Below the pieces are notes generated by a model. That model saw nothing but the letters and a program-made list of their open reading frames with translations. It had not been told where the DNA came from and searched no databases. This document shows, piece by piece, positions 1 through 44,173 of a DNA stretch of 44,173 nucleotides (within the stretch, counting starts at the first letter, position 1; each line of letters starts with the position of its first letter). The DNA is taken from the IMG/VR virus record IMGVR_UViG_3300036832_000887, positions 1-44,173 of that record; one strand, written 5' to 3'. The DNA comes from a virus. Position numbers and translations under genes: made by a program.

Positions 1-127
1 GCTTGGACCGCGACCCAGTCGATGTTGTTAAAGGCCGCCCATTCTGGCTGGGCCAGCGCCATCATTTTTTGCAGACCCTGGAGATACTCCAACCGCTGGT
101 TCGTGGCTGTCGTCCGCTCGGTCTCAA
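1..127. repeat. Terminal copy of circular overlap (left)
   Basis: These 127 bases are identical to 44047-44173. The scaffold reading frame continues without a break when the two copies are merged. The size equals a common assembler k-mer length, so the repeat is most simply the signature of a circular assembly graph (circular or terminally redundant DNA). It is not evidence of a biological direct terminal repeat. The unique circle is 44,046 bp. Confidence 0.93.
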
Positions 128-572
128 AGGCCCGGCGGTTTTCGGCAGCCTCCTGACTGCGTTGGGTCAGCACGGCCTCGCGTTGGCTCTCCCGCCGCAC
201 AATCGTCTGCTGCAGGGCGGGTGGGAGCTGGCTGAAAGCCTGCTTCTCTTCGTCATTCCACGACTGAGGCGCGGCGATGGCAGCAGCCGGCGGCGGCTGT
301 TCGCCCTGGTCTCGGTCGTCCTCTTCCCCGGTGGGCCGACCCTCGTCGGCTCCGGTATCGGGCGGCTCATCGCCGTCAGATTTCGGTGGCGGCTCGCGCG
401 GCGGGGTTGCCGGCGGCGGCTGCTTGTCGTCGTCCGCGCCAAACAGCAGGCCGGCAATCGCATCGCCAGCCGTGCGGACATCATCGACCACATAGGAATG
501 ATCCTGGCCGTTGGACGCGGGCGCAGGAGGAGACGCGCCGCCGGGGCCGGCAGCGGGGGCTGTGCCAGTCAT
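1..572 (-). CDS. Scaffold-like capsid assembly protein, N-terminal part (crosses contig join)
   Basis: The ATG is at 572. The frame stays open to base 1 and continues at 44046 down to a stop at 43536, giving about 360 residues. Residues 1-105 are rich in Pro, Gly, Asp and Glu and look disordered. From about residue 105 the sequence becomes a charged, glutamine-rich helix (SWNDEEKQAFSQLPPALQQ and onward). The gene lies directly upstream of the major capsid gene and downstream of the portal. That position and the acidic-then-coiled composition are typical of internal scaffolds, which guide shell assembly and then leave or are cleaved. No sequence motif proves the role. A minor internal head protein is the alternative. 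Confidence 0.75.
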   Translation of the reverse strand, partial: MTGTAPAAGPGGASPPAPASNGQDHSYVVDDVRTAGDAIAGLLFGADDDKQPPPATPPREPPPKSDGDEPPDTGADEGRPTGEEDDRDQGEQPPPAAAIAAPQSWNDEEKQAFSQLPPALQQTIVRRESQREAVLTQRSQEAAENRRAFETERTTATNQRLEYLQGLQKMMALAQPEWAAFNNIDWVAVQ

Positions 573-680
573 GGGAACCTCAATATTTCATGTTGCTGCC
601 GGCAACGGCGGCTGGTTAACCTACGTTCGCCGTGGCGCGGCTACAGAGAGAGCGCAGAACCTTGCCGATGAGCCGGTGCG

Positions 681-1016
681 CTAGGCCGCTTCTCGATCCT
701 GGCGCAGCTTGGCGGCGTCGCGGTAGTGGATCAGCTTTTGCCGCACCAGCTCCAGCGCCTGGAGCATGCGGTAGGCCTCCTCGCGCGTGACCGTCTCGGT
801 GGGCTTGCTGCCGACAAAGGACTGGTAGACCTCGACGCGGATCTCGTGGAAGGCCTCGGCCAGGGTCGGGTCGCCTAAGAGACGCACGGCTGCCGAGCCG
901 CGCCGGATGATGTCGCCGAGCGGTGGCGGCTCCTGTTGCGGATCGTAGGGCAACGGTGTTGGCGTCAACGGCCCCTCGGGCGGCCCGTATATCAACTTTC
1001 GCAACGGTTCCCACAT
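681..1016 (-). CDS. Small protein between portal and scaffold
   Basis: This 111-residue protein starts at the ATG whose A is the last base of the portal TGA (TGATG), so translation is probably coupled to the portal. A GTG three bases upstream is an alternative start. Residues 1-40 are proline-rich. The rest is predicted helical, with many charged residues (EEAYRMLQALELVRQKL). I do not recognise a family. Its place between portal and scaffold suggests a head-assembly role, which is inference only. A gap of about 100 bases follows before the scaffold start at 572, with nothing evident in it. Confidence 0.7.
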   Translation of the reverse strand: MWEPLRKLIYGPPEGPLTPTPLPYDPQQEPPPLGDIIRRGSAAVRLLGDPTLAEAFHEIRVEVYQSFVGSKPTETVTREEAYRMLQALELVRQKLIHYRDAAKLRQDREAA

Positions 1017-3385
1017 CACGCGCCGGCCTGGGGTTGCGGCCGCAGGCTCGCCTGGTGCATCGCGAGCTGGTGCGCGTTATCGGCCTTGAGCCGCTCGACC
1101 GCGAGGTCGTTGGCGGCGCGCAGGCGCTCGATCTCCATGTCGTTATTCGCCTTGAGCTGCTGGATGGCGAAATCGTGCTCCAGCTTCTGGCTGGCGAGCT
1201 GCTTCTGCTGGTCGAGCTGCTGCTGGTTGATCGTCATCTCGTGCTGCGCCTTCTGGCTGGCGAGCTGCTGCTGATGCCCCGCCTTTTGCTCGTTGAGCTG
1301 AGCCTCGTTCTGGTTCTTTTGCTGCTGGATCTGCAGCTCACCCTGCACCTGGGCCTGGATCGCCTGCGCCTGCGGGTCGGGCTTGGGCGGCTGCGGCGGG
1401 CCGGTGACGCTGGGCGGCGGCGGCACGGTCGGGTCTTGCACCGCCCAGTTCGATTTGAACCCGGCGTTCTCGCTGAGCTTGGTAACCGTGTCGTAGAGGT
1501 TTTTGCCGTAGACCAGCGGGCCGCTGATCCCGCCCTGGGCCAGGACGATTTGCTGCTGGACGCTGAGCAGCGACATCAGGTGCGCCATGATCTGATCGCG
1601 GTTGCCGGTGCCCAGGCCGACCGAGACCGTGACCTGCATGTCGTTTTTCCACTGCGCCGGGTCGGTCTGCAGCGGCGCGCCTGATACGCGAATGATACGC
1701 TCCTGCTGGGCGTGCTTTTTCACCAGGCCGAGGATGCCGCGCACCATCTTCTGCACGCTAAAGGCAAAGATCCGAGCGATCAGCTCGACGCGCTGCGCGG
1801 CGGCCTGCTGGATGAGATTGACCCCGGTGGCGGTCTTGTTCAACGCGTCGGGGTCGAGGCCCTGGTTGTGCCGGCTGATCCCGGTGCGGACCTCGGCGGT
1901 TTGGTCCATGTACTCGACCAGGCCCTGCGCCTTCTCCGCGACAAAGGGCGTGACCAACGGGACGACGCCATCGGCCTGGCGGGTGCGGACCAGACCGCCC
2001 GGCTTGCTGGTCAGCAGATCCTCATAGGTCTCGTCAGTCGCCGCGCCCTCGACCACAAGATGGCGCGGGTTATTGGTCAGGTAGATGTTGTCGAGCATCT
2101 GCCGGATCAGCGTCGACTTGATGCGCTGCAGATCCATCACGAGGTCGGCAACGCTCATCCCGACCAGCTTGTGCGGCATCGGCACCGGGCAGAGGTAGTC
2201 GAACGGGATCTCGTCCACCTCCTCGATGTCGGGCTTGCCTTTCTTGGTCAGGATGACGGCGGCGCGGTTGACGGTCGTGACCTTGAGCAGCTCGGCGATG
2301 CCGTCGCCGTCATAGTCGGCCATCACATAGCTTTCTTCCCGCCAGTAGCGCGCCATCGGCGGGTCGGTGCGGTCGTTGGTGTAGGGCATGTCGTCGTCTG
2401 GCAGAAACCGCTGCAGACGCTCGGGGTTGTAATCATCGATGTCGTTCCACTGGACGGCATCGAGGCATTCCTTGTCAAAACCCTCCTGCAGGAGCTGGGT
2501 CTGGGTGACCGGCGAACGGTGGCACAGGAAGGGGGTCTCCTCGCGCGTCGAGCGGCGGCTAAAGAGGATCTCCTCGGGCGGGACGTTCATCAGCCTGATC
2601 CGGCCCTGCTTACGAGTGACGCGGATCTTGCAATCGTAGAGCTGCGGCGGCGGCTGCGGCGGCTGTCCTGGCATCTGCGGCGGGATCGGCTGCGGCGCGT
2701 CCTCGCCCATCCCTGACGGTGTCGGGGCCGGGTAGGCGCGCTCCTCCAGCACCTCGACCTCGGCGCTGCTATTGGGGTCGTTGAGGTCGCGCAGCTTGGC
2801 GGCGTATTCGTCCTCGGTCAGGCCTGTAAAAGAGTTGGTTTCTCTTATGCGCTCCTCAGACCACCACCGCTTAATCCATCCAACTTTTTGTAACAGCCCG
2901 TCTTTGAACCAATCATGCAACAGGAGAAATCCGTCGTTATCGACATTGAATACATGATTTGTGTAGACGGTTGCTTGCCGCGCGGCCTCCTCGGGATCGA
3001 GCGGCGGTGGCATGCCGGGCGCGGTCGGCGGCGGCGTCATCGTCGTGCGGATCGGGGCCAGCTCGGCAATCGTGTCGCTGGCGGTAAAGATCCGCAGCAG
3101 CGCCGGCAACACCCACTCGACCGTCTCCAGCACGGTCAACATGACCACTTTGGAGCGGTTCTGACCTGGCGGCGGGTCGGCAAACTCCTGGCCTTGGTAG
3201 TACTTCAGCAGCTCCTGCCGCTCGTTGGCGAGCTTGCCGTTCTCCGCGCCGACCGCCTGGTTTAGCTCGCGGCGCACGATGTCCTTTAGCTCGTCGGCCG
3301 GCATCGTCCGGCTAGTGTCGCGCCGCTTGGCGCGGCGGATATAGTCGGTCGAGCTGGGGAACGGCTCGCTACTGTCGAGCGGCAT
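1016..3385 (-). CDS. Portal protein, P22/SU10-like
   Basis: The protein forms the dodecameric ring at one head vertex through which DNA is packaged and ejected. The chosen start (MPLDSSEPF) gives 789 residues and a 17-base overlap with the gene upstream. The open frame extends 20 codons further, but that stretch is atypical. The N-terminal third contains features common in this portal class (LKYYQGQEF, SKVVMLTVLETVEWVLPALLRIF), followed by a wing/stem region with a D-Y-D-G-D-G-I-A-E segment. The last 130 residues are a Gln-rich coiled coil with repeated A-S-Q-K units, matching the helical barrel of P22-type portals. It lies close to the large terminase gene, as usual. Confidence 0.88.
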   Translation of the reverse strand: MPLDSSEPFPSSTDYIRRAKRRDTSRTMPADELKDIVRRELNQAVGAENGKLANERQELLKYYQGQEFADPPPGQNRSKVVMLTVLETVEWVLPALLRIFTASDTIAELAPIRTTMTPPPTAPGMPPPLDPEEAARQATVYTNHVFNVDNDGFLLLHDWFKDGLLQKVGWIKRWWSEERIRETNSFTGLTEDEYAAKLRDLNDPNSSAEVEVLEERAYPAPTPSGMGEDAPQPIPPQMPGQPPQPPPQLYDCKIRVTRKQGRIRLMNVPPEEILFSRRSTREETPFLCHRSPVTQTQLLQEGFDKECLDAVQWNDIDDYNPERLQRFLPDDDMPYTNDRTDPPMARYWREESYVMADYDGDGIAELLKVTTVNRAAVILTKKGKPDIEEVDEIPFDYLCPVPMPHKLVGMSVADLVMDLQRIKSTLIRQMLDNIYLTNNPRHLVVEGAATDETYEDLLTSKPGGLVRTRQADGVVPLVTPFVAEKAQGLVEYMDQTAEVRTGISRHNQGLDPDALNKTATGVNLIQQAAAQRVELIARIFAFSVQKMVRGILGLVKKHAQQERIIRVSGAPLQTDPAQWKNDMQVTVSVGLGTGNRDQIMAHLMSLLSVQQQIVLAQGGISGPLVYGKNLYDTVTKLSENAGFKSNWAVQDPTVPPPPSVTGPPQPPKPDPQAQAIQAQVQGELQIQQQKNQNEAQLNEQKAGHQQQLASQKAQHEMTINQQQLDQQKQLASQKLEHDFAIQQLKANNDMEIERLRAANDLAVERLKADNAHQLAMHQASLRPQPQAGA

Positions 3386-3614
3386 CGTCTTGACCCTCGG
3401 GATTGACCGGCGCGGCAGGCAACGGTTCGATGGGCGTGCGGCCATGCAGCGCGCGCAGCGTGTTGATCTGCCCCTGCAGGCTGCCCAGCCGCATCTTGAG
3501 GACCGAGATCTCGGCGCGCAGCTCCTTATCGACCTGCAGCGCCTCGACCACGGCCTCCAGCCGCTCTACCCGGCCTTTTAGCTCGCGGTAGAGAACGGCG
3601 TCGTGCTGGCTCAT
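3369..3614 (-). CDS. Small coiled-coil protein upstream of portal
   Basis: The 81-residue protein is almost entirely a predicted coiled coil, with heptad-like Leu, Val and Ile spacing (LKGRVERLEAVVEALQVDKELR) and a short proline-rich tail. Its ATG overlaps the stop of the previous gene by four bases (ATGA), and its end overlaps the portal start by 17 bases. I do not recognise a family. A structural or assembly helper role is guessed from its place in the head operon. Confidence 0.7.
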   Translation of the reverse strand: MSQHDAVLYRELKGRVERLEAVVEALQVDKELRAEISVLKMRLGSLQGQINTLRALHGRTPIEPLPAAPVNPEGQDDAARQ

Positions 3615-3844
3615 TTCTTCTCGCGGGTCTCGCGGTGCTCGGTGTGCAGCGCGGGAGCGGTCGACGGCGCGGACTGGTGCGCGGGCGGATGCGCCTTCGC
3701 CTGCTCCGCGTTTGCCTTGGCGACGGCTTCCTCATTGGCGGCCATCTGCTCTTGCAGCGACGGCAGCGGCTCGCCAAGCAGCTTGCCCATCGAGCCAGGG
3801 TCGTTCGCCAGGACCATTTCCATCAGGCGGGCAAAATCGCTCAT
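3611..3844 (-). CDS. Small charged protein with MSDF-R-ME start
   Basis: The 77-residue protein begins MSDFARLMEMV and continues with an Ala/Glu/Lys-rich helix and a Pro/His tail. The neighbour upstream begins MSDFSRVMEQA, so the two share an N-terminal signature although the rest differs. The ATG overlaps the upstream stop as ATGA, so the two are co-translated. A purine-rich site precedes the start (the plus strand reads cctcctttg just above it). Function unknown; a head-associated minor protein is possible. Confidence 0.68.
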   Translation of the reverse strand: MSDFARLMEMVLANDPGSMGKLLGEPLPSLQEQMAANEEAVAKANAEQAKAHPPAHQSAPSTAPALHTEHRETREKK

Positions 3845-4191
3845 GCTTTCCTCCTTTGAGTAGCGGGTGTGCCGACCGGCACGCCGTCGCTCGCGACCGA
3901 GGTCGAGCCGCCGACATTGGTAGCCGTGACCAGGCAGTCGACCGTGTGGCCGTCATCCTCCTCGCGGAGCAGGTACGTGGAGCCACTGCCGCCACCGATG
4001 TAGGTGCCGTCATTGCGCCACTGGTAGTCGTAGCTGCCCGGCGAGCCGTCCCAGTTACCCATCGTGCAGGTCAGCGTCGCGCCGGGCGCGACCTGGCCCT
4101 CTCCTTCCACATAAGCGTGCGGAATATCGGTATTGACAGGCGGCGGGGTTACCTCGGCAGCCTGCTCCATAACCCGCGAGAAATCGCTCAT
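3841..4191 (-). CDS. Ig-like domain protein of the head module
   Basis: The 116-residue protein starts at MSDFSRVMEQA; an in-frame ATG 36 bases upstream is less likely. After a short linker, residues 30-105 form one bacterial/phage Ig-like domain. It has Cys in the T-L-T-C-T strand, a core Trp and Gln in Y-Q-W, a D-x-G-x-T turn and the closing strand with Cys (VDCLVTATNVGGS). Such domains decorate heads or tails and may bind carbohydrate weakly. It sits just downstream of the terminase large subunit, before the portal. A decoration or minor capsid protein is the most likely role. The fold is clear from the motif pattern; the role is inferred. Confidence 0.75.
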   Translation of the reverse strand: MSDFSRVMEQAAEVTPPPVNTDIPHAYVEGEGQVAPGATLTCTMGNWDGSPGSYDYQWRNDGTYIGGGSGSTYLLREEDDGHTVDCLVTATNVGGSTSVASDGVPVGTPATQRRKA

Positions 4192-4213
4192 GCGCGCTCT
4201 CCTCCGAAGGTCG

Positions 4214-5551
4214 TTAAACCACGGCAAGGTCGGGGTACTTGATCGTGCGGGTCATCCCGGCGTTGCGCAGGTTGGCGAGCGCCAGGTAGCGCAGGGCGTC
4301 GGCAGCGTGGCTTGTCCAGTCGTGCAGCGGCCGGTCTGAGTAGGTGCGCAGCGCCTCGTTCCACGAGCGCCGGTAATTCTGCAGCGCCGAGATCCCGCGC
4401 GCGCATTTGTCGGCGTCAAACCAGCAGCGCGGCAGCATCATCCGCGTCGCGTTGATCCCGTCCTCGATGCTCTGCTTGGAGACAATCATGGCGCGGCCGA
4501 GACCGAGGCTGCGCAGTGTCTCCAGGCGGCTGCGGCCGGTGCCCAGCTCACGCGCCTCGGCATCGTGCGGCAGCGCGTGATCGCCCCATTTCCAAGGCCG
4601 CTTGTCCAACTCGCGCACATACCAGTCGAGACCGACGCCCGAGTTCTCGATGTAGTCGATCAGCCGCACCTCGGACCCGACGAGCTGAACACACCAGATC
4701 GCGGTGGCGTCGCCAATCCCGAGATCCCAGGCGGTGTGAACCGGCAGCGTCGGCTCGTGCGGCACGCGGGTGATGCGGCGCTCCTTCTCGGCCGCCTCCA
4801 TCAGCGTGCCGTAGTAGCTGCCCATGACGCCGGCATCAAAGCTGACCAGATACTCCTGCCTATAGCGCGCCTCGCCATCGTCGGGGCCAAATTCGCGGAT
4901 CAGCTCGCGGTGCTCTTGCTCAAGCAGTTCGGCGGTAAAGACGTTGGTCTCGGTGGCGGGGAGCTGCTCGGCAAACCAGTGCTTGTCCTGGCGCGCGGCC
5001 TCGTAAAAGGTCGAGGCGTGGTTGCGGCCTCGGGGTGTGGTGATAAAGAGTGCCCAGCCGTCGTTCTCAGCGATGATCGGGCGCAGATAGCCCCAGGCCG
5101 AGGGGTCGGCCAGGGCGAACTCCGAGAACACCACACCAACCGGCGGCGAGCCGACCAGGCTGTTGTAATTGTCCGACCCGACAAGCTGCCAGAGGCTGCC
5201 GTTCTTAAAGCGGATCGCCATGTCGGTCTCGCGCGTGCTTTCGCGCAGACCCTGGGGAAAGGCCTCATTGATCCGGCGCTTGCCGGTGTGCGGATTGACC
5301 GCATCCCACACCGCTTTGCGGGCCTGGTTGGCCTCGGGCAGCATGTGCCAGTAGACACCGACCCGCATATGCGCGGCGCTGGCGGTCCAGTGCAGGCAGA
5401 CCTCGTCCTTGCCGGCGCGGCGATGCCAGATCGCGACGGCTCGCTTGCCGCCCCGCTCCAGATAATTCCACAGATCCTGCTGGTAGGGTCTGGGCCGCCA
5501 CCCGTTATAGGGCAGGCGGAAATTTCGCTCGGGGTTATCGAGCGGCGTCTC
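4214..5551 (-). CDS. terL: Terminase large subunit (ATPase/nuclease); 5' end shifted out of frame
   Basis: The protein pumps DNA into the head and cuts it. From the first in-frame codon (5551) it has about 445 residues. A Walker-A-like loop HRRAGKDE lies at residues 43-50 and a Walker-B-like strand ends in V-V-F-S-E-F. The C-terminal nuclease contains AWDLGIGDATAIW and a closing D-W-T-S-H-A-A-D-A-L-R. The conserved N-terminus (RLPYNGWRPRPYQ) is present but has no ATG in frame. The coupled ATG at 5561 (TGATG with the previous stop) is in another frame, and TAA closes it after eight codons. A +1 shift at the CGA-TAA codons (5540-5535), or a sequence error, would join them. The fold assignment is firm; the start is unresolved. 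Confidence 0.88.
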   Translation of the reverse strand, partial: ETPLDNPERNFRLPYNGWRPRPYQQDLWNYLERGGKRAVAIWHRRAGKDEVCLHWTASAAHMRVGVYWHMLPEANQARKAVWDAVNPHTGKRRINEAFPQGLRESTRETDMAIRFKNGSLWQLVGSDNYNSLVGSPPVGVVFSEFALADPSAWGYLRPIIAENDGWALFITTPRGRNHASTFYEAARQDKHWFAEQLPATETNVFTAELLEQEHRELIREFGPDDGEARYRQEYLVSFDAGVMGSYYGTLMEAAEKERRITRVPHEPTLPVHTAWDLGIGDATAIWCVQLVGSEVRLIDYIENSGVGLDWYVRELDKRPWKWGDHALPHDAEARELGTGRSRLETLRSLGLGRAMIVSKQSIEDGINATRMMLPRCWFDADKCARGISALQNYRRSWNEALRTYSDRPLHDWTSHAADALRYLALANLRNAGMTRTIKYPDLAVV

Positions 5552-5560
5552 TCAGCCCCA

Positions 5561-6382
5561 TCAGCGTGCCCCCTCAAGCGCTTCCAGGCGGACCGTAAGT
5601 TGCTGCAGCGCGCCGATGAGATGAGCGACCAGCGGCATCAGATCGACGCCGAGAGTTTCACCGCTATCGGTCACCGCCTCGGGAATAAGTCCGGCGATAT
5701 CCTGCGCGGTGAAGCCGCAACTCCAGTGCGGGCGCTGCCAGACCTCCTCGCCGACCTCGACCGGCAGCCAGTCAAACTGATAGAGCGGGATCTGGCCGAT
5801 GACGCCCAGGCAATCGGCCGCCATCGGTGCGATGTCGGTCTTGAGCCGCGCGTCCGAGGTGACAAACTGGATTTGCCCAACCTGCGTGCCGCCGACGTAG
5901 GACCACAGCGCGCCATTCCAGCCAAAGGCAAAATCATTGGCGCCGAGGCTGTTTGAGTAGGAAATGCCCGGCCCATTGACAGCGATATCGCCGTAGAAGG
6001 TTGCGTGTTGGGTCGCGCCGGCAAGTGTCAGAATGGCGGTGCCGGGGTTGTTGAGAAAGGAGTAAGTACCATTGCCGGTCGGCAACTGCATCGCGATATT
6101 GCTGGCGTCGCCGGAGAGATTGCCATTACCGGAGCCGACCGCGCCGGCCAGCCAGAGCTGATGCCCCTGAAGATAGGCGGCTCCGCCGAATGCGGTTGTG
6201 CTGCTGTGGGTTGCGGCCCCGCTGACGGTGAGGCTCCCGCTGACAGTGCCGCCGGTGAGCGGCAAATACGGCCCACCGGGCGCGCTCACCGCCACCCACT
6301 TGGTCCCGTCCCACTGCCACGTCCCAGCACCGCCGGTAAACTGCTGGCCGTTGGTCGGGCTGTTCGGATAGTCGAGAGCCAT
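5561..6382 (-). CDS. Tail fibre/spike with C-terminal S74 intramolecular chaperone
   Basis: The 273-residue protein has an N-terminal phage-fibre segment (PTNGQQF, WQWDGTKWVAV), a Gly/Ser/Thr-rich middle typical of trimeric beta-structure, and a C-terminal Peptidase S74 domain from about residue 175. The auto-cleavage Ser-Asp-x-R-L-K-x-D site is visible (SDARLKTDI), followed by the expected Y-x-F-x-W, G-F-x-A-Q-D and a final coiled coil. In this family the chaperone assembles the trimer and then cuts itself off. It starts by TGATG overlap with the collagen-like fibre gene. It probably contributes to receptor binding, perhaps as the tip of that fibre. Confidence 0.85.
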   Translation of the reverse strand: MALDYPNSPTNGQQFTGGAGTWQWDGTKWVAVSAPGGPYLPLTGGTVSGSLTVSGAATHSSTTAFGGAAYLQGHQLWLAGAVGSGNGNLSGDASNIAMQLPTGNGTYSFLNNPGTAILTLAGATQHATFYGDIAVNGPGISYSNSLGANDFAFGWNGALWSYVGGTQVGQIQFVTSDARLKTDIAPMAADCLGVIGQIPLYQFDWLPVEVGEEVWQRPHWSCGFTAQDIAGLIPEAVTDSGETLGVDLMPLVAHLIGALQQLTVRLEALEGAR

Positions 6383-7731
6383 CAGCTAGCGCTCACCCAT
6401 TGCGTGCTCGTCCCGTCATTGAACCAGAGGTAAAGCTTGCCGCCCGTGCTGTCCCACCAGAGCTGACCGACTTGCGGCGAGGCGGGCGCGGTCGCCGAGA
6501 TCGTGGCAACCGCTACACCGCTCGCGGCAGCCGTCAGCCGCCCTTGTGCGTCCACCGTGATCGAGGCCTGCGTATAGCTGCCGGGCGCAACCGCCGTATT
6601 GGCGAGCGCCGGGGCCGCATCCGAGCGCATAAAGGTCGTCGCCGAGCCATTAATGGCCGTGCCGGATACTGTGGCCGTGGGGTTGGCGGCGGTCGGCGCT
6701 GCCGTCAGCGTCACCCAGGAAGGATTGGCGCTGGCCCCGCCGGATTGTAGAACCTGACCAGCAGTGCCGGGCGCCAAGGCGGCCCAGACGGCAGAACCGC
6801 GATAGAGGACCTGTCCTTGGGTGGCGGCGCCGACCAGCACATCGATAAGCGATGTCAGCGAGCGGTAAGTCGGCATCGCCGCGCTGCCATTGGAGCCTAA
6901 AATCGTGCCGTTGGCCCCCGGCGAGATCGCAAAAAATCCACTGACATTACCGGCAAAGACCGCATTTGCCGTTAGCGTCGTCAGTCCGGTGCCGCCATTG
7001 GCAACAGCGACCGGCGTGCTGAGCGACAGCGTGACGGTGCCGGTCGTGCCGCCGCCCGTCAGGCCGGTGCCTGCCGTAACGCCGGTGATCGTCCCGCCGC
7101 CGGTCCCGTTTGCCGCCGTCGTAATGCGGCCTTGGGCGTCGATGGTCAGGTTGGTGTTGGTGTAGCTGCCCGCCGCAACCGCCGTGTTGGCAAGAAAAAC
7201 GGTGTTTGGCGTCGTGCCGGTGTTGAGACTGAGACCCGTGCCGGTCTGCCAGTTTGGCCCTTGCGGCCCAGTCGGGCCGGCGGGGCCGGGAACCGTGCTG
7301 TCAGCGCCCGTCGCCCCCGTGGCTCCCGTTGGTCCGGTCGGTCCCGCAGCGCCTGGGTTGCCTTGCGCCCCCGTTGCACCCGTTGCTCCTGCTGGTCCCT
7401 GCGCGCCTGCAGAACCCGTTGCACCTGTCGCGCCGGTCGCCCCAGTCGCCCCCATCATCGCGCTGTTGGCGATGACCCACTGACTGCTGTTGGCGTCGGT
7501 ATAGTAAACGTAGAGCTGCCCCGAGACGCTGTCCCACCAGAGGTCGCCATCGAGCGGCGAGGCGGGCGGCGTGTCCGATGTCGGTATTTCCGATGTCCCG
7601 CCGCCACCACTGCCACCCGCGATCGAGCGCCAGGTCTGCCCGGTATCGTCCCAGTAGGCCAGCATGTCGCCACTGGCCGGCACCGTATAGAGCGGCGTCA
7701 CCGCCAATGAGCCAGCGACCGGAGTACTCAT
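6382..7731 (-). CDS. Collagen-like tail fibre protein
   Basis: About 449 residues from MSTPVAGS; an in-frame ATG two codons upstream is also possible. Residues 5-85 include two fibre motifs ([27 protein letters not shown]). About residues 90-165 consist of Gly-X-Y collagen triplets ([21 protein letters not shown]), which form trimeric rods. The rest is a beta-rich shaft with repeats such as VAxGSYTxxxxTxDAQGRxT occurring twice. The D-L-W-W-D-S motif near the N-terminus returns at the C-terminus as Q-L-W-W-D-S. No Shine-Dalgarno is obvious. It is the first gene of the leftward virion block and is coupled to the S74 fibre. Confidence 0.85.
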
Positions 7732-7828
7732 CGGCATTCTCGATAATTGTCGCGGGTTACGGTTAATCGGGTCTTGCTGGCCCCCGTTGGTGAGAGCAAC
7801 ATGACACTAACAAACCTGGGGAGGCCGT
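7732..7828. other. Divergent intergenic region with an operator-like near-match
   Basis: This 97-base gap separates the leftward virion block from rightward small genes. At 7786-7800 it contains GTTGGTGAGAGCAAC, one mismatch from the 15-bp motif found at seven other control regions. A clear promoter for the virion block could not be identified; nothing close to TTGACA plus TATAAT at 17 bp is present. Phage-specific or activator-dependent late transcription is possible. Confidence 0.35.
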
Positions 7829-8017
7829 ATGGCAACGAAGCGCTACCGCATTCATTTTGTCGCCAGCTTCGACCAGATTGTCATCGCCAGGGACGGCACT
7901 CACGCGCGGGAGGTCGCCGAGCTGCTGCAGACGACCCTGGCGCTGGAGCTGACCAACCAGGGCAGCGACACGCACTGCCGCTGGAACCATATCGAGCCGG
8001 TGGCTGATGCCGATTAA
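7829..8017 (+). CDS. Small hypothetical protein
   Basis: The 62-residue protein starts with ATG after a good Shine-Dalgarno (GGGGAGG, spacing 4). It begins basic (MATKRYRIHFVASFDQIVIA) in an alternating beta-like pattern, then has one helix and an acidic end. It resembles the small alpha/beta proteins of unknown function common in phage accessory regions, but I recognise no family. It is the first gene rightward from the intergenic control region. Confidence 0.65.
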   Translation: MATKRYRIHFVASFDQIVIARDGTHAREVAELLQTTLALELTNQGSDTHCRWNHIEPVADAD

Positions 8018-8069
8018 ACCCGAGCTGCTCGCCCGTCTTTGGCGGCTCCAACGACCAGCGCAAAAATGA
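8007..8069 (+). CDS. Possible 20-residue coupling ORF
   Basis: An ATG inside the end of the preceding gene opens a 20-codon frame, MPIKPELLARLWRLQRPAQK. Its TGA overlaps the ATG of the next gene (ATGA at 8066-8069). It fills the gap between two genes exactly, so it may carry ribosomes across. The basic, helical peptide may have no other function. Chance cannot be excluded. Confidence 0.3.
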   Translation: MPIKPELLARLWRLQRPAQK

Positions 8070-8281
8070 CCCTCATCGACGCGGTGATCGCCAGCACCAT
8101 CGAGCGCTGCGCGCGGGTCTGCGAGGCGATGGCGGCGGCACCGTGGAATTTAGCGGCCGACAGCGAGATCGCGCGTGCTTGGCACGCCGCCCGGTCGAGC
8201 GGTCAGCGCCACGCCGCCGCGCAGATCCGCGCCCTCAAATCAGCGCAGACCGGGGAGAAAGAGAAAGAGCGCCAGGAGTAG
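8066..8281 (+). CDS. Small hypothetical protein (ERCARVCE type)
   Basis: The 71-residue protein starts at MTLIDAVIASTIERCARVCEAM. Short phage proteins of the form I-x-x-A-x-x-x-x-I-E-R-C-A-x-V-C-E are common and of unknown function. It is all-helical and ends in a Glu/Lys-rich tail. No good Shine-Dalgarno precedes the ATG. The ATGA overlap with the short ORF upstream suggests coupling instead. Its last 42 bases overlap a gene on the opposite strand. Confidence 0.6.
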   Translation: MTLIDAVIASTIERCARVCEAMAAAPWNLAADSEIARAWHAARSSGQRHAAAQIRALKSAQTGEKEKERQE

Positions 8282-8398
8282 CGCGGCGATCCACGCGAGC
8301 CAGCCGCTCGCCCAGGTAAATTGCGTCGCCTGCGGCACCGGCAGCAGCGCCAGAAACCACAGGAAGAGGTCAACGACCAAGAGGATCTCGATCACCAT
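8240..8398 (-). CDS. Small two-helix membrane protein (antisense)
   Basis: The 52-residue protein is very hydrophobic, with two probable membrane helices (IEILLVVDLFLWFLALLPV and WLAWIAALLLALFLFL), a short polar turn and a basic end. The start follows GGGAG at 7-8 bases spacing. That ribosome site is the complement of the one used by the rightward gene at 8411, and only 12 bases separate the two starts. A holin-like or accessory membrane role is possible. Its 3' end overlaps the rightward 71-residue gene, which lowers confidence. Confidence 0.45.
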   Translation of the reverse strand: MVIEILLVVDLFLWFLALLPVPQATQFTWASGWLAWIAALLLALFLFLPGLR

Positions 8399-8410
8399 CA
8401 GGAGGCTCCC

Positions 8411-8599
8411 ATGACCAAGGATCAGGCGACCGAAATCCGCACTCACCTCAAGGCCGCGCTCAATGCGCTCGCGGATGCGGCCGAGGCGCTCGCCGACGAA
8501 GAGGATGAGACGGCGTTGGAGATCGGCGAGAGTATCGAAGAGGCGCAACAGGCGGCCGAGACCGCCGAGGCGGCGATCAGCAACATTATCGGCACCTGA
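8411..8599 (+). CDS. Small acidic coiled-coil protein
   Basis: The 62-residue protein starts after a perfect AGGAGG with 6-base spacing. It is strongly acidic and alanine-rich, a single long helix (LADAAEALADEEDETALEIGES). No family is recognised. The strong ribosome site and clean end argue that it is real. It lies in a block of tiny genes that alternate strands. Confidence 0.65.
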   Translation: MTKDQATEIRTHLKAALNALADAAEALADEEDETALEIGESIEEAQQAAETAEAAISNIIGT

Positions 8600-8601
8600 C
8601 G

Positions 8602-8856
8602 GTGATCGAGCCGGGCGTGGAGACGCTCGCCGTGGACACCTGCCCCGATTGCGCCGCTCACCAGTTCCGGCGCGGGCCAGCCGGCGGGATGTCGGTCAAT
8701 ATCGAGTGCTGCCAGTGCGGGTCGCGGTTCAATGTCGCGGTCTACACCGGCCGGCTGATCAGCGCGGAGCGTATCGCCTACAACGGCGAATGGCCCGACC
8801 GAGGGTTCTGGGACGGTGTCAGCGGCGCTTTGTCGGGGCCTTCTGCAGACCCTTAG
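8602..8856 (+). CDS. Small zinc-ribbon protein
   Basis: The 84-residue frame starts with GTG two bases after the previous stop. An in-frame ATG (MSVNIECCQCG) lies 29 codons in, but starting there would remove the first cysteine pair. CPDC at 14-17 and CCQC about 20 residues later form a Lar-like zinc ribbon, often seen in restriction-alleviation and other small phage proteins. A following FNVAVYTGRLISAERIAYNG segment is conserved-looking. The 3' end overlaps a leftward gene by 38 bases. Confidence 0.6.
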   Translation: MIEPGVETLAVDTCPDCAAHQFRRGPAGGMSVNIECCQCGSRFNVAVYTGRLISAERIAYNGEWPDRGFWDGVSGALSGPSADP

Positions 8857-8980
8857 CCGTAGGCTTGTTGCCCTGCATCAGCCCGGCCTTGTTGAGCGTG
8901 CCGTACACCGCGCGCGGGTTGCCGGGGTACTCGCGCTTGAGCTTGGTTTCAACCTGGGCAACCTTGGAGCCTTTTGGCAT
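8819..8980 (-). CDS. Small conserved phage protein (MPKGSKVAQVE type)
   Basis: The 53-residue basic protein, with V-Y-G-T-L-N-K in the middle and a Lys/Arg-rich tail, matches a type of tiny protein that recurs in phages and prophages without known function. GGAG precedes the ATG at a spacing of about 9. Its ATG (8980-8978) shares bases with the ATG of the rightward gene at 8979, as a CATG face-to-face pair. The stop lies inside the end of the convergent zinc-ribbon gene. Confidence 0.7.
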   Translation of the reverse strand: MPKGSKVAQVETKLKREYPGNPRAVYGTLNKAGLMQGNKPTAKGLQKAPTKRR

Positions 8981-9263
8981 GAGACAGTTCTCCCCGAGCG
9001 GCCGATTTACCAGCATCGATATCGCCTGGCGGCGGTTTTCCCGGCTCTTGCCAAGCACGCCGACCGAGCGCGACGAATTGGCCTTTAAGGGCGGGGCGGC
9101 GGTGCTCTTCTACGCGATCCTCGCCATGTTCGACCCCGGCGGGGAGCCGACCGACGACGACCTCGGCAAAATGGACATGCTGCACCGCGAGGTCGAGGCG
9201 TTCACAAAGACCTTTGACCAGCGGATCGTCGCGCTGCAGCGGCCCGCGCCTCCTCGTCAATAA
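8979..9263 (+). CDS. Hypothetical protein divergent from 8980
   Basis: The 94-residue frame starts with an ATG that overlaps the start codon of the opposite gene. GGAG lies 10 bases upstream, within the other gene's first codons. A hydrophobic patch (GGAAVLFYAILAMF) is followed by an acidic helix containing DDDLGKMDMLHREVEAF. No family is recognised. The last 62 bases overlap the end of a leftward gene. Confidence 0.55.
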   Translation: MRQFSPSGRFTSIDIAWRRFSRLLPSTPTERDELAFKGGAAVLFYAILAMFDPGGEPTDDDLGKMDMLHREVEAFTKTFDQRIVALQRPAPPRQ

Positions 9264-9645
9264 GCCGCCGACGACGCTTGAGGCAGGCGCTCATCGTCAT
9301 AATAGAGACCTTGCCATAAGCGCGGGTGGCGGCGGCGGCGTAGCGCACACTGCTTGTCAGCATCTCGTGCACGACGCGGTCCTGACCGTCGCGCGCCTGG
9401 ACAACGAGCGGCTCGTGCGGCGCGGCGGCGGCGATGGCCTCGGCCTTGCTCTCGACATAGCCGAGGATGCTGGCGAGCGTCTCCTCGCTCGGGTCGAGCC
9501 GCAGGCGCTTGGTATCCTCCCAGGCGCGCGAAAACAGCACGCCGGAACCCATATCGGCAGCCCAACAGTCACCCGACGCGAATGGCGGAATATCGGTGCC
9601 GCGCGAGATCCACACCGCGCGTTTTGGGTGCTCGGGATCGAGCAT
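9202..9645 (-). CDS. Hypothetical protein at the end of the small-gene train
   Basis: The protein has 147 residues if it starts at MLDPEHPKRAVWIS. The frame is open further upstream to the end of the preceding gene (9696), but I see no ATG or GTG there, so a rarer start is possible. It has a beta-like start, a G-x-G-V-L-F-S-R-A-W strand, an alanine-rich helix and a very basic end (KRRRRLIDEEAR). No family is recognised. It is the last gene of the leftward train that begins near 13144. Confidence 0.55.
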   Translation of the reverse strand: MLDPEHPKRAVWISRGTDIPPFASGDCWAADMGSGVLFSRAWEDTKRLRLDPSEETLASILGYVESKAEAIAAAAPHEPLVVQARDGQDRVVHEMLTSSVRYAAAATRAYGKVSIMTMSACLKRRRRLIDEEARAAAARRSAGQRSL

Positions 9646-9695
9646 CGCGGCGAGCTGCGCCGCGATATCGCTGACCGGCTCGGCCTCGGTCGGGG

Positions 9696-10019
9696 TCAGC
9701 GGATGGCGCGCTTCCAGGCCGCGTAGCTCAGGTCGGTCTTGAGCAATGGCATCCGCCGCGCAAACAGTTTGCGGGTCTCGGGCTTCCTCACCCATTCCTC
9801 CCCCCACTGGTTGCCGCCCCAGCGCAGCTTGAGGCGGCGGCTGTCGTGCGTCGCCATGGTCCCGGCAAAGTGGTCGTGCACCGCCTGCGGGGTGCTGAGC
9901 GTCCAAAAGCTGCGCCAGCCATCGGTCGCCAGGATCGGGACCAGACCATCATCCTCGGGCAGCGCCCTCTGCGCCCGGTTGCGGGCGATGGCGCTCTTGC
10001 GCCGGCTCAGGCCTCGCAT
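9696..10019 (-). CDS. Hypothetical basic protein
   Basis: The 107-residue protein starts MRGLSRRKSAIARNRAQRAL, a basic amphipathic N-terminus. It contains a Trp-rich middle (DGWRSFWTL, LRWGGNQWGEEWVRKPETR). A GGAGG lies rather far (about 13 bases) upstream. No domain is recognised. The basic start could bind nucleic acid, but nothing else supports that. Confidence 0.6.
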   Translation of the reverse strand: MRGLSRRKSAIARNRAQRALPEDDGLVPILATDGWRSFWTLSTPQAVHDHFAGTMATHDSRRLKLRWGGNQWGEEWVRKPETRKLFARRMPLLKTDLSYAAWKRAIR

Positions 10020-10072
10020 GGGGTGCTTTCTTTCCTCCGATTAGTCAAAACACCGCGCGAGACCGCACCGGC

Positions 10073-10318
10073 CTACCGCGTATTCAACCGGGGATCTTCA
10101 GCGGTCTCGTCGGTGCCTGAGATAAAGCGCCAGTAGCGCTCGGCGCGCTCGAGCACCACGATGAGCGGCGGCGGGGCCGCGCCATCGGGGCCCGCCAGGG
10201 CCATCGAGAGACACTGCAGCCGCAGATGGTGCAGCGTGTAGTCGGGGACGCAGCGGACGTCGCCCGGCCGGGCCCGCAGCGCTGGGTCGTCGGCGAAATC
10301 AAACTCTTCAATGGTCAC
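10073..10318 (-). CDS. Hypothetical protein, GTG start
   Basis: The 81-residue frame starts at GTG 10318, preceded by GGAG and overlapping the previous stop (GTGA). An acidic N-terminus (IEEFDFADDPALRARPGD) is followed by DYTLHHLRLQCLSMAL and a strand I-V-V-L-E-R-A-E-R-Y-W-R-F. No family is recognised. Start choice rests on the ribosome site and the four-base overlap. Confidence 0.6.
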   Translation of the reverse strand: MTIEEFDFADDPALRARPGDVRCVPDYTLHHLRLQCLSMALAGPDGAAPPPLIVVLERAERYWRFISGTDETAEDPRLNTR

Positions 10319-10668
10319 GGCGGTGCTCTCCTCTGCCAGGCCCCGATATCGGTCGCGTTGCCGCCACAATCGAGGCACTCGACCCCGATGGGACTATGCG
10401 GATCGGCCCGGCCGCCGCAAAACGGGCAGCGCAGCAGGACGACGATCCCGCCATAGTCGCTGGTGTGCCCGAGGTAGAGCGCGGCGATGCGGTCCCTCTC
10501 GCTTGGCGAGGCGATGCTCGCGGGCGGCAGCCAGTTGTTGTTTTTGGTGACCGTGTAGCCGCGCCGCTCCAGATAATCAAAGGCCTCTTCTGGATCGGCA
10601 AAATAGCCGCCCTCGGAGGCCAGCTCGGCGCGGCGGTAAGCGCCGCGCAGCGTCGTCGAGCGCCTCAT
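10315..10668 (-). CDS. Lar-like zinc-ribbon protein
   Basis: The 117-residue protein starts at MRRSTTLRG, where its ATG overlaps the upstream stop (ATGA). The C-terminal 40 residues hold LLRCPFCGGRAD and a second pair VECLDCGGNATD followed by W. That is the zinc ribbon of the Lar (restriction alleviation) family. The N-terminal part is unrelated and contains GGYFADPEEAFDYLERRGY. A role in countering host restriction is possible but cannot be concluded from the zinc ribbon alone. Confidence 0.65.
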   Translation of the reverse strand: MRRSTTLRGAYRRAELASEGGYFADPEEAFDYLERRGYTVTKNNNWLPPASIASPSERDRIAALYLGHTSDYGGIVVLLRCPFCGGRADPHSPIGVECLDCGGNATDIGAWQRRAPP

Positions 10669-10850
10669 GCCTCGGGACCGCGCAGTCGCCGTCGGCGGCG
10701 CGATGCCTTCACCCGGCATCGGTCGGAGCAATACTGGCGACGCTTGGTTGCCGCGCCCGGCAGAATAAAGAACCTCTCGGTACAGCCCGGCCCTTTGCAG
10801 CGCGCGATCTCAAAGAGTGCGATGCTAGCATCGGGCAAACTGGTGCTCAT
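10665..10850 (-). CDS. Small CGNR-like zinc-finger protein
   Basis: The 61-residue protein has C-x-x-x-x-C in A-R-C-K-G-P-G-C, then R-R-Q-Y-C-S-D-R-C-R and an arginine-rich tail (ASRRRRRLRG). This resembles the short CGNR-type finger fused in many bacterial regulators. The very basic tail suggests nucleic-acid binding. Both ends overlap neighbours by four bases, so it is part of the operon. Confidence 0.65.
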   Translation of the reverse strand: MSTSLPDASIALFEIARCKGPGCTERFFILPGAATKRRQYCSDRCRVKASRRRRRLRGPEA

Positions 10851-11293
10851 GCCTCGGTCCCCCGTTCCCGCACTGCCGCCATCGAGCGGCGCGCGGCCTC
10901 TCTGCGGCGGTCGCAATAGACGCACTGGCCTGGCGGGGCATAAAACCGGGCCGGCGAGCGTGTCGGTTCGCGGATCTCGGTCGGCTCGCCCGCCGCGTCG
11001 GTATCGTCGCGCCACGCGGGGCGCGTGCTGCGCCGCAACGCCTTGTGCATGACCTTCTGCTCGGCAACAGTCAGGTACCGCGTCTCCTTTGGTGGAGGAC
11101 CGGCGACGAGACCGTCAGCGCTCGTCGCTGCGGATGACGCTGCCGGTTGCCCCGCCGACCTTTGGTGGGGACCACCGTGCCGGTCCTCCATAAGCACCCG
11201 ATTGCGCTCCTCGATGCGCTGGGCTGGTGCCCCGCCCTGGCAGCGGTGATTGTGCTCGCGTATCCCGCAGATCCGGCATTTAGGCGGGGTCAT
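10847..11293 (-). CDS. Two-zinc-motif protein, paralogue of 12911-13144
   Basis: The 148-residue protein starts at MTPPKCRICGIREHNHRC, an N-terminal C-x-x-C...H...C knuckle. The C-terminus (FYAPPGQCVYCDRRREAARR) repeats almost exactly the C-terminal motif of the gene at 12911-13144. The middle is low-complexity apart from a helical segment L-T-V-A-E-Q-K-V-M-H-K-A-L. Function unknown. The conserved ends and variable middle suggest two binding modules joined by a linker. Confidence 0.65.
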   Translation of the reverse strand: MTPPKCRICGIREHNHRCQGGAPAQRIEERNRVLMEDRHGGPHQRSAGQPAASSAATSADGLVAGPPPKETRYLTVAEQKVMHKALRRSTRPAWRDDTDAAGEPTEIREPTRSPARFYAPPGQCVYCDRRREAARRSMAAVRERGTEA

Positions 11294-11465
11294 GGGTGTG
11301 GAAGATCTCATCGATGGCCGCCGAGGTCTCGCAGCCGGGACAGCCAAAGCACTCTTCGCTTGGTACCCAGCGGCACCCGCAGACCTCGCACTTGATGCTG
11401 CCCTCGGCCGGCCGCTCGGGCTGCAGGGTGCCGCGTTCTCGGTTGGCCGGGATCCCAGGGTGCAT
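11280..11465 (-). CDS. Small four-cysteine zinc protein
   Basis: The 61-residue protein starts at ATG 11465 by TGATG overlap with a 12-codon ORF; a GTG sits one codon upstream. It contains CEVCGCRW and CFGCPGC, a typical zinc ribbon. It overlaps the next gene by 14 bases. No further family can be named. Confidence 0.6.
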   Translation of the reverse strand: MHPGIPANRERGTLQPERPAEGSIKCEVCGCRWVPSEECFGCPGCETSAAIDEIFHTHDPA

Positions 11466-11503
11466 CACTCCAGCTCATCGATGCGGGCCAGCCGCTCGGT
11501 CAT
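11465..11503 (-). CDS. Possible 12-residue coupling ORF
   Basis: ATG 11503 overlaps the upstream stop (ATGA). The frame encodes MTERLARIDELE and ends in a TGA that overlaps the ATG of the following gene (TGATG). It tiles the gap between two genes exactly. A translational bridge is the simplest explanation; a functional peptide is less likely. Confidence 0.35.
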   Translation of the reverse strand: MTERLARIDELE

Positions 11504-11694
11504 ACCTTCACCGCCGTGATCTTGGCGGCGAGCGTATACATCGCGTCGCGATGGCTGAGCATCGCCGCGAGCCGCTCGATATTGGGGTTGGGGCGCACGC
11601 CGACCGCAAAGGCGAGACCGAGCGAAGAGAAGCTGAGCAGGATGCTAAGCTCGTCCTTGGTCAACTCAAGCGCGTAGCGCTTCTCATCGGCCAT
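11500..11694 (-). CDS. Small hypothetical protein
   Basis: The 64-residue protein starts at MADEKRYALELTKDELSILL by TGATG overlap with the gene upstream. A mainly helical pattern with a moderately hydrophobic middle (LLSFSSLGLAFAVGV) precedes a second helix. No family is recognised. Confidence 0.6.
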   Translation of the reverse strand: MADEKRYALELTKDELSILLSFSSLGLAFAVGVRPNPNIERLAAMLSHRDAMYTLAAKITAVKV

Positions 11695-12062
11695 CACGCC
11701 ACCGTCCAGCTTGGCGGGCGCGGGATCGTGTGGTTCTTGGGCCGCCACAAATGCAGGCACCAGGGGTGATGGTTCTTGTGCTCGCTGCGCGGAACATGGA
11801 GCTGCAGCACGGTCTCGTCATCGCCCCAAAAGAGCCGCTTGACGTAGTCCATCTCCTCCCAGGTCGGGGTCCGCCGGTGACCGGGGATCGAGACGCTGAC
11901 ATGCTCCCAGGGCAGCGTGTCGTTGCCATTTGACGCGACCACCGCCAGCTTGACCGCGCCGCACGGGATCAGAAAGTCGCCAAAACCGTCGCGCTTGTCG
12001 CTCGGGCGGCCGGGGAGCTGCAGCCGGTACGCTTCGACGCTGTCCCACGGCAGCGCTCTCAT
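11694..12062 (-). CDS. DUF7694-like phage protein
   Basis: The 122-residue protein carries the conserved run of this small phage family: PWEHVSVS, a W-E-E-M-x-x-V-K-x-L-F-W helix, a V-L-Q-L-H-V-P strand and HHPWCLHLWRP, ending with a proline-rich tail. The family is widespread in phages of Gram-negative bacteria and has no known role. It is linked to its neighbours by short overlaps at both ends. The name of the family is from memory; the motif order is what I see. Confidence 0.75.
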   Translation of the reverse strand: MRALPWDSVEAYRLQLPGRPSDKRDGFGDFLIPCGAVKLAVVASNGNDTLPWEHVSVSIPGHRRTPTWEEMDYVKRLFWGDDETVLQLHVPRSEHKNHHPWCLHLWRPKNHTIPRPPSWTVA

Positions 12063-12250
12063 GGGTCGTCACGCCGCAGCACGATCTCGACGCCCTCGGT
12101 CTGCATCAGGTCGATGACCCGTTTGAGGACATCCATATCCTCATCCGGCATGGTGGGCGTGTGGTCGCGCACCATGATCAGCGCGGCGCGCACGATGAGG
12201 CTCGCGCGCTCGCTGAGCCGCAACGCCTTCCGCGAATACTCCTCGATCAC
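12059..12250 (-). CDS. Small helical protein, GTG start
   Basis: The 63-residue frame starts at GTG overlapping the previous stop (GTGA). Two helices (RKALRLSERASLIVRAALIM and DMDVLKRVIDLM) are joined by an acidic loop. It ends with a four-base overlap into the next gene. No family is recognised. Confidence 0.6.
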   Translation of the reverse strand: MIEEYSRKALRLSERASLIVRAALIMVRDHTPTMPDEDMDVLKRVIDLMQTEGVEIVLRRDDP

Positions 12251-12417
12251 CCCGCCACCCGCAGCTTGGCGCTCTTCTTACGCTGCCGGGGTCGCTGGAT
12301 CGTCAGCGTCGCGGTCGGGTCGCTGAGCTTCTGCAGCAGCTCGCGGCTCTCGTCGCCGCCCGCCTTCATCAGCGCCAAAAGGATCAGATCGCGCTCGCGC
12401 TCGCTCAGCGGCTCCAC
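12247..12417 (-). CDS. Small basic-tailed protein, GTG start
   Basis: The 56-residue frame opens with GTG directly after the preceding TAA, with GGGAG 7 bases upstream. It reads EPLSERERDLILLALMKAGG, then a region ending in RPRQRKKSAKLRVAG. The charged helix followed by a basic tail suggests a small nucleic-acid-binding protein. No family is recognised. The frame fills the space between its neighbours exactly. Confidence 0.55.
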   Translation of the reverse strand: MEPLSERERDLILLALMKAGGDESRELLQKLSDPTATLTIQRPRQRKKSAKLRVAG

Positions 12418-12678
12418 TTATGTCTCCCTCTCTAATCGCTCGGCGGCCTTGAGGAACCATTTTTGCAGCACGCCGAGATCAGTGAGCATCGTGCGCAGCC
12501 ATTGGTCGGCATCGACGCCGTCGCCATGAAGGCTCGTTATCGCCGCAATCAGGAGCGCGCGAACGTCTTCTCGCATGGCGGCGTCAGGCGGATCACCCGT
12601 CGCCTGGAGACTTCGCAAAACCTCAGCCAGACCGTCAGCGGCGCTGCGGTAGTGCTCGGCACGCTTTAGCGGCTCCAT
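12418..12678 (-). CDS. Small helical protein
   Basis: The 86-residue protein starts at MEPLKRAEHYRSAADGLAEV after GGGAGGG with good spacing. It is all-helical and ends in LQKWFLKAAERLERET. The strong ribosome site and the 230-base gap upstream suggest that it begins a translated cluster. No family is recognised. Confidence 0.62.
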   Translation of the reverse strand: MEPLKRAEHYRSAADGLAEVLRSLQATGDPPDAAMREDVRALLIAAITSLHGDGVDADQWLRTMLTDLGVLQKWFLKAAERLERET

Positions 12679-12910
12679 TTGCCCTCCCGCAAAGGATGGG
12701 GCCGGCACAAGCGGTTCTGGGGGACAGATGCGGCCCGCCGGCCCCAAGGTTCACTCTGGAAAGTGACCGGCAGCGGTCGCGGTTGTCATTGCACGCAGCG
12801 GCTGCCGGCCACCAACACAAACCCGGCGAGTGGGGAAACTGTCAGGCTGCGTTGGCATCACCAACGTACCACCACGTTGGCTTATGTGGGCACAACAATC
12901 AGGCGGTATT
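12679..12910. other. Non-coding control region with CGTTGG/CCAACG boxes
   Basis: No convincing gene is seen here. Between 12850 and 12880 three half-sites alternate: CGTTGG, CCAACG and ACGTTGG. They form two overlapping inverted repeats (12850-12866 and 12862-12881). The first contains the 15-bp operator motif. The region separates the 77-residue gene at 12911 from the rest of the leftward train, so it may be an internal control point. No consensus promoter was found. Confidence 0.5.
12851..12865 (+). promoter_or_regulatory. Operator-like motif, site A
   Basis: GTTGGCATCACCAAC fits the motif GTTGSYNNNACCMAC shared by seven control regions. It is nearly a perfect palindrome (GTTGG...CCAAC). 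It lies about 170 bases upstream of the leftward gene at 12678. Confidence 0.5.
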
Positions 12911-13144
12911 TTAACCTTCGCGCTCGCGATGCCGCGCCATCCGCCGCGCGTTTGCCTTGCGCCGCTGGTCGCAGCTCGGACAGACACCCGGCGGCTGATA
13001 GAACGGCACCTTGCCTGACACCGCCTCGCGCGGCCGAGGCGCGGGTTTATCAACCAACGACGGCGGGGGTGGTGGAGCTGCCGTAGCCTTTGGACATTTC
13101 CATGTGTCGTGCGGACCGCCGCAAATCATACAGCCGCGCGCCAT
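12911..13144 (-). CDS. Two-zinc-motif protein, paralogue of 10847-11293
   Basis: The 77-residue protein starts at MARGCMICGGPHDTWKCPK, a C-x-x-C-x-x-x-H-x-x-x-x-C zinc-knuckle-like motif. A proline-rich linker follows, then FYQPPGVCPSCDQRRKANARR. The last motif matches that of the 148-residue gene at 10847. AGGAG precedes the ATG at a spacing of 5. It is the first gene behind the promoter at 13166. Confidence 0.68.
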   Translation of the reverse strand: MARGCMICGGPHDTWKCPKATAAPPPPPSLVDKPAPRPREAVSGKVPFYQPPGVCPSCDQRRKANARRMARHREREG

Positions 13145-13154
13145 GTCGGCTCCT

Positions 13155-13186
13155 GTGCTAGCACGATTATACAACAATGCTAGCAC
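13155..13186 (-). promoter_or_regulatory. Leftward promoter flanked by two GTGCTAGCAC boxes
   Basis: On the minus strand a perfect -10 hexamer TATAAT occupies 13171-13166. It is bracketed by two palindromic boxes, GTGCTAGCAC at 13155-13164 and GTGCTAGCAT at 13177-13186, centred 22 bp (two helical turns) apart. No good -35 is present, so the promoter may need an activator, or the boxes may be operators for a repressor. The transcript would start about 15 bases before the ATG at 13144. Nothing else is seen in 13187-13326. Confidence 0.6.
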
Positions 13187-13326
13187 ATGCTTGCTGGTGC
13201 GCGCACAGAAAGGCGCTAGGCCAGACTTACGCGGGGAGGGGGTACCCCAGGCCTGAGCCTCGGCGACCCCTTGCCCGACCGCTGCTCGATGGTGCCCCGC
13301 CGGCCCCCGCCCGGCCCCCTCCGACC

Positions 13327-13345
13327 ACCCTTTCTGTCAAAGGGT
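13327..13345 (-). terminator. Hairpin downstream of small terminase gene
   Basis: A perfect inverted repeat, ACCCTTT and AAAGGGT with a 5-base loop, lies 10 bases past the stop of the gene ending at 13355. No T-run follows on the minus strand, so it may be a weak terminator or an mRNA-end stabiliser. Confidence 0.4.
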
Positions 13346-13354
13346 ACGTCTAAA

Positions 13355-13843
13355 CTATTGATCAGGCTGCTTCTTTCTAGTCCGCCGTGGACTAGGCTCG
13401 TCCTCAATCAGGCGCGGATTGGCCTCGATCTGGGCCTCGAATGCGTCAGGCTGTAGGTCGATGGTCAACGGTTCGTCTAGGTGCGCTACGTGTGCAGCAG
13501 CGCTCGTCTCATTCGTAGGCTCAAGAGGATCACTAAATCTGAGAACCTGTACCGTAATTGGCTGATCTGAGTTTCCGCTCACCTCTAGGCTCTGCATATC
13601 GGGCAGCACCTTGCGGAGCATGCTGAGCAAGACCTGCGCTTGGGTGCGCGTCAGCCTTGGGCTTGTTGGGTTGTCTGGATCATCTAGCCCAAAGGTTTGC
13701 AGCCGCTGGATGATCTTGGTCGTCTGGATCTTGTCGCGCCAGCCGCTAACCCAGCTCGGTGCGGGCGCTCGATTGATCGTGTGTTTGTGTGCTCTGAGAC
13801 GGGCAAGCGGTTTAGGTGCGCGGGCCGCAGCGTGTTTGGGCAT
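13355..13843 (-). CDS. terS: Probable terminase small subunit
   Basis: The 162-residue protein starts at MPKHAAARAPK by TGATG overlap. A basic N-terminus is followed by helices and the segment LTRTQAQVLLSMLRKVLPDMQSLEVSG. That segment closely resembles the core of small terminase subunits in P22-like and rhizobial phages (A-x-x-L-L-x-K-x-L-P-D-L-x-x-V-E). The C-terminus is acidic, then basic (SPRRTRKKQPDQ). The small subunit recognises the packaging site and hands DNA to the large subunit. It lies about 8 kb upstream of terL on the same strand, with some 20 small genes between, so the assignment rests on the motif and not on adjacency. Confidence 0.65.
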   Translation of the reverse strand: MPKHAAARAPKPLARLRAHKHTINRAPAPSWVSGWRDKIQTTKIIQRLQTFGLDDPDNPTSPRLTRTQAQVLLSMLRKVLPDMQSLEVSGNSDQPITVQVLRFSDPLEPTNETSAAAHVAHLDEPLTIDLQPDAFEAQIEANPRLIEDEPSPRRTRKKQPDQ

Positions 13844-14049
13844 CAGCAGGCGTGTTGGGCTGCGGCGCGGCGCTGATCCATAATCCTGCGCCAGCCATTG
13901 TTGCAGACCTTGCAATAGGCGTGCGGGCCCGTTGGCTTGATGCGCTTGCCGAGCGTGCTCGTATAGCCAGGCCGCAGACGTTGGTGGAACTCGGTTACGG
14001 GCTTCTCCTCGCCGCAATGAGCGCAGCGCTTTGTCGGTTCGTCAGTCAT
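13843..14049 (-). CDS. Small zinc-ribbon protein
   Basis: The 68-residue protein starts at MTDEPTKRCAHCGEEKPVTEF. It carries a C-x-x-C pair and a second pair Y-C-K-V-C-N-N, the pattern of small phage zinc ribbons related to HNH-type proteins. No HNH catalytic histidines are evident, so nuclease activity is not claimed. Its stop overlaps the start of terS. Confidence 0.65.
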   Translation of the reverse strand: MTDEPTKRCAHCGEEKPVTEFHQRLRPGYTSTLGKRIKPTGPHAYCKVCNNGWRRIMDQRRAAAQHAC

Positions 14050-14350
14050 GGCGGTGCTGCTCGTCCAATAGGACACAGTTCTGTCCGAGGCGGCGCATCA
14101 GCAGCGGGCCTGCCTTGCCTGCGCTTTGGCAGGTTATGGTGCCGTGCAGGTATATTTTCTGGGGCTTGCGGCGAGCCGCGTCTTCGGCGTCCCAGAACCA
14201 AAAGAGCGCGTTGTTATGCTGGATGAACTGCTCGTGCCGCCGCCTGTCGTACCAGAAGTGGAGTCCGGCGAACGCCTTCATTGCCCGCCAGGCATCAATC
14301 ATCCGCTGCTGATCGTCAGGCAGCTCGTCGTCGTCGGGCATGGTGGTCAC
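14042..14350 (-). CDS. Hypothetical protein
   Basis: The frame is 102 residues if it starts at GTG 14350 (GTGA overlap), or 99 from the ATG at 14341. An acidic start (MPDDDELPDDQQRMIDAWRAM) leads to an aromatic-rich middle (HFWYDRRRHEQF, NNALFWFWDAED). The end (LHGTITCQSAG...RLGQNCVLLDEQHRHD) is compact. No family is recognised. Confidence 0.6.
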   Translation of the reverse strand: MTTMPDDDELPDDQQRMIDAWRAMKAFAGLHFWYDRRRHEQFIQHNNALFWFWDAEDAARRKPQKIYLHGTITCQSAGKAGPLLMRRLGQNCVLLDEQHRHD

Positions 14351-14598
14351 TCGGCCGCATCAGACCAGGCGGGCCAGCCTTGGTGAGGGGCATTGGGCAG
14401 ATCAAGCCTGACCGTCGCGTAACGCTGCAGCGATCCCTGGGGCGGCGGGCTGGCAAAGGCCATGAGGCGGCGCTTGAGCCGCGCATAGGTCGCTCGCCGC
14501 GTCAGGCGGGCGATAAACACCATCAGCTCGTCGCCCAAATCGTCAGGCAGCTCGTCAGCCAGCTCGCAGGACAGCTCCTCGATCCGCTCCAGGTTCAT
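14347..14598 (-). CDS. Small protein at the head of the leftward train
   Basis: The 83-residue protein starts at MNLERIEELSCELADELPDD, preceded by GGGAGG at a good distance. An acidic helix is followed by a basic one (RLTRRATYARLKRRLMAF) and a proline-rich end. It is the first gene leftward from the promoter at 14624-14652. Function unknown. Confidence 0.62.
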   Translation of the reverse strand: MNLERIEELSCELADELPDDLGDELMVFIARLTRRATYARLKRRLMAFASPPPQGSLQRYATVRLDLPNAPHQGWPAWSDAAE

Positions 14599-14623
14599 GT
14601 AGGCCTCCCGGTGGAACGAGGAG

Positions 14624-14652
14624 TTTACATTAACCATGCCCGAGGGCGTCAA
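14624..14652 (-). promoter_or_regulatory. Leftward promoter
   Basis: On the minus strand TTGACG (14652-14647) is followed after 17 bases by TGTAAA (14629-14624): a five-of-six -35 and a four-of-six -10. The start would be near 14617, about 20 bases before the ATG at 14598. It probably drives the 14598-13355 genes. Confidence 0.55.
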
Positions 14653-14747
14653 CATCGGTTGTTACAAATGTCGAATGTTGTGCAGTGCGACAGGCGTGCG
14701 ACACATGCATGACGGGAATGTGTCAAAGTGTATGAGAATGTTGGCTT

Positions 14748-14763
14748 TACCTCGTCAGAGGTA
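14748..14763. promoter_or_regulatory. Inverted repeat next to rightward promoter
   Basis: TACCTC and GAGGTA form a perfect 6-bp inverted repeat with a 4-base spacer (GTCA). It ends one base before the 15-bp operator motif and two bases before the -35 at 14765. It is a candidate binding site for a second regulator, either an activator or a repressor. Confidence 0.45.
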
Positions 14764-14793
14764 GTTGGCAACACCCACATACATCGCTATATA
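14764..14793 (+). promoter_or_regulatory. Rightward promoter with operator-like motif, site B
   Basis: TTGGCA (14765-14770), a 17-base spacer and TATATA (14788-14793) form a good promoter for the gene at 14830. The 15-bp motif GTTGGCAACACCCAC occupies 14764-14778 and covers the -35. It differs in one base from the motif at 19824-19838. A protein bound there should block this promoter. Confidence 0.65.
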
Positions 14794-14829
14794 TGAGGGC
14801 ATCAACAACATGAGATTTGGAGACTGACG

Positions 14830-15129
14830 ATGCACGAGAACATCACGAGCGCCGGCTTTGTGGTCTACAACAACGAGGTGATCGTCGGCGTTGGCGCGAC
14901 CTCGGACGAGGCGTGGGGCGATTTTGTCCGCGAGATGGGGCCGGGCGTCACCATCGTCGCTGAGGGCGAGGAGCCGCCAGACGATGGCCGCAATTGGGTG
15001 CGCGAGCGCGACTACAAGATCCGTGCCGCGACGCAAGCGCTGATCGACCAGGTCGCGCGCCAGGGCGGCAATGTCGCCTGGGGCATCGCGCGCGGCATCT
15101 GCTGCACCATGGACGAGCTGGAGGGCTGA
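14830..15129 (+). CDS. Hypothetical protein of short rightward operon
   Basis: The 99-residue protein has GGAG upstream of the ATG. The first 30 residues are beta-like (SAGFVVYNNEVIVGVGATSDEAW), then acidic, then a helical C-terminus with two adjacent cysteines (GIARGICCTMDELEG). Similar small phage proteins beginning with a short 'valuable-signal' strand and D-E-A-W exist, but none is named. It is the first gene after promoter B and would be shut off if site B is a repressor operator. Confidence 0.65.
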   Translation: MHENITSAGFVVYNNEVIVGVGATSDEAWGDFVREMGPGVTIVAEGEEPPDDGRNWVRERDYKIRAATQALIDQVARQGGNVAWGIARGICCTMDELEG

Positions 15130-15178
15130 GCGATCCCTCGACCAAACCCAGCCTCAAGGCCGCGTTGCAGGATCACCT

Positions 15179-15352
15179 ATGGCACATCAATACGAAGAAG
15201 AGTTGACCGACTGTCCTTTCTGCGGTGCCCCAGTTAGATCGCTATGGGTGCCGCAGGGAGGGTGTCTACCGTCTCCCGATTATGTCCTAGTTGCCGACTG
15301 GATCATCCACACCGATTGCTGGGACAAACGAATAGAGGAACACCCGCCCTAG
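15179..15352 (+). CDS. Small zinc-ribbon protein
   Basis: The 57-residue protein starts at MAHQYEEELTDCPFCGAPV. CPFC is followed by single cysteines (GGCLPS, HTDCWD), which could complete a zinc site. It ends at the terminator hairpin. No good Shine-Dalgarno is present, so translation may depend on the gene 50 bases upstream. Confidence 0.6.
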   Translation: MAHQYEEELTDCPFCGAPVRSLWVPQGGCLPSPDYVLVADWIIHTDCWDKRIEEHPP

Positions 15353-15376
15353 GCCCGCCATCGAGCGGGCCTTTTT
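15352..15376 (+). terminator. Rho-independent terminator
   Basis: GGCCCGC and GCGGGCC form a 7-bp GC-only stem with a 6-base loop, followed by TTTTT. It ends the 14830-15352 rightward unit. On the other strand the stem is preceded and followed by A/T bases, so it may also stop leftward transcripts from 15375. Confidence 0.88.
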
Positions 15377-15470
15377 AATCACCAACAAGTTGATAAGCGA
15401 TAACCAGCACGGCGACCGCGCCGAGCGCAAGCAAAGTCGCGATCATCAGGTAGAGCAGCGGCTCGCGCAT
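15375..15470 (-). CDS. 31-residue single-helix membrane protein
   Basis: ATG 15470 overlaps the upstream stop (TGATG). The product MREPLLYLMIATLLALGAVA plus 11 further residues is one membrane helix with a charged N-terminal end and a short polar C-terminus. It is the last gene of the leftward run that comes down from 18362. Size and hydrophobicity fit a small phage membrane peptide; nothing more specific can be said. Confidence 0.55.
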   Translation of the reverse strand: MREPLLYLMIATLLALGAVAVLVIAYQLVGD

Positions 15471-15721
15471 CAATCGGTCGCCATCTTGGCGACCAGCTTG
15501 CGGTGCTCACCCAGCTTGCGATTGCGGTTCATCTTGGGCGCGCCCATCGGCCCGTGGAAATGGATGCCCAGCCGCCCCGCGATCCGCATGGTGCCCGGCC
15601 AGCTCCTGCCCAGGAGGATTGCCGCCTCGCGCATGCTGAGGCCCCTCTCGGCATACCAGCGCAGGCGGACCACCTCTCGGGGCGACCATTGCGGCTGGCG
15701 CGGCTCCCCCCGCTTTGACAC
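15470..15721 (-). CDS. Small helix-turn-helix protein
   Basis: The 83-residue frame starts at GTG 15721, just past the previous stop. An N-terminal W-S-P-R-E-V-V-R-L-R-W-Y-A-E-R-G-L helix is followed by SMREAAILLGRSWPGTMRIAGRLG. This is the layout of sigma-70 region 4 or GcrA-like helix-turn-helix domains. The C-terminus is basic. It may be a regulator, for example of late genes. The helix-turn-helix is visible; the target is unknown. Confidence 0.6.
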   Translation of the reverse strand: MSKRGEPRQPQWSPREVVRLRWYAERGLSMREAAILLGRSWPGTMRIAGRLGIHFHGPMGAPKMNRNRKLGEHRKLVAKMATD

Positions 15722-15722
15722 G

Positions 15723-16025
15723 TCATCGGTGCTTGGAGGAGTGTTTTGGCTCGTAGGCGTGCATCTTGGCACCCTTCATCGAGGGGTGCACCGCCAGACC
15801 GCCCATCCCCGCGCCCAGCCCGTCTGTGGCACCGACTGGAGGCCCGGCCGCCATCGGTGGCGTGCCAATAGGCCCAGCGGACGCGTCTGGCGGGGCAGGA
15901 GTGGGGGGAACGGGTTCGGCCGGTGCACCACCAGCTCCCAGCGCGTTCATCGCGTCAGCGAGGCCCGCAATGCCCTTTGTGTCGGGTTTGCCCTTAGCGG
16001 CGATCCGCCGTTTGCCGCCTCTCAT
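15723..16025 (-). CDS. Low-complexity Ala/Pro/Gly protein
   Basis: The 100-residue protein has a basic start (MRGGKRRIAAKGKPDTKG), a Pro/Ala/Gly linker of about 45 residues and a His/Lys-rich end (MKGAKMHAYEPKHSSKHR). Proteins of this kind often sit near packaging genes in related phages, but the function is unknown. Its ATG overlaps the previous stop (ATGA). Confidence 0.55.
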   Translation of the reverse strand: MRGGKRRIAAKGKPDTKGIAGLADAMNALGAGGAPAEPVPPTPAPPDASAGPIGTPPMAAGPPVGATDGLGAGMGGLAVHPSMKGAKMHAYEPKHSSKHR

Positions 16026-16321
16026 GGCTTCCTCGCGCTGGCCGGCTTGCCGGTGTCGTACATGTATTTGGCCGCCGAGCTGTCGCAGGCCAGACCGCCC
16101 TCGCCTTCCAGGCTGCGGTCATTGGGCCGGGGCCGGCCATCCATCTTTTGGCCCATCGATTGGCCGCCGGCCTGGCGCGAGCTGCGCCACCCGAGCATGC
16201 CCTCCTTGTAGCCGTCGCCTGATGTTGGCCGATTGTTGGACGAACTGTTGCCGGCAGAGCCGCCGCCGACATTGCCGCGCGACCGGGTTGCCCGGTGCGG
16301 GAAGAGACCGCTCGATTTCAT
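16022..16321 (-). CDS. Gly/Ser/Asn-rich small protein
   Basis: The 99-residue protein starts at MKSSGLFPHRATRSRGNVGG after AGAGG. It is rich in Gly, Ser, Asn and Arg and ends in SAAKYMYDTGKPASARKP. It is likely disordered. It is adjacent to, and probably co-translated with, another low-complexity protein. No family is recognised. Confidence 0.55.
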   Translation of the reverse strand: MKSSGLFPHRATRSRGNVGGGSAGNSSSNNRPTSGDGYKEGMLGWRSSRQAGGQSMGQKMDGRPRPNDRSLEGEGGLACDSSAAKYMYDTGKPASARKP

Positions 16322-16539
16322 GGGGATGCCTCTGCAAAGCTGGGCCCATGGGCCGGATCGAGGCGCTGGCGGCACTGGCCGCATATCACAACGCTACGCT
16401 CGGCTGCATCAGGTGGCAACCGGCAACGTTGGCAACTCTTCCAGTACCGGCCGTGCGGACATGTCAGGTTGCGTTGGTCGCGGAAGCCCTCGATGCGCGG
16501 CTCGGGCAGCCTGAGCTGGTTGAGCCTGGTCGTGATCAT
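16318..16539 (-). CDS. Small zinc-ribbon protein
   Basis: The 73-residue protein has LTCPHGRYWKSCQRCRLPPD and a later I-C-G-Q-C-R, giving a likely four-cysteine zinc site. A basic N-terminus (MITTRLNQLRLPEPRIEGF) precedes it. Four-base overlaps occur at both ends. Confidence 0.6.
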   Translation of the reverse strand: MITTRLNQLRLPEPRIEGFRDQRNLTCPHGRYWKSCQRCRLPPDAAERSVVICGQCRQRLDPAHGPSFAEASP

Positions 16540-16814
16540 GGCCGCTTCCCCGCCAGTGCCTCACTGACGCGGCCCTGGTTGACGCCGAGCGCCTGTCCGA
16601 TAGCGCAGTAATCCAGCCCAGGATTGGCGCTGGCATAAGCCTGGATGACTGATCGTCCTGGCGACCGGCGGCGGGGGGCCGTGCGATGCACTGGCTTCCG
16701 ATTGTGCAGCTCGACCACGAGCTGGCGGATGCGGTGAGCGACCAGGGCGTGCCCCTGCTCATCGAGGAACTGGGCGATCTCCAGCAGCTCGCTGCGGACC
16801 TCTGGCTTGGTCAT
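16536..16814 (-). CDS. Small DNA-binding (helix-turn-helix) protein
   Basis: In this 92-residue protein the last 40 residues read like a helix-turn-helix (SVIQAYASANPGLDYCAIGQ, then ALGVNQGRVSEALAGKRP), with a typical G-V-N-Q-G-R-V-S-E recognition helix. The N-terminal half is a separate helical region. It may be a regulator of the early or replication genes. It overlaps both neighbours by four bases. Confidence 0.6.
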   Translation of the reverse strand: MTKPEVRSELLEIAQFLDEQGHALVAHRIRQLVVELHNRKPVHRTAPRRRSPGRSVIQAYASANPGLDYCAIGQALGVNQGRVSEALAGKRP

Positions 16815-17065
16815 GGCCGCAGCGCCTCGTAGGTGCGGTCATGGCGCAGGTCGTAGCTCTGCTCGTCGCCAAAGAGACCGTCCCGCCGACCGCGCACCCA
16901 ACCGTTGCGGATCAGCAGCTCGGCGGTGTTGATCGGCACGGTCGTGCCGTCCTGCAGCGAGTAGCGCGGCTGGGTGTCGCCGACGACATAGGTCTTCATC
17001 AGCGGCGAGCGCGCGATCCGCTTGAGCCAATCGGCCTGGGCATGGGTCGGCTTGTGCGTCTTCAT
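16811..17065 (-). CDS. Hypothetical protein
   Basis: The 84-residue protein has a basic helix at the start (HAQADWLKRIARSPLMKTYVV), followed by a region resembling a winged or beta-strand fold (NTAELLIRNGWVRGRRDGLF) in which residues N-T-A-E-L-L-I-R-N-G-W are often seen in small phage proteins. No name is assigned. It is the gene between a DNA-binding protein and the DUF6456-like gene. Confidence 0.55.
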   Translation of the reverse strand: MKTHKPTHAQADWLKRIARSPLMKTYVVGDTQPRYSLQDGTTVPINTAELLIRNGWVRGRRDGLFGDEQSYDLRHDRTYEALRP

Positions 17066-17069
17066 GGGA

Positions 17070-17555
17070 TCACCTCAGCTCGTAGTGATCTGCCAACGTG
17101 TCCAAACCAAGCTTGACGATGCCGGCGATCTCCTGGCGGTTCTTGCCCATCAAGCGGGCCAGCTCGCTGATGCTGACATCGCCGCCGCCCGGCTGCCCGA
17201 CGCAGATCGGCAGCGTGTAGCGCCAGAGCGGCCCCAGGGCATTGACCGCACCCTGGTAGCGGCCGACAGCGGCGAGGCGAGCCTCGGCATAGAACCAGCC
17301 CGAGAAGCCACCCGAGCCGGCCTGATCGCGCGCCCCCTGGACACCCAATTCAAAATCGATGCGCAGGTGCTCGCCGCCATCGTACTGGCGGGTATCAATC
17401 GCCCCGTCGCGCAGCAGCCGCTCCAGGGTCGTCAGGCTGCGGTACATGCGCAGACCGGCCCTGGCTGGCTCGGCCTCGGTGCCGATGGCCGGCGCGCTGA
17501 TGTACGCGCTGCGGCGGTGCCGCTCGGGTGTTGGCGCGTTGAGGTCAGCGCTCAT
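17070..17555 (-). CDS. DUF6456-like putative DNA-binding protein
   Basis: In this 161-residue protein residues 45-160 resemble the alphaproteobacterial DUF6456 domain: LERLLRDGAIDTRQYDGGEHLR, a middle L-G-P-L-W-R-Y-T-L-P-I-C, and a closing helix G-L-D-T-L-A-D-H-Y. The last part (SELARLMGKNRQEIAGIVK) looks like a helix-turn-helix. This family is almost restricted to alphaproteobacteria and their phages, which supports the host inference. Its precise role is unknown. The family name is from pattern recall. Confidence 0.55.
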   Translation of the reverse strand: MSADLNAPTPERHRRSAYISAPAIGTEAEPARAGLRMYRSLTTLERLLRDGAIDTRQYDGGEHLRIDFELGVQGARDQAGSGGFSGWFYAEARLAAVGRYQGAVNALGPLWRYTLPICVGQPGGGDVSISELARLMGKNRQEIAGIVKLGLDTLADHYELR

Positions 17556-17856
17556 CGTCGTAGCCCTGGATCGCGGCGTTGTCGGGATCGACCGGGTCGC
17601 CGATGATGTCGGCCTCGGCGCGCGCCAGATCGGCGGCGTGGATGGTCAGCTTGGCCTTGGGCGGCGGTGCCGGCGGGTGCCAGCGATGCAGCGCGGTCAG
17701 CGCCCAGTCGATCCGCTGGCGCTCGACCGTGAGCGCGCGGTGCGCTTCGCTCATCGTGCCGCCGGCCGCCATGTAGGTCGGGAAATTCGCGTAGCCTTCA
17801 CGGCGCGCCCAGGCATCGAGCGCGCGGTCGTCGTTGTGCTCCTCAGGCGTTGGCAT
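17545..17856 (-). CDS. Hypothetical protein
   Basis: The 103-residue protein starts at MPTPEEHNDDRALDAWARRE. A helical middle (MSEAHRALTVERQRIDWALT) is followed by a proline-rich stretch and an acidic end. It overlaps the next gene by 11 bases. No domain is recognised. Confidence 0.55.
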   Translation of the reverse strand: MPTPEEHNDDRALDAWARREGYANFPTYMAAGGTMSEAHRALTVERQRIDWALTALHRWHPPAPPPKAKLTIHAADLARAEADIIGDPVDPDNAAIQGYDDER

Positions 17857-17861
17857 GGGCG

Positions 17862-18362
17862 TCACTCCGCTGCTGGTGGGACGGCGCGCTTGAAGGTGCC
17901 GACCCGGTTGGGGGAGGAGTTCTGGGCGTAGCACCACGCGAGGAACGCGGTGATCTTCTCGCGACCGGCCTCGACCGCGTCGAGATAGGCATCCCAACTC
18001 GGGTAGCCTCGGTGCTTGATCCACGCCGCTCGCTGCGCTTGGACGACCGGGTCGGCGCGGGGGTCTTCGCGAGGCTTGCCCCGCCTCTTGTCCCGCGCCC
18101 GCCTGTTCGCCTCGTCCATCGCCCGCTTTCTGGCGGCATGGCGCAGGGTCGCCTCATAGACCATCGGCTCATCAAACCATTCGCCCCTGAGGTCGCCCTC
18201 CCAGGTGTGAATATCGTCCTGCACGCCAAGCCAAACTCGACGCCATGCATAGACATCCGCGTGATACGCCCACTTTTCATCAGCGGTGAGCTGGCTATAG
18301 GGTTTCTTTCTTCCGCCCGGCCGGGGTGGATCACTTGGTGGGGGAAGCCGAGTGATTGCCAT
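17862..18362 (-). CDS. Hypothetical charged helical protein
   Basis: The 166-residue protein starts at MAITRLPPPSDPPRPGGRKK. It is rich in Arg, Asp and Trp, with long helices (YHADVYAWRRVWLGVQDD, TLRHAARKRAMDEANRRARD) and a C-terminal WDAYLDAVEAGREKITAFLAW. No family is recognised. Its position directly after the replication gene suggests a replication or early role. Confidence 0.6.
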   Translation of the reverse strand: MAITRLPPPSDPPRPGGRKKPYSQLTADEKWAYHADVYAWRRVWLGVQDDIHTWEGDLRGEWFDEPMVYEATLRHAARKRAMDEANRRARDKRRGKPREDPRADPVVQAQRAAWIKHRGYPSWDAYLDAVEAGREKITAFLAWCYAQNSSPNRVGTFKRAVPPAAE

Positions 18363-18364
18363 TA

Positions 18365-19111
18365 CTATCCTCCCTGGAGCATGTGTTGTCGCGCTCTCAG
18401 ACGAGATGCCTCCTTCTCTTCCGGTGATACTTCTGCGCCATTTGCCTGGGCGAGTAGGTCGGCTGGCTGGTCTTCCCAGCGGCGCTGATGCAGCCAAGTC
18501 GCTGGATTGCACCAGTTGTGCTCTAGGGGTTTGGCCGTGATGTAGCGGCGCACGCCCTCGATCAGCTCGGCCAGCGAGGCTGAACGGCGGGCGATGGCGA
18601 ATTTCTGCTCGGCCGCGCCCTTGCCGACCTTGTGCGGATAGGCGAGCCACCATTCGGCGAACTCGGCCTTCAACGCCGCGCCATTCCCCCTGGGGGGTGT
18701 AGGGGGGTTCTTTTCTTCTGATCTTTCTATTGACGGTTCTTTATGTGACGCGGTGATCACATCCCTTGTGACGCTGGCGTCACATCCTTTGTGATCCTCC
18801 GTCACATGGATGTGATCCTCCGTCACATAGGGTTGTGAGGTTTGATCACATGGTAGGGAGTAGAGGTTCGACATCTTCCCGCCATGCTCAGCGGTGCGCT
18901 GCCGCAGGCGGATCAACCCGGCCGCCTCAAGGGCCTTGAGGGTTCGGTTGATGGTCTCCCGCGACGCGCCGCAGGCCTCGGCGATGCGGCGTTGCGAGGG
19001 CCAGCACTCATTCTCCTCGGACGCATGATGCGCCAGCTTGATCAGCACCAGCTTGGCGAGCGGTGATGGGCACACTTGGTCGAGCGCCCAGGCGACGGCA
19101 CGTATGCTCAT
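18365..19111 (-). CDS. Replication initiator, O-like, with iterons in its coding sequence
   Basis: In this 248-residue protein residues 1-90 form a winged helix (WPSQRRIAEACGASRETINR and the following ALEAAGLIRLRQR), as in helix-turn-helix replication proteins. A Thr/Asp/His-rich linker (about 90-135) is encoded by the iteron array. The C-terminus has F-A-E-W-W-L-A-Y-P-H-K-V-G-K-G-A-A-E, as in O/DnaT-like replication proteins. In lambda, O binds iterons inside its own gene and recruits the helicase system. The same design is seen here. No helicase or helicase loader is evident, so host DnaB recruitment is inferred. The layout also fits a plain transcription regulator, which is less likely. 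Confidence 0.72.
   Translation of the reverse strand: MSIRAVAWALDQVCPSPLAKLVLIKLAHHASEENECWPSQRRIAEACGASRETINRTLKALEAAGLIRLRQRTAEHGGKMSNLYSLPCDQTSQPYVTEDHIHVTEDHKGCDASVTRDVITASHKEPSIERSEEKNPPTPPRGNGAALKAEFAEWWLAYPHKVGKGAAEQKFAIARRSASLAELIEGVRRYITAKPLEHNWCNPATWLHQRRWEDQPADLLAQANGAEVSPEEKEASRLRARQHMLQGG
18744..18851. other. Iteron array, candidate replication origin
   Basis: Five copies of an imperfect palindrome TGTGA-N(8-9)-TCACAT begin at 18744, 18767, 18790, 18811 and 18834 (spacing 23, 23, 21, 23 bp). Copies three and four are identical (TGTGATCCTCCGTCACAT). They sit inside the O-like gene, next to a pyrimidine/T-rich stretch (18708-18743) that could be the unwinding site. This is the lambdoid arrangement. 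Confidence 0.75.
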
Positions 19112-19302
19112 GCCGCCCTCCGACGCCCGAGCTGCCGGTGGGCATGCGCCAGGGCGCGCACGACGGTCTCGGCGTCGAGCTGGTGCGGCCTTGGGTTGAT
19201 GATGTCGACCGCCTCCAGCATCTGGCGATGGGTGAGGCCCAGCTCGCGCCAGTAGACGTATTGCTCGATAGCCAGCACGTAGCTGTCGGGCGGATCGGCC
19301 AT
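19108..19302 (-). CDS. Small helical protein upstream of replication gene
   Basis: The 64-residue protein starts at MADPPDSYVLAIEQYVYWRE. One helical region (GLTHRQMLEAVDIINPRPHQ) and a basic C-terminus are visible. It overlaps the O-like gene start by four bases (ATGA) and follows the nuclease gene by one base. No family is recognised. Confidence 0.6.
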   Translation of the reverse strand: MADPPDSYVLAIEQYVYWRELGLTHRQMLEAVDIINPRPHQLDAETVVRALAHAHRQLGRRRAA

Positions 19303-19303
19303 C

Positions 19304-19747
19304 TCACGCCGCCCGGCCGACGCGTTGTTCGGCGTCTCGCCAATCGGCTGGCAGCCGGCCCCAGGCCTTGAGCAGCTCGCGCGCCTGCGGCCAGGACTGG
19401 ACGACGGCATAGCGTACGCCCAGTTCGGCGCAGCGCTGGCGGAAGGCCTTCTGCGCGTCACTGAGCTGACCGGCGCGCGTCTTGTCGAAGAGCCGCTTGC
19501 TCTCGGCGCGCTTTAGCTCGATGCAACCGCAGCCGCCGTCCCACAGGACGAGCAGATCAGGCGCGCCGGGGAGAAGCTGTCCATCGAGCTTAAGCTGATG
19601 GACGACGCGCGCCGCCAGGGTCCGCTCGGCGGGCGTGCGGGCAGGGATAAAGATGCCATTCGGGCTGGGCACGACGATGGCGTCGAGCGGCGCGAACTGT
19701 AATCGGGTTGTAATCTCCCGTTGGAGAATGCGCTCGGCCTGACGCAC
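19304..19747 (-). CDS. VRR-NUC-type nuclease
   Basis: In this 147-residue protein, with a GTG start after GGGGAGG, the core has the PD-(D/E)xK signature. It comprises P-G-A-P-D-L-L-V-L-W, then about 10 residues later I-E-L-K-R, then a helix Q-L-S-D-A-Q-K-A-F-R and a strand R-Y-A-V-V-Q-S. These are the motifs of VRR-NUC nucleases, used in Holliday-junction or structure-specific cleavage. It is the first gene of the leftward early operon. It probably helps resolve recombination or replication intermediates together with the ERF and YqaJ proteins. Confidence 0.78.
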   Translation of the reverse strand: MRQAERILQREITTRLQFAPLDAIVVPSPNGIFIPARTPAERTLAARVVHQLKLDGQLLPGAPDLLVLWDGGCGCIELKRAESKRLFDKTRAGQLSDAQKAFRQRCAELGVRYAVVQSWPQARELLKAWGRLPADWRDAEQRVGRAA

Positions 19748-19860
19748 GCCCGTGCCCCTCCCCTGGAGTTGTCATACCTGCTTTGCTTTATCGTTATGCG
19801 ATAGTGTGCAACTTGAATGGTTTGTGGGTGTTACCAACATATCCTTGCGCGAGGAGCCAG
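19748..19860. other. Control region upstream of nuclease gene
   Basis: This is a 113-base non-coding gap. It contains site C (19824-19838), an inverted repeat TATCG-TTATG-CGATA (19788-19802), and AT-rich sequence. A leftward promoter is likely; TTGCAC and TTCAAG boxes with weak -10s can be drawn, but none is convincing. Confidence 0.45.
19824..19838 (-). promoter_or_regulatory. Operator-like motif, site C
   Basis: On the minus strand it reads GTTGGTAACACCCAC, one base different from site B. It lies 77 bases upstream of the leftward nuclease gene and downstream of the cro-like gene. Its position fits control of the leftward early operon. Confidence 0.55.
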
Positions 19861-20094
19861 TTATGCGGTAACGCGGTCGTGAATTTTGGTCTTTTTTGGC
19901 GCAGGCCACAGGTCGGGCCGGATCTCGTGCAGAGGGATATCAAGGGCTTCCGCAATGACCCGCGCATGATGCGGCGGGATCAGCGCGCGCCGGGTCCGCT
20001 TAAACCCGCACACGGTAGACCAGTGGACGCCGAGCAATTCGGCGAGCTTGCCGATGCCGCCGGCCCGGTCGGCGATCTCATCAATTGTCAACAT
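19861..20094 (-). CDS. YdaS/Cro-like regulator
   Basis: The 77-residue protein starts at MLTIDEIADRAGGIGKLAEL. Residues 13-65 match the YdaS/Cro-type helix-turn-helix: G-G-I-G-K-L-A-E-L-L-G-V, S-T-V-C-G-F-K-R, I-P-P-x-x-A-x-x-I-A, and the closing E-I-R-P-D-L-W-P that marks this family. It is transcribed away from the repressor gene and shares the control region with it. It probably acts as the Cro-like lytic switch protein. Family and arrangement are firm; the exact role is inferred. Confidence 0.8.
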   Translation of the reverse strand: MLTIDEIADRAGGIGKLAELLGVHWSTVCGFKRTRRALIPPHHARVIAEALDIPLHEIRPDLWPAPKKTKIHDRVTA

Positions 20095-20103
20095 GTCACA
20101 TAT

Positions 20104-20126
20104 CGTTGGTTCGACCCACACCAACG
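20104..20126. promoter_or_regulatory. Switch operator (includes operator-like motif, site D)
   Basis: CGTTGGT and ACCAACG form a perfect 7-bp inverted repeat with a 9-base spacer. The first 15 bases after the C (20105-20119, GTTGGTTCGACCCAC) fit the seven-site motif. It sits between the divergent cro-like and repressor genes, only 10 bases from the cro-like start. A leftward -35 TTGACG lies just to the right. Confidence 0.65.
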
Positions 20127-20169
20127 TCAAGCCAAAACTTGGGTCAACTAGAGGAGGAGCGCACAAACC

Positions 20170-20733
20170 GTGCACGCCGGAAATGAGGACCGCAAATACG
20201 CCATCACCGACAAAGAGCTAAGTGAGTACGCCAAACCGGAGCACCTTTCTGATGACGATATGCCGCTGGATCTCGCGCTAAACGATGATCCCAACCTGCG
20301 GTTGCGGATCGGTCGCTATCTAGGCGGTGTGCGGAAACTGAAAAAAATCAGCCAGGAACAGGCGGCCAAAGACCTGAGTATGAGCCGGCCGCACCTCAGC
20401 AATATCGAGCAGGGCCGCAGCCGCACGGGCTGGAAGGGTCTGCGGCATATGGCGCGCTACTACGGCTATGGCGTCCGCGCGCTGATCGAGGAGGTCGCGG
20501 CGATGGTGCCGGCGGGTCAGCCAATACTGACCCGAGAGCCACCAGGCGCAGCCGCAGCCCCCGAGGCTGAACTCGCGCAAACGATAAGGGATGTTATGCC
20601 CAAAACGCCGACAGCGGATGACGCCTTTCTGATGGGGCTAATGCTCCTGCTTGACGCCGAGGATCGCGCCGTGATCAAGCGGCAAATCCTCGAACTTGTT
20701 CAGGCCCGTATAAGGCGCGCTGCCAGCACGTAA
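20170..20733 (+). CDS. Xre/CI-type repressor
   Basis: The 187-residue protein starts at GTG after GGAGGAG. Residues 42-110 form a classical HTH_3 domain (I-G-R-Y-L-G-G-V-R-K-L-K-K, SQEQAAKDLSMSRPHLSNIE, Q-G-R-S-R). The C-terminal part has no S24 peptidase motifs, so it should not be cleaved in the SOS manner; a short helical region (DDAFLMGLMLLLDAEDRAVI) may give dimerisation. It is divergent from the cro-like gene around the switch operator. It is the obvious candidate for the immunity repressor that binds the seven-site motif. Confidence 0.75.
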   Translation: MHAGNEDRKYAITDKELSEYAKPEHLSDDDMPLDLALNDDPNLRLRIGRYLGGVRKLKKISQEQAAKDLSMSRPHLSNIEQGRSRTGWKGLRHMARYYGYGVRALIEEVAAMVPAGQPILTREPPGAAAAPEAELAQTIRDVMPKTPTADDAFLMGLMLLLDAEDRAVIKRQILELVQARIRRAAST

Positions 20734-20814
20734 GAAAAATGTTGCTGACAGGGCTTGACGCCGCCCCTGTGGGTAGCGGCATCATGACGCATGCCCAACA
20801 CCGGGGAGGGCGGC

Positions 20815-20958
20815 ATGCATCGGCCAGGTCTTGCAAATCTCATACTCAACCTGCGGGCGACAAAACGCCCGGTCGCTAATGGCGTTTTTAGTCTTGAGGT
20901 CTGGTCTCTCGCCCTGCTGCTCTGGGTGATCATCGCCCTGGTGTGGAACGCACTATGA
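20815..20958 (+). CDS. 47-residue membrane protein
   Basis: The ATG is preceded by GGGGAGGG. A basic first half (MHRPGLANLILNLRATKRPV) is followed by one membrane helix of about 17 residues (W-S-L-A-L-L-L-W-V-I-I-A-L-V-W). Its TGA overlaps the ATG of the ERF gene (ATGA). It is the first gene of the rightward recombination operon. Function unknown. Confidence 0.6.
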   Translation: MHRPGLANLILNLRATKRPVANGVFSLEVWSLALLLWVIIALVWNAL

Positions 20959-21836
20959 CGGGCGAGTTGATCAAACCTTCCGCTACCGTACCAACGGCGC
21001 GCAACGCTGATACAACGTTGCTTGACATCATCGCCAGGGCGGCAGCGGACCCCAACACCGATGTCGATAAGCTGGAGCGCCTCACCGCGCTCTACGAGCG
21101 GCATATGGAACGCGAGGCGCGCGCGGCCTTTAACGCCGCCCTGGCCGAAATGCAGCCGCTCCTGCCCGAGATCGCCGAGCACGGCGAGATTACCGACCGG
21201 CAGGGCGAAGTGCAGAGCACCTATGCCTTGTGGGAGGACATCCAGGCCGCGATCAAACCGATTTTGGCGCGGTTTGGCTTCTCGCTCAATTTTAAGGTCG
21301 CGCACCAGGGCGACCGCCTGTCGGTCACCGGCATGCTCAACCACCGGCTGGGGCATGTCGAGGAGACGACGCTGCCGCTGCCGCTCGATACCAGCGGCAA
21401 CAAGAACACCGTGCAGAGCTACGGCAGCTCGACCAGCTATGGTATGCGCTACACCGCCAGGGCGCTCTTAAACCTGACCTCGCGGGGCGAGGATGACGAC
21501 GGCCAGGCCGCCGGCACCAAGCTGATCAGCGAGGGCGAGATGGAGGCGCTCGGGCTGCTCATGGAGCGCGCCAAGGTCGATCCCGTCCGGTTCTGCACAT
21601 TTCTCAAGGTGCCGAGCCTCGACCAGCTCCCGGCGCGGCGCTACCGCTTTGCTGAGCGCGCGCTGCAGGATGCGCTGCAAAAGCGGAGCCCGAAGGCGAC
21701 GCCGCGCCCTCCTGCCGGGCCTGCCGGGAGCGGCGGGGGTGCTACATCCACGACCGGCGGCCCGGCGGCTGGCCACTCCTCTACTGGTAGGCCCGGCGAG
21801 CTGAGCGACCTCGACCATCAGGACGAGGTGCCATGA
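20955..21836 (+). CDS. erf: ERF-family single-strand annealing protein
   Basis: The 293-residue protein starts at MTGELIKPS (ATGA overlap). Residues 40-200 carry the ERF core: F-N-A-A-L-A-E-M-Q-P, a S-T-Y-A-L-W-E-D-I strand/helix, G-F-S-L-N-F, L-P-L-D-T-S-G-N-K-N and S-S-T-S-Y-G-M-R-Y-T, ending G-E-D-D-D-G. The C-terminus is Gly/Pro/Ser-rich and disordered. ERF proteins anneal complementary single strands in phage recombination and circularisation. The next gene is the partner exonuclease, as in two-component phage recombination systems. Confidence 0.88.
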   Translation: MTGELIKPSATVPTARNADTTLLDIIARAAADPNTDVDKLERLTALYERHMEREARAAFNAALAEMQPLLPEIAEHGEITDRQGEVQSTYALWEDIQAAIKPILARFGFSLNFKVAHQGDRLSVTGMLNHRLGHVEETTLPLPLDTSGNKNTVQSYGSSTSYGMRYTARALLNLTSRGEDDDGQAAGTKLISEGEMEALGLLMERAKVDPVRFCTFLKVPSLDQLPARRYRFAERALQDALQKRSPKATPRPPAGPAGSGGGATSTTGGPAAGHSSTGRPGELSDLDHQDEVP

Positions 21837-22477
21837 TCGAGGTGCTCGACATCGAGCAACGCTCGCCCCAATGGTACGAGGCCCGGCGCGGCATCCCGAC
21901 CGCCAGCGAGTTCGCCAGCATCCTGGCGAAGGGCCAGGGCAAGATGCGCCGGCTCTACCTGACGCGGCTGGCGGCCGAGCGACTGACCGGCGAGGTGCAG
22001 GAGCGCTACAGCAATCACCATATGCGGCGCGGCCGGGAGCAGGAGGAGGACGCGCTCGCCTACTACGCGTGGCTCAACGAGGTCGAGCTGACCCGCGTGG
22101 GTTTCGTCCGCATGCAGATCGCGGGCGGCTGGGTCGGCTGCAGCCCCGACGCCCTCGTCGGTCCCGAGGGCATGGCCGAGGTCAAGTGCCGGCTGGCGTC
22201 GGGGATGGTCGATGCGATGCTGACCGATGGGCTGCCGGGCGAATACCGCCCCCAGGTGCAGGGCGGCCTGTGGATCACCGGCCGGCGCTGGTGCGACTGC
22301 GTGATGTACTGCCCCGAGCTGCCGCTGCTGACGATCCGGGTAGAACGGGACGAGAGCTACATCGACGCCCTCGCCGCCGAGGTCAGCAAATTCAACGTCG
22401 AGCTCGACGCCGCGGTCGCCCGGTTTGGCGATCCGCGCGCGATCCTGCGCGAGCAACTCGAAAGGAGCTTGGCATGA
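21833..22477 (+). CDS. YqaJ-like (lambda-exonuclease fold) recombinase nuclease
   Basis: The 214-residue protein overlaps erf by four bases. Family motifs are visible: R-S-P-Q-W-Y-E-A-R-R-G-I-P-T-A-S at the start, G-C-S-P-D-A-L-V for the catalytic Asp, then A-E-V-K-C for Glu/Lys, and H-M-R-R-G-R-E-Q-E for the preceding helix. The enzyme digests one strand of double-stranded DNA ends so that the ERF protein can anneal the rest. Its order with erf supports a coupled recombination module. Confidence 0.88.
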   Translation: MIEVLDIEQRSPQWYEARRGIPTASEFASILAKGQGKMRRLYLTRLAAERLTGEVQERYSNHHMRRGREQEEDALAYYAWLNEVELTRVGFVRMQIAGGWVGCSPDALVGPEGMAEVKCRLASGMVDAMLTDGLPGEYRPQVQGGLWITGRRWCDCVMYCPELPLLTIRVERDESYIDALAAEVSKFNVELDAAVARFGDPRAILREQLERSLA

Positions 22478-23097
22478 AGGTCGAGACTCTGGTGCGCGCG
22501 CTCGCCGCTGTCCGCGAGAAGATCGAACACGCGACTGAGCAGGAGGCGGACTGGCGGGCCGAGCGCGACCGGCGGCGTCGCCAGGAGTCCGCCTTCCTGC
22601 GCGGGATCGTGCGGGCCGAGGGATCGCAGCGTAAGGCCGCCGAGATCGTCGGCATCAGTCAGGCGACTATCTCACGCACGCTCGACCCGGAGGGGCACTT
22701 GAAGCGCAGAAGTGATCAGGCTGAGCGTGATGCCGTTTATCGCCAAACGGCATCAGCAGACCGTGATGCAAGATTTCGGCTTCTTGCATCACCCGAGCCA
22801 CCCCAGACCGAGCCTGATGACGACAATGTGGTCCAGCTCGTCCCGGCCAAGCCAGAGACCCTGCGCGACCTCGTCACCCCCAACAAGAATTACTGGGCCG
22901 ACCGGCGCGTGCGCGATGTCTACCTCGCGGTGCTGCGGTGCGAGCGCTTCAGCCCTGACGGAGCTGCCTTTCTGTACACCAAGGGGTTCAAGCAGCTTGC
23001 TCACGATTTCTCAGGGAGGATGTTCGATGGCGATCAAGACCAAGTCGAGCCGCCCACGGCTGGGCATGAACAAGGAATTGCGGCTGGAAATGATTGA
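22474..23097 (+). CDS. Helix-turn-helix protein of recombination operon
   Basis: The 207-residue protein is joined to the exonuclease gene by ATGA. It has an N-terminal coiled coil (VREKIEHATEQEADWRAERD) and a helix-turn-helix at about 50-68 (RKAAEIVGISQATISRTL). The rest is less ordered and includes a conserved-looking ETLRDLVTPNKNYWADRRVR segment. It probably binds DNA as a regulator or replication accessory. Its last 71 bases overlap the next gene in another frame. Confidence 0.6.
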   Translation: MKVETLVRALAAVREKIEHATEQEADWRAERDRRRRQESAFLRGIVRAEGSQRKAAEIVGISQATISRTLDPEGHLKRRSDQAERDAVYRQTASADRDARFRLLASPEPPQTEPDDDNVVQLVPAKPETLRDLVTPNKNYWADRRVRDVYLAVLRCERFSPDGAAFLYTKGFKQLAHDFSGRMFDGDQDQVEPPTAGHEQGIAAGND

Positions 23098-23470
23098 CGA
23101 GGACATCGCCTCGGCGGTCTGCAACTCGCGCCAGCATTGCGCCATCGCGCAGACGATTTACCGACAGCTACACCAGCCAATTGGCCGGGTGCGGGTGATG
23201 GAGCACGTCGTGTCAATCGCCGGGCCTGACGGCTTCCGGTATCACTACCGCATCCCGTCGCAGGCCGCCCAATTGGTGCGCGATTTTGACAATCGCAAGC
23301 CTGTAAAGCCGATTGTCTTTGTCTTGCGCTACTCGGATCGTCGCCGCATCCAAGCGGTCGACGAGGTGACAAAGCATCGCGTGAATGAGGCGCGGCGCAT
23401 CCGCACCGCCGCTCTCGCTGCGGTTGGCGAGAAGCCAAAGACCTACGAGCGCGGTCGCTACGGCATATGA
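23027..23470 (+). CDS. Hypothetical basic protein
   Basis: The 147-residue protein starts after GGGAGGA. It is rich in Arg, Lys and His, with patches such as YRQLHQPIGRVRVMEHVVSI and RIQAVDEVTKHRVNEARRIR. It may bind nucleic acid. The frame overlaps the end of the preceding gene by 71 bases, but the strong ribosome site and length favour it being real. No family is recognised. Confidence 0.6.
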   Translation: MAIKTKSSRPRLGMNKELRLEMIDEDIASAVCNSRQHCAIAQTIYRQLHQPIGRVRVMEHVVSIAGPDGFRYHYRIPSQAAQLVRDFDNRKPVKPIVFVLRYSDRRRIQAVDEVTKHRVNEARRIRTAALAAVGEKPKTYERGRYGI

Positions 23471-23961
23471 CCGACCCGCTCTGGTATCGCTGGAATGGCG
23501 CGGTCATGGTGCCGATGCGCCCCGAGCTGGCCGAGCGCCAGTTCCGGCCCGATGGCCACTACCTGCTGGAGGCGCATCACGAGCGATCCTACGCCCGGCA
23601 CAAGATGTATTTCGCGTCCCTGGCCGAGGCCTGGGCGAGCCTGCACTCAGACGAGTGGCCCACGGTCGAGCATTTGAGGAAACGCGCCCTGATCCGCACC
23701 GGCTGGTACGACGAGCGCGCCATCGCCTGCGACAGCGTCGAGATGGCCGAGCGCGTCGCGGCGTTTATCCGGCCGCTCGATGAGTTTTCGGTCGTGATGG
23801 TCGATGGGCTGGTCGTGCGCCAGCTCAGCGCGCAGAGCCAGAGCTACAAGGCGATGGGGCGCGACCGCTTCAACGCGTCGATGGACGCCGTGCTCGATTA
23901 CGTCGCCGGGCTGCTCGGCGTGCCCAAAGAGGTTCTTGAAGCCCAGGGAGAGATGGCATGA
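23467..23961 (+). CDS. DUF1367-like phage protein
   Basis: The 164-residue protein resembles a phage family with the order H-x-x-R-S-Y-x-R-H-x-x-Y-F-A-S-L-x-E-A-W, then E-H-L-R-K-R-A-L-I-R-T-G-W and a C-terminal A-Q-S-Q-S-Y-K-A-M-x-R-x-x-F. Members usually sit in early or recombination operons, with no function assigned. Four-base overlaps with both neighbours support co-translation. Confidence 0.6.
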   Translation: MTDPLWYRWNGAVMVPMRPELAERQFRPDGHYLLEAHHERSYARHKMYFASLAEAWASLHSDEWPTVEHLRKRALIRTGWYDERAIACDSVEMAERVAAFIRPLDEFSVVMVDGLVVRQLSAQSQSYKAMGRDRFNASMDAVLDYVAGLLGVPKEVLEAQGEMA

Positions 23962-24473
23962 AGAAGATCACCATTGAGCCGACCGACCGCGCCAGCCGCT
24001 CGCCGCTTGGGTCAGGCCGGGTCTGGAAGGGCACAACCGACCGGGGCACGCCAATCAAGGTGCTGATCTGCGGTCTGCTGCCGAGCAGCGACGACCCGGC
24101 CCTGGTGGCACAGTTTGACCGCGAGCACGACGCGCTCCCTGCGCTGCCCGAGGTCTGCCCCGACTGTGGTGAGCCGCACATCGAGCACAAGTTGGTCGGC
24201 GAACTCGTGATCGATATGTACATGGTCATCGCCCGCTGGATGATCGCCTTCGCCGCTGCGGGCGGCACCGACATGGCGGCCCCCGCCGGCCTCACCGAGA
24301 CGCAGATGGCCGACAATCTGCGGGCCGAGCTGGCGACCAGGGACAGGGCATATCACGACGCCCTGGTCGCGGCGGCGCATGCGGCGAGCCGGTACGTCAT
24401 CGACAAGATCATGGCGGCCCAGGGTATCAAGCAGCTCGACGGCATGATCGGCGAGGTGGCGGGTCATGCCTGA
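23958..24473 (+). CDS. Hypothetical protein with one zinc pair
   Basis: In this 171-residue protein a basic start (MKKITIEPTDRASRSPLGSG) leads to a region containing C-P-D-C-G-E-P-H-I-E-H, which may bind zinc. A helical middle and a C-terminal helix (RYVIDKIMAAQGIKQLDGMI) follow. No family is recognised. Confidence 0.58.
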   Translation: MKKITIEPTDRASRSPLGSGRVWKGTTDRGTPIKVLICGLLPSSDDPALVAQFDREHDALPALPEVCPDCGEPHIEHKLVGELVIDMYMVIARWMIAFAAAGGTDMAAPAGLTETQMADNLRAELATRDRAYHDALVAAAHAASRYVIDKIMAAQGIKQLDGMIGEVAGHA

Positions 24474-24672
24474 CGATCTGCCCGGCTACGACGCCTGGAA
24501 GACGCGGCTGCCGCCCGAGCCATACAGCGATGATCCCGACTGCACCTGCACAACCGAGCGGCGCGACCGCTGGTGCCCGGTCCACGGCAAAGATCCCGAC
24601 CAGGCCTACGAGGAACGGCGGGAGCGACAATGGGACCGACAATGGGACCGCGAGCAATGGTCCGATTGTTGA
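24466..24672 (+). CDS. Small CTC-WCPVHG protein
   Basis: The 68-residue protein contains D-C-T-C-T and W-C-P-V-H-G-K-D-P-D, a motif found in small uncharacterised phage proteins. Its end is a repetitive W-D-R-Q segment (ERQWDRQWDREQWSDC). It may bind a metal through its Cys and His. Function unknown. Confidence 0.6.
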   Translation: MPDDLPGYDAWKTRLPPEPYSDDPDCTCTTERRDRWCPVHGKDPDQAYEERRERQWDRQWDREQWSDC

Positions 24673-24857
24673 GGGGCTGGACGATAGGCCCGGCGAGGCC
24701 CTGTAAGCACGCCGGCCTGCCGCTGCCGGGCCATCGCGACATGGGCGAGGTGCTGGCGGCCGAGCAGCGCATTGCCATCCAACGTGGCGCGACAGCGTTT
24801 GTGCGCGCTCGCAAATATGAGGAGAAACGTAATGGCGAGCCGTCCCCTAAACTTTAG
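24630..24857 (+). CDS. Weakly supported small ORF
   Basis: This frame of 75 codons starts inside the end of the preceding gene and ends inside the start of the next. Its first residues are atypical (MGPTMGPRAMVRLL); the later part (DMGEVLAAEQRIAIQRGATA) looks more protein-like. No Shine-Dalgarno is evident. It could be noise between two genes. Confidence 0.3.
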   Translation: MGPTMGPRAMVRLLRGWTIGPARPCKHAGLPLPGHRDMGEVLAAEQRIAIQRGATAFVRARKYEEKRNGEPSPKL

Positions 24858-25056
24858 GCAGCGCGACATTACGGCCGCTGTCAAAGCTGTTGAGCGTGCA
24901 GGGAAAAATGTCGCAGCGGTCGAGGTTGACGGCGAGGGAACAATTCATATTTATGTTGGTGGCGGCAACAAAGCCGTACAAAGCAAGAGCCGTATCGCTC
25001 TGGAGAAGATGATCGATGACGAAGAAGCTTGCCTACGTTCAAAGCTTCACCGCTGA
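24832..25056 (+). CDS. Small protein upstream of integrase
   Basis: The 74-residue protein starts at MASRPLNFRQRDITAAVKAV after GAGGAGAAAC. A-A-V-E-V-D-G-E-G-T-I-H-I-Y-V-G is the pattern of a small protein often found directly before phage integrases. It overlaps the integrase gene by 41 bases. It may influence integrase expression by coupling, or act as an excisionase-like factor; neither is proven. Confidence 0.6.
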   Translation: MASRPLNFRQRDITAAVKAVERAGKNVAAVEVDGEGTIHIYVGGGNKAVQSKSRIALEKMIDDEEACLRSKLHR

Positions 25057-26176
25057 GAACGGCACCCAGTACAACTACCTGCGCTTCCAGCAGCAGCCGC
25101 GCGTCGAGCTGCCCAAGGGGCCAGCCAGCGGGGCTAACTTTATGGCCGTCTACAAGCTGGCGCTGAAGGCGGCGCAGGCGAAAGCCGAGCCAAAGAAGGA
25201 GCGTCCCGCCCGCGCAAAAAAAAATGTGCCGTCCACCGGGGCCACAATTCGTGACCGGGTGAACGGCTATCTCAATAGTGCCGCGTTCAAGAAGCTGGCC
25301 CCGAGCACACAGTACGGACGCCGCCGACTACTGGTCGGTTCACTCGACAGCAAGAAGCCGTCTTGGGTTGATCAGTACGGCGATGCGATCTGGGACGAGC
25401 TGACGCCCAAAGACTTCAAGCGCATGCTCCATGCCCGCGCGGAGAAAGCTGGCGAGGCACGCAACTGGCTCAACGCCATTCGGGCAATGGTCAAAGACCT
25501 ACTCGGCGCAGGCGAGATCGAGCTGGACCCGACCTGGGGCATCCGCCCGCCCAAGAGCGACAACCCGGACGGCTTCAAGACCTGGGAGCCAGAGTATCTG
25601 CAGATATACCGGGAATATTGGCCGAGCGGTACGCCGCAGCGGCTGGCCCTGGAGGTGCTCTATTGCACGGGCGGCGCGATCAGCGACGCGGTCAAGCTGA
25701 GCCGCGACAATTTTGGCGAGGACGGCAGCATCCAGTTCGACCGGCAGAAGACCGGCGTCCCATCATGTGCCTGGGTTACGTCTGAGCTGGAGGCCGAGAT
25801 GATCGCTTGCAAACTGATTATCGGCGAGGTCGTCCGGCTAGAAGACGGCGTGACCATCGACCCAGCCGGGATGGTTGCGGGGCCGCTGCTGCGCACCGGC
25901 AAAGGCAAGCGCCTGACATCTACCTATCTCGGGAACCGCGTCCGCGTATGGGCACAGCAGGCAGGCGTCCCGGCTGGGTACAGCGCGCACGGTATCCGCA
26001 AGCGGGCGGTGACGGACGACGCCGAGGATCGGCAGAACCCGGCGACAAACAACGAGCTGAAGGCCAAATACGGCTGGCGCACCAACGACCAGCCCGACCG
26101 CTACACCAGGGCCGCTGACAGCAAACGTATTTCCATGGCACGAGCAGCGCGGCTCAGAAAGGGAACAAAGAAATAA
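25016..26176 (+). CDS. int: Tyrosine-recombinase integrase with altered catalytic arginine
   Basis: The 386-residue protein has an N-terminal arm-binding region to about 80, a core-binding domain at 85-185 (NGYLNSAAFKKLAPSTQYGR), then the catalytic domain. H-G-I-R-K is the His-x-x-Arg box. The nucleophile is probably the Tyr of D-R-Y-T-R-A-A-D, as in alphaproteobacterial prophage integrases. At the first-arginine box, where others have T-G-x-R-x-S-(D/E), this sequence reads T-G-G-A-I-S-D, so the arginine appears to be alanine. The N-terminus has a poly-lysine stretch encoded by an A9 run. It directs integration and excision if active. Confidence 0.85.
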   Translation: MTKKLAYVQSFTAENGTQYNYLRFQQQPRVELPKGPASGANFMAVYKLALKAAQAKAEPKKERPARAKKNVPSTGATIRDRVNGYLNSAAFKKLAPSTQYGRRRLLVGSLDSKKPSWVDQYGDAIWDELTPKDFKRMLHARAEKAGEARNWLNAIRAMVKDLLGAGEIELDPTWGIRPPKSDNPDGFKTWEPEYLQIYREYWPSGTPQRLALEVLYCTGGAISDAVKLSRDNFGEDGSIQFDRQKTGVPSCAWVTSELEAEMIACKLIIGEVVRLEDGVTIDPAGMVAGPLLRTGKGKRLTSTYLGNRVRVWAQQAGVPAGYSAHGIRKRAVTDDAEDRQNPATNNELKAKYGWRTNDQPDRYTRAADSKRISMARAARLRKGTKK

Positions 26177-26207
26177 ACCCGATCTGTCAAACGCCTAAAA
26201 CCTAAGT

Positions 26208-26280
26208 CTAACCCCTTGACGGCCCTCACTCTAGACAGTCCAAGCCCGACTGGTAAAAGTGAGGCATGTCAGGGGGTTAG
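26208..26280. repeat. 73-bp imperfect palindrome after integrase
   Basis: The arms 26208-26230 and 26258-26280 match in 19 of 23 positions as an inverted repeat. The 27-base centre holds a further CAGTC/GACTG hairpin. It lies 31 bases past the integrase stop, between convergent int and the GH26-like gene, and is followed by T-rich sequence (CCATTTTAATTT). It could be a bidirectional terminator, or core sites of the phage attachment locus. A smaller hairpin, GCCCC-AAA-GGGGC, lies at about 26310-26325. Confidence 0.65.
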
Positions 26281-26335
26281 CCATTTTAATTTGACTAAAC
26301 GGCGCATAGCGGCCCCAAAGGGGCACTTGCCGCCA

Positions 26336-27625
26336 TCATTTGGTGACGCGGAAGTCCTTGACGAACTCGGCCCAGGACAGCGGGTTCACGTCGGTGTTCA
26401 TGTAGCCGGCGTAACCGGAATTGGGGTCGCCCGAGTTCCAGTAGCCGAGCATCACCGGCAGACCGTTCGCCAGATAGCTCGCTGCCGCGTCGTGCATGTT
26501 TTTGACGTAAAGCGGGTTGTCGCCCATGTTGCCCTGCGCCCACTCGGGCACGGCCCATCCCTTGCGGCGCGAGAGGGCCAGGGCTTGGCTTGCGGTGATG
26601 CCGGGCACTTGGTCTTGCTGCCAGCGCGCTGATGCCGGCTGCGTCTGGCTACGCAGGCCGTCATAGGTGTCAATCGCTACGAAATCCACATCGTCGTCGC
26701 CGGGGTAGCACGCCTGCCAGCCGCCAGGTGCGCCGTTGCCATCGGTCATGATCGTGCCGTCTGCGGCGTTGAAGGCGAACTTGGCCTGCGGCATCACTGA
26801 GCGGATGACCGAAGCTATGCGGCGGAAAGCGTTGATGAAGTCAAAGCAATAGGTGGCTCCGTTCTGGAAGCCGCTCTGCCACCCCCATTCGTACCAGCCG
26901 CCCTCAAATTCCCAGATCGGCCGCCAGACCGTCTGGCTGTAGCCGTACCCCATCAACTGTTGGGCGACGGCGCGGTAATGCGTATCAAAGGCCCCGGTGG
27001 CGACCTGGGGCAGCGTGAGGCCGGCGTGCTGCGGGAACGGGGGGAGGTTGAGCCATAGCGCATCCGGCCCGCGCCCCGAGGTGTATTGCCACTGGACGAT
27101 GGTCCACGCTGAACCCTCGTAATTGTCCCACAACCCCCTGTTCGGATCGGGGTCCATCGCGATCCCCGACCCGGTCGAGACGATGCTGCCGGCAGGGTAG
27201 CCGATGCTCTGTTCCCAGTAGGCGTAGTCTGCGGGCAGGGTCCAGACTTGCACTGGCTGGCCGTCTGGGCCGGGCACCCATTGCGGGTGCGCGATGCTCT
27301 CGTTCCACGGCGACGTGACCCCGATGTCGATCAGCTCTCCCGTGCTGGGAGGCGGTGGCGGTGGCGGTGGCGGTGGTGGGGGCGGTGGCGGGGGCGGTGG
27401 CGGCGACGCCAGCGGCGCGCTGCACGACACCATTGTCCTGCCGTGACGGCATGTCCAGCTCCACGGCCCCGCCCCGCTCACCGCCGATGCCTGGCCGACC
27501 GCGCACAGGTTCTGGCTCGGCGCGGTTTGCACCCCGACGCCATCGGCGCTGCCGCATATGGGAACAGGCTGGGCGTGAGCACTCGCCGCGATCAGGGAGA
27601 GCGCGAGCGCGTAGAGTATTCGCAT
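26336..27625 (-). CDS. Secreted GH26-like glycosidase
   Basis: The protein is 429 residues from MRILYALALSLIAASAHA, a clear signal peptide ending A-H-A. Residues 20-75 form a small cysteine-containing domain (W-S-W-T-C-R...M-V-S-C-S-A) common in secreted bacterial proteins. It is joined by 19 consecutive prolines to a catalytic domain. That domain resembles glycoside hydrolase family 26 (beta-mannanase type): a R-P-I-W-E-F-E-G-G-W-Y-E-W acid/base motif, F-V-A-I-D-T-Y-D, and V-P-E-W-A-Q with the probable nucleophile Glu. The usual His before the acid Glu is replaced by Trp. It may degrade a host or capsular polysaccharide. It looks like a lysogenic-conversion gene rather than a lysis enzyme. 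Confidence 0.75.
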   Translation of the reverse strand: MRILYALALSLIAASAHAQPVPICGSADGVGVQTAPSQNLCAVGQASAVSGAGPWSWTCRHGRTMVSCSAPLASPPPPPPPPPPPPPPPPPPPSTGELIDIGVTSPWNESIAHPQWVPGPDGQPVQVWTLPADYAYWEQSIGYPAGSIVSTGSGIAMDPDPNRGLWDNYEGSAWTIVQWQYTSGRGPDALWLNLPPFPQHAGLTLPQVATGAFDTHYRAVAQQLMGYGYSQTVWRPIWEFEGGWYEWGWQSGFQNGATYCFDFINAFRRIASVIRSVMPQAKFAFNAADGTIMTDGNGAPGGWQACYPGDDDVDFVAIDTYDGLRSQTQPASARWQQDQVPGITASQALALSRRKGWAVPEWAQGNMGDNPLYVKNMHDAAASYLANGLPVMLGYWNSGDPNSGYAGYMNTDVNPLSWAEFVKDFRVTK

Positions 27626-27633
27626 AAGCCCCC

Positions 27634-27876
27634 TCAGTGCGGCGGCTGGGCGTGAAGCGCGATGTCCAGGCAACGATCCACCAGGGTGCCGACCAGTTTG
27701 GTCCGCTGGTCGAGCTGGTCATCGAGGAACCAGAGCACGGCCCCGATAAAGATCGCGTTGACCAGGCAGAGCATCAGAAAGGCCGGCGGCAGCGCGGTCA
27801 CCAGGCGCGCGCCCAGGTCGGCCAGTGCGCCGACCGTATTTACAGGTGCCGCTTGCGGGTTGGGGTCATTGGACAT
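27634..27876 (-). CDS. Small membrane protein upstream of glycosidase
   Basis: The 80-residue protein starts after GGAGGAG. One membrane helix (PPAFLMLCLVNAIFIGAVLW) is followed by a charged region (DDQLDQRTKLVGTLVDRC). The stop is eight bases before the glycosidase start, so the two form a transcription unit. A holin-like or export-accessory role is possible. No family is certain. Confidence 0.65.
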   Translation of the reverse strand: MSNDPNPQAAPVNTVGALADLGARLVTALPPAFLMLCLVNAIFIGAVLWFLDDQLDQRTKLVGTLVDRCLDIALHAQPPH

Positions 27877-27969
27877 ACGTTGCTCCTCCCCTCAGCGCTC
27901 ATCGTCTCAGCTCACCGCCCCGCATCTCGCCGCCCCGCTCCGCTGCTCCGCTCAACGCAACGCTTCGTC

Positions 27970-28012
27970 TTGCCCACCTTGGGTAACGGTCATATATGTT
28001 GCCCCTACCAAC
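27970..28012 (+). promoter_or_regulatory. Rightward promoter with operator-like motif, site E
   Basis: TTGCCC (27970-27975), a 17-base spacer and TATATG (27993-27998) make a plausible promoter for 28024-28722. The motif GTTGCCCCTACCAAC (27998-28012) lies on the predicted start point. The first ten bases of this motif recur at site F. Confidence 0.5.
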
Positions 28013-28023
28013 GCGAGGGTCGG

Positions 28024-28263
28024 GTGACCACCTATACCGATGACGATGAGCGTCGCCTAAAGGTCGAGCTGATGATCGCCGATATCGACAACAAGCGCGC
28101 CGACACTGAGTACAAGCACGGCCTGTTGCGCTGGGAGCCGTGGAGGCTTGTCATCACGGCGGTTGCTGCCGGTGGGGTGATCGGCGGCGCTCTCGTCGGC
28201 GGGTTAAGCTATCTCGGACGGCAGCCGACACCCATCGTCATCCAGTTACCGCCAGCCAAATGA
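28024..28263 (+). CDS. Small membrane protein 1
   Basis: The 79-residue frame starts at GTG. A polar N-terminus (TTYTDDDERRLKVELMIADI) is followed by one membrane helix (VITAVAAGGVIGGALVGGL) and an outside tail ending T-P-I-V-I-Q-L-P-P-A-K. The tail resembles that of the fourth gene of the set (QIVVHLDQPLSVK), suggesting a duplication. The gene heads four overlapping small membrane genes. Holin or spanin-type lysis is one option; no classical signature is present. Confidence 0.68.
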   Translation: MTTYTDDDERRLKVELMIADIDNKRADTEYKHGLLRWEPWRLVITAVAAGGVIGGALVGGLSYLGRQPTPIVIQLPPAK

Positions 28264-28379
28264 CCGCCATCGAGACGCGCCTCGCGGTGCTGACATGGAT
28301 GGTCGGCGCGCAGATCGCCCTTACCGTTCCTGTGGTCTGGCTGCTGCTGCGCGTCGCCGGCAAGCTTGGTGCGGTATGA
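28260..28379 (+). CDS. Small membrane protein 2
   Basis: The 39-residue protein MTAIETRLAVLTWMVGAQIA plus 19 more is one membrane helix with a short charged start. Its ATG overlaps the previous stop (ATGA). It is holin-sized, but with a single helix. Confidence 0.58.
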   Translation: MTAIETRLAVLTWMVGAQIALTVPVVWLLLRVAGKLGAV

Positions 28380-28510
28380 CCACCCGTGAGCGGCTGCGGC
28401 AGGAGATACGGATGGAGCAGCGCAAATTTGTCGTGCAGGCGCTGATCGCCGCCGCCGCGCTGCTGGCCGCCGGCATCGCCATCGGCATGTCTAGCGGGTG
28501 GTGGTGGTGA
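28376..28510 (+). CDS. Small membrane protein 3
   Basis: In this 44-residue protein a basic, charged start (MTTRERLRQEIRMEQRKF) precedes one membrane helix (VVQALIAAAALLAAGIAIGM) and a W-W-W end. It overlaps the previous stop (ATGA) and ends in a TGATG overlap with the next gene. It is a typical small phage membrane protein. Confidence 0.6.
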   Translation: MTTRERLRQEIRMEQRKFVVQALIAAAALLAAGIAIGMSSGWWW

Positions 28511-28722
28511 TGGCCGACATCAGCGAAGACGACCTGCTCAGGCGCGAGCTGCTGCGGCTCGATGTGCTGCTGCGCAAGAAGCAGGCTTGGTGGGAGCACC
28601 CGCGTAATTTTGCCGTTGTCCTCGGCGTCATCGCCGCTATCGCCGGGATCTTTGGCTACAAGATTGGCTCAGCACCGCAGCAGATCGTGGTTCACCTCGA
28701 CCAGCCGCTCAGTGTGAAATGA
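28510..28722 (+). CDS. Small membrane protein 4
   Basis: In this 70-residue protein a charged helix (SEDDLLRRELLRLDVLLRKK) precedes one membrane segment (FAVVLGVIAAIAGIFGYKIG) and a C-terminal QIVVHLDQPLSVK resembling the tail of gene 1. ATG 28510 overlaps the previous stop (TGATG). With the others it makes a four-gene cluster of unknown function, perhaps lysis. Confidence 0.65.
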   Translation: MADISEDDLLRRELLRLDVLLRKKQAWWEHPRNFAVVLGVIAAIAGIFGYKIGSAPQQIVVHLDQPLSVK

Positions 28723-28737
28723 GCGGTTTGTGATCTT

Positions 28738-29160
28738 TCATGTTTGAGTGCGACGCACGTAGACCGATCGGCTGATCACAATCGGATCGGGCGATGGCCG
28801 CTTGTAGGGCACCTCGGCACGCCCCGTCTCGGCCAGCATGTCGAGCTGTTGTCGGTCGAGCGCCTGCTCCACTGGCTCATCGGGATATCGTTCCCGCGCG
28901 GGCCGCTGCGACCGATACTGTTCAAACCGCGCCTCTTCCGCAGGCGAGGCGTAAACCTTAGCCGCCTCGTACATCTGCATGTGCCCGCACGGCTTGCAGC
29001 GATCCCAATACGCGAAATGATAGGGCTGTCCCGGTTTGGGCTTCCAGGCGGGCGGATGCTGATAGCGCTGCATCGGCCGATGGCATTTCGGGCACGGCGC
29101 GGCCCCTTCAACAGGCTCACGCTGGCTTGAGCGAAGTCGCTCGCGCTTTTTTTTGCTCAT
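28738..29160 (-). CDS. Zinc-ribbon protein
   Basis: In this 140-residue protein CPKCHRPM and C-K-P-C-G-H form a four-cysteine zinc ribbon at about 23-59. The N-terminus is very basic (MSKKKRERLRSSQREP). The C-terminal half is charged and disordered. The gene reads leftward from the operator-like site G and overlaps nothing. It is perhaps a small DNA- or RNA-binding accessory protein. Confidence 0.65.
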   Translation of the reverse strand: MSKKKRERLRSSQREPVEGAAPCPKCHRPMQRYQHPPAWKPKPGQPYHFAYWDRCKPCGHMQMYEAAKVYASPAEEARFEQYRSQRPARERYPDEPVEQALDRQQLDMLAETGRAEVPYKRPSPDPIVISRSVYVRRTQT

Positions 29161-29175
29161 CGATGTATTCGATTT

Positions 29176-29190
29176 GTGGGTTGCGCCAAC
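29176..29190 (-). promoter_or_regulatory. Operator-like motif, site G
   Basis: On the minus strand it reads GTTGGCGCAACCCAC, matching the seven-site motif. It lies 16 bases upstream of the zinc-ribbon gene start (29160), so a bound protein would block its transcription. Confidence 0.55.
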
Positions 29191-29566
29191 CTAGATTTTG
29201 CCTCGCGCGCGCAACCATTCAAGGTCTGAGGCAGTAAGAAAGAGGCTAGAGATACCAAGAAACCTCTTCCTTCCCTACATAACCCAGTTTCCGGTGGAAG
29301 GTTCGTATGTGGTCAAGGAGGCCAGCCCCGCGTCGAGCGAGGGCCGGTCCTCACCTGACCACTACGAGATCCGTTTCCGTATGGAGCCGGTTCTGTAGAG
29401 GAGGTCCGCAAGACCACGGGCGGCTTGCAGTAGCAGCGACTTGCGAGATGATCCCGCATCCCGGCGACCGGCCTTCTGCCTGGGAGTGGCCTTGCCCGTT
29501 TGGTCGCGCCCCACAGTACGGGCCTTCCGCTGTGCGCTGTCGTCGTGACCGACCACACAGCGCGCC
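29191..29566. other. Gap with no clear gene
   Basis: No convincing gene is seen. A TTG-start frame at 29198-29398 gives 66 residues ending Y-E-I-R-F-R-M-E-P-V-L; its second half (SYVVKEASPASSEGRSSPDH) looks protein-like, but its first half does not. Several overlapping open frames on both strands are likely composition artefacts. AGGAGG at 29399-29404 is not followed by a good start. Confidence 0.45.
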
Positions 29567-29633
29567 TATAATAGCGGCGCGACATGAGGACGCAACTTCT
29601 TGTTATCGCTCTTGCAATGTTGCCCCTACCCAC
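29567..29633 (+). promoter_or_regulatory. Perfect -10 box and operator-like motif, site F
   Basis: TATAAT (29567-29572) is exact, with GTGACC 16 bases upstream as a weak -35. Further down a second promoter can be drawn: TTGCAA (29613-29618), 17 bases, TACATA. Its spacer contains site F, GTTGCCCCTACCCAC (29619-29633). Confidence 0.5.
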
Positions 29634-29673
29634 ATACATAGATCGCGCCAAATTTTGCGCGCGCGGTGAGTGA
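29584..29673 (+). CDS. Possible 29-residue peptide gene
   Basis: MRTQLLVIALAMLPLPTYID plus nine residues is hydrophobic, like a signal peptide, followed by AKFCARGE. Its TGA overlaps the start of the next membrane protein (TGATG). The start lies only about 5 bases after the predicted transcript start from the TATAAT box, so it could be leaderless. It may be a leader or a real small protein. Confidence 0.4.
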   Translation: MRTQLLVIALAMLPLPTYIDRAKFCARGE

Positions 29674-29981
29674 TGATGGGCGTTTGGTTGCTCGTAGCGA
29701 TCCTGTTGGCGTGCGGCGCTTGCGGTTGCTCTTGCGGACGGCGGCAGGAGAGCGATCCGCCTTGGTTTGGTCTGCTCCTCATAGCCCTGCTGATAGGCGT
29801 CTTTACCGGGATCGGCTTTTATTGTCTCCTCGGGCTGGCTGTGCTCTTGCCGGTGTGGGTCATCGCGCGAGTGGTAACCGCTATCGACAATCCTCAGCGT
29901 CGCGCTCGACGCCAGCAGGCGATATGGCGGGAGCAGAACCACGCGGCCCAGCAAGCTGGCCGAGTTGGTTGGTACAAGTAG
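29673..29981 (+). CDS. Small membrane protein with cysteine-rich start
   Basis: The 102-residue frame starts at ATG 29673 (TGATG), or one codon later. The first 20 residues include a membrane helix and the cluster C-G-A-C-G-C-S-C-G. A second, longer membrane region (FGLLLIALLIGVFTGIGFYC) follows, then a basic Q/R-rich tail. The cysteine cluster after a hydrophobic segment could carry a lipid or a metal. The gene ends five bases from the end of the last virion gene, convergently. Function unknown. Confidence 0.62.
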   Translation: MMGVWLLVAILLACGACGCSCGRRQESDPPWFGLLLIALLIGVFTGIGFYCLLGLAVLLPVWVIARVVTAIDNPQRRARRQQAIWREQNHAAQQAGRVGWYK

Positions 29982-29986
29982 GACAC

Positions 29987-31702
29987 CTAATACTGCGGCC
30001 GGTTCAACAGGCCGGGCGGCGCTGCGCCAGCGAGGAGCGGCGAGGCTTGCCTGATCCCCGTGGCGATGTTCTCCTGCCAGGGGTAGCGGGTCGCCATCAT
30101 ATGCGCCATCAGCCGCTGCATGGCCGGGTTGTACATCGCAGCCGTCGCGCCCGTGCCGGCGAGACCAGCAGCGATATATCTCGGGTCCACACCCTCGTGG
30201 CCGGCAACGCCCGCACCAACGAGGCCAGCGGCGATTGGGATCATGCTGCGGAACGGCGTCCCACTGTCGGGCACGGTTGGCCCCAGGACCGCGCGCGATG
30301 CGTCTGAGATATCCTGACCAAGGGCGGTGCCGCCAGCCACCCGGCTCTTGGGCATATAGGCCCTGACCGCAGCGTCAAAGCCCAACGGCTGGATTGTCCC
30401 AGGGTCCGCGTTTGGCCTGCCTGCCGCAGCCTCAAACCGCTTCAATCTGGCCCAGGTGGCATTGGCGGCCTGGATCTGGGGAGCCTGTGCCGGGCTGACG
30501 CGCTCCAGCCAATCACGCAAGACCGTCTGCGTCTCTCGCAAATGGTCGCCGAGGCCGCGTTCGTCCGAGGTGCTGTTGCCACTGAAGATGCTGTTCGCCG
30601 CCTTCCCCAGGTCGCTCTCTGCATCCTTGAAGCCCTGTCCGGTCATCACGCCGGTTGTCGGATCAATGTGGGGCGTGACGTACTGGTCGAGCATGGCGTT
30701 AAACTGATCGCCCCGGCCGGGAGCCAGCGTTGCGGCCCTGGCCCTGAGGTCGGCAAGGTCGTTTATTGCCGTCTGGTCGAGCGCGCCACCGGCTGCGGGT
30801 ACGGCGTTGTTGTAGGCGTCGCTGGCCTTGCGCTGGACCTCGCGCACCATCTCGCGCCCCGGCTCGCGCGCCTCGACCATTCCGCCAATCGGATCGAGCA
30901 CCCAATTACCGAGACCGACGTTGAGCTGATTAACTGACCTCGACCGGGCCGCCTTGATCAGGTCGCCAGCGATAGGGATGCTGCCGAGGCCCTGCTCAAC
31001 CCGGTTCATCGCGTTGTTCCACCAGCCACCCGACCCGCCCATCAGTTGGCCCGGCGTGGGCCGCACGCCGAGATCCATCATAATCTGATCGTAGCCTGGA
31101 TTACCGGGAGCCGGCGGTCGCGCCATCCTCGGGTAGGCAATCCTGGCGGCGGTGCCGGTGGGCAACGGTGCTGCGGAACCGAGCAGGCCGCCCTGGACGG
31201 CTTCCTTTCCAATGTCAGACGCCGAGGCGCTGGGATCGCCTGTGATTACTGACGAGATCGCGCCGCCTGCGGCGTTGGAGGCGAGGCGCGGCAGGAACCC
31301 AGCCGTCGAGTACGGCATCGCATAGGCAGCCGCCATGGGCAAAACCATCTCGCCGAGGTCACGCTGCGGACTGCTGGCGGGCGGGCTGCCGCCATAGAAA
31401 TCCTTGTAAGCCTGCGCGCGCTTCCCGATCTCGGCAATGTCGCCCTGCGCCCACTGCTGGACGCCGCTGCCCTCAGGCGCGGCGGCAGCCACGCCACGGT
31501 CGAGCAGGGTCGCCGCGACATCGAGCGGCCGGCCCAACCCATAGGTAAAATCTCTGACCGGGTTGCCCGGCGGGCCTGGGATCGGTTGCCCGGTGTTGGG
31601 GTCGACGGGGGTATTTGTGAAGCCCGGAGGCAGCGTGACCGTTCCTGGGATCGGCGGCGCTGTCGTGAAGCCCTCAGGCAACTCAACGTCGTTGGCAGCC
31701 AT
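29987..31702 (-). CDS. Internal virion/ejection protein, Ala/Gly-rich
   Basis: The 571-residue protein begins with a Pro/Thr-rich region (LPEGFTTAPPIPGTVTLPPG) and continues with a long, Ala/Gly/Asp-rich helical part. It includes GSGVQQWAQGDIAEIGKRAQ, hydrophobic stretches (LGEMVLPMAAAYAMPYSTAG) and L-L-A-G-A-A-P-P-G at the end. It is the last gene of the leftward virion block, a position usual for proteins ejected with the DNA. No enzymatic motif is visible. An ejection role is inferred from position and composition. Confidence 0.65.
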   Translation of the reverse strand: MAANDVELPEGFTTAPPIPGTVTLPPGFTNTPVDPNTGQPIPGPPGNPVRDFTYGLGRPLDVAATLLDRGVAAAAPEGSGVQQWAQGDIAEIGKRAQAYKDFYGGSPPASSPQRDLGEMVLPMAAAYAMPYSTAGFLPRLASNAAGGAISSVITGDPSASASDIGKEAVQGGLLGSAAPLPTGTAARIAYPRMARPPAPGNPGYDQIMMDLGVRPTPGQLMGGSGGWWNNAMNRVEQGLGSIPIAGDLIKAARSRSVNQLNVGLGNWVLDPIGGMVEAREPGREMVREVQRKASDAYNNAVPAAGGALDQTAINDLADLRARAATLAPGRGDQFNAMLDQYVTPHIDPTTGVMTGQGFKDAESDLGKAANSIFSGNSTSDERGLGDHLRETQTVLRDWLERVSPAQAPQIQAANATWARLKRFEAAAGRPNADPGTIQPLGFDAAVRAYMPKSRVAGGTALGQDISDASRAVLGPTVPDSGTPFRSMIPIAAGLVGAGVAGHEGVDPRYIAAGLAGTGATAAMYNPAMQRLMAHMMATRYPWQENIATGIRQASPLLAGAAPPGLLNRPQY

Positions 31703-31705
31703 CGC

Positions 31706-34666
31706 CTACCTCGCTGCTGGCTTGTAGGGTTCCATGGTATTCTTGTTTCTCAGCACCCCGTTGTCATTGACGTACGGCTGACCGTCCGGCCCATAGACGA
31801 CCTTGCCGGCGGGCACGGTCTCGACCGCGCCCTTCACCGGCCCCAGCTCCTGCTTGACGCGTGCCACCTCGTCGGCCGGCTTGTTCATGTCGCCCCAGAC
31901 CGTCTTAAAGCTGTCGGGGTTGCGCCAGCCGAGCTGCTGCGCGGTGTTCCAGTCGCGCGCGAGGTACTGGGTCTGCCGCGCCTGGGCGATGTCCTCGCCC
32001 AACATCTGCATGTTAGCGGCCGGCGCGAGGTCGGGGTTGGCCCGGTTCGCGCTGATGGTCTTGAACTCAAACTGGGTCGGGCGGGGCATGCTCTCGCGCA
32101 GCGCCGGCAGCGAGGAGAGGATGTTCTCGTGCATCGCGAGCTGGATGTCGGAGATCTTGTTGCTAGAGATGATCTTGGGATCGATGCCGATGGCGTTGAG
32201 TAGCTTCTGAAACTCCAGCTTCTGCGTCGTGTACGCGCCGCTCTCCATCATCTGATAGGCGCGGTACATCGTTTCGAGGCGCAGCTCGGCGGTACGCGCC
32301 GGCTCGATGCTCTCGGTCCACGCCCTGGTCAGTTCCGGCCCATCGGTGATCAGCTTCTTCAGCTCCTCCGCGCTCTGCGGCATGAACTGGCTCGTCGCGT
32401 CGGGCAGCTTGGTGCCGCGCGGCGTGATCAGCGTGCCCTGTGGCGTCGTCGGCGTGACCGGCGCGGGCATGAGACGCTCGCCGCCAATGATCGTCGGGCC
32501 GGTTAACGGTGCTGGTGCGGCGGGCGCGGGCGCGGGCGCGGGTGACGGAACAGCGCCAGGCGGGCCAGGAGTTGCCGGCGCGGGAGCGCCAGGTGGCGCG
32601 CCGAAGGGAGTACCGGGGAGACCGCCCAGGTTGGCCTGGTTGGTGCCCGTCGCGGCGCCGCGCGCTTGCTCCTGGGGGCTGAGCGCGGTGCCGTTTGGTG
32701 TCAGATCAATCGGCGGTCCTTGTGGGCCATTCGGGTTGGGCACCATTACGTAACGATGCACCCGACCATCCGCGCCCAGCGCCGTGTAGTTGCCATAGAT
32801 CTGGCCGGGATGCTGCGGGTCTTGGCGGACGCTGTTCTCGCGCTGATCAAACGGCGCGTTTTGCTTATTCCAATTATCGAGCTGCGCTTTGTAGACCTCA
32901 AGCTGCCGGTCGTAATACGCCTTGAGGCGGATCTGCTGCTCCTGCTTTGCCAGGTCGGTCGGCAGCGTCGCGAGAGCGGCAACGTCGGGCGGCAGGGTCA
33001 GCCCTCCAACGGACGCCAGCCCGGCCTGCTTCTTCGCCCACTCGATCTCGGCGTTTGAGACATGCGACTGCGCTGCGGGCAGCGGCGGTGGCTCCGGTGG
33101 CAGCGGCGGTGGCGGCGGTGCCCCGGTAACCGCGCGCGGCGGGCCTGGAGGGGCCTGAGGCGGTACAGGCCCTGGTACAGCCGGCGGCGCAACAGGCCCT
33201 GGCGGGCCTATAGCGGGCGGCGCTTGCGGTCCTGCGGGTGGCGGGGTGAAGAGGCCGGGCACGCCGCCGCCCTCCTGCCCCATTTGATCAGCGCGAGCGG
33301 CTGCGGGATTTGGCGCGGGGGGCGGCGCGGGGGGCACAGCGTTATCGCCGGCAACCATCCCGCTGCCTGGCAGCCCTCCCGCTTGAGCGGTGGCTATACC
33401 CTTCGCAATCGCGGCTCCGGCGGGCGATAGCAAACCGCCGGGTGCCGGTGGCGGTGCCGCAGCAGCAACCTGCGGTCCCTGTCGTGGCCCCAGGAGACCG
33501 CTGACCGGGCCGGGGTTGCCCTCCGAGCCGGGAGGCAGCGCGCCACCAGGCAGCGCTGGTGGCGCGGCGGGCGGTACCGTGGGTGGCGCGGCTGCCGGTG
33601 GCGTCTGCCCGACCGGCAGGCCGGTCGGGATATCGCGCGGCTGGGTGCCGCCGGGCGGGACATAGGTGCCCTGACCCGAGGTGCCGGCATATGGGTTCGC
33701 GGGATCGGGCACGGCGGCGGTCTGCGGCGGCGCGCCGGCCGGCTGGCTCCACAACGCCGAGGTCGAGGCGAAGCGCTGATCGTAATTGCCGTTGTTGATC
33801 TTCCGGTTGGGCCGCTCAAAAGCGAGTTGGGCCTCGGTCAGCTCTGCCGGGTTGGTGGCGGCGTCGGCCATTTTGCCGGCCGCGCTCTCCTTGTTGTCCA
33901 GCTCGTGGAGCGCCCAGTCCACTTGCTTCTGCCAGGGCACCTGCGTGCCGACCGGCGCGTTGGCACCGAGGCCGGCGAAGGCGTACATGCCGTTCTCGCC
34001 GGTCAGCCGGGTGCTATTGTGACCAAAGAGACCGTAGCCAATCCCGCCGTCATGGCCCGTATTAGGATCGCCACCGCTCTCGGCGTTGGTCGCCGAGGCC
34101 AGCATGATGGCGCGGTTCCGGCTCGCGCCTTGCGAGAGGGCATAGTTGTAGACATCGGCGGCGGGAACAGCGCCCTGGTTGGCGAGGATCGCGGCGGGTC
34201 CGGTCTTGGGGCCGCCGGGAACGCTCGCGCCGCCCGTGCCAGTGCCCGCACCGCCGCCGCCCTGGTCGCCGGTCGGACGCTTGCCCTGGCCCTCAAGATA
34301 AGCCCGGCGCACAAGGCTCAAGGCCTCGGCATTGCCGGCGTTGGCGAGCGCCAGCGTCGTCTGCGCCGCCTTCATCCGTGCGTCGATCAGGCTGTCGCCG
34401 GCTGTCGTCGCCGCCGCGCCCGCGTGACCCAGTGTCGCGCCAAATGGGACGCCGCCCTTGTACGGCACTGGCATCCCGCCCTGCGCAAAGGCCTCGGCCG
34501 CCGCGCCCAGCGCCCGCGAGCGAAAGGCCTGCTGGACCGCCGGGTCCATCTGCCCGGTCGCCGGATCTTTGAGGAGGCTGCCGGTGTACATCGCCGAGTA
34601 ATCGGTCGGCTTGAACAGGCCCAGCAGGCCGCCAAGAAAGCCGCCGCCGTCGCTCTGGTCGGCCAT
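31706..34666 (-). CDS. Large internal virion protein with lysozyme domain
   Basis: In this 986-residue protein residues about 165-305 resemble the phage-tail lysozyme family (Phage_lysozyme2): A-L-S-Q-G-A-S-R-N-R-A-I-M-L-A-S, the catalytic Glu in N-A-E-S-G-G-D, G-Y-G-L-F-G-H and D-W-A-L-H-E-L. The region from about 310 to 545 and another near 670-760 are Pro/Gly/Ala-rich linkers. A helical C-terminal region follows (TELRLETMY, R-A-N-P-D-L-A-P-A). Such proteins are ejected and cut the peptidoglycan during entry. The ATG overlaps the previous stop (TAATG). Confidence 0.8.
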   Translation of the reverse strand: MADQSDGGGFLGGLLGLFKPTDYSAMYTGSLLKDPATGQMDPAVQQAFRSRALGAAAEAFAQGGMPVPYKGGVPFGATLGHAGAAATTAGDSLIDARMKAAQTTLALANAGNAEALSLVRRAYLEGQGKRPTGDQGGGGAGTGTGGASVPGGPKTGPAAILANQGAVPAADVYNYALSQGASRNRAIMLASATNAESGGDPNTGHDGGIGYGLFGHNSTRLTGENGMYAFAGLGANAPVGTQVPWQKQVDWALHELDNKESAAGKMADAATNPAELTEAQLAFERPNRKINNGNYDQRFASTSALWSQPAGAPPQTAAVPDPANPYAGTSGQGTYVPPGGTQPRDIPTGLPVGQTPPAAAPPTVPPAAPPALPGGALPPGSEGNPGPVSGLLGPRQGPQVAAAAPPPAPGGLLSPAGAAIAKGIATAQAGGLPGSGMVAGDNAVPPAPPPAPNPAAARADQMGQEGGGVPGLFTPPPAGPQAPPAIGPPGPVAPPAVPGPVPPQAPPGPPRAVTGAPPPPPLPPEPPPLPAAQSHVSNAEIEWAKKQAGLASVGGLTLPPDVAALATLPTDLAKQEQQIRLKAYYDRQLEVYKAQLDNWNKQNAPFDQRENSVRQDPQHPGQIYGNYTALGADGRVHRYVMVPNPNGPQGPPIDLTPNGTALSPQEQARGAATGTNQANLGGLPGTPFGAPPGAPAPATPGPPGAVPSPAPAPAPAAPAPLTGPTIIGGERLMPAPVTPTTPQGTLITPRGTKLPDATSQFMPQSAEELKKLITDGPELTRAWTESIEPARTAELRLETMYRAYQMMESGAYTTQKLEFQKLLNAIGIDPKIISSNKISDIQLAMHENILSSLPALRESMPRPTQFEFKTISANRANPDLAPAANMQMLGEDIAQARQTQYLARDWNTAQQLGWRNPDSFKTVWGDMNKPADEVARVKQELGPVKGAVETVPAGKVVYGPDGQPYVNDNGVLRNKNTMEPYKPAAR

Positions 34667-35148
34667 TAGTACCCCCGCTGGAAGCTCGCCAGCGCTTGTT
34701 TTGGATCAAGCGGCGCGCGCGAATAGAGGTTGTGATACGGGTTCGCGCTCAGCAGGCCTGGCGGCGCTGTTGGCGAGGGCGCGATGCGGCCGGGCAACGG
34801 CTGCGGTCCCTGCATCGCGCCCTGCAAATTCTTGATCGCGTCCTTGCCGGCAGGGCTGCCGAGACCTGCCGCTATCTTGCTCAGCAGACTGTCGCCGCCG
34901 CCCGGCTGCGCGTCGGGGTTGCTGAAATAGCCGAGACCGCCAACCGTCGCCGCCTGCGCGGGCGTGAGGTTGCTGTAGCCCGCCGGCTGCTGCAGCGATT
35001 GGCCGGTCGGCATCACCATGTCGGGGCGCGGAAACCAGCCTTGCTGCGTCACCATCTGTTGCTGGTCGGGTGTGAGACCCGAGTAGCCGGGCATCGAACC
35101 CCCTGAGCCGCCAAGACCGCCAGTGAGCCAGTCCCAGATACCAGTCAT
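34666..35148 (-). CDS. Gly/Pro/Gln-rich virion-associated protein
   Basis: In this 160-residue protein, with an AAGGAG ribosome site, a start MTGIWDWLTGGLGGSGGSMP is followed by two repeats of Y-S-x-L-T-P-x-Q and Pro-rich linkers. The end is NPYHNLYSRAPLDPKQALAS. It is typical of small structural or ejection components in such phages. No domain is recognised. Confidence 0.6.
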   Translation of the reverse strand: MTGIWDWLTGGLGGSGGSMPGYSGLTPDQQQMVTQQGWFPRPDMVMPTGQSLQQPAGYSNLTPAQAATVGGLGYFSNPDAQPGGGDSLLSKIAAGLGSPAGKDAIKNLQGAMQGPQPLPGRIAPSPTAPPGLLSANPYHNLYSRAPLDPKQALASFQRGY

Positions 35149-35158
35149 GGCGTGCTCC

Positions 35159-36676
35159 TTAGATGAGCGAGGCGAGCTGGCCGATGCCGAGTGCGCCGCT
35201 AATTATGTTGGAGGCGGTGTTCTGGTAGTACGGCTGGGTCGCGGTCTGCGTTGAGTTGCCGGTGAGCGGCTGGCCGAGCAGCCCGGCGTAATTCTGGATC
35301 GGCGCCCACGGCGCATTAAACGCCGTGCTGAGCTGCGACATCGGGTAGTTGGCGAGGTCGGGTGTCATCTGCGCTATGCCGCCCAGGTTCAGCATACCGC
35401 TGTTGGCGAGGTTGCCGCCCTGGGCGAACGCGCTGGCCCCGGTGCCATACCCGGCATTGGTCGCACCGGCACCATAATTGAGGCCCGACAGCATGCTGTT
35501 GAGAGCATTCAGGCCCATGGTGCCGGCGGTGCCGTAGTTGCTCGACGCGCCACTGAGGCCGGTGCCGCCGAGGCTGTTGAGCGCGCCCGCGCCCGCCCCG
35601 TAGAGATTGCCGGCGGTGCCGTAGCCGGTGTTGAGCGCCGACCCGCCGCCCTGGATCAGGTTGCCGGTGAGATTGACGCCGCTCTGGCCGAGCTGGCCGG
35701 CTGCCTGCGCCGCCGAGCTGCTGTTCGCCAGGCCGCTGTTGAAAATGTTGCCAAGCGAGCTGCCGGCCCCGAGGGTCGCCTGGAGGCCAGTGCTGTAGGC
35801 GTTGTTGACAATGTTGGAGGTCGCACCCTGCAGCGCCTGCCCGAGCGCGTACTGGTTCTGGCCTTGGGCGTTGGTATACGCGCCCGAGCCATAGCGCCCG
35901 CCGCCCTCAAAATTGCTCGCGGTCTGCGGCGCGGTCGCGGTCATGAACTGCTGGACCAGCGGCTGGGTCGCCGACCGGATGGTGCCGGCGAGAGCCGGGT
36001 TGGTGGCGGGGTTGATATACTGGCCGCTCGCCAGCCCCATCAGCCCCGAACTAAACGCCGGGTTGCCCGAGATTGCCATCCCGCTGTTCGCCATGAGCTG
36101 CTGCTCAGACGGGTAGCCGGCGCTCATCCCTTGCGGCGCGAGATTAAACAGTGCATTGCCGGTGGCCTGGCCCGCGCCGGCCGCCTGATTGCCGAAGCTG
36201 TTGAGCGCGCCATAAGAACCGTAGCCCGCGCCGGTCAGCCCGCCATACTGGCCGGCGAGCGAGCTTAGAGCTAATTGATACGGCGAGACCGTTCCTGGGG
36301 CCGAGTAGGCGGCATTGCTCAGCGCGCCGCCATAGTTCTGGCCGGCCCCGACAGCGCCGCCGGCAATGCCGCTGAGGCCGCCAATCTGCGGACCCGCCGG
36401 CAATTGGCTCTGCGGCAACGTCCCGGCGAGCGCTTGATTGACAAAGGAGAGACCGCCCGGCACTGCCCCCAGACCAAGACCGGCGGTATTGTTGTAGTTG
36501 CTCTGGGCGTAGTTCTGCAGGTTTTGCAGGAGCGGCCAGCCATAGGCGTTTTGCGGGTCGCCGCTCCCCGCCATGGCATTGCCCTCGGTCCACAGCCCCG
36601 TCATAAACGGCTGCTGCGCGGTGGCGATGGGGCTTTGATTGACGACCGTGCTGGTGCTCGGCGTGGATTTGGTCAT
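35159..36676 (-). CDS. Gly/Ala/Asn-rich internal or tail protein
   Basis: The 505-residue protein has a short start (MTKSTPSTSTVVNQSP) and a very long Gly/Ala/Asn/Ser-rich region with many G-Y-G-T, N-x-A and L-N-x-L repeats (GYGTAGNLYGAGAGALNS). It ends with hydrophobic IISGALGIGQLASLI. Proteins of this composition occur beside the ejection proteins in podophages and are often predicted as tubular or DNA-injection components. The assignment is by composition and neighbourhood only. Confidence 0.6.
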   Translation of the reverse strand: MTKSTPSTSTVVNQSPIATAQQPFMTGLWTEGNAMAGSGDPQNAYGWPLLQNLQNYAQSNYNNTAGLGLGAVPGGLSFVNQALAGTLPQSQLPAGPQIGGLSGIAGGAVGAGQNYGGALSNAAYSAPGTVSPYQLALSSLAGQYGGLTGAGYGSYGALNSFGNQAAGAGQATGNALFNLAPQGMSAGYPSEQQLMANSGMAISGNPAFSSGLMGLASGQYINPATNPALAGTIRSATQPLVQQFMTATAPQTASNFEGGGRYGSGAYTNAQGQNQYALGQALQGATSNIVNNAYSTGLQATLGAGSSLGNIFNSGLANSSSAAQAAGQLGQSGVNLTGNLIQGGGSALNTGYGTAGNLYGAGAGALNSLGGTGLSGASSNYGTAGTMGLNALNSMLSGLNYGAGATNAGYGTGASAFAQGGNLANSGMLNLGGIAQMTPDLANYPMSQLSTAFNAPWAPIQNYAGLLGQPLTGNSTQTATQPYYQNTASNIISGALGIGQLASLI

Positions 36677-36678
36677 GG

Positions 36679-37137
36679 CTAGTCCTTGATCCGCCGCACC
36701 AGGGCGACGCCAGCGATCTCAAACCCGAAATGCGCCCAGCCCTTGCGGTCCCAGCCGGCCAGGTCGACGCAATCCAGGGCAGCGGCCTGGGCATCGAGCG
36801 CGTCGAGCAGAACCCGCCACCAGCGCCGCACGCCCGAGCCGGCGATAAACGGCACCTCAAGCGTGCGGCTGCGCGGGAACTGATGGACCTCGGTCACGGC
36901 GACCGCGATGAGCCGGCCGACATCGCGCACGAGGAACATCGACATGCGGCCCAGCATCACGAGCTGCAGGACATCGATTGGCTCATAGCCCCTGATCCGG
37001 TCGGTCGCGCGCTTGAGGATTGGCTCGATGATCGGCCAGCACTGCGCGATCTCGTCGAGCGGCGGCAGCGTGACGCTGATGCCCTCAACCGAGCATCGTG
37101 ATGGCAAAAGTGCAATCGGTATAAGGGACGCTGGCAT
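36679..37137 (-). CDS. GNAT-like protein of the virion operon (start uncertain)
   Basis: The 152-residue frame starts at ATG 37137 inside the upstream gene. A start nearer 37080 would be usual, but no ATG or GTG exists there, only CTG and ATC. The pattern (LQLVMLGRMSMFLVRDVGRL, I-A-V-A-V-T-E-V-H-Q-F-P-R-S-R-T-L, W-x-x-L-L-D-A-L-D-A-Q-A, G-W-D-R-K-G-W-A) matches GNAT-fold proteins recurrent in podophage virion modules. The function is unclear. Catalytic activity is not established. Confidence 0.6.
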   Translation of the reverse strand: MPASLIPIALLPSRCSVEGISVTLPPLDEIAQCWPIIEPILKRATDRIRGYEPIDVLQLVMLGRMSMFLVRDVGRLIAVAVTEVHQFPRSRTLEVPFIAGSGVRRWWRVLLDALDAQAAALDCVDLAGWDRKGWAHFGFEIAGVALVRRIKD

Positions 37138-37429
37138 GATGGATCGTCACCGCTCCCTTGGTGCATTCGACCCAGCAGCTCGGGAGCGCATCCGCAGCGT
37201 GGGCTGAGGCCGGGACCAGATTGACCGAGCTGTAAGGACCAATGCGGCTATCGCTAAAGGTCGAGGTCGTGGCGCTGGGAGCGAGCGTGACACCCATGGT
37301 CGCGCCGATAGCGCCGCGCAGCAGCGAGTTGATCGCCGAGGCAAAGCGCACATTGGTGGCGCGCGCGTTGCCCAGCTCGGCGGGGACCAGCGGAATAACC
37401 GGCGGGCGGTCGAGATCCGCCTGCGCCAT
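37085..37429 (-). CDS. Small virion-operon protein
   Basis: The 114-residue protein starts at ATG 37429 by TGATG overlap with the hub gene. Its C-terminus (WVECTKGAVTIHHASVPYTD) is beta-rich. The N-terminal part includes A-S-A-I-N-S-L-L-R-G-A-I-G-A-T-M-G-V. No family is recognised. A minor tail or hub protein is possible. Confidence 0.6.
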   Translation of the reverse strand: MAQADLDRPPVIPLVPAELGNARATNVRFASAINSLLRGAIGATMGVTLAPSATTSTFSDSRIGPYSSVNLVPASAHAADALPSCWVECTKGAVTIHHASVPYTDCTFAITMLG

Positions 37430-39000
37430 CAAGCAAAGCCTTGGCTGCGGACGCCCTCGGGTCGCGCCGTGACATCGACGCCCTGGAGAAAGTTAAAGCC
37501 CGCGCCCGGCGGCAGCCTCACCTGATACCGCGTGTAGCGTCCCGTGGTGCGCTGCGGGCACTCGCCGAGGATGTTCTCGGCGACAGCGGCCCGGTAGACC
37601 ACGGTCTGGCGTGTCGTCTCGCGCACACCGACCGCGATCTGGGCCGAGACCTGACCGTCATGCAGCGGGCGGCTGCTGATCACCCGGGTGCGCTTGCCGG
37701 GGAACATCTGGGTTTCGGAGGTCTCAATCGTCGGCGGCAGCGCCGGGCCGGTCGTGTAGTTCTGGGTGTGGCTGCTGTCGAACCAGCCGAGCATCGGGTT
37801 GCCCTGGGTCCACACCCGGCTGTCGAGCGAGTACTTGAGCTGCTCAAGGTTGCCGAGCGGGTCCATCTGGTCGAGGTTGTAGCCGGCGGTCGAATAGCTG
37901 GAGCTTTCGACCCACTCGACCGGCGCGGGCGTCAGGTCGAGGAGCGACCAGCGGCCCAGTTCCCAGTTAAAGACCAGCGCCCGGTTGAAGAACCCGTTGT
38001 TCTGCTGCCCGTGGTAGAACCAGAAGATCAGCTTGCGCTGCGGGTCATAGGTGCCCATGACGTTGCGCAGGTAGGTCGGGTCGAGATCGCCAAAAAAGAA
38101 GCGGTCGACCTTCTGGCCGCCAATCGAGGCTGAGCTGCTGCCGTCAAAGGCATAGAACCCGTCCGACCCGAGGTAAAAGCATGTCGAGCGGGCGACGCCG
38201 CTGCCATCGACCAGGCGGCGCGTGACGACCGAGAGTGAGGCGTCGGTCCCGGCCGCGCCCTCGGCGACCGCAAAGTCGAAGATCTTGGGACTGCCGCTGT
38301 AGCCAATCCGGTAGATCCCGCGCTCGCAAAACGCCGCGCCATCGGCCGCCGAGAGGTGCCCGCCGACGAGCTGGGTGACCTCGCCGAGGTCGGTCTGCGC
38401 CAGATCCTGATAGTCGCTCTGCAGCTCGATGGCCTCGTTGCTGCCCGGCACGGGCCAGTTGGTCGGGTCACCGATGGCCGGCCAGGCCAGGCGGAACTGG
38501 ACCTCTCCGTCGCGGCTGTCGACGGTATTGCCGAGCATCAGGAAGTCGCGGATGACGGCGGCAAACCGGCCGCGCGGCGCGTCGGGCGATAGGTCGGAGA
38601 AGGCGCTATCGGTACCCGCCAGGTAGGTCTGGACTGGGTCGACGTAGTTGGTCGCGATGATCCGCTTGCCAAACGAGGTCGTTGACCAGAACCCGTCTGG
38701 CGGGTTCTCGGTGTTGTAGGGCGCGCTCGGGCCGCTGATATCGGTAAAGGTGGTCGCGCCGGTCTGCTGCAGATAGACGCGGCTCTTGGTCGCGGCGAAG
38801 TTGAAGACCACGCCAGCGGCATCGCGATACCCATATGATCCGCACACCTGGGCCGGGAGCGCTGCCGTGTACGGCACCGGCCCCGGCATCGGGCCATAGG
38901 ACGACGCGGTGCGCGGGACGACATTGAGCGCGACGATGGTGCCGGGGTTGGCAAACGCGGGGCCATCCGGCAGCCACTCGCCAAAAGGAAGAAGGGGCAT
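37429..39000 (-). CDS. Tail hub/nozzle-like beta-propeller protein
   Basis: The 523-residue protein starts MPLLPFGEWLPDGPAFANPG, as in phage nozzle/tail-hub proteins. Repeated beta-strands with Trp, Tyr and Phe (FAAVIRDFLMLGN, RFFFGDLDPTYLRN, FWFYHGQQNNGFFNR, ALVFNWELGRWSLLD) suggest a beta-propeller, similar to P22 gp10-like or SU10-like nozzles. It closes the tail channel and connects it to fibres. Its position between the lysozyme-like gene and small tail genes fits. Confidence 0.75.
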   Translation of the reverse strand: MPLLPFGEWLPDGPAFANPGTIVALNVVPRTASSYGPMPGPVPYTAALPAQVCGSYGYRDAAGVVFNFAATKSRVYLQQTGATTFTDISGPSAPYNTENPPDGFWSTTSFGKRIIATNYVDPVQTYLAGTDSAFSDLSPDAPRGRFAAVIRDFLMLGNTVDSRDGEVQFRLAWPAIGDPTNWPVPGSNEAIELQSDYQDLAQTDLGEVTQLVGGHLSAADGAAFCERGIYRIGYSGSPKIFDFAVAEGAAGTDASLSVVTRRLVDGSGVARSTCFYLGSDGFYAFDGSSSASIGGQKVDRFFFGDLDPTYLRNVMGTYDPQRKLIFWFYHGQQNNGFFNRALVFNWELGRWSLLDLTPAPVEWVESSSYSTAGYNLDQMDPLGNLEQLKYSLDSRVWTQGNPMLGWFDSSHTQNYTTGPALPPTIETSETQMFPGKRTRVISSRPLHDGQVSAQIAVGVRETTRQTVVYRAAVAENILGECPQRTTGRYTRYQVRLPPGAGFNFLQGVDVTARPEGVRSQGFA

Positions 39001-39009
39001 GCTTCTCGC

Positions 39010-39603
39010 CTACTGATTGGCGGCGGTCACGAGATTGCCCGGCAGCTTTCCCGTCGCCTTGTACTGCCGGATGGCGGCCTGGAGGGTCTGGTTCGTCTTC
39101 CAGGGGAAGGTGCCGTAACGCATGATGGCGGCATCGGCGACGCGGTCCTGGCTCTCGGGCGAGAAGTCCTTGATGCCGAGACCGGGCGCGAACTCGCCCC
39201 ACAATTCCGGCTCAAACTGGTAGGCTCCTGCGCCGTGGCTGCCCTTGCCGGTGGCGCTGGAGCCGGGCCATTGCGGGAACCCGGCCGGGTCGAGCGGCCG
39301 GCTCATCGCGTTGGGTTGGTAATTGGGATGCCAGGCGAGGGCATCATAGCCGCCAAACTCGCCGCTCTCCGACGACTTGATCAGCTCGCGCAGATCGCCG
39401 AGCGGGATGCCGGCCTTGGTCATGGTTGATGCGGGCAGCCTAGCCGCCGGTGGCGTGACCTGACTGGCAGGCGCGGCGGCCGGGTCGGACGGCAGATCCT
39501 CGGGCGACAGCAGCGAGCGCGGCGGCGGCACCGGGCTGGGCGGCGGGCCGGCCGCCAGACCGGGCGCGATCATCGCGATGTAGTCATCCCATGACCCGGC
39601 CAT
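39010..39603 (-). CDS. Virion muramidase-like protein
   Basis: The 197-residue protein starts at MAGSWDDYIAM (TAATG). A Pro/Ala-rich region to about 80 is followed by a lysozyme-like domain: L-R-E-L-I-K-S-S-E-S-G-E-F-G-G-Y-D, H-P-N-Y-Q, G-A-G-A-Y-Q-F, L-W-G-E-F-A, and D-F-S-P-E-S-Q-D-R-V-A-D. The pattern fits the lambda R-type / GH104 family of transglycosylases, with Glu in S-E-S-G as the probable acid. Its place in the tail operon suggests a virion-bound enzyme that opens peptidoglycan at entry. It could also serve in lysis, as no dedicated endolysin gene is seen. Confidence 0.72.
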   Translation of the reverse strand: MAGSWDDYIAMIAPGLAAGPPPSPVPPPRSLLSPEDLPSDPAAAPASQVTPPAARLPASTMTKAGIPLGDLRELIKSSESGEFGGYDALAWHPNYQPNAMSRPLDPAGFPQWPGSSATGKGSHGAGAYQFEPELWGEFAPGLGIKDFSPESQDRVADAAIMRYGTFPWKTNQTLQAAIRQYKATGKLPGNLVTAANQ

Positions 39604-40238
39604 TACGGGTTCCGCACGTCGGTCTGGATAACCAGGCCGGCCGGGTATTTGGCGCGCCGGTCGGCGAGCTTGATGTCCTCGATCCGCTCCTCGCGCATCC
39701 CCAGCCAGACCGGCATGCGCTGGTCGTCGCCGATGTACGGCGCGGCCATCGAGAGCGTGCCCCAGAGGTAGGTGCTCGGGTACTGGGTCAGGAGCCAGTT
39801 GGTCGGCGCGGCATCGGAGAGCGCTGTCAGGCCCGACAGGTAGTCGAGATGGATGGGGTCGGGCGCATCGCCCGTGTTGCCGGTGATCCGCAGGTTGAGA
39901 CCCTCGATGGTATAGGCGACCGGGTAGCCATCGAGAAAGAGCAGGTTGGTGTCCATGTTGACCGGCGTCTGGTAGGTGAAGTGCCGGCGGCCATTGGCGG
40001 TGTCGATCCACATTGTGCGCAGCTCGCCGTAGTCGAGCGGCAGCGGGATCGTGTCGGTATTGGCGGGCGGGGTGATGACGATGTTCTTCTCGACAAAGCG
40101 GGTCCGCAGCCGGTCGCGCGCCAGCTCCTCAAAGAGCACGATCATGTCGGGGATGGCAGGGGTCAGGAGCGGGTCACCGGGCCGGGCCAGCCAGTCCGCG
40201 ACGCTCGTCTGGAGTTCCGCGTAGGAGCCAAGGGGCAT
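39603..40238 (-). CDS. Head-tail adaptor/connector protein
   Basis: The 211-residue protein begins MPLGSYAELQTSVADWLARP and D-M-I-V-L-F-E-E-L-A-R-D-R-L-R-T-R, the start of SU10-like adaptors that bind below the portal. A beta-rich domain follows (T-D-T-I-P-L-P-L-D-Y-G-E-L, F-T-Y-Q-T-P, Y-T-I-E-G-L-N-L-R-I). The C-terminus has W-L-G-M-R-E-E-R-I-E-D-I-K-L-A-D-R. The layout with the SU10-like capsid and P22-like portal is consistent. Confidence 0.75.
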   Translation of the reverse strand: MPLGSYAELQTSVADWLARPGDPLLTPAIPDMIVLFEELARDRLRTRFVEKNIVITPPANTDTIPLPLDYGELRTMWIDTANGRRHFTYQTPVNMDTNLLFLDGYPVAYTIEGLNLRITGNTGDAPDPIHLDYLSGLTALSDAAPTNWLLTQYPSTYLWGTLSMAAPYIGDDQRMPVWLGMREERIEDIKLADRRAKYPAGLVIQTDVRNP

Positions 40239-40247
40239 GGCGCTGCC

Positions 40248-40586
40248 TCAGATGATGAAGTGCCGGCCGTAGCGGAGATGCGACCACTCGCTGCTGTTGA
40301 GCAGCCGGCGCACCGCGCCCTTGTGGTTCTTGTCCCAGGCGCGGATGCCGTACTGCTGCAGCCACAGGAGCTGGACATCGGGTGGGATGCGCGCGGCCAG
40401 GCGCATCGACTTATCCTTGTTCCAGCCGTCCTCGCCCTGTGAGCGCTTGTTGGCCTCGATGACCGGGGCGACATCCCACGACCGCCGGATGATGCAGCGG
40501 TCCTCGCTCTCGTCGTAGCGATAGTGCTCGACCGCGCCCGTCGAGGGGTCGCGGCTGAGGAACCGCCAGCTATTCTCGGGCATCAT
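40248..40586 (-). CDS. Small hypothetical virion-operon protein
   Basis: This protein of about 112 residues starts at MMPENSWRFL (40586, or 40583 for the second ATG). A beta-like start (LSRDPSTGAVEHYRYDESED) is followed by a helix with W and R (AARIPPDVQLLWLQQYGIRA). The C-terminus is basic. It may be a minor connector protein. Confidence 0.6.
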   Translation of the reverse strand: MMPENSWRFLSRDPSTGAVEHYRYDESEDRCIIRRSWDVAPVIEANKRSQGEDGWNKDKSMRLAARIPPDVQLLWLQQYGIRAWDKNHKGAVRRLLNSSEWSHLRYGRHFII

Positions 40587-40782
40587 GCCCGTTGGAGAGC
40601 GGCTGGGGCATGGCGGCCGGCGGCTGTTCAAAGGCCGCCGGGTGCTGGTCGGCGATCTGCTGGCGCACCGCGTCGACAACCGCACGCGACTGCTTGTGCG
40701 GCAGCTCGTCCAGGCCCTGCAGGATGGTCACGCAGTGCCCTGCGGGCAGCGTCAGATGCACGGTTGCGTTGACATCGATCAT
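40570..40782 (-). CDS. Small hypothetical virion-operon protein
   Basis: The 70-residue protein starts at MIDVNATVHLTLPAGHCVTI (ATGA overlap). A beta-like first third is followed by one helix (LPHKQSRAVVDAVRQQIADQ) and a Pro/Gln end. The pattern V-x-V-H-L-T-L-P and I-L-x-G-L-x-x-L-P is regular. No name can be given. Confidence 0.6.
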   Translation of the reverse strand: MIDVNATVHLTLPAGHCVTILQGLDELPHKQSRAVVDAVRQQIADQHPAAFEQPPAAMPQPLSNGHDARE

Positions 40783-42410
40783 TTGGCCTCCAGGGCAGAA
40801 ACGCGGGCGGCGAGCTGCTGGGTCGCCTTCCAGAGCGTGGCGATCAATTCGTTGTAGGCGAGGGAATGGCGGCCATTCTCGACCGAGTGGCCGCCAAACT
40901 CATGCCCGGCGGCGGCCATCGCGGCCTCGACATCCTGCGCGACAAAACCCCAATGAGTGCGGGCGGTATCCGGCCCAACGCGCCAGCGATAGCGCTGCGG
41001 GTTTATCGCGGCGAGAAGATCGAGACAGTCCGGCAGGTCGGCAATGTCGGTTTTGAGCGCGGCGTCGGATGCGGTGGCATAGGCGTAGCTGGCGACAACG
41101 GCCCAGGCTTGGCCGCCGTTCAGGCCGCAAAGGTAGGTGTTGTCAGCAGTCGGCAGGACGTTGTGGCAGTTGACCTGCTGGACATTAATCCCAGGTCCGC
41201 TGACAGTCAGCGCGCCACTTACCGAGGCGATGCTGCCCGCCGTGAAGACGCCGTCTACGGTTCCAACGCTGTGGCAATGGAACCCCTGCGTAACATCCAT
41301 GCCGCCATTGCACTGGACGCCCGTAGTGGTAATGCCGCCGCCAGTGACGTTCACGCCGTTGAGCGTCGAGCCGCCGCTAACGCTAAGGGTTGCTGCCGTT
41401 AAAGCGTGGCCGGTGTTGATGTCGCCATTGACGTTGAGCGCGAGGCCAGTCGCGTTGAGCGTGAGTTGACCGTTAAAGGCACCTGTGCCGGTCGCTGAGA
41501 AATTACCATTGATCCCAAGGCCGCCGCTCAGCGTTCCGCCAGTCAGCGGCAGGTAATTGGCGAGCTGCGTGGTGTTGGCGAGCTGAATGCCTGAGGTGCC
41601 ATCGACGCTGACGACAAGGTTTGCGCCAGTCCAGCCAAAGCGGAAGCCGTGAGCCGCTACGTCCGAGCCGCCACCCGTGAAGGTCGAATAGTGGATACCG
41701 CCGCCGCCGCCAACAGTTAGGTCGCCAATGGTAGTGAGGCTGCCACCAGTATCAACCGAGATCTTATTAGCACCCTGATAGAGATAAGCGACGCCCCCGG
41801 TGGCGTACCAGGTCCAGAGCGCGCCGGTCGTGCGGTCGGTAAACCCGAGATAGTTGGACGCGCCGCTCGAAGTAATCTGCGGGGCGCTGACATTGCCCGT
41901 CGCGGTGATATTGCCCGGCACACTGATACCGCCCGAGCCGTCGCCCTGGCTCGGCACATACGGGTTGGTCAGCACAAAGGCCCCCGCGCCGGCATTAAGC
42001 GAAGCGCTGTAGATGAGGCGCGGATAGAGCGCGCTGGCGATGTCTCCCACCGCTATCGCAACCCAGCTCCCGCCACTCAGCTTCTGGATCGGCTTTGCGC
42101 CAAGCGCGTTGACTTGGAATTGGTCGCCCGCCGCCGACGCCGCTCCAGCTTTAAAGCTGTAGATCTCGCCATCGACATAGGCGGTCGGGTAGGCGGCGTT
42201 GCCGGTCGTGAACGTCCAGAGACCGCTCGCCGGCGTGATCGTCTGCACCGGGTTGGCGCGGTCCCAGAAGCGTTTGAGCGCGCCCTTGTCGTTGCGCGCG
42301 CTATCATTGACGCCACTGGGCATCATGCCCTCGGGCCAGCCGTTCGGGCTGTTCTTGTTGTTGCTGGCGTCCAACTCGGACCAGTTGGTGTTGTCAGAGA
42401 GATCGGCCAT
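40779..42410 (-). CDS. Tail fibre with S74 intramolecular chaperone
   Basis: The 543-residue protein starts at MADLSDNTNWSELDASNNKN, a common fibre N-terminus that attaches to the tail. A Gly/Thr/Asn-rich beta-helical shaft follows with repeated G-x-x-T-x-x-G-x-x-N units. The C-terminal 115 residues are an S74 chaperone: S-D-A-A-L-K-T-D-I cleavage site, Y-R-W-R, W-G-F-V-A-Q-D-V, and a final helix. It is one of two S74 fibres, the other being at 5561-6382. Confidence 0.87.
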   Translation of the reverse strand: MADLSDNTNWSELDASNNKNSPNGWPEGMMPSGVNDSARNDKGALKRFWDRANPVQTITPASGLWTFTTGNAAYPTAYVDGEIYSFKAGAASAAGDQFQVNALGAKPIQKLSGGSWVAIAVGDIASALYPRLIYSASLNAGAGAFVLTNPYVPSQGDGSGGISVPGNITATGNVSAPQITSSGASNYLGFTDRTTGALWTWYATGGVAYLYQGANKISVDTGGSLTTIGDLTVGGGGGIHYSTFTGGGSDVAAHGFRFGWTGANLVVSVDGTSGIQLANTTQLANYLPLTGGTLSGGLGINGNFSATGTGAFNGQLTLNATGLALNVNGDINTGHALTAATLSVSGGSTLNGVNVTGGGITTTGVQCNGGMDVTQGFHCHSVGTVDGVFTAGSIASVSGALTVSGPGINVQQVNCHNVLPTADNTYLCGLNGGQAWAVVASYAYATASDAALKTDIADLPDCLDLLAAINPQRYRWRVGPDTARTHWGFVAQDVEAAMAAAGHEFGGHSVENGRHSLAYNELIATLWKATQQLAARVSALEAK

Positions 42411-42497
42411 CGGCATCCCCCGAAAAAGGTCGGCGACCCGCTCAACCGTCCGACCCCAGGGAGGGTGTTGACGCAGGGACGGGAACGGGTCGCCTAG

Positions 42498-42530
42498 CCT
42501 CGCGCCTGCCCAAGCCCCAGGGGCGCGAGG
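42498..42530. terminator. Hairpin downstream of major capsid gene
   Basis: CCTCGCGCC and GGCGCGAGG form a perfect 9-bp stem with a 15-base loop, just past the major capsid stop and before the fibre gene. No T-run follows. A partial terminator or RNA stabiliser after the abundant capsid message is plausible. Confidence 0.5.
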
Positions 42531-42536
42531 GTCTGG

Positions 42537-43490
42537 TTAGAGCAGGTCGGCGACGAGACCGCTGCCGGCCTCGTTGCGCGAGGTCAGCGCGTACTCGCCG
42601 AGCAGCATTTTTTTGGTGTTGTCGCCGGTCTTTGCCAGGTCGGTCAGGGCAATCGGCCGCAACCACGCCAGCGCCCAGAGATCCGTATTGAGGATCAGGC
42701 AATCGCGCTGCCGCATAAAGCGGTCGGGCTGCACCTCGACGCTGCCAAAGTCGTAGACGTAGACATCAATCGAGGTCACCAACTTCTGCTCGTCCGAGTT
42801 GATGTAGCGGGTCGAGTTGCCGAGGAACTTGGAGATGGCGACCTTCTGGTTGCTGTTGACCAGCAACTTGTCTGGCTCGTCACCGCTGTTCGTCCAGACC
42901 GACGCCAGGGCCGTCGCCAGCATCGGCTCGGTAAACGCCACCGGGGTCGTGCCATCAGTGCGGGTGTTAGTCCCGTCACCAGCCGGGTTCGCCCCGCCCG
43001 CCACAACATTCGCCACGTTGGTCTTGATGTACGCGAGCACGCTCGCGGTCTTTGCGGCGGTTGCACCCACGGCACCAGCCGTGCGGGCCTGGTTCTGTAA
43101 GAGGATCGTCTCGATGTCGCGCTTGAGGCTCTTGCCCTTCTTGGCGACTTGGTAGCCGACCTCGCTCTTGCGGCCAGCCTTGTCGACCGCTTCCTCGGTG
43201 CCGGCGATGATCACCGTCTTGCGCGAGATCTGCGTGTAGTTGCCGAGACGCACGGTCGGGATCACCGGATCAAACGTCGAGATGTCGTCGCCCTGGATCT
43301 GCGCGTTGGCACCGTTGGGCGGCTCCAGCGCGTCGGTCTGCCATTCGTGATAGACCGCCGTCGACTTCTCGCGGGCGATGCCAGTCATAAACGGCGTCTC
43401 GGTTGGGCTGATATTGTAGATGATGTCACTCAGGTCTTCACGAAGACCTTTTGCATCAAAGGTCGTGAAGGTATTGCCAACAAAAGCCAT
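42537..43490 (-). CDS. Major capsid protein, SU10-like
   Basis: The 317-residue protein starts MAFVGNTFTTFDAKGLREDL. It shows the layout of the SU10 / DUF5309 capsid family: I-Y-N-I-S-P-T-E-T-P-F, W-Q-T-D-A-L, I-S-R-K-T-V-I-I-A-G-T-E-E, D-I-E-T-I-L-L-Q-N-Q, and a C-terminal G-E-Y-A-L-T-S-R-N-E. This is an HK97-fold shell subunit. It follows the scaffold gene and has a Shine-Dalgarno (CGGAG). The hairpin at 42498-42530 follows it. Confidence 0.9.
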   Translation of the reverse strand: MAFVGNTFTTFDAKGLREDLSDIIYNISPTETPFMTGIAREKSTAVYHEWQTDALEPPNGANAQIQGDDISTFDPVIPTVRLGNYTQISRKTVIIAGTEEAVDKAGRKSEVGYQVAKKGKSLKRDIETILLQNQARTAGAVGATAAKTASVLAYIKTNVANVVAGGANPAGDGTNTRTDGTTPVAFTEPMLATALASVWTNSGDEPDKLLVNSNQKVAISKFLGNSTRYINSDEQKLVTSIDVYVYDFGSVEVQPDRFMRQRDCLILNTDLWALAWLRPIALTDLAKTGDNTKKMLLGEYALTSRNEAGSGLVADLL

Positions 43491-43535
43491 GACGATTACT
43501 CCGAAGCTACTTGCTCCGGCGCGAGCGGTGCGGGG

Positions 43536-44173
43536 TTAGAGGAGTTCCGCGATCAGGCTGCCGGCGTCGCGCACGTCGTGCGTTCGACCCAGACGGTTGG
43601 CTCGGGTTTGGATGCGCGAGTTCGCGCCGCCCCGGTCGTTGTCCTGGCTGACGCCAGGACGCTGAACTTGGGCCGGCGGGTTGTTCCGCTTCGCGTCTGC
43701 GGCAGCCGCAAGACCGAGCTGCCGGTCGTACATCATGGCCTTGTGGGCGATGACGACCAGTCGGTGGTCATAGGCCTGGTTGATCTCGTCCGGTGAGAAG
43801 CCGGCGCGATCCTGCAGATAGGTGCCCAGCTCCTTGCGGAGCGCGGCACCCTTTACCTGGTCGCCAAAATCGGGCACGGCGGCGGTGAGCCGCTGATGCT
43901 CATTGGCGACCAGCTCGCGGAGCTGCTGCTGCTGGTGACCGGCAAAGGCCGCCTGCTGCTGGTTGAACTCGTACTCGATGGCACCGAGACGACCTCGGGC
44001 GTGCTCGCGCAGCGCCTGCAGCCGAGTGTATTCGGCAGGCGACGCTGCTTGGACCGCGACCCAGTCGATGTTGTTAAAGGCCGCCCATTCTGGCTGGGCC
44101 AGCGCCATCATTTTTTGCAGACCCTGGAGATACTCCAACCGCTGGTTCGTGGCTGTCGTCCGCTCGGTCTCAA
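43536..44173 (-). CDS. Scaffold-like protein, C-terminal part
   Basis: This continues the gene that starts at 572 across the contig join. It holds the helical half (L-E-Y-L-Q-G-L-Q-K-M-M and onward), then DFGDQVKGAALRKELGTYLQ, F-S-P-D-E-I-N-Q-A-Y, and a basic C-terminus ending A-G-S-L-I-A-E-L-L. The total length is about 360 residues. A Lys/Arg/Asn-rich end is common where scaffold binds the capsid protein. The end resembles the last residues of the capsid protein (A-G-S-G-L-V-A-D-L-L). Confidence 0.75.
   Translation of the reverse strand, partial: ETERTTATNQRLEYLQGLQKMMALAQPEWAAFNNIDWVAVQAASPAEYTRLQALREHARGRLGAIEYEFNQQQAAFAGHQQQQLRELVANEHQRLTAAVPDFGDQVKGAALRKELGTYLQDRAGFSPDEINQAYDHRLVVIAHKAMMYDRQLGLAAAADAKRNNPPAQVQRPGVSQDNDRGGANSRIQTRANRLGRTHDVRDAGSLIAELL
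44047..44173. repeat. Terminal copy of circular overlap (right)
   Basis: Identical to bases 1-127; see the left copy. Counting it once gives a unique circle of 44,046 bp. Confidence 0.93.

Follow-up and report, generated by a model that had tools for sequence, protein, structure and literature searches.

What does a phage gain from a secreted glycosidase encoded close to its integrase? The question is raised by IMG/VR record IMGVR_UViG_3300036832_000887, the DNA of a soil phage that was analysed over its full length of 44,173 bases (the window). Its minus strand carries a gene for a predicted exported protein in which the initial annotation had read a signal peptide, a cysteine domain, a run of 19 prolines and a GH26-type domain, and all four are present (Table 1).

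The phage genome and the surroundings of the GH26 gene

The window ends in a 127-base direct terminal repeat and is therefore probably a closed genome. Profile matches identify a portal gene (phrog_1216, E 8e-143) and a major head protein (phrog_1328, E 2e-93), and a scaffold (phrog_3927), TerL (phrog_2), Erf and exonuclease recombination genes and a CI-like repressor are also recognisable, which together with the integrase indicates a temperate podovirus-like phage. Two lysozyme-like genes are found, ORF 39010-40011 (phrog_90) and ORF 31706-34666, whose 986-aa product has a Phage_lysozyme2 domain (PF18013) next to very long stretches rich in proline. No close DNA-level relative of bases 1-25000 was found in the INPHARED phage collection. 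A scan of the genome contigs with the GH26 protein gave no relative, the same scan with the major capsid protein gave two distant proviruses only, and the upstream neighbour 29987-31702, used as bait, found none.

The GH26 gene lies between the integrase and a group of small membrane ORFs, as first described. These four ORFs have weak matches only, the best hint being a holin (phrog_34682, E 0.13) for 28498-28722; they are possibly holin-like, and the family assignment is not confident. The last of the four has a relative in viral contig L003 (14850-15044). Plus-strand ORFs split the GH26 transcription unit from the late genes, whose strand it shares. No sigma-70-like promoter for this unit was found in the window, nor any tRNA, so that this hint of an attachment site is absent. 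A foreign origin of the gene was considered from base composition and is unsupported, the G+C content being 66.5% in the gene and 65.4% in the genome.

Table 1. Features of the GH26 locus, in window coordinates
Feature	Position	Strand	Basis or remark
Tyrosine integrase	25016..26176	+	phrog_1, E 3e-13; convergent with the GH26 gene
GH26-family glycosidase gene, 429 aa, predicted exported	26336..27625	-	ATG at 27625; SD GAGGGGG; Pfam PF02156; AF2/Foldseek
GH26 catalytic domain, residues 94-429	26339..27346	-	A3 alignment; AF2 pTM 0.83; Foldseek top 18 PDB
Nucleophile Glu E361 codon, within WAVPEWAQG	26543..26545	-	A3 alignment; CtLic26A alignment
Acid/base Glu E239 codon, within RPIWEFEGGWYEWG	26909..26911	-	A3 alignment; CtLic26A alignment
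Linker of exactly 19 prolines, residues 75-93 (P75-P93)	27347..27403	-	Sequence
Cysteine domain, residues 19-71 (C24, C41, C59, C68)	27413..27571	-	Same motif in L003, L158
Predicted signal peptide, residues 1-18, MRILYALALSLIAASAHA followed by Q; likely cleavage between AHA and Q	27572..27625	-	Sequence reading and hydropathy
80-aa single-TM protein	27634..27876	-	Its stop codon lies 8 nt upstream of the GH26 start
Four short ORFs that overlap; most have a TM stretch	28024..28722	+	Divergent from the membrane/GH26 pair; weak matches only

The 80-aa gene directly upstream, probably co-transcribed with the GH26 gene, had been proposed to encode a membrane-protein partner. A single-TM protein does adjoin the enzyme, but its partnership is weakened because relatives of the 80-aa gene occur in 13 viral contigs without GH26, mostly right after TerL; one relative precedes a phrog_3108 protein (function unknown), and none of the 13 contigs came from the GH26 searches. 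The two genes stand side by side twice, in the window and in L003, in reversed order. We regard a partnership of the two proteins as possible.

Fold, catalytic residues and the Trp before the acid Glu

The signal peptide was called by eye and from hydropathy (11-residue Kyte-Doolittle maximum of 2.5). The N-termini of the GH26 proteins of L003, L004, L131 and L158 are unrelated to it, yet also end in A-x-A and are of the signal-peptide type. The cysteine domain has no Pfam match; L003 and the secreted phage protein of L158 share its motif, which is missing from L004. The proline linker is replaced by a longer P/L version in L002 and is short in L003 and L004.

The window protein scores just above the Pfam cut-off for PF02156 (E 2.6e-4, 20.9 bits against 20.2), while its close homologues in L003 and L004 reach 24.7 and 29 bits, and phmmer against the PDB finds CjMan26C at 2e-4. 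We aligned the window protein with its phage relatives in 20 phage rows (alignment A3). An AF2 model of the catalytic domain from these 20 rows has a pLDDT of 76 and a pTM of 0.83, with a weak region over the first 100 residues of the domain. The best 18 Foldseek matches of this model in the PDB are all GH26 entries, with TM scores up to 0.77 on target length and CtLic26A at the top (E 1.5e-14), and the A3 profile finds GH26 crystal structures, with CtLic26A matched over its length at E 1e-29. An earlier AF2 run from 4 rows (pLDDT 45) was disregarded; its two best PDB matches were nonetheless GH26. E239 is unchanged in 20/20 rows and aligns with the E of LHEANGDWYPW in CtLic26A, and E361, kept in every row that reaches it, aligns with the E of IIIAEFA. 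The lack of a GH26 structural match or of a catalytic Glu pair had been named beforehand as what would speak against the family assignment; given best PDB matches that are exclusively GH26 and the conservation of E239 and E361, both the match and the pair are there. By sequence similarity and by the (beta/alpha)8 barrel type of its model, the protein thus falls within GH26.

CtLic26A, a lichenase of Clostridium thermocellum (PDB 2bv9, 2v3g, 6zpl chain C), is the top structural and profile match across the whole catalytic domain, with both Glu aligned; overall identity is about 18%. Its LHEANG corresponds to IWEFEG in the window protein, which, unlike the lichenase, has an extra N-terminal loop, the cysteine domain and the proline linker. 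The Cellvibrio japonicus mannanases CjMan26A and CjMan26C share with it the GH26 fold and the motifs RP-x-x-E, YPGD, D-x-Y and E; they match less closely in structure (TM on target 0.50-0.58), and their RPWHEHNG becomes RPIWEFEG.

A His directly before the acid/base Glu is typical of GH26 and does not define the family. The window protein has W238-E239 instead, so the change to Trp that had been singled out is real, but it is not peculiar to this protein. The same Trp is present in bacterial GH26 members with GWEFNG (L109, 46.8 bits) and PWEFNG (L114, 39.6 bits), both above the Pfam cut-off, and in a Streptomyces plasmid protein with WEMNG. Eighteen further viral loci also have it, by construction, since they were gathered with the pattern WEFNG-x-W; their GH26-profile E values run from 2e-13 to 7e-73, and two of them, L136 and L146, hold the same protein. 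As it is common to the bacterial members and the viral loci, the Trp marks a branch. In L136 (457-1614) and L146 (3122-4279) the same GH26 frame continues into unrelated C-terminal sequence past GFANKHNTS, which suggests a frameshift or an assembly error.

What sets the window protein apart is a Glu in place of Asn two residues past the acid Glu (WEFEG), seen only here and in L002, L003 and L004; a WEFEG-x-W scan of all viral contigs found no further member. These four proteins form a clade with 100/100 support; its branch is long, at 1.5 changes per site, and all four retain the R, YPG and D-x-Y positions together with both catalytic Glu. Judged from the sequences, loss of the Asn may lower or alter the activity of the clade. 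The tree requires several switches between phage and bacterial labels, at least three of them forced by well-supported branches, so GH26 domains have probably been taken up by phages more than once. When 398 and 297 genomes were sampled with the GH26 profile, the members retrieved were all bacterial and remote.

Distribution of the gene and its relatives

Close homologues of the window protein (71-96% identity) were found in just three other viral contigs, and their settings differ. In L002 the gene again adjoins an integrase; in L003 it stands between TerL and, further on, a relative of the 80-aa membrane gene; in L004 it is found upstream of the major capsid gene, between that gene and a scaffold-like gene, the neighbours in L003 and L004 having been identified partly from reading translations. 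G003 and G004, the two relatives that match the window phage most fully, have many structural genes in common with it at roughly 40-85% identity, and lack both the GH26 gene and the 80-aa gene. From this absence and the different positions in L002, L003 and L004, the GH26 gene is accessory and moves, as would a lysogenic-conversion gene (moron), in agreement with the accessory placement suggested at the outset. It is under purifying selection: dN/dS against the window gene (Nei-Gojobori, own script) is 0.155 for L002, 0.233 for L003 and 0.132 for L004, the last value being rough because synonymous change is close to saturation.

Several other observations were made on the related contigs. The homologue of window 39603-40238 appears as two halves in G003 (36900-37808) and G004 (9911-10801), with a piece similar to window 37085-37432 between them. 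The early region of L002, the window's near relative, is GC-rich and loosely repetitive at 3838-4611 (periods of 10, 19, 34 and 39). TerL of L011 (3968-5986) and L015 (2036-4060) is about 240 aa longer than its homologues and has an intein-like insert that runs from CLAAGTQVLTT to VSNS.

A gene of this make-up, GH26 domain included, had been thought unusual for a phage. GH26-like domains are in fact found repeatedly in phages, both within tail modules and next to lysis genes; it is the form with a signal peptide that is less common. Among relatives of tail-module type, the domain is fused with collagen repeats in L118, stands immediately after the tape-measure gene in L122 and follows short TM genes in L156. 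It is joined to LamG in L139 and to CBM60 in L119, and the L003 protein has an additional DUF4082 domain. The L158 protein, encoded downstream of a portal gene, combines a signal peptide, a ricin-B-like domain and the window-type cysteine domain. In a tail/lysis region of viral contig L131, the genes ahead of a GH26 protein with a signal peptide encode tail proteins, a TM/coiled-coil protein and a lipoprotein rich in proline that weakly matches an Rz-like spanin; the GH26 gene (379-1515), directly 3' of that of the lipoprotein, has WEFNGGWYPW and a C-terminal coiled coil. In L117, a prophage of bacterial genome G658, a DUF2793 tail gene, the GH26 gene and a GH108 endolysin gene are consecutive (6268-11332); used as bait, this GH26 found no viral contig. 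The WEFNG proteins of L118, L122, L131, L139, L155, L156 and L158 share the Trp and the Glu pair with the window protein at 20-29% identity, and most of them, in contrast to it, have no signal peptide and lie in tail modules; traits of the window protein are seen in the signal peptides of L131 and L158 and in the cysteine domain of L158. On the bacterial side, the GH26 relative of L116 (genome G344) adjoins a GT2 glycosyltransferase, with a Bac_transf sugar transferase nearby, in an exopolysaccharide-type cluster. We infer from these neighbourhoods that bacterial surface polysaccharide is favoured over plant fibre as the target.

Phage GH26 genes have been annotated before, and the window gene is not new in kind; it differs as a variant. 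A GH26 ‘mannanase’ is annotated among mangrove soil virus genes (PMC6460857), and the complete genome of the mangrove soil phage GX15bay (MK557849; PMC6460857) has GH26-type ‘endoglucanase’ and ‘mannanase’ genes, one with an N-terminal TM segment. Unlike the window gene, both are of the HEMNG type and lie among glycosyltransferase genes, and tblastn with the window protein gave no match to them. Barrel glycosidases of Pseudomonas phage POR1 and Erwinia phage phiEaP8 are the top matches in a viral structure library, but these are GH5-type proteins, of another family and at 11-12% identity; no GH26 was found among the named viral matches there. The literature searched gave no study that treats GH26 as a depolymerase of phages.

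Proposed function of the GH26 protein

We give about an even chance to the reading that the gene encodes an exported GH26 glycanase that acts on host exopolysaccharide and is either produced by the lysogen or set free at lysis. Counted for it are the GH26 fold with its Glu pair, the signal peptides in the window, L003, L004, L131 and L158, purifying selection, the absence from G003 and G004, the carbohydrate-binding-type domains of L158, L119 and L139, the exopolysaccharide-type cluster of L116 and the tail-module relatives. As sequence and model suggest, the protein would most probably be an active endo-glycanase of GH26 type that cleaves a beta-linked host polymer, either a surface polysaccharide or an exopolysaccharide. 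The Sec signal would carry it into the periplasm of a host that is probably Gram-negative, from which it could get outside if the lysogen leaks or secretes it, or as part of the lysate. The run of prolines would act as a spacer between the catalytic domain and the small cysteine domain; the latter may bind sugar or the envelope. Cutting of the matrix would aid virion spread and may alter the lysogen surface or biofilm; a change of the lysogen surface or passage through exopolysaccharide is the most likely use of the enzyme. Since the substrates of known GH26 enzymes are mannan, beta-1,3-1,4-glucan and xylan, the target could also be a plant polymer.

Other readings were weighed against exopolysaccharide cutting. 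The membrane protein and the exported glycosidase could work at a late stage, together with holin and endolysin or following them, and clear periplasmic or capsular glycan for virion exit, as the spanin-like setting of L131, the endolysin neighbour in L117, the short TM genes upstream in L156 and the location of the window gene on the late-gene strand would suggest. Plus-strand genes, however, lie between the window gene and the late operon, the gene adjoins the integrase, its homologues in L003 and L004 neighbour TerL and the major capsid gene rather than lysis genes, and the phage has lysozyme-like genes of its own, which leaves a lysis-stage role unlikely. An auxiliary metabolic gene that lets an infected or lysogenic host feed on plant or microbial mannan or beta-glucan is somewhat less probable still; the top structural match is a lichenase, and soil viruses carry both the annotated GH26 ‘mannanase’ (PMC6460857) and a GH5 endomannanase shown to be active (PMC6786970), but the single informative bacterial neighbourhood, that of L116, is not a plant-polymer utilisation cluster, and virion or lysis modules are where most of the phage relatives are found.

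We consider it improbable that the Trp and Glu changes near the acid Glu abolish hydrolysis and leave an inactive or lectin-like derivative that only binds glycan. Both substitutions are present in the clade, and its branch is long, but both catalytic Glu and the R, YPG and D-x-Y residues are kept in all its members under dN/dS of 0.13-0.23, and Trp at that place is common to many cellular and phage members. Two further classes were rejected: a virion-bound depolymerase (tail fibre or spike), which L118-type WEFNG relatives do fit, given the signal peptide and the lack of fibre domains in the window protein, and an endolysin, given the lack of a lysozyme, amidase or peptidase match.

The preferred reading of an exported exopolysaccharide-cutting enzyme has a wider, more tentative extension, which we hold to be rather less probable than its opposite. 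The WEFNG/WEFEG GH26 proteins may be a hitherto undescribed class of enzymes by which phages degrade polysaccharides, gained on several occasions and used both fixed to tails for entry and exported for spread or exit, with the window clade as an exported form whose altered catalytic neighbourhood would serve a new substrate. Searches for phage enzymes that attack slime and capsules usually look for tailspikes. An enzyme that is exported, and whose gene is optional, would alter the matrix around the lysogen or the lysate, beyond the virion alone. When six representatives were searched by tblastn against 50,697 phage records, matches were found for the L121 type only, and because this search was almost empty, the GH26 branch may supply enzymes against bacterial polysaccharides that isolate-based catalogues have missed.
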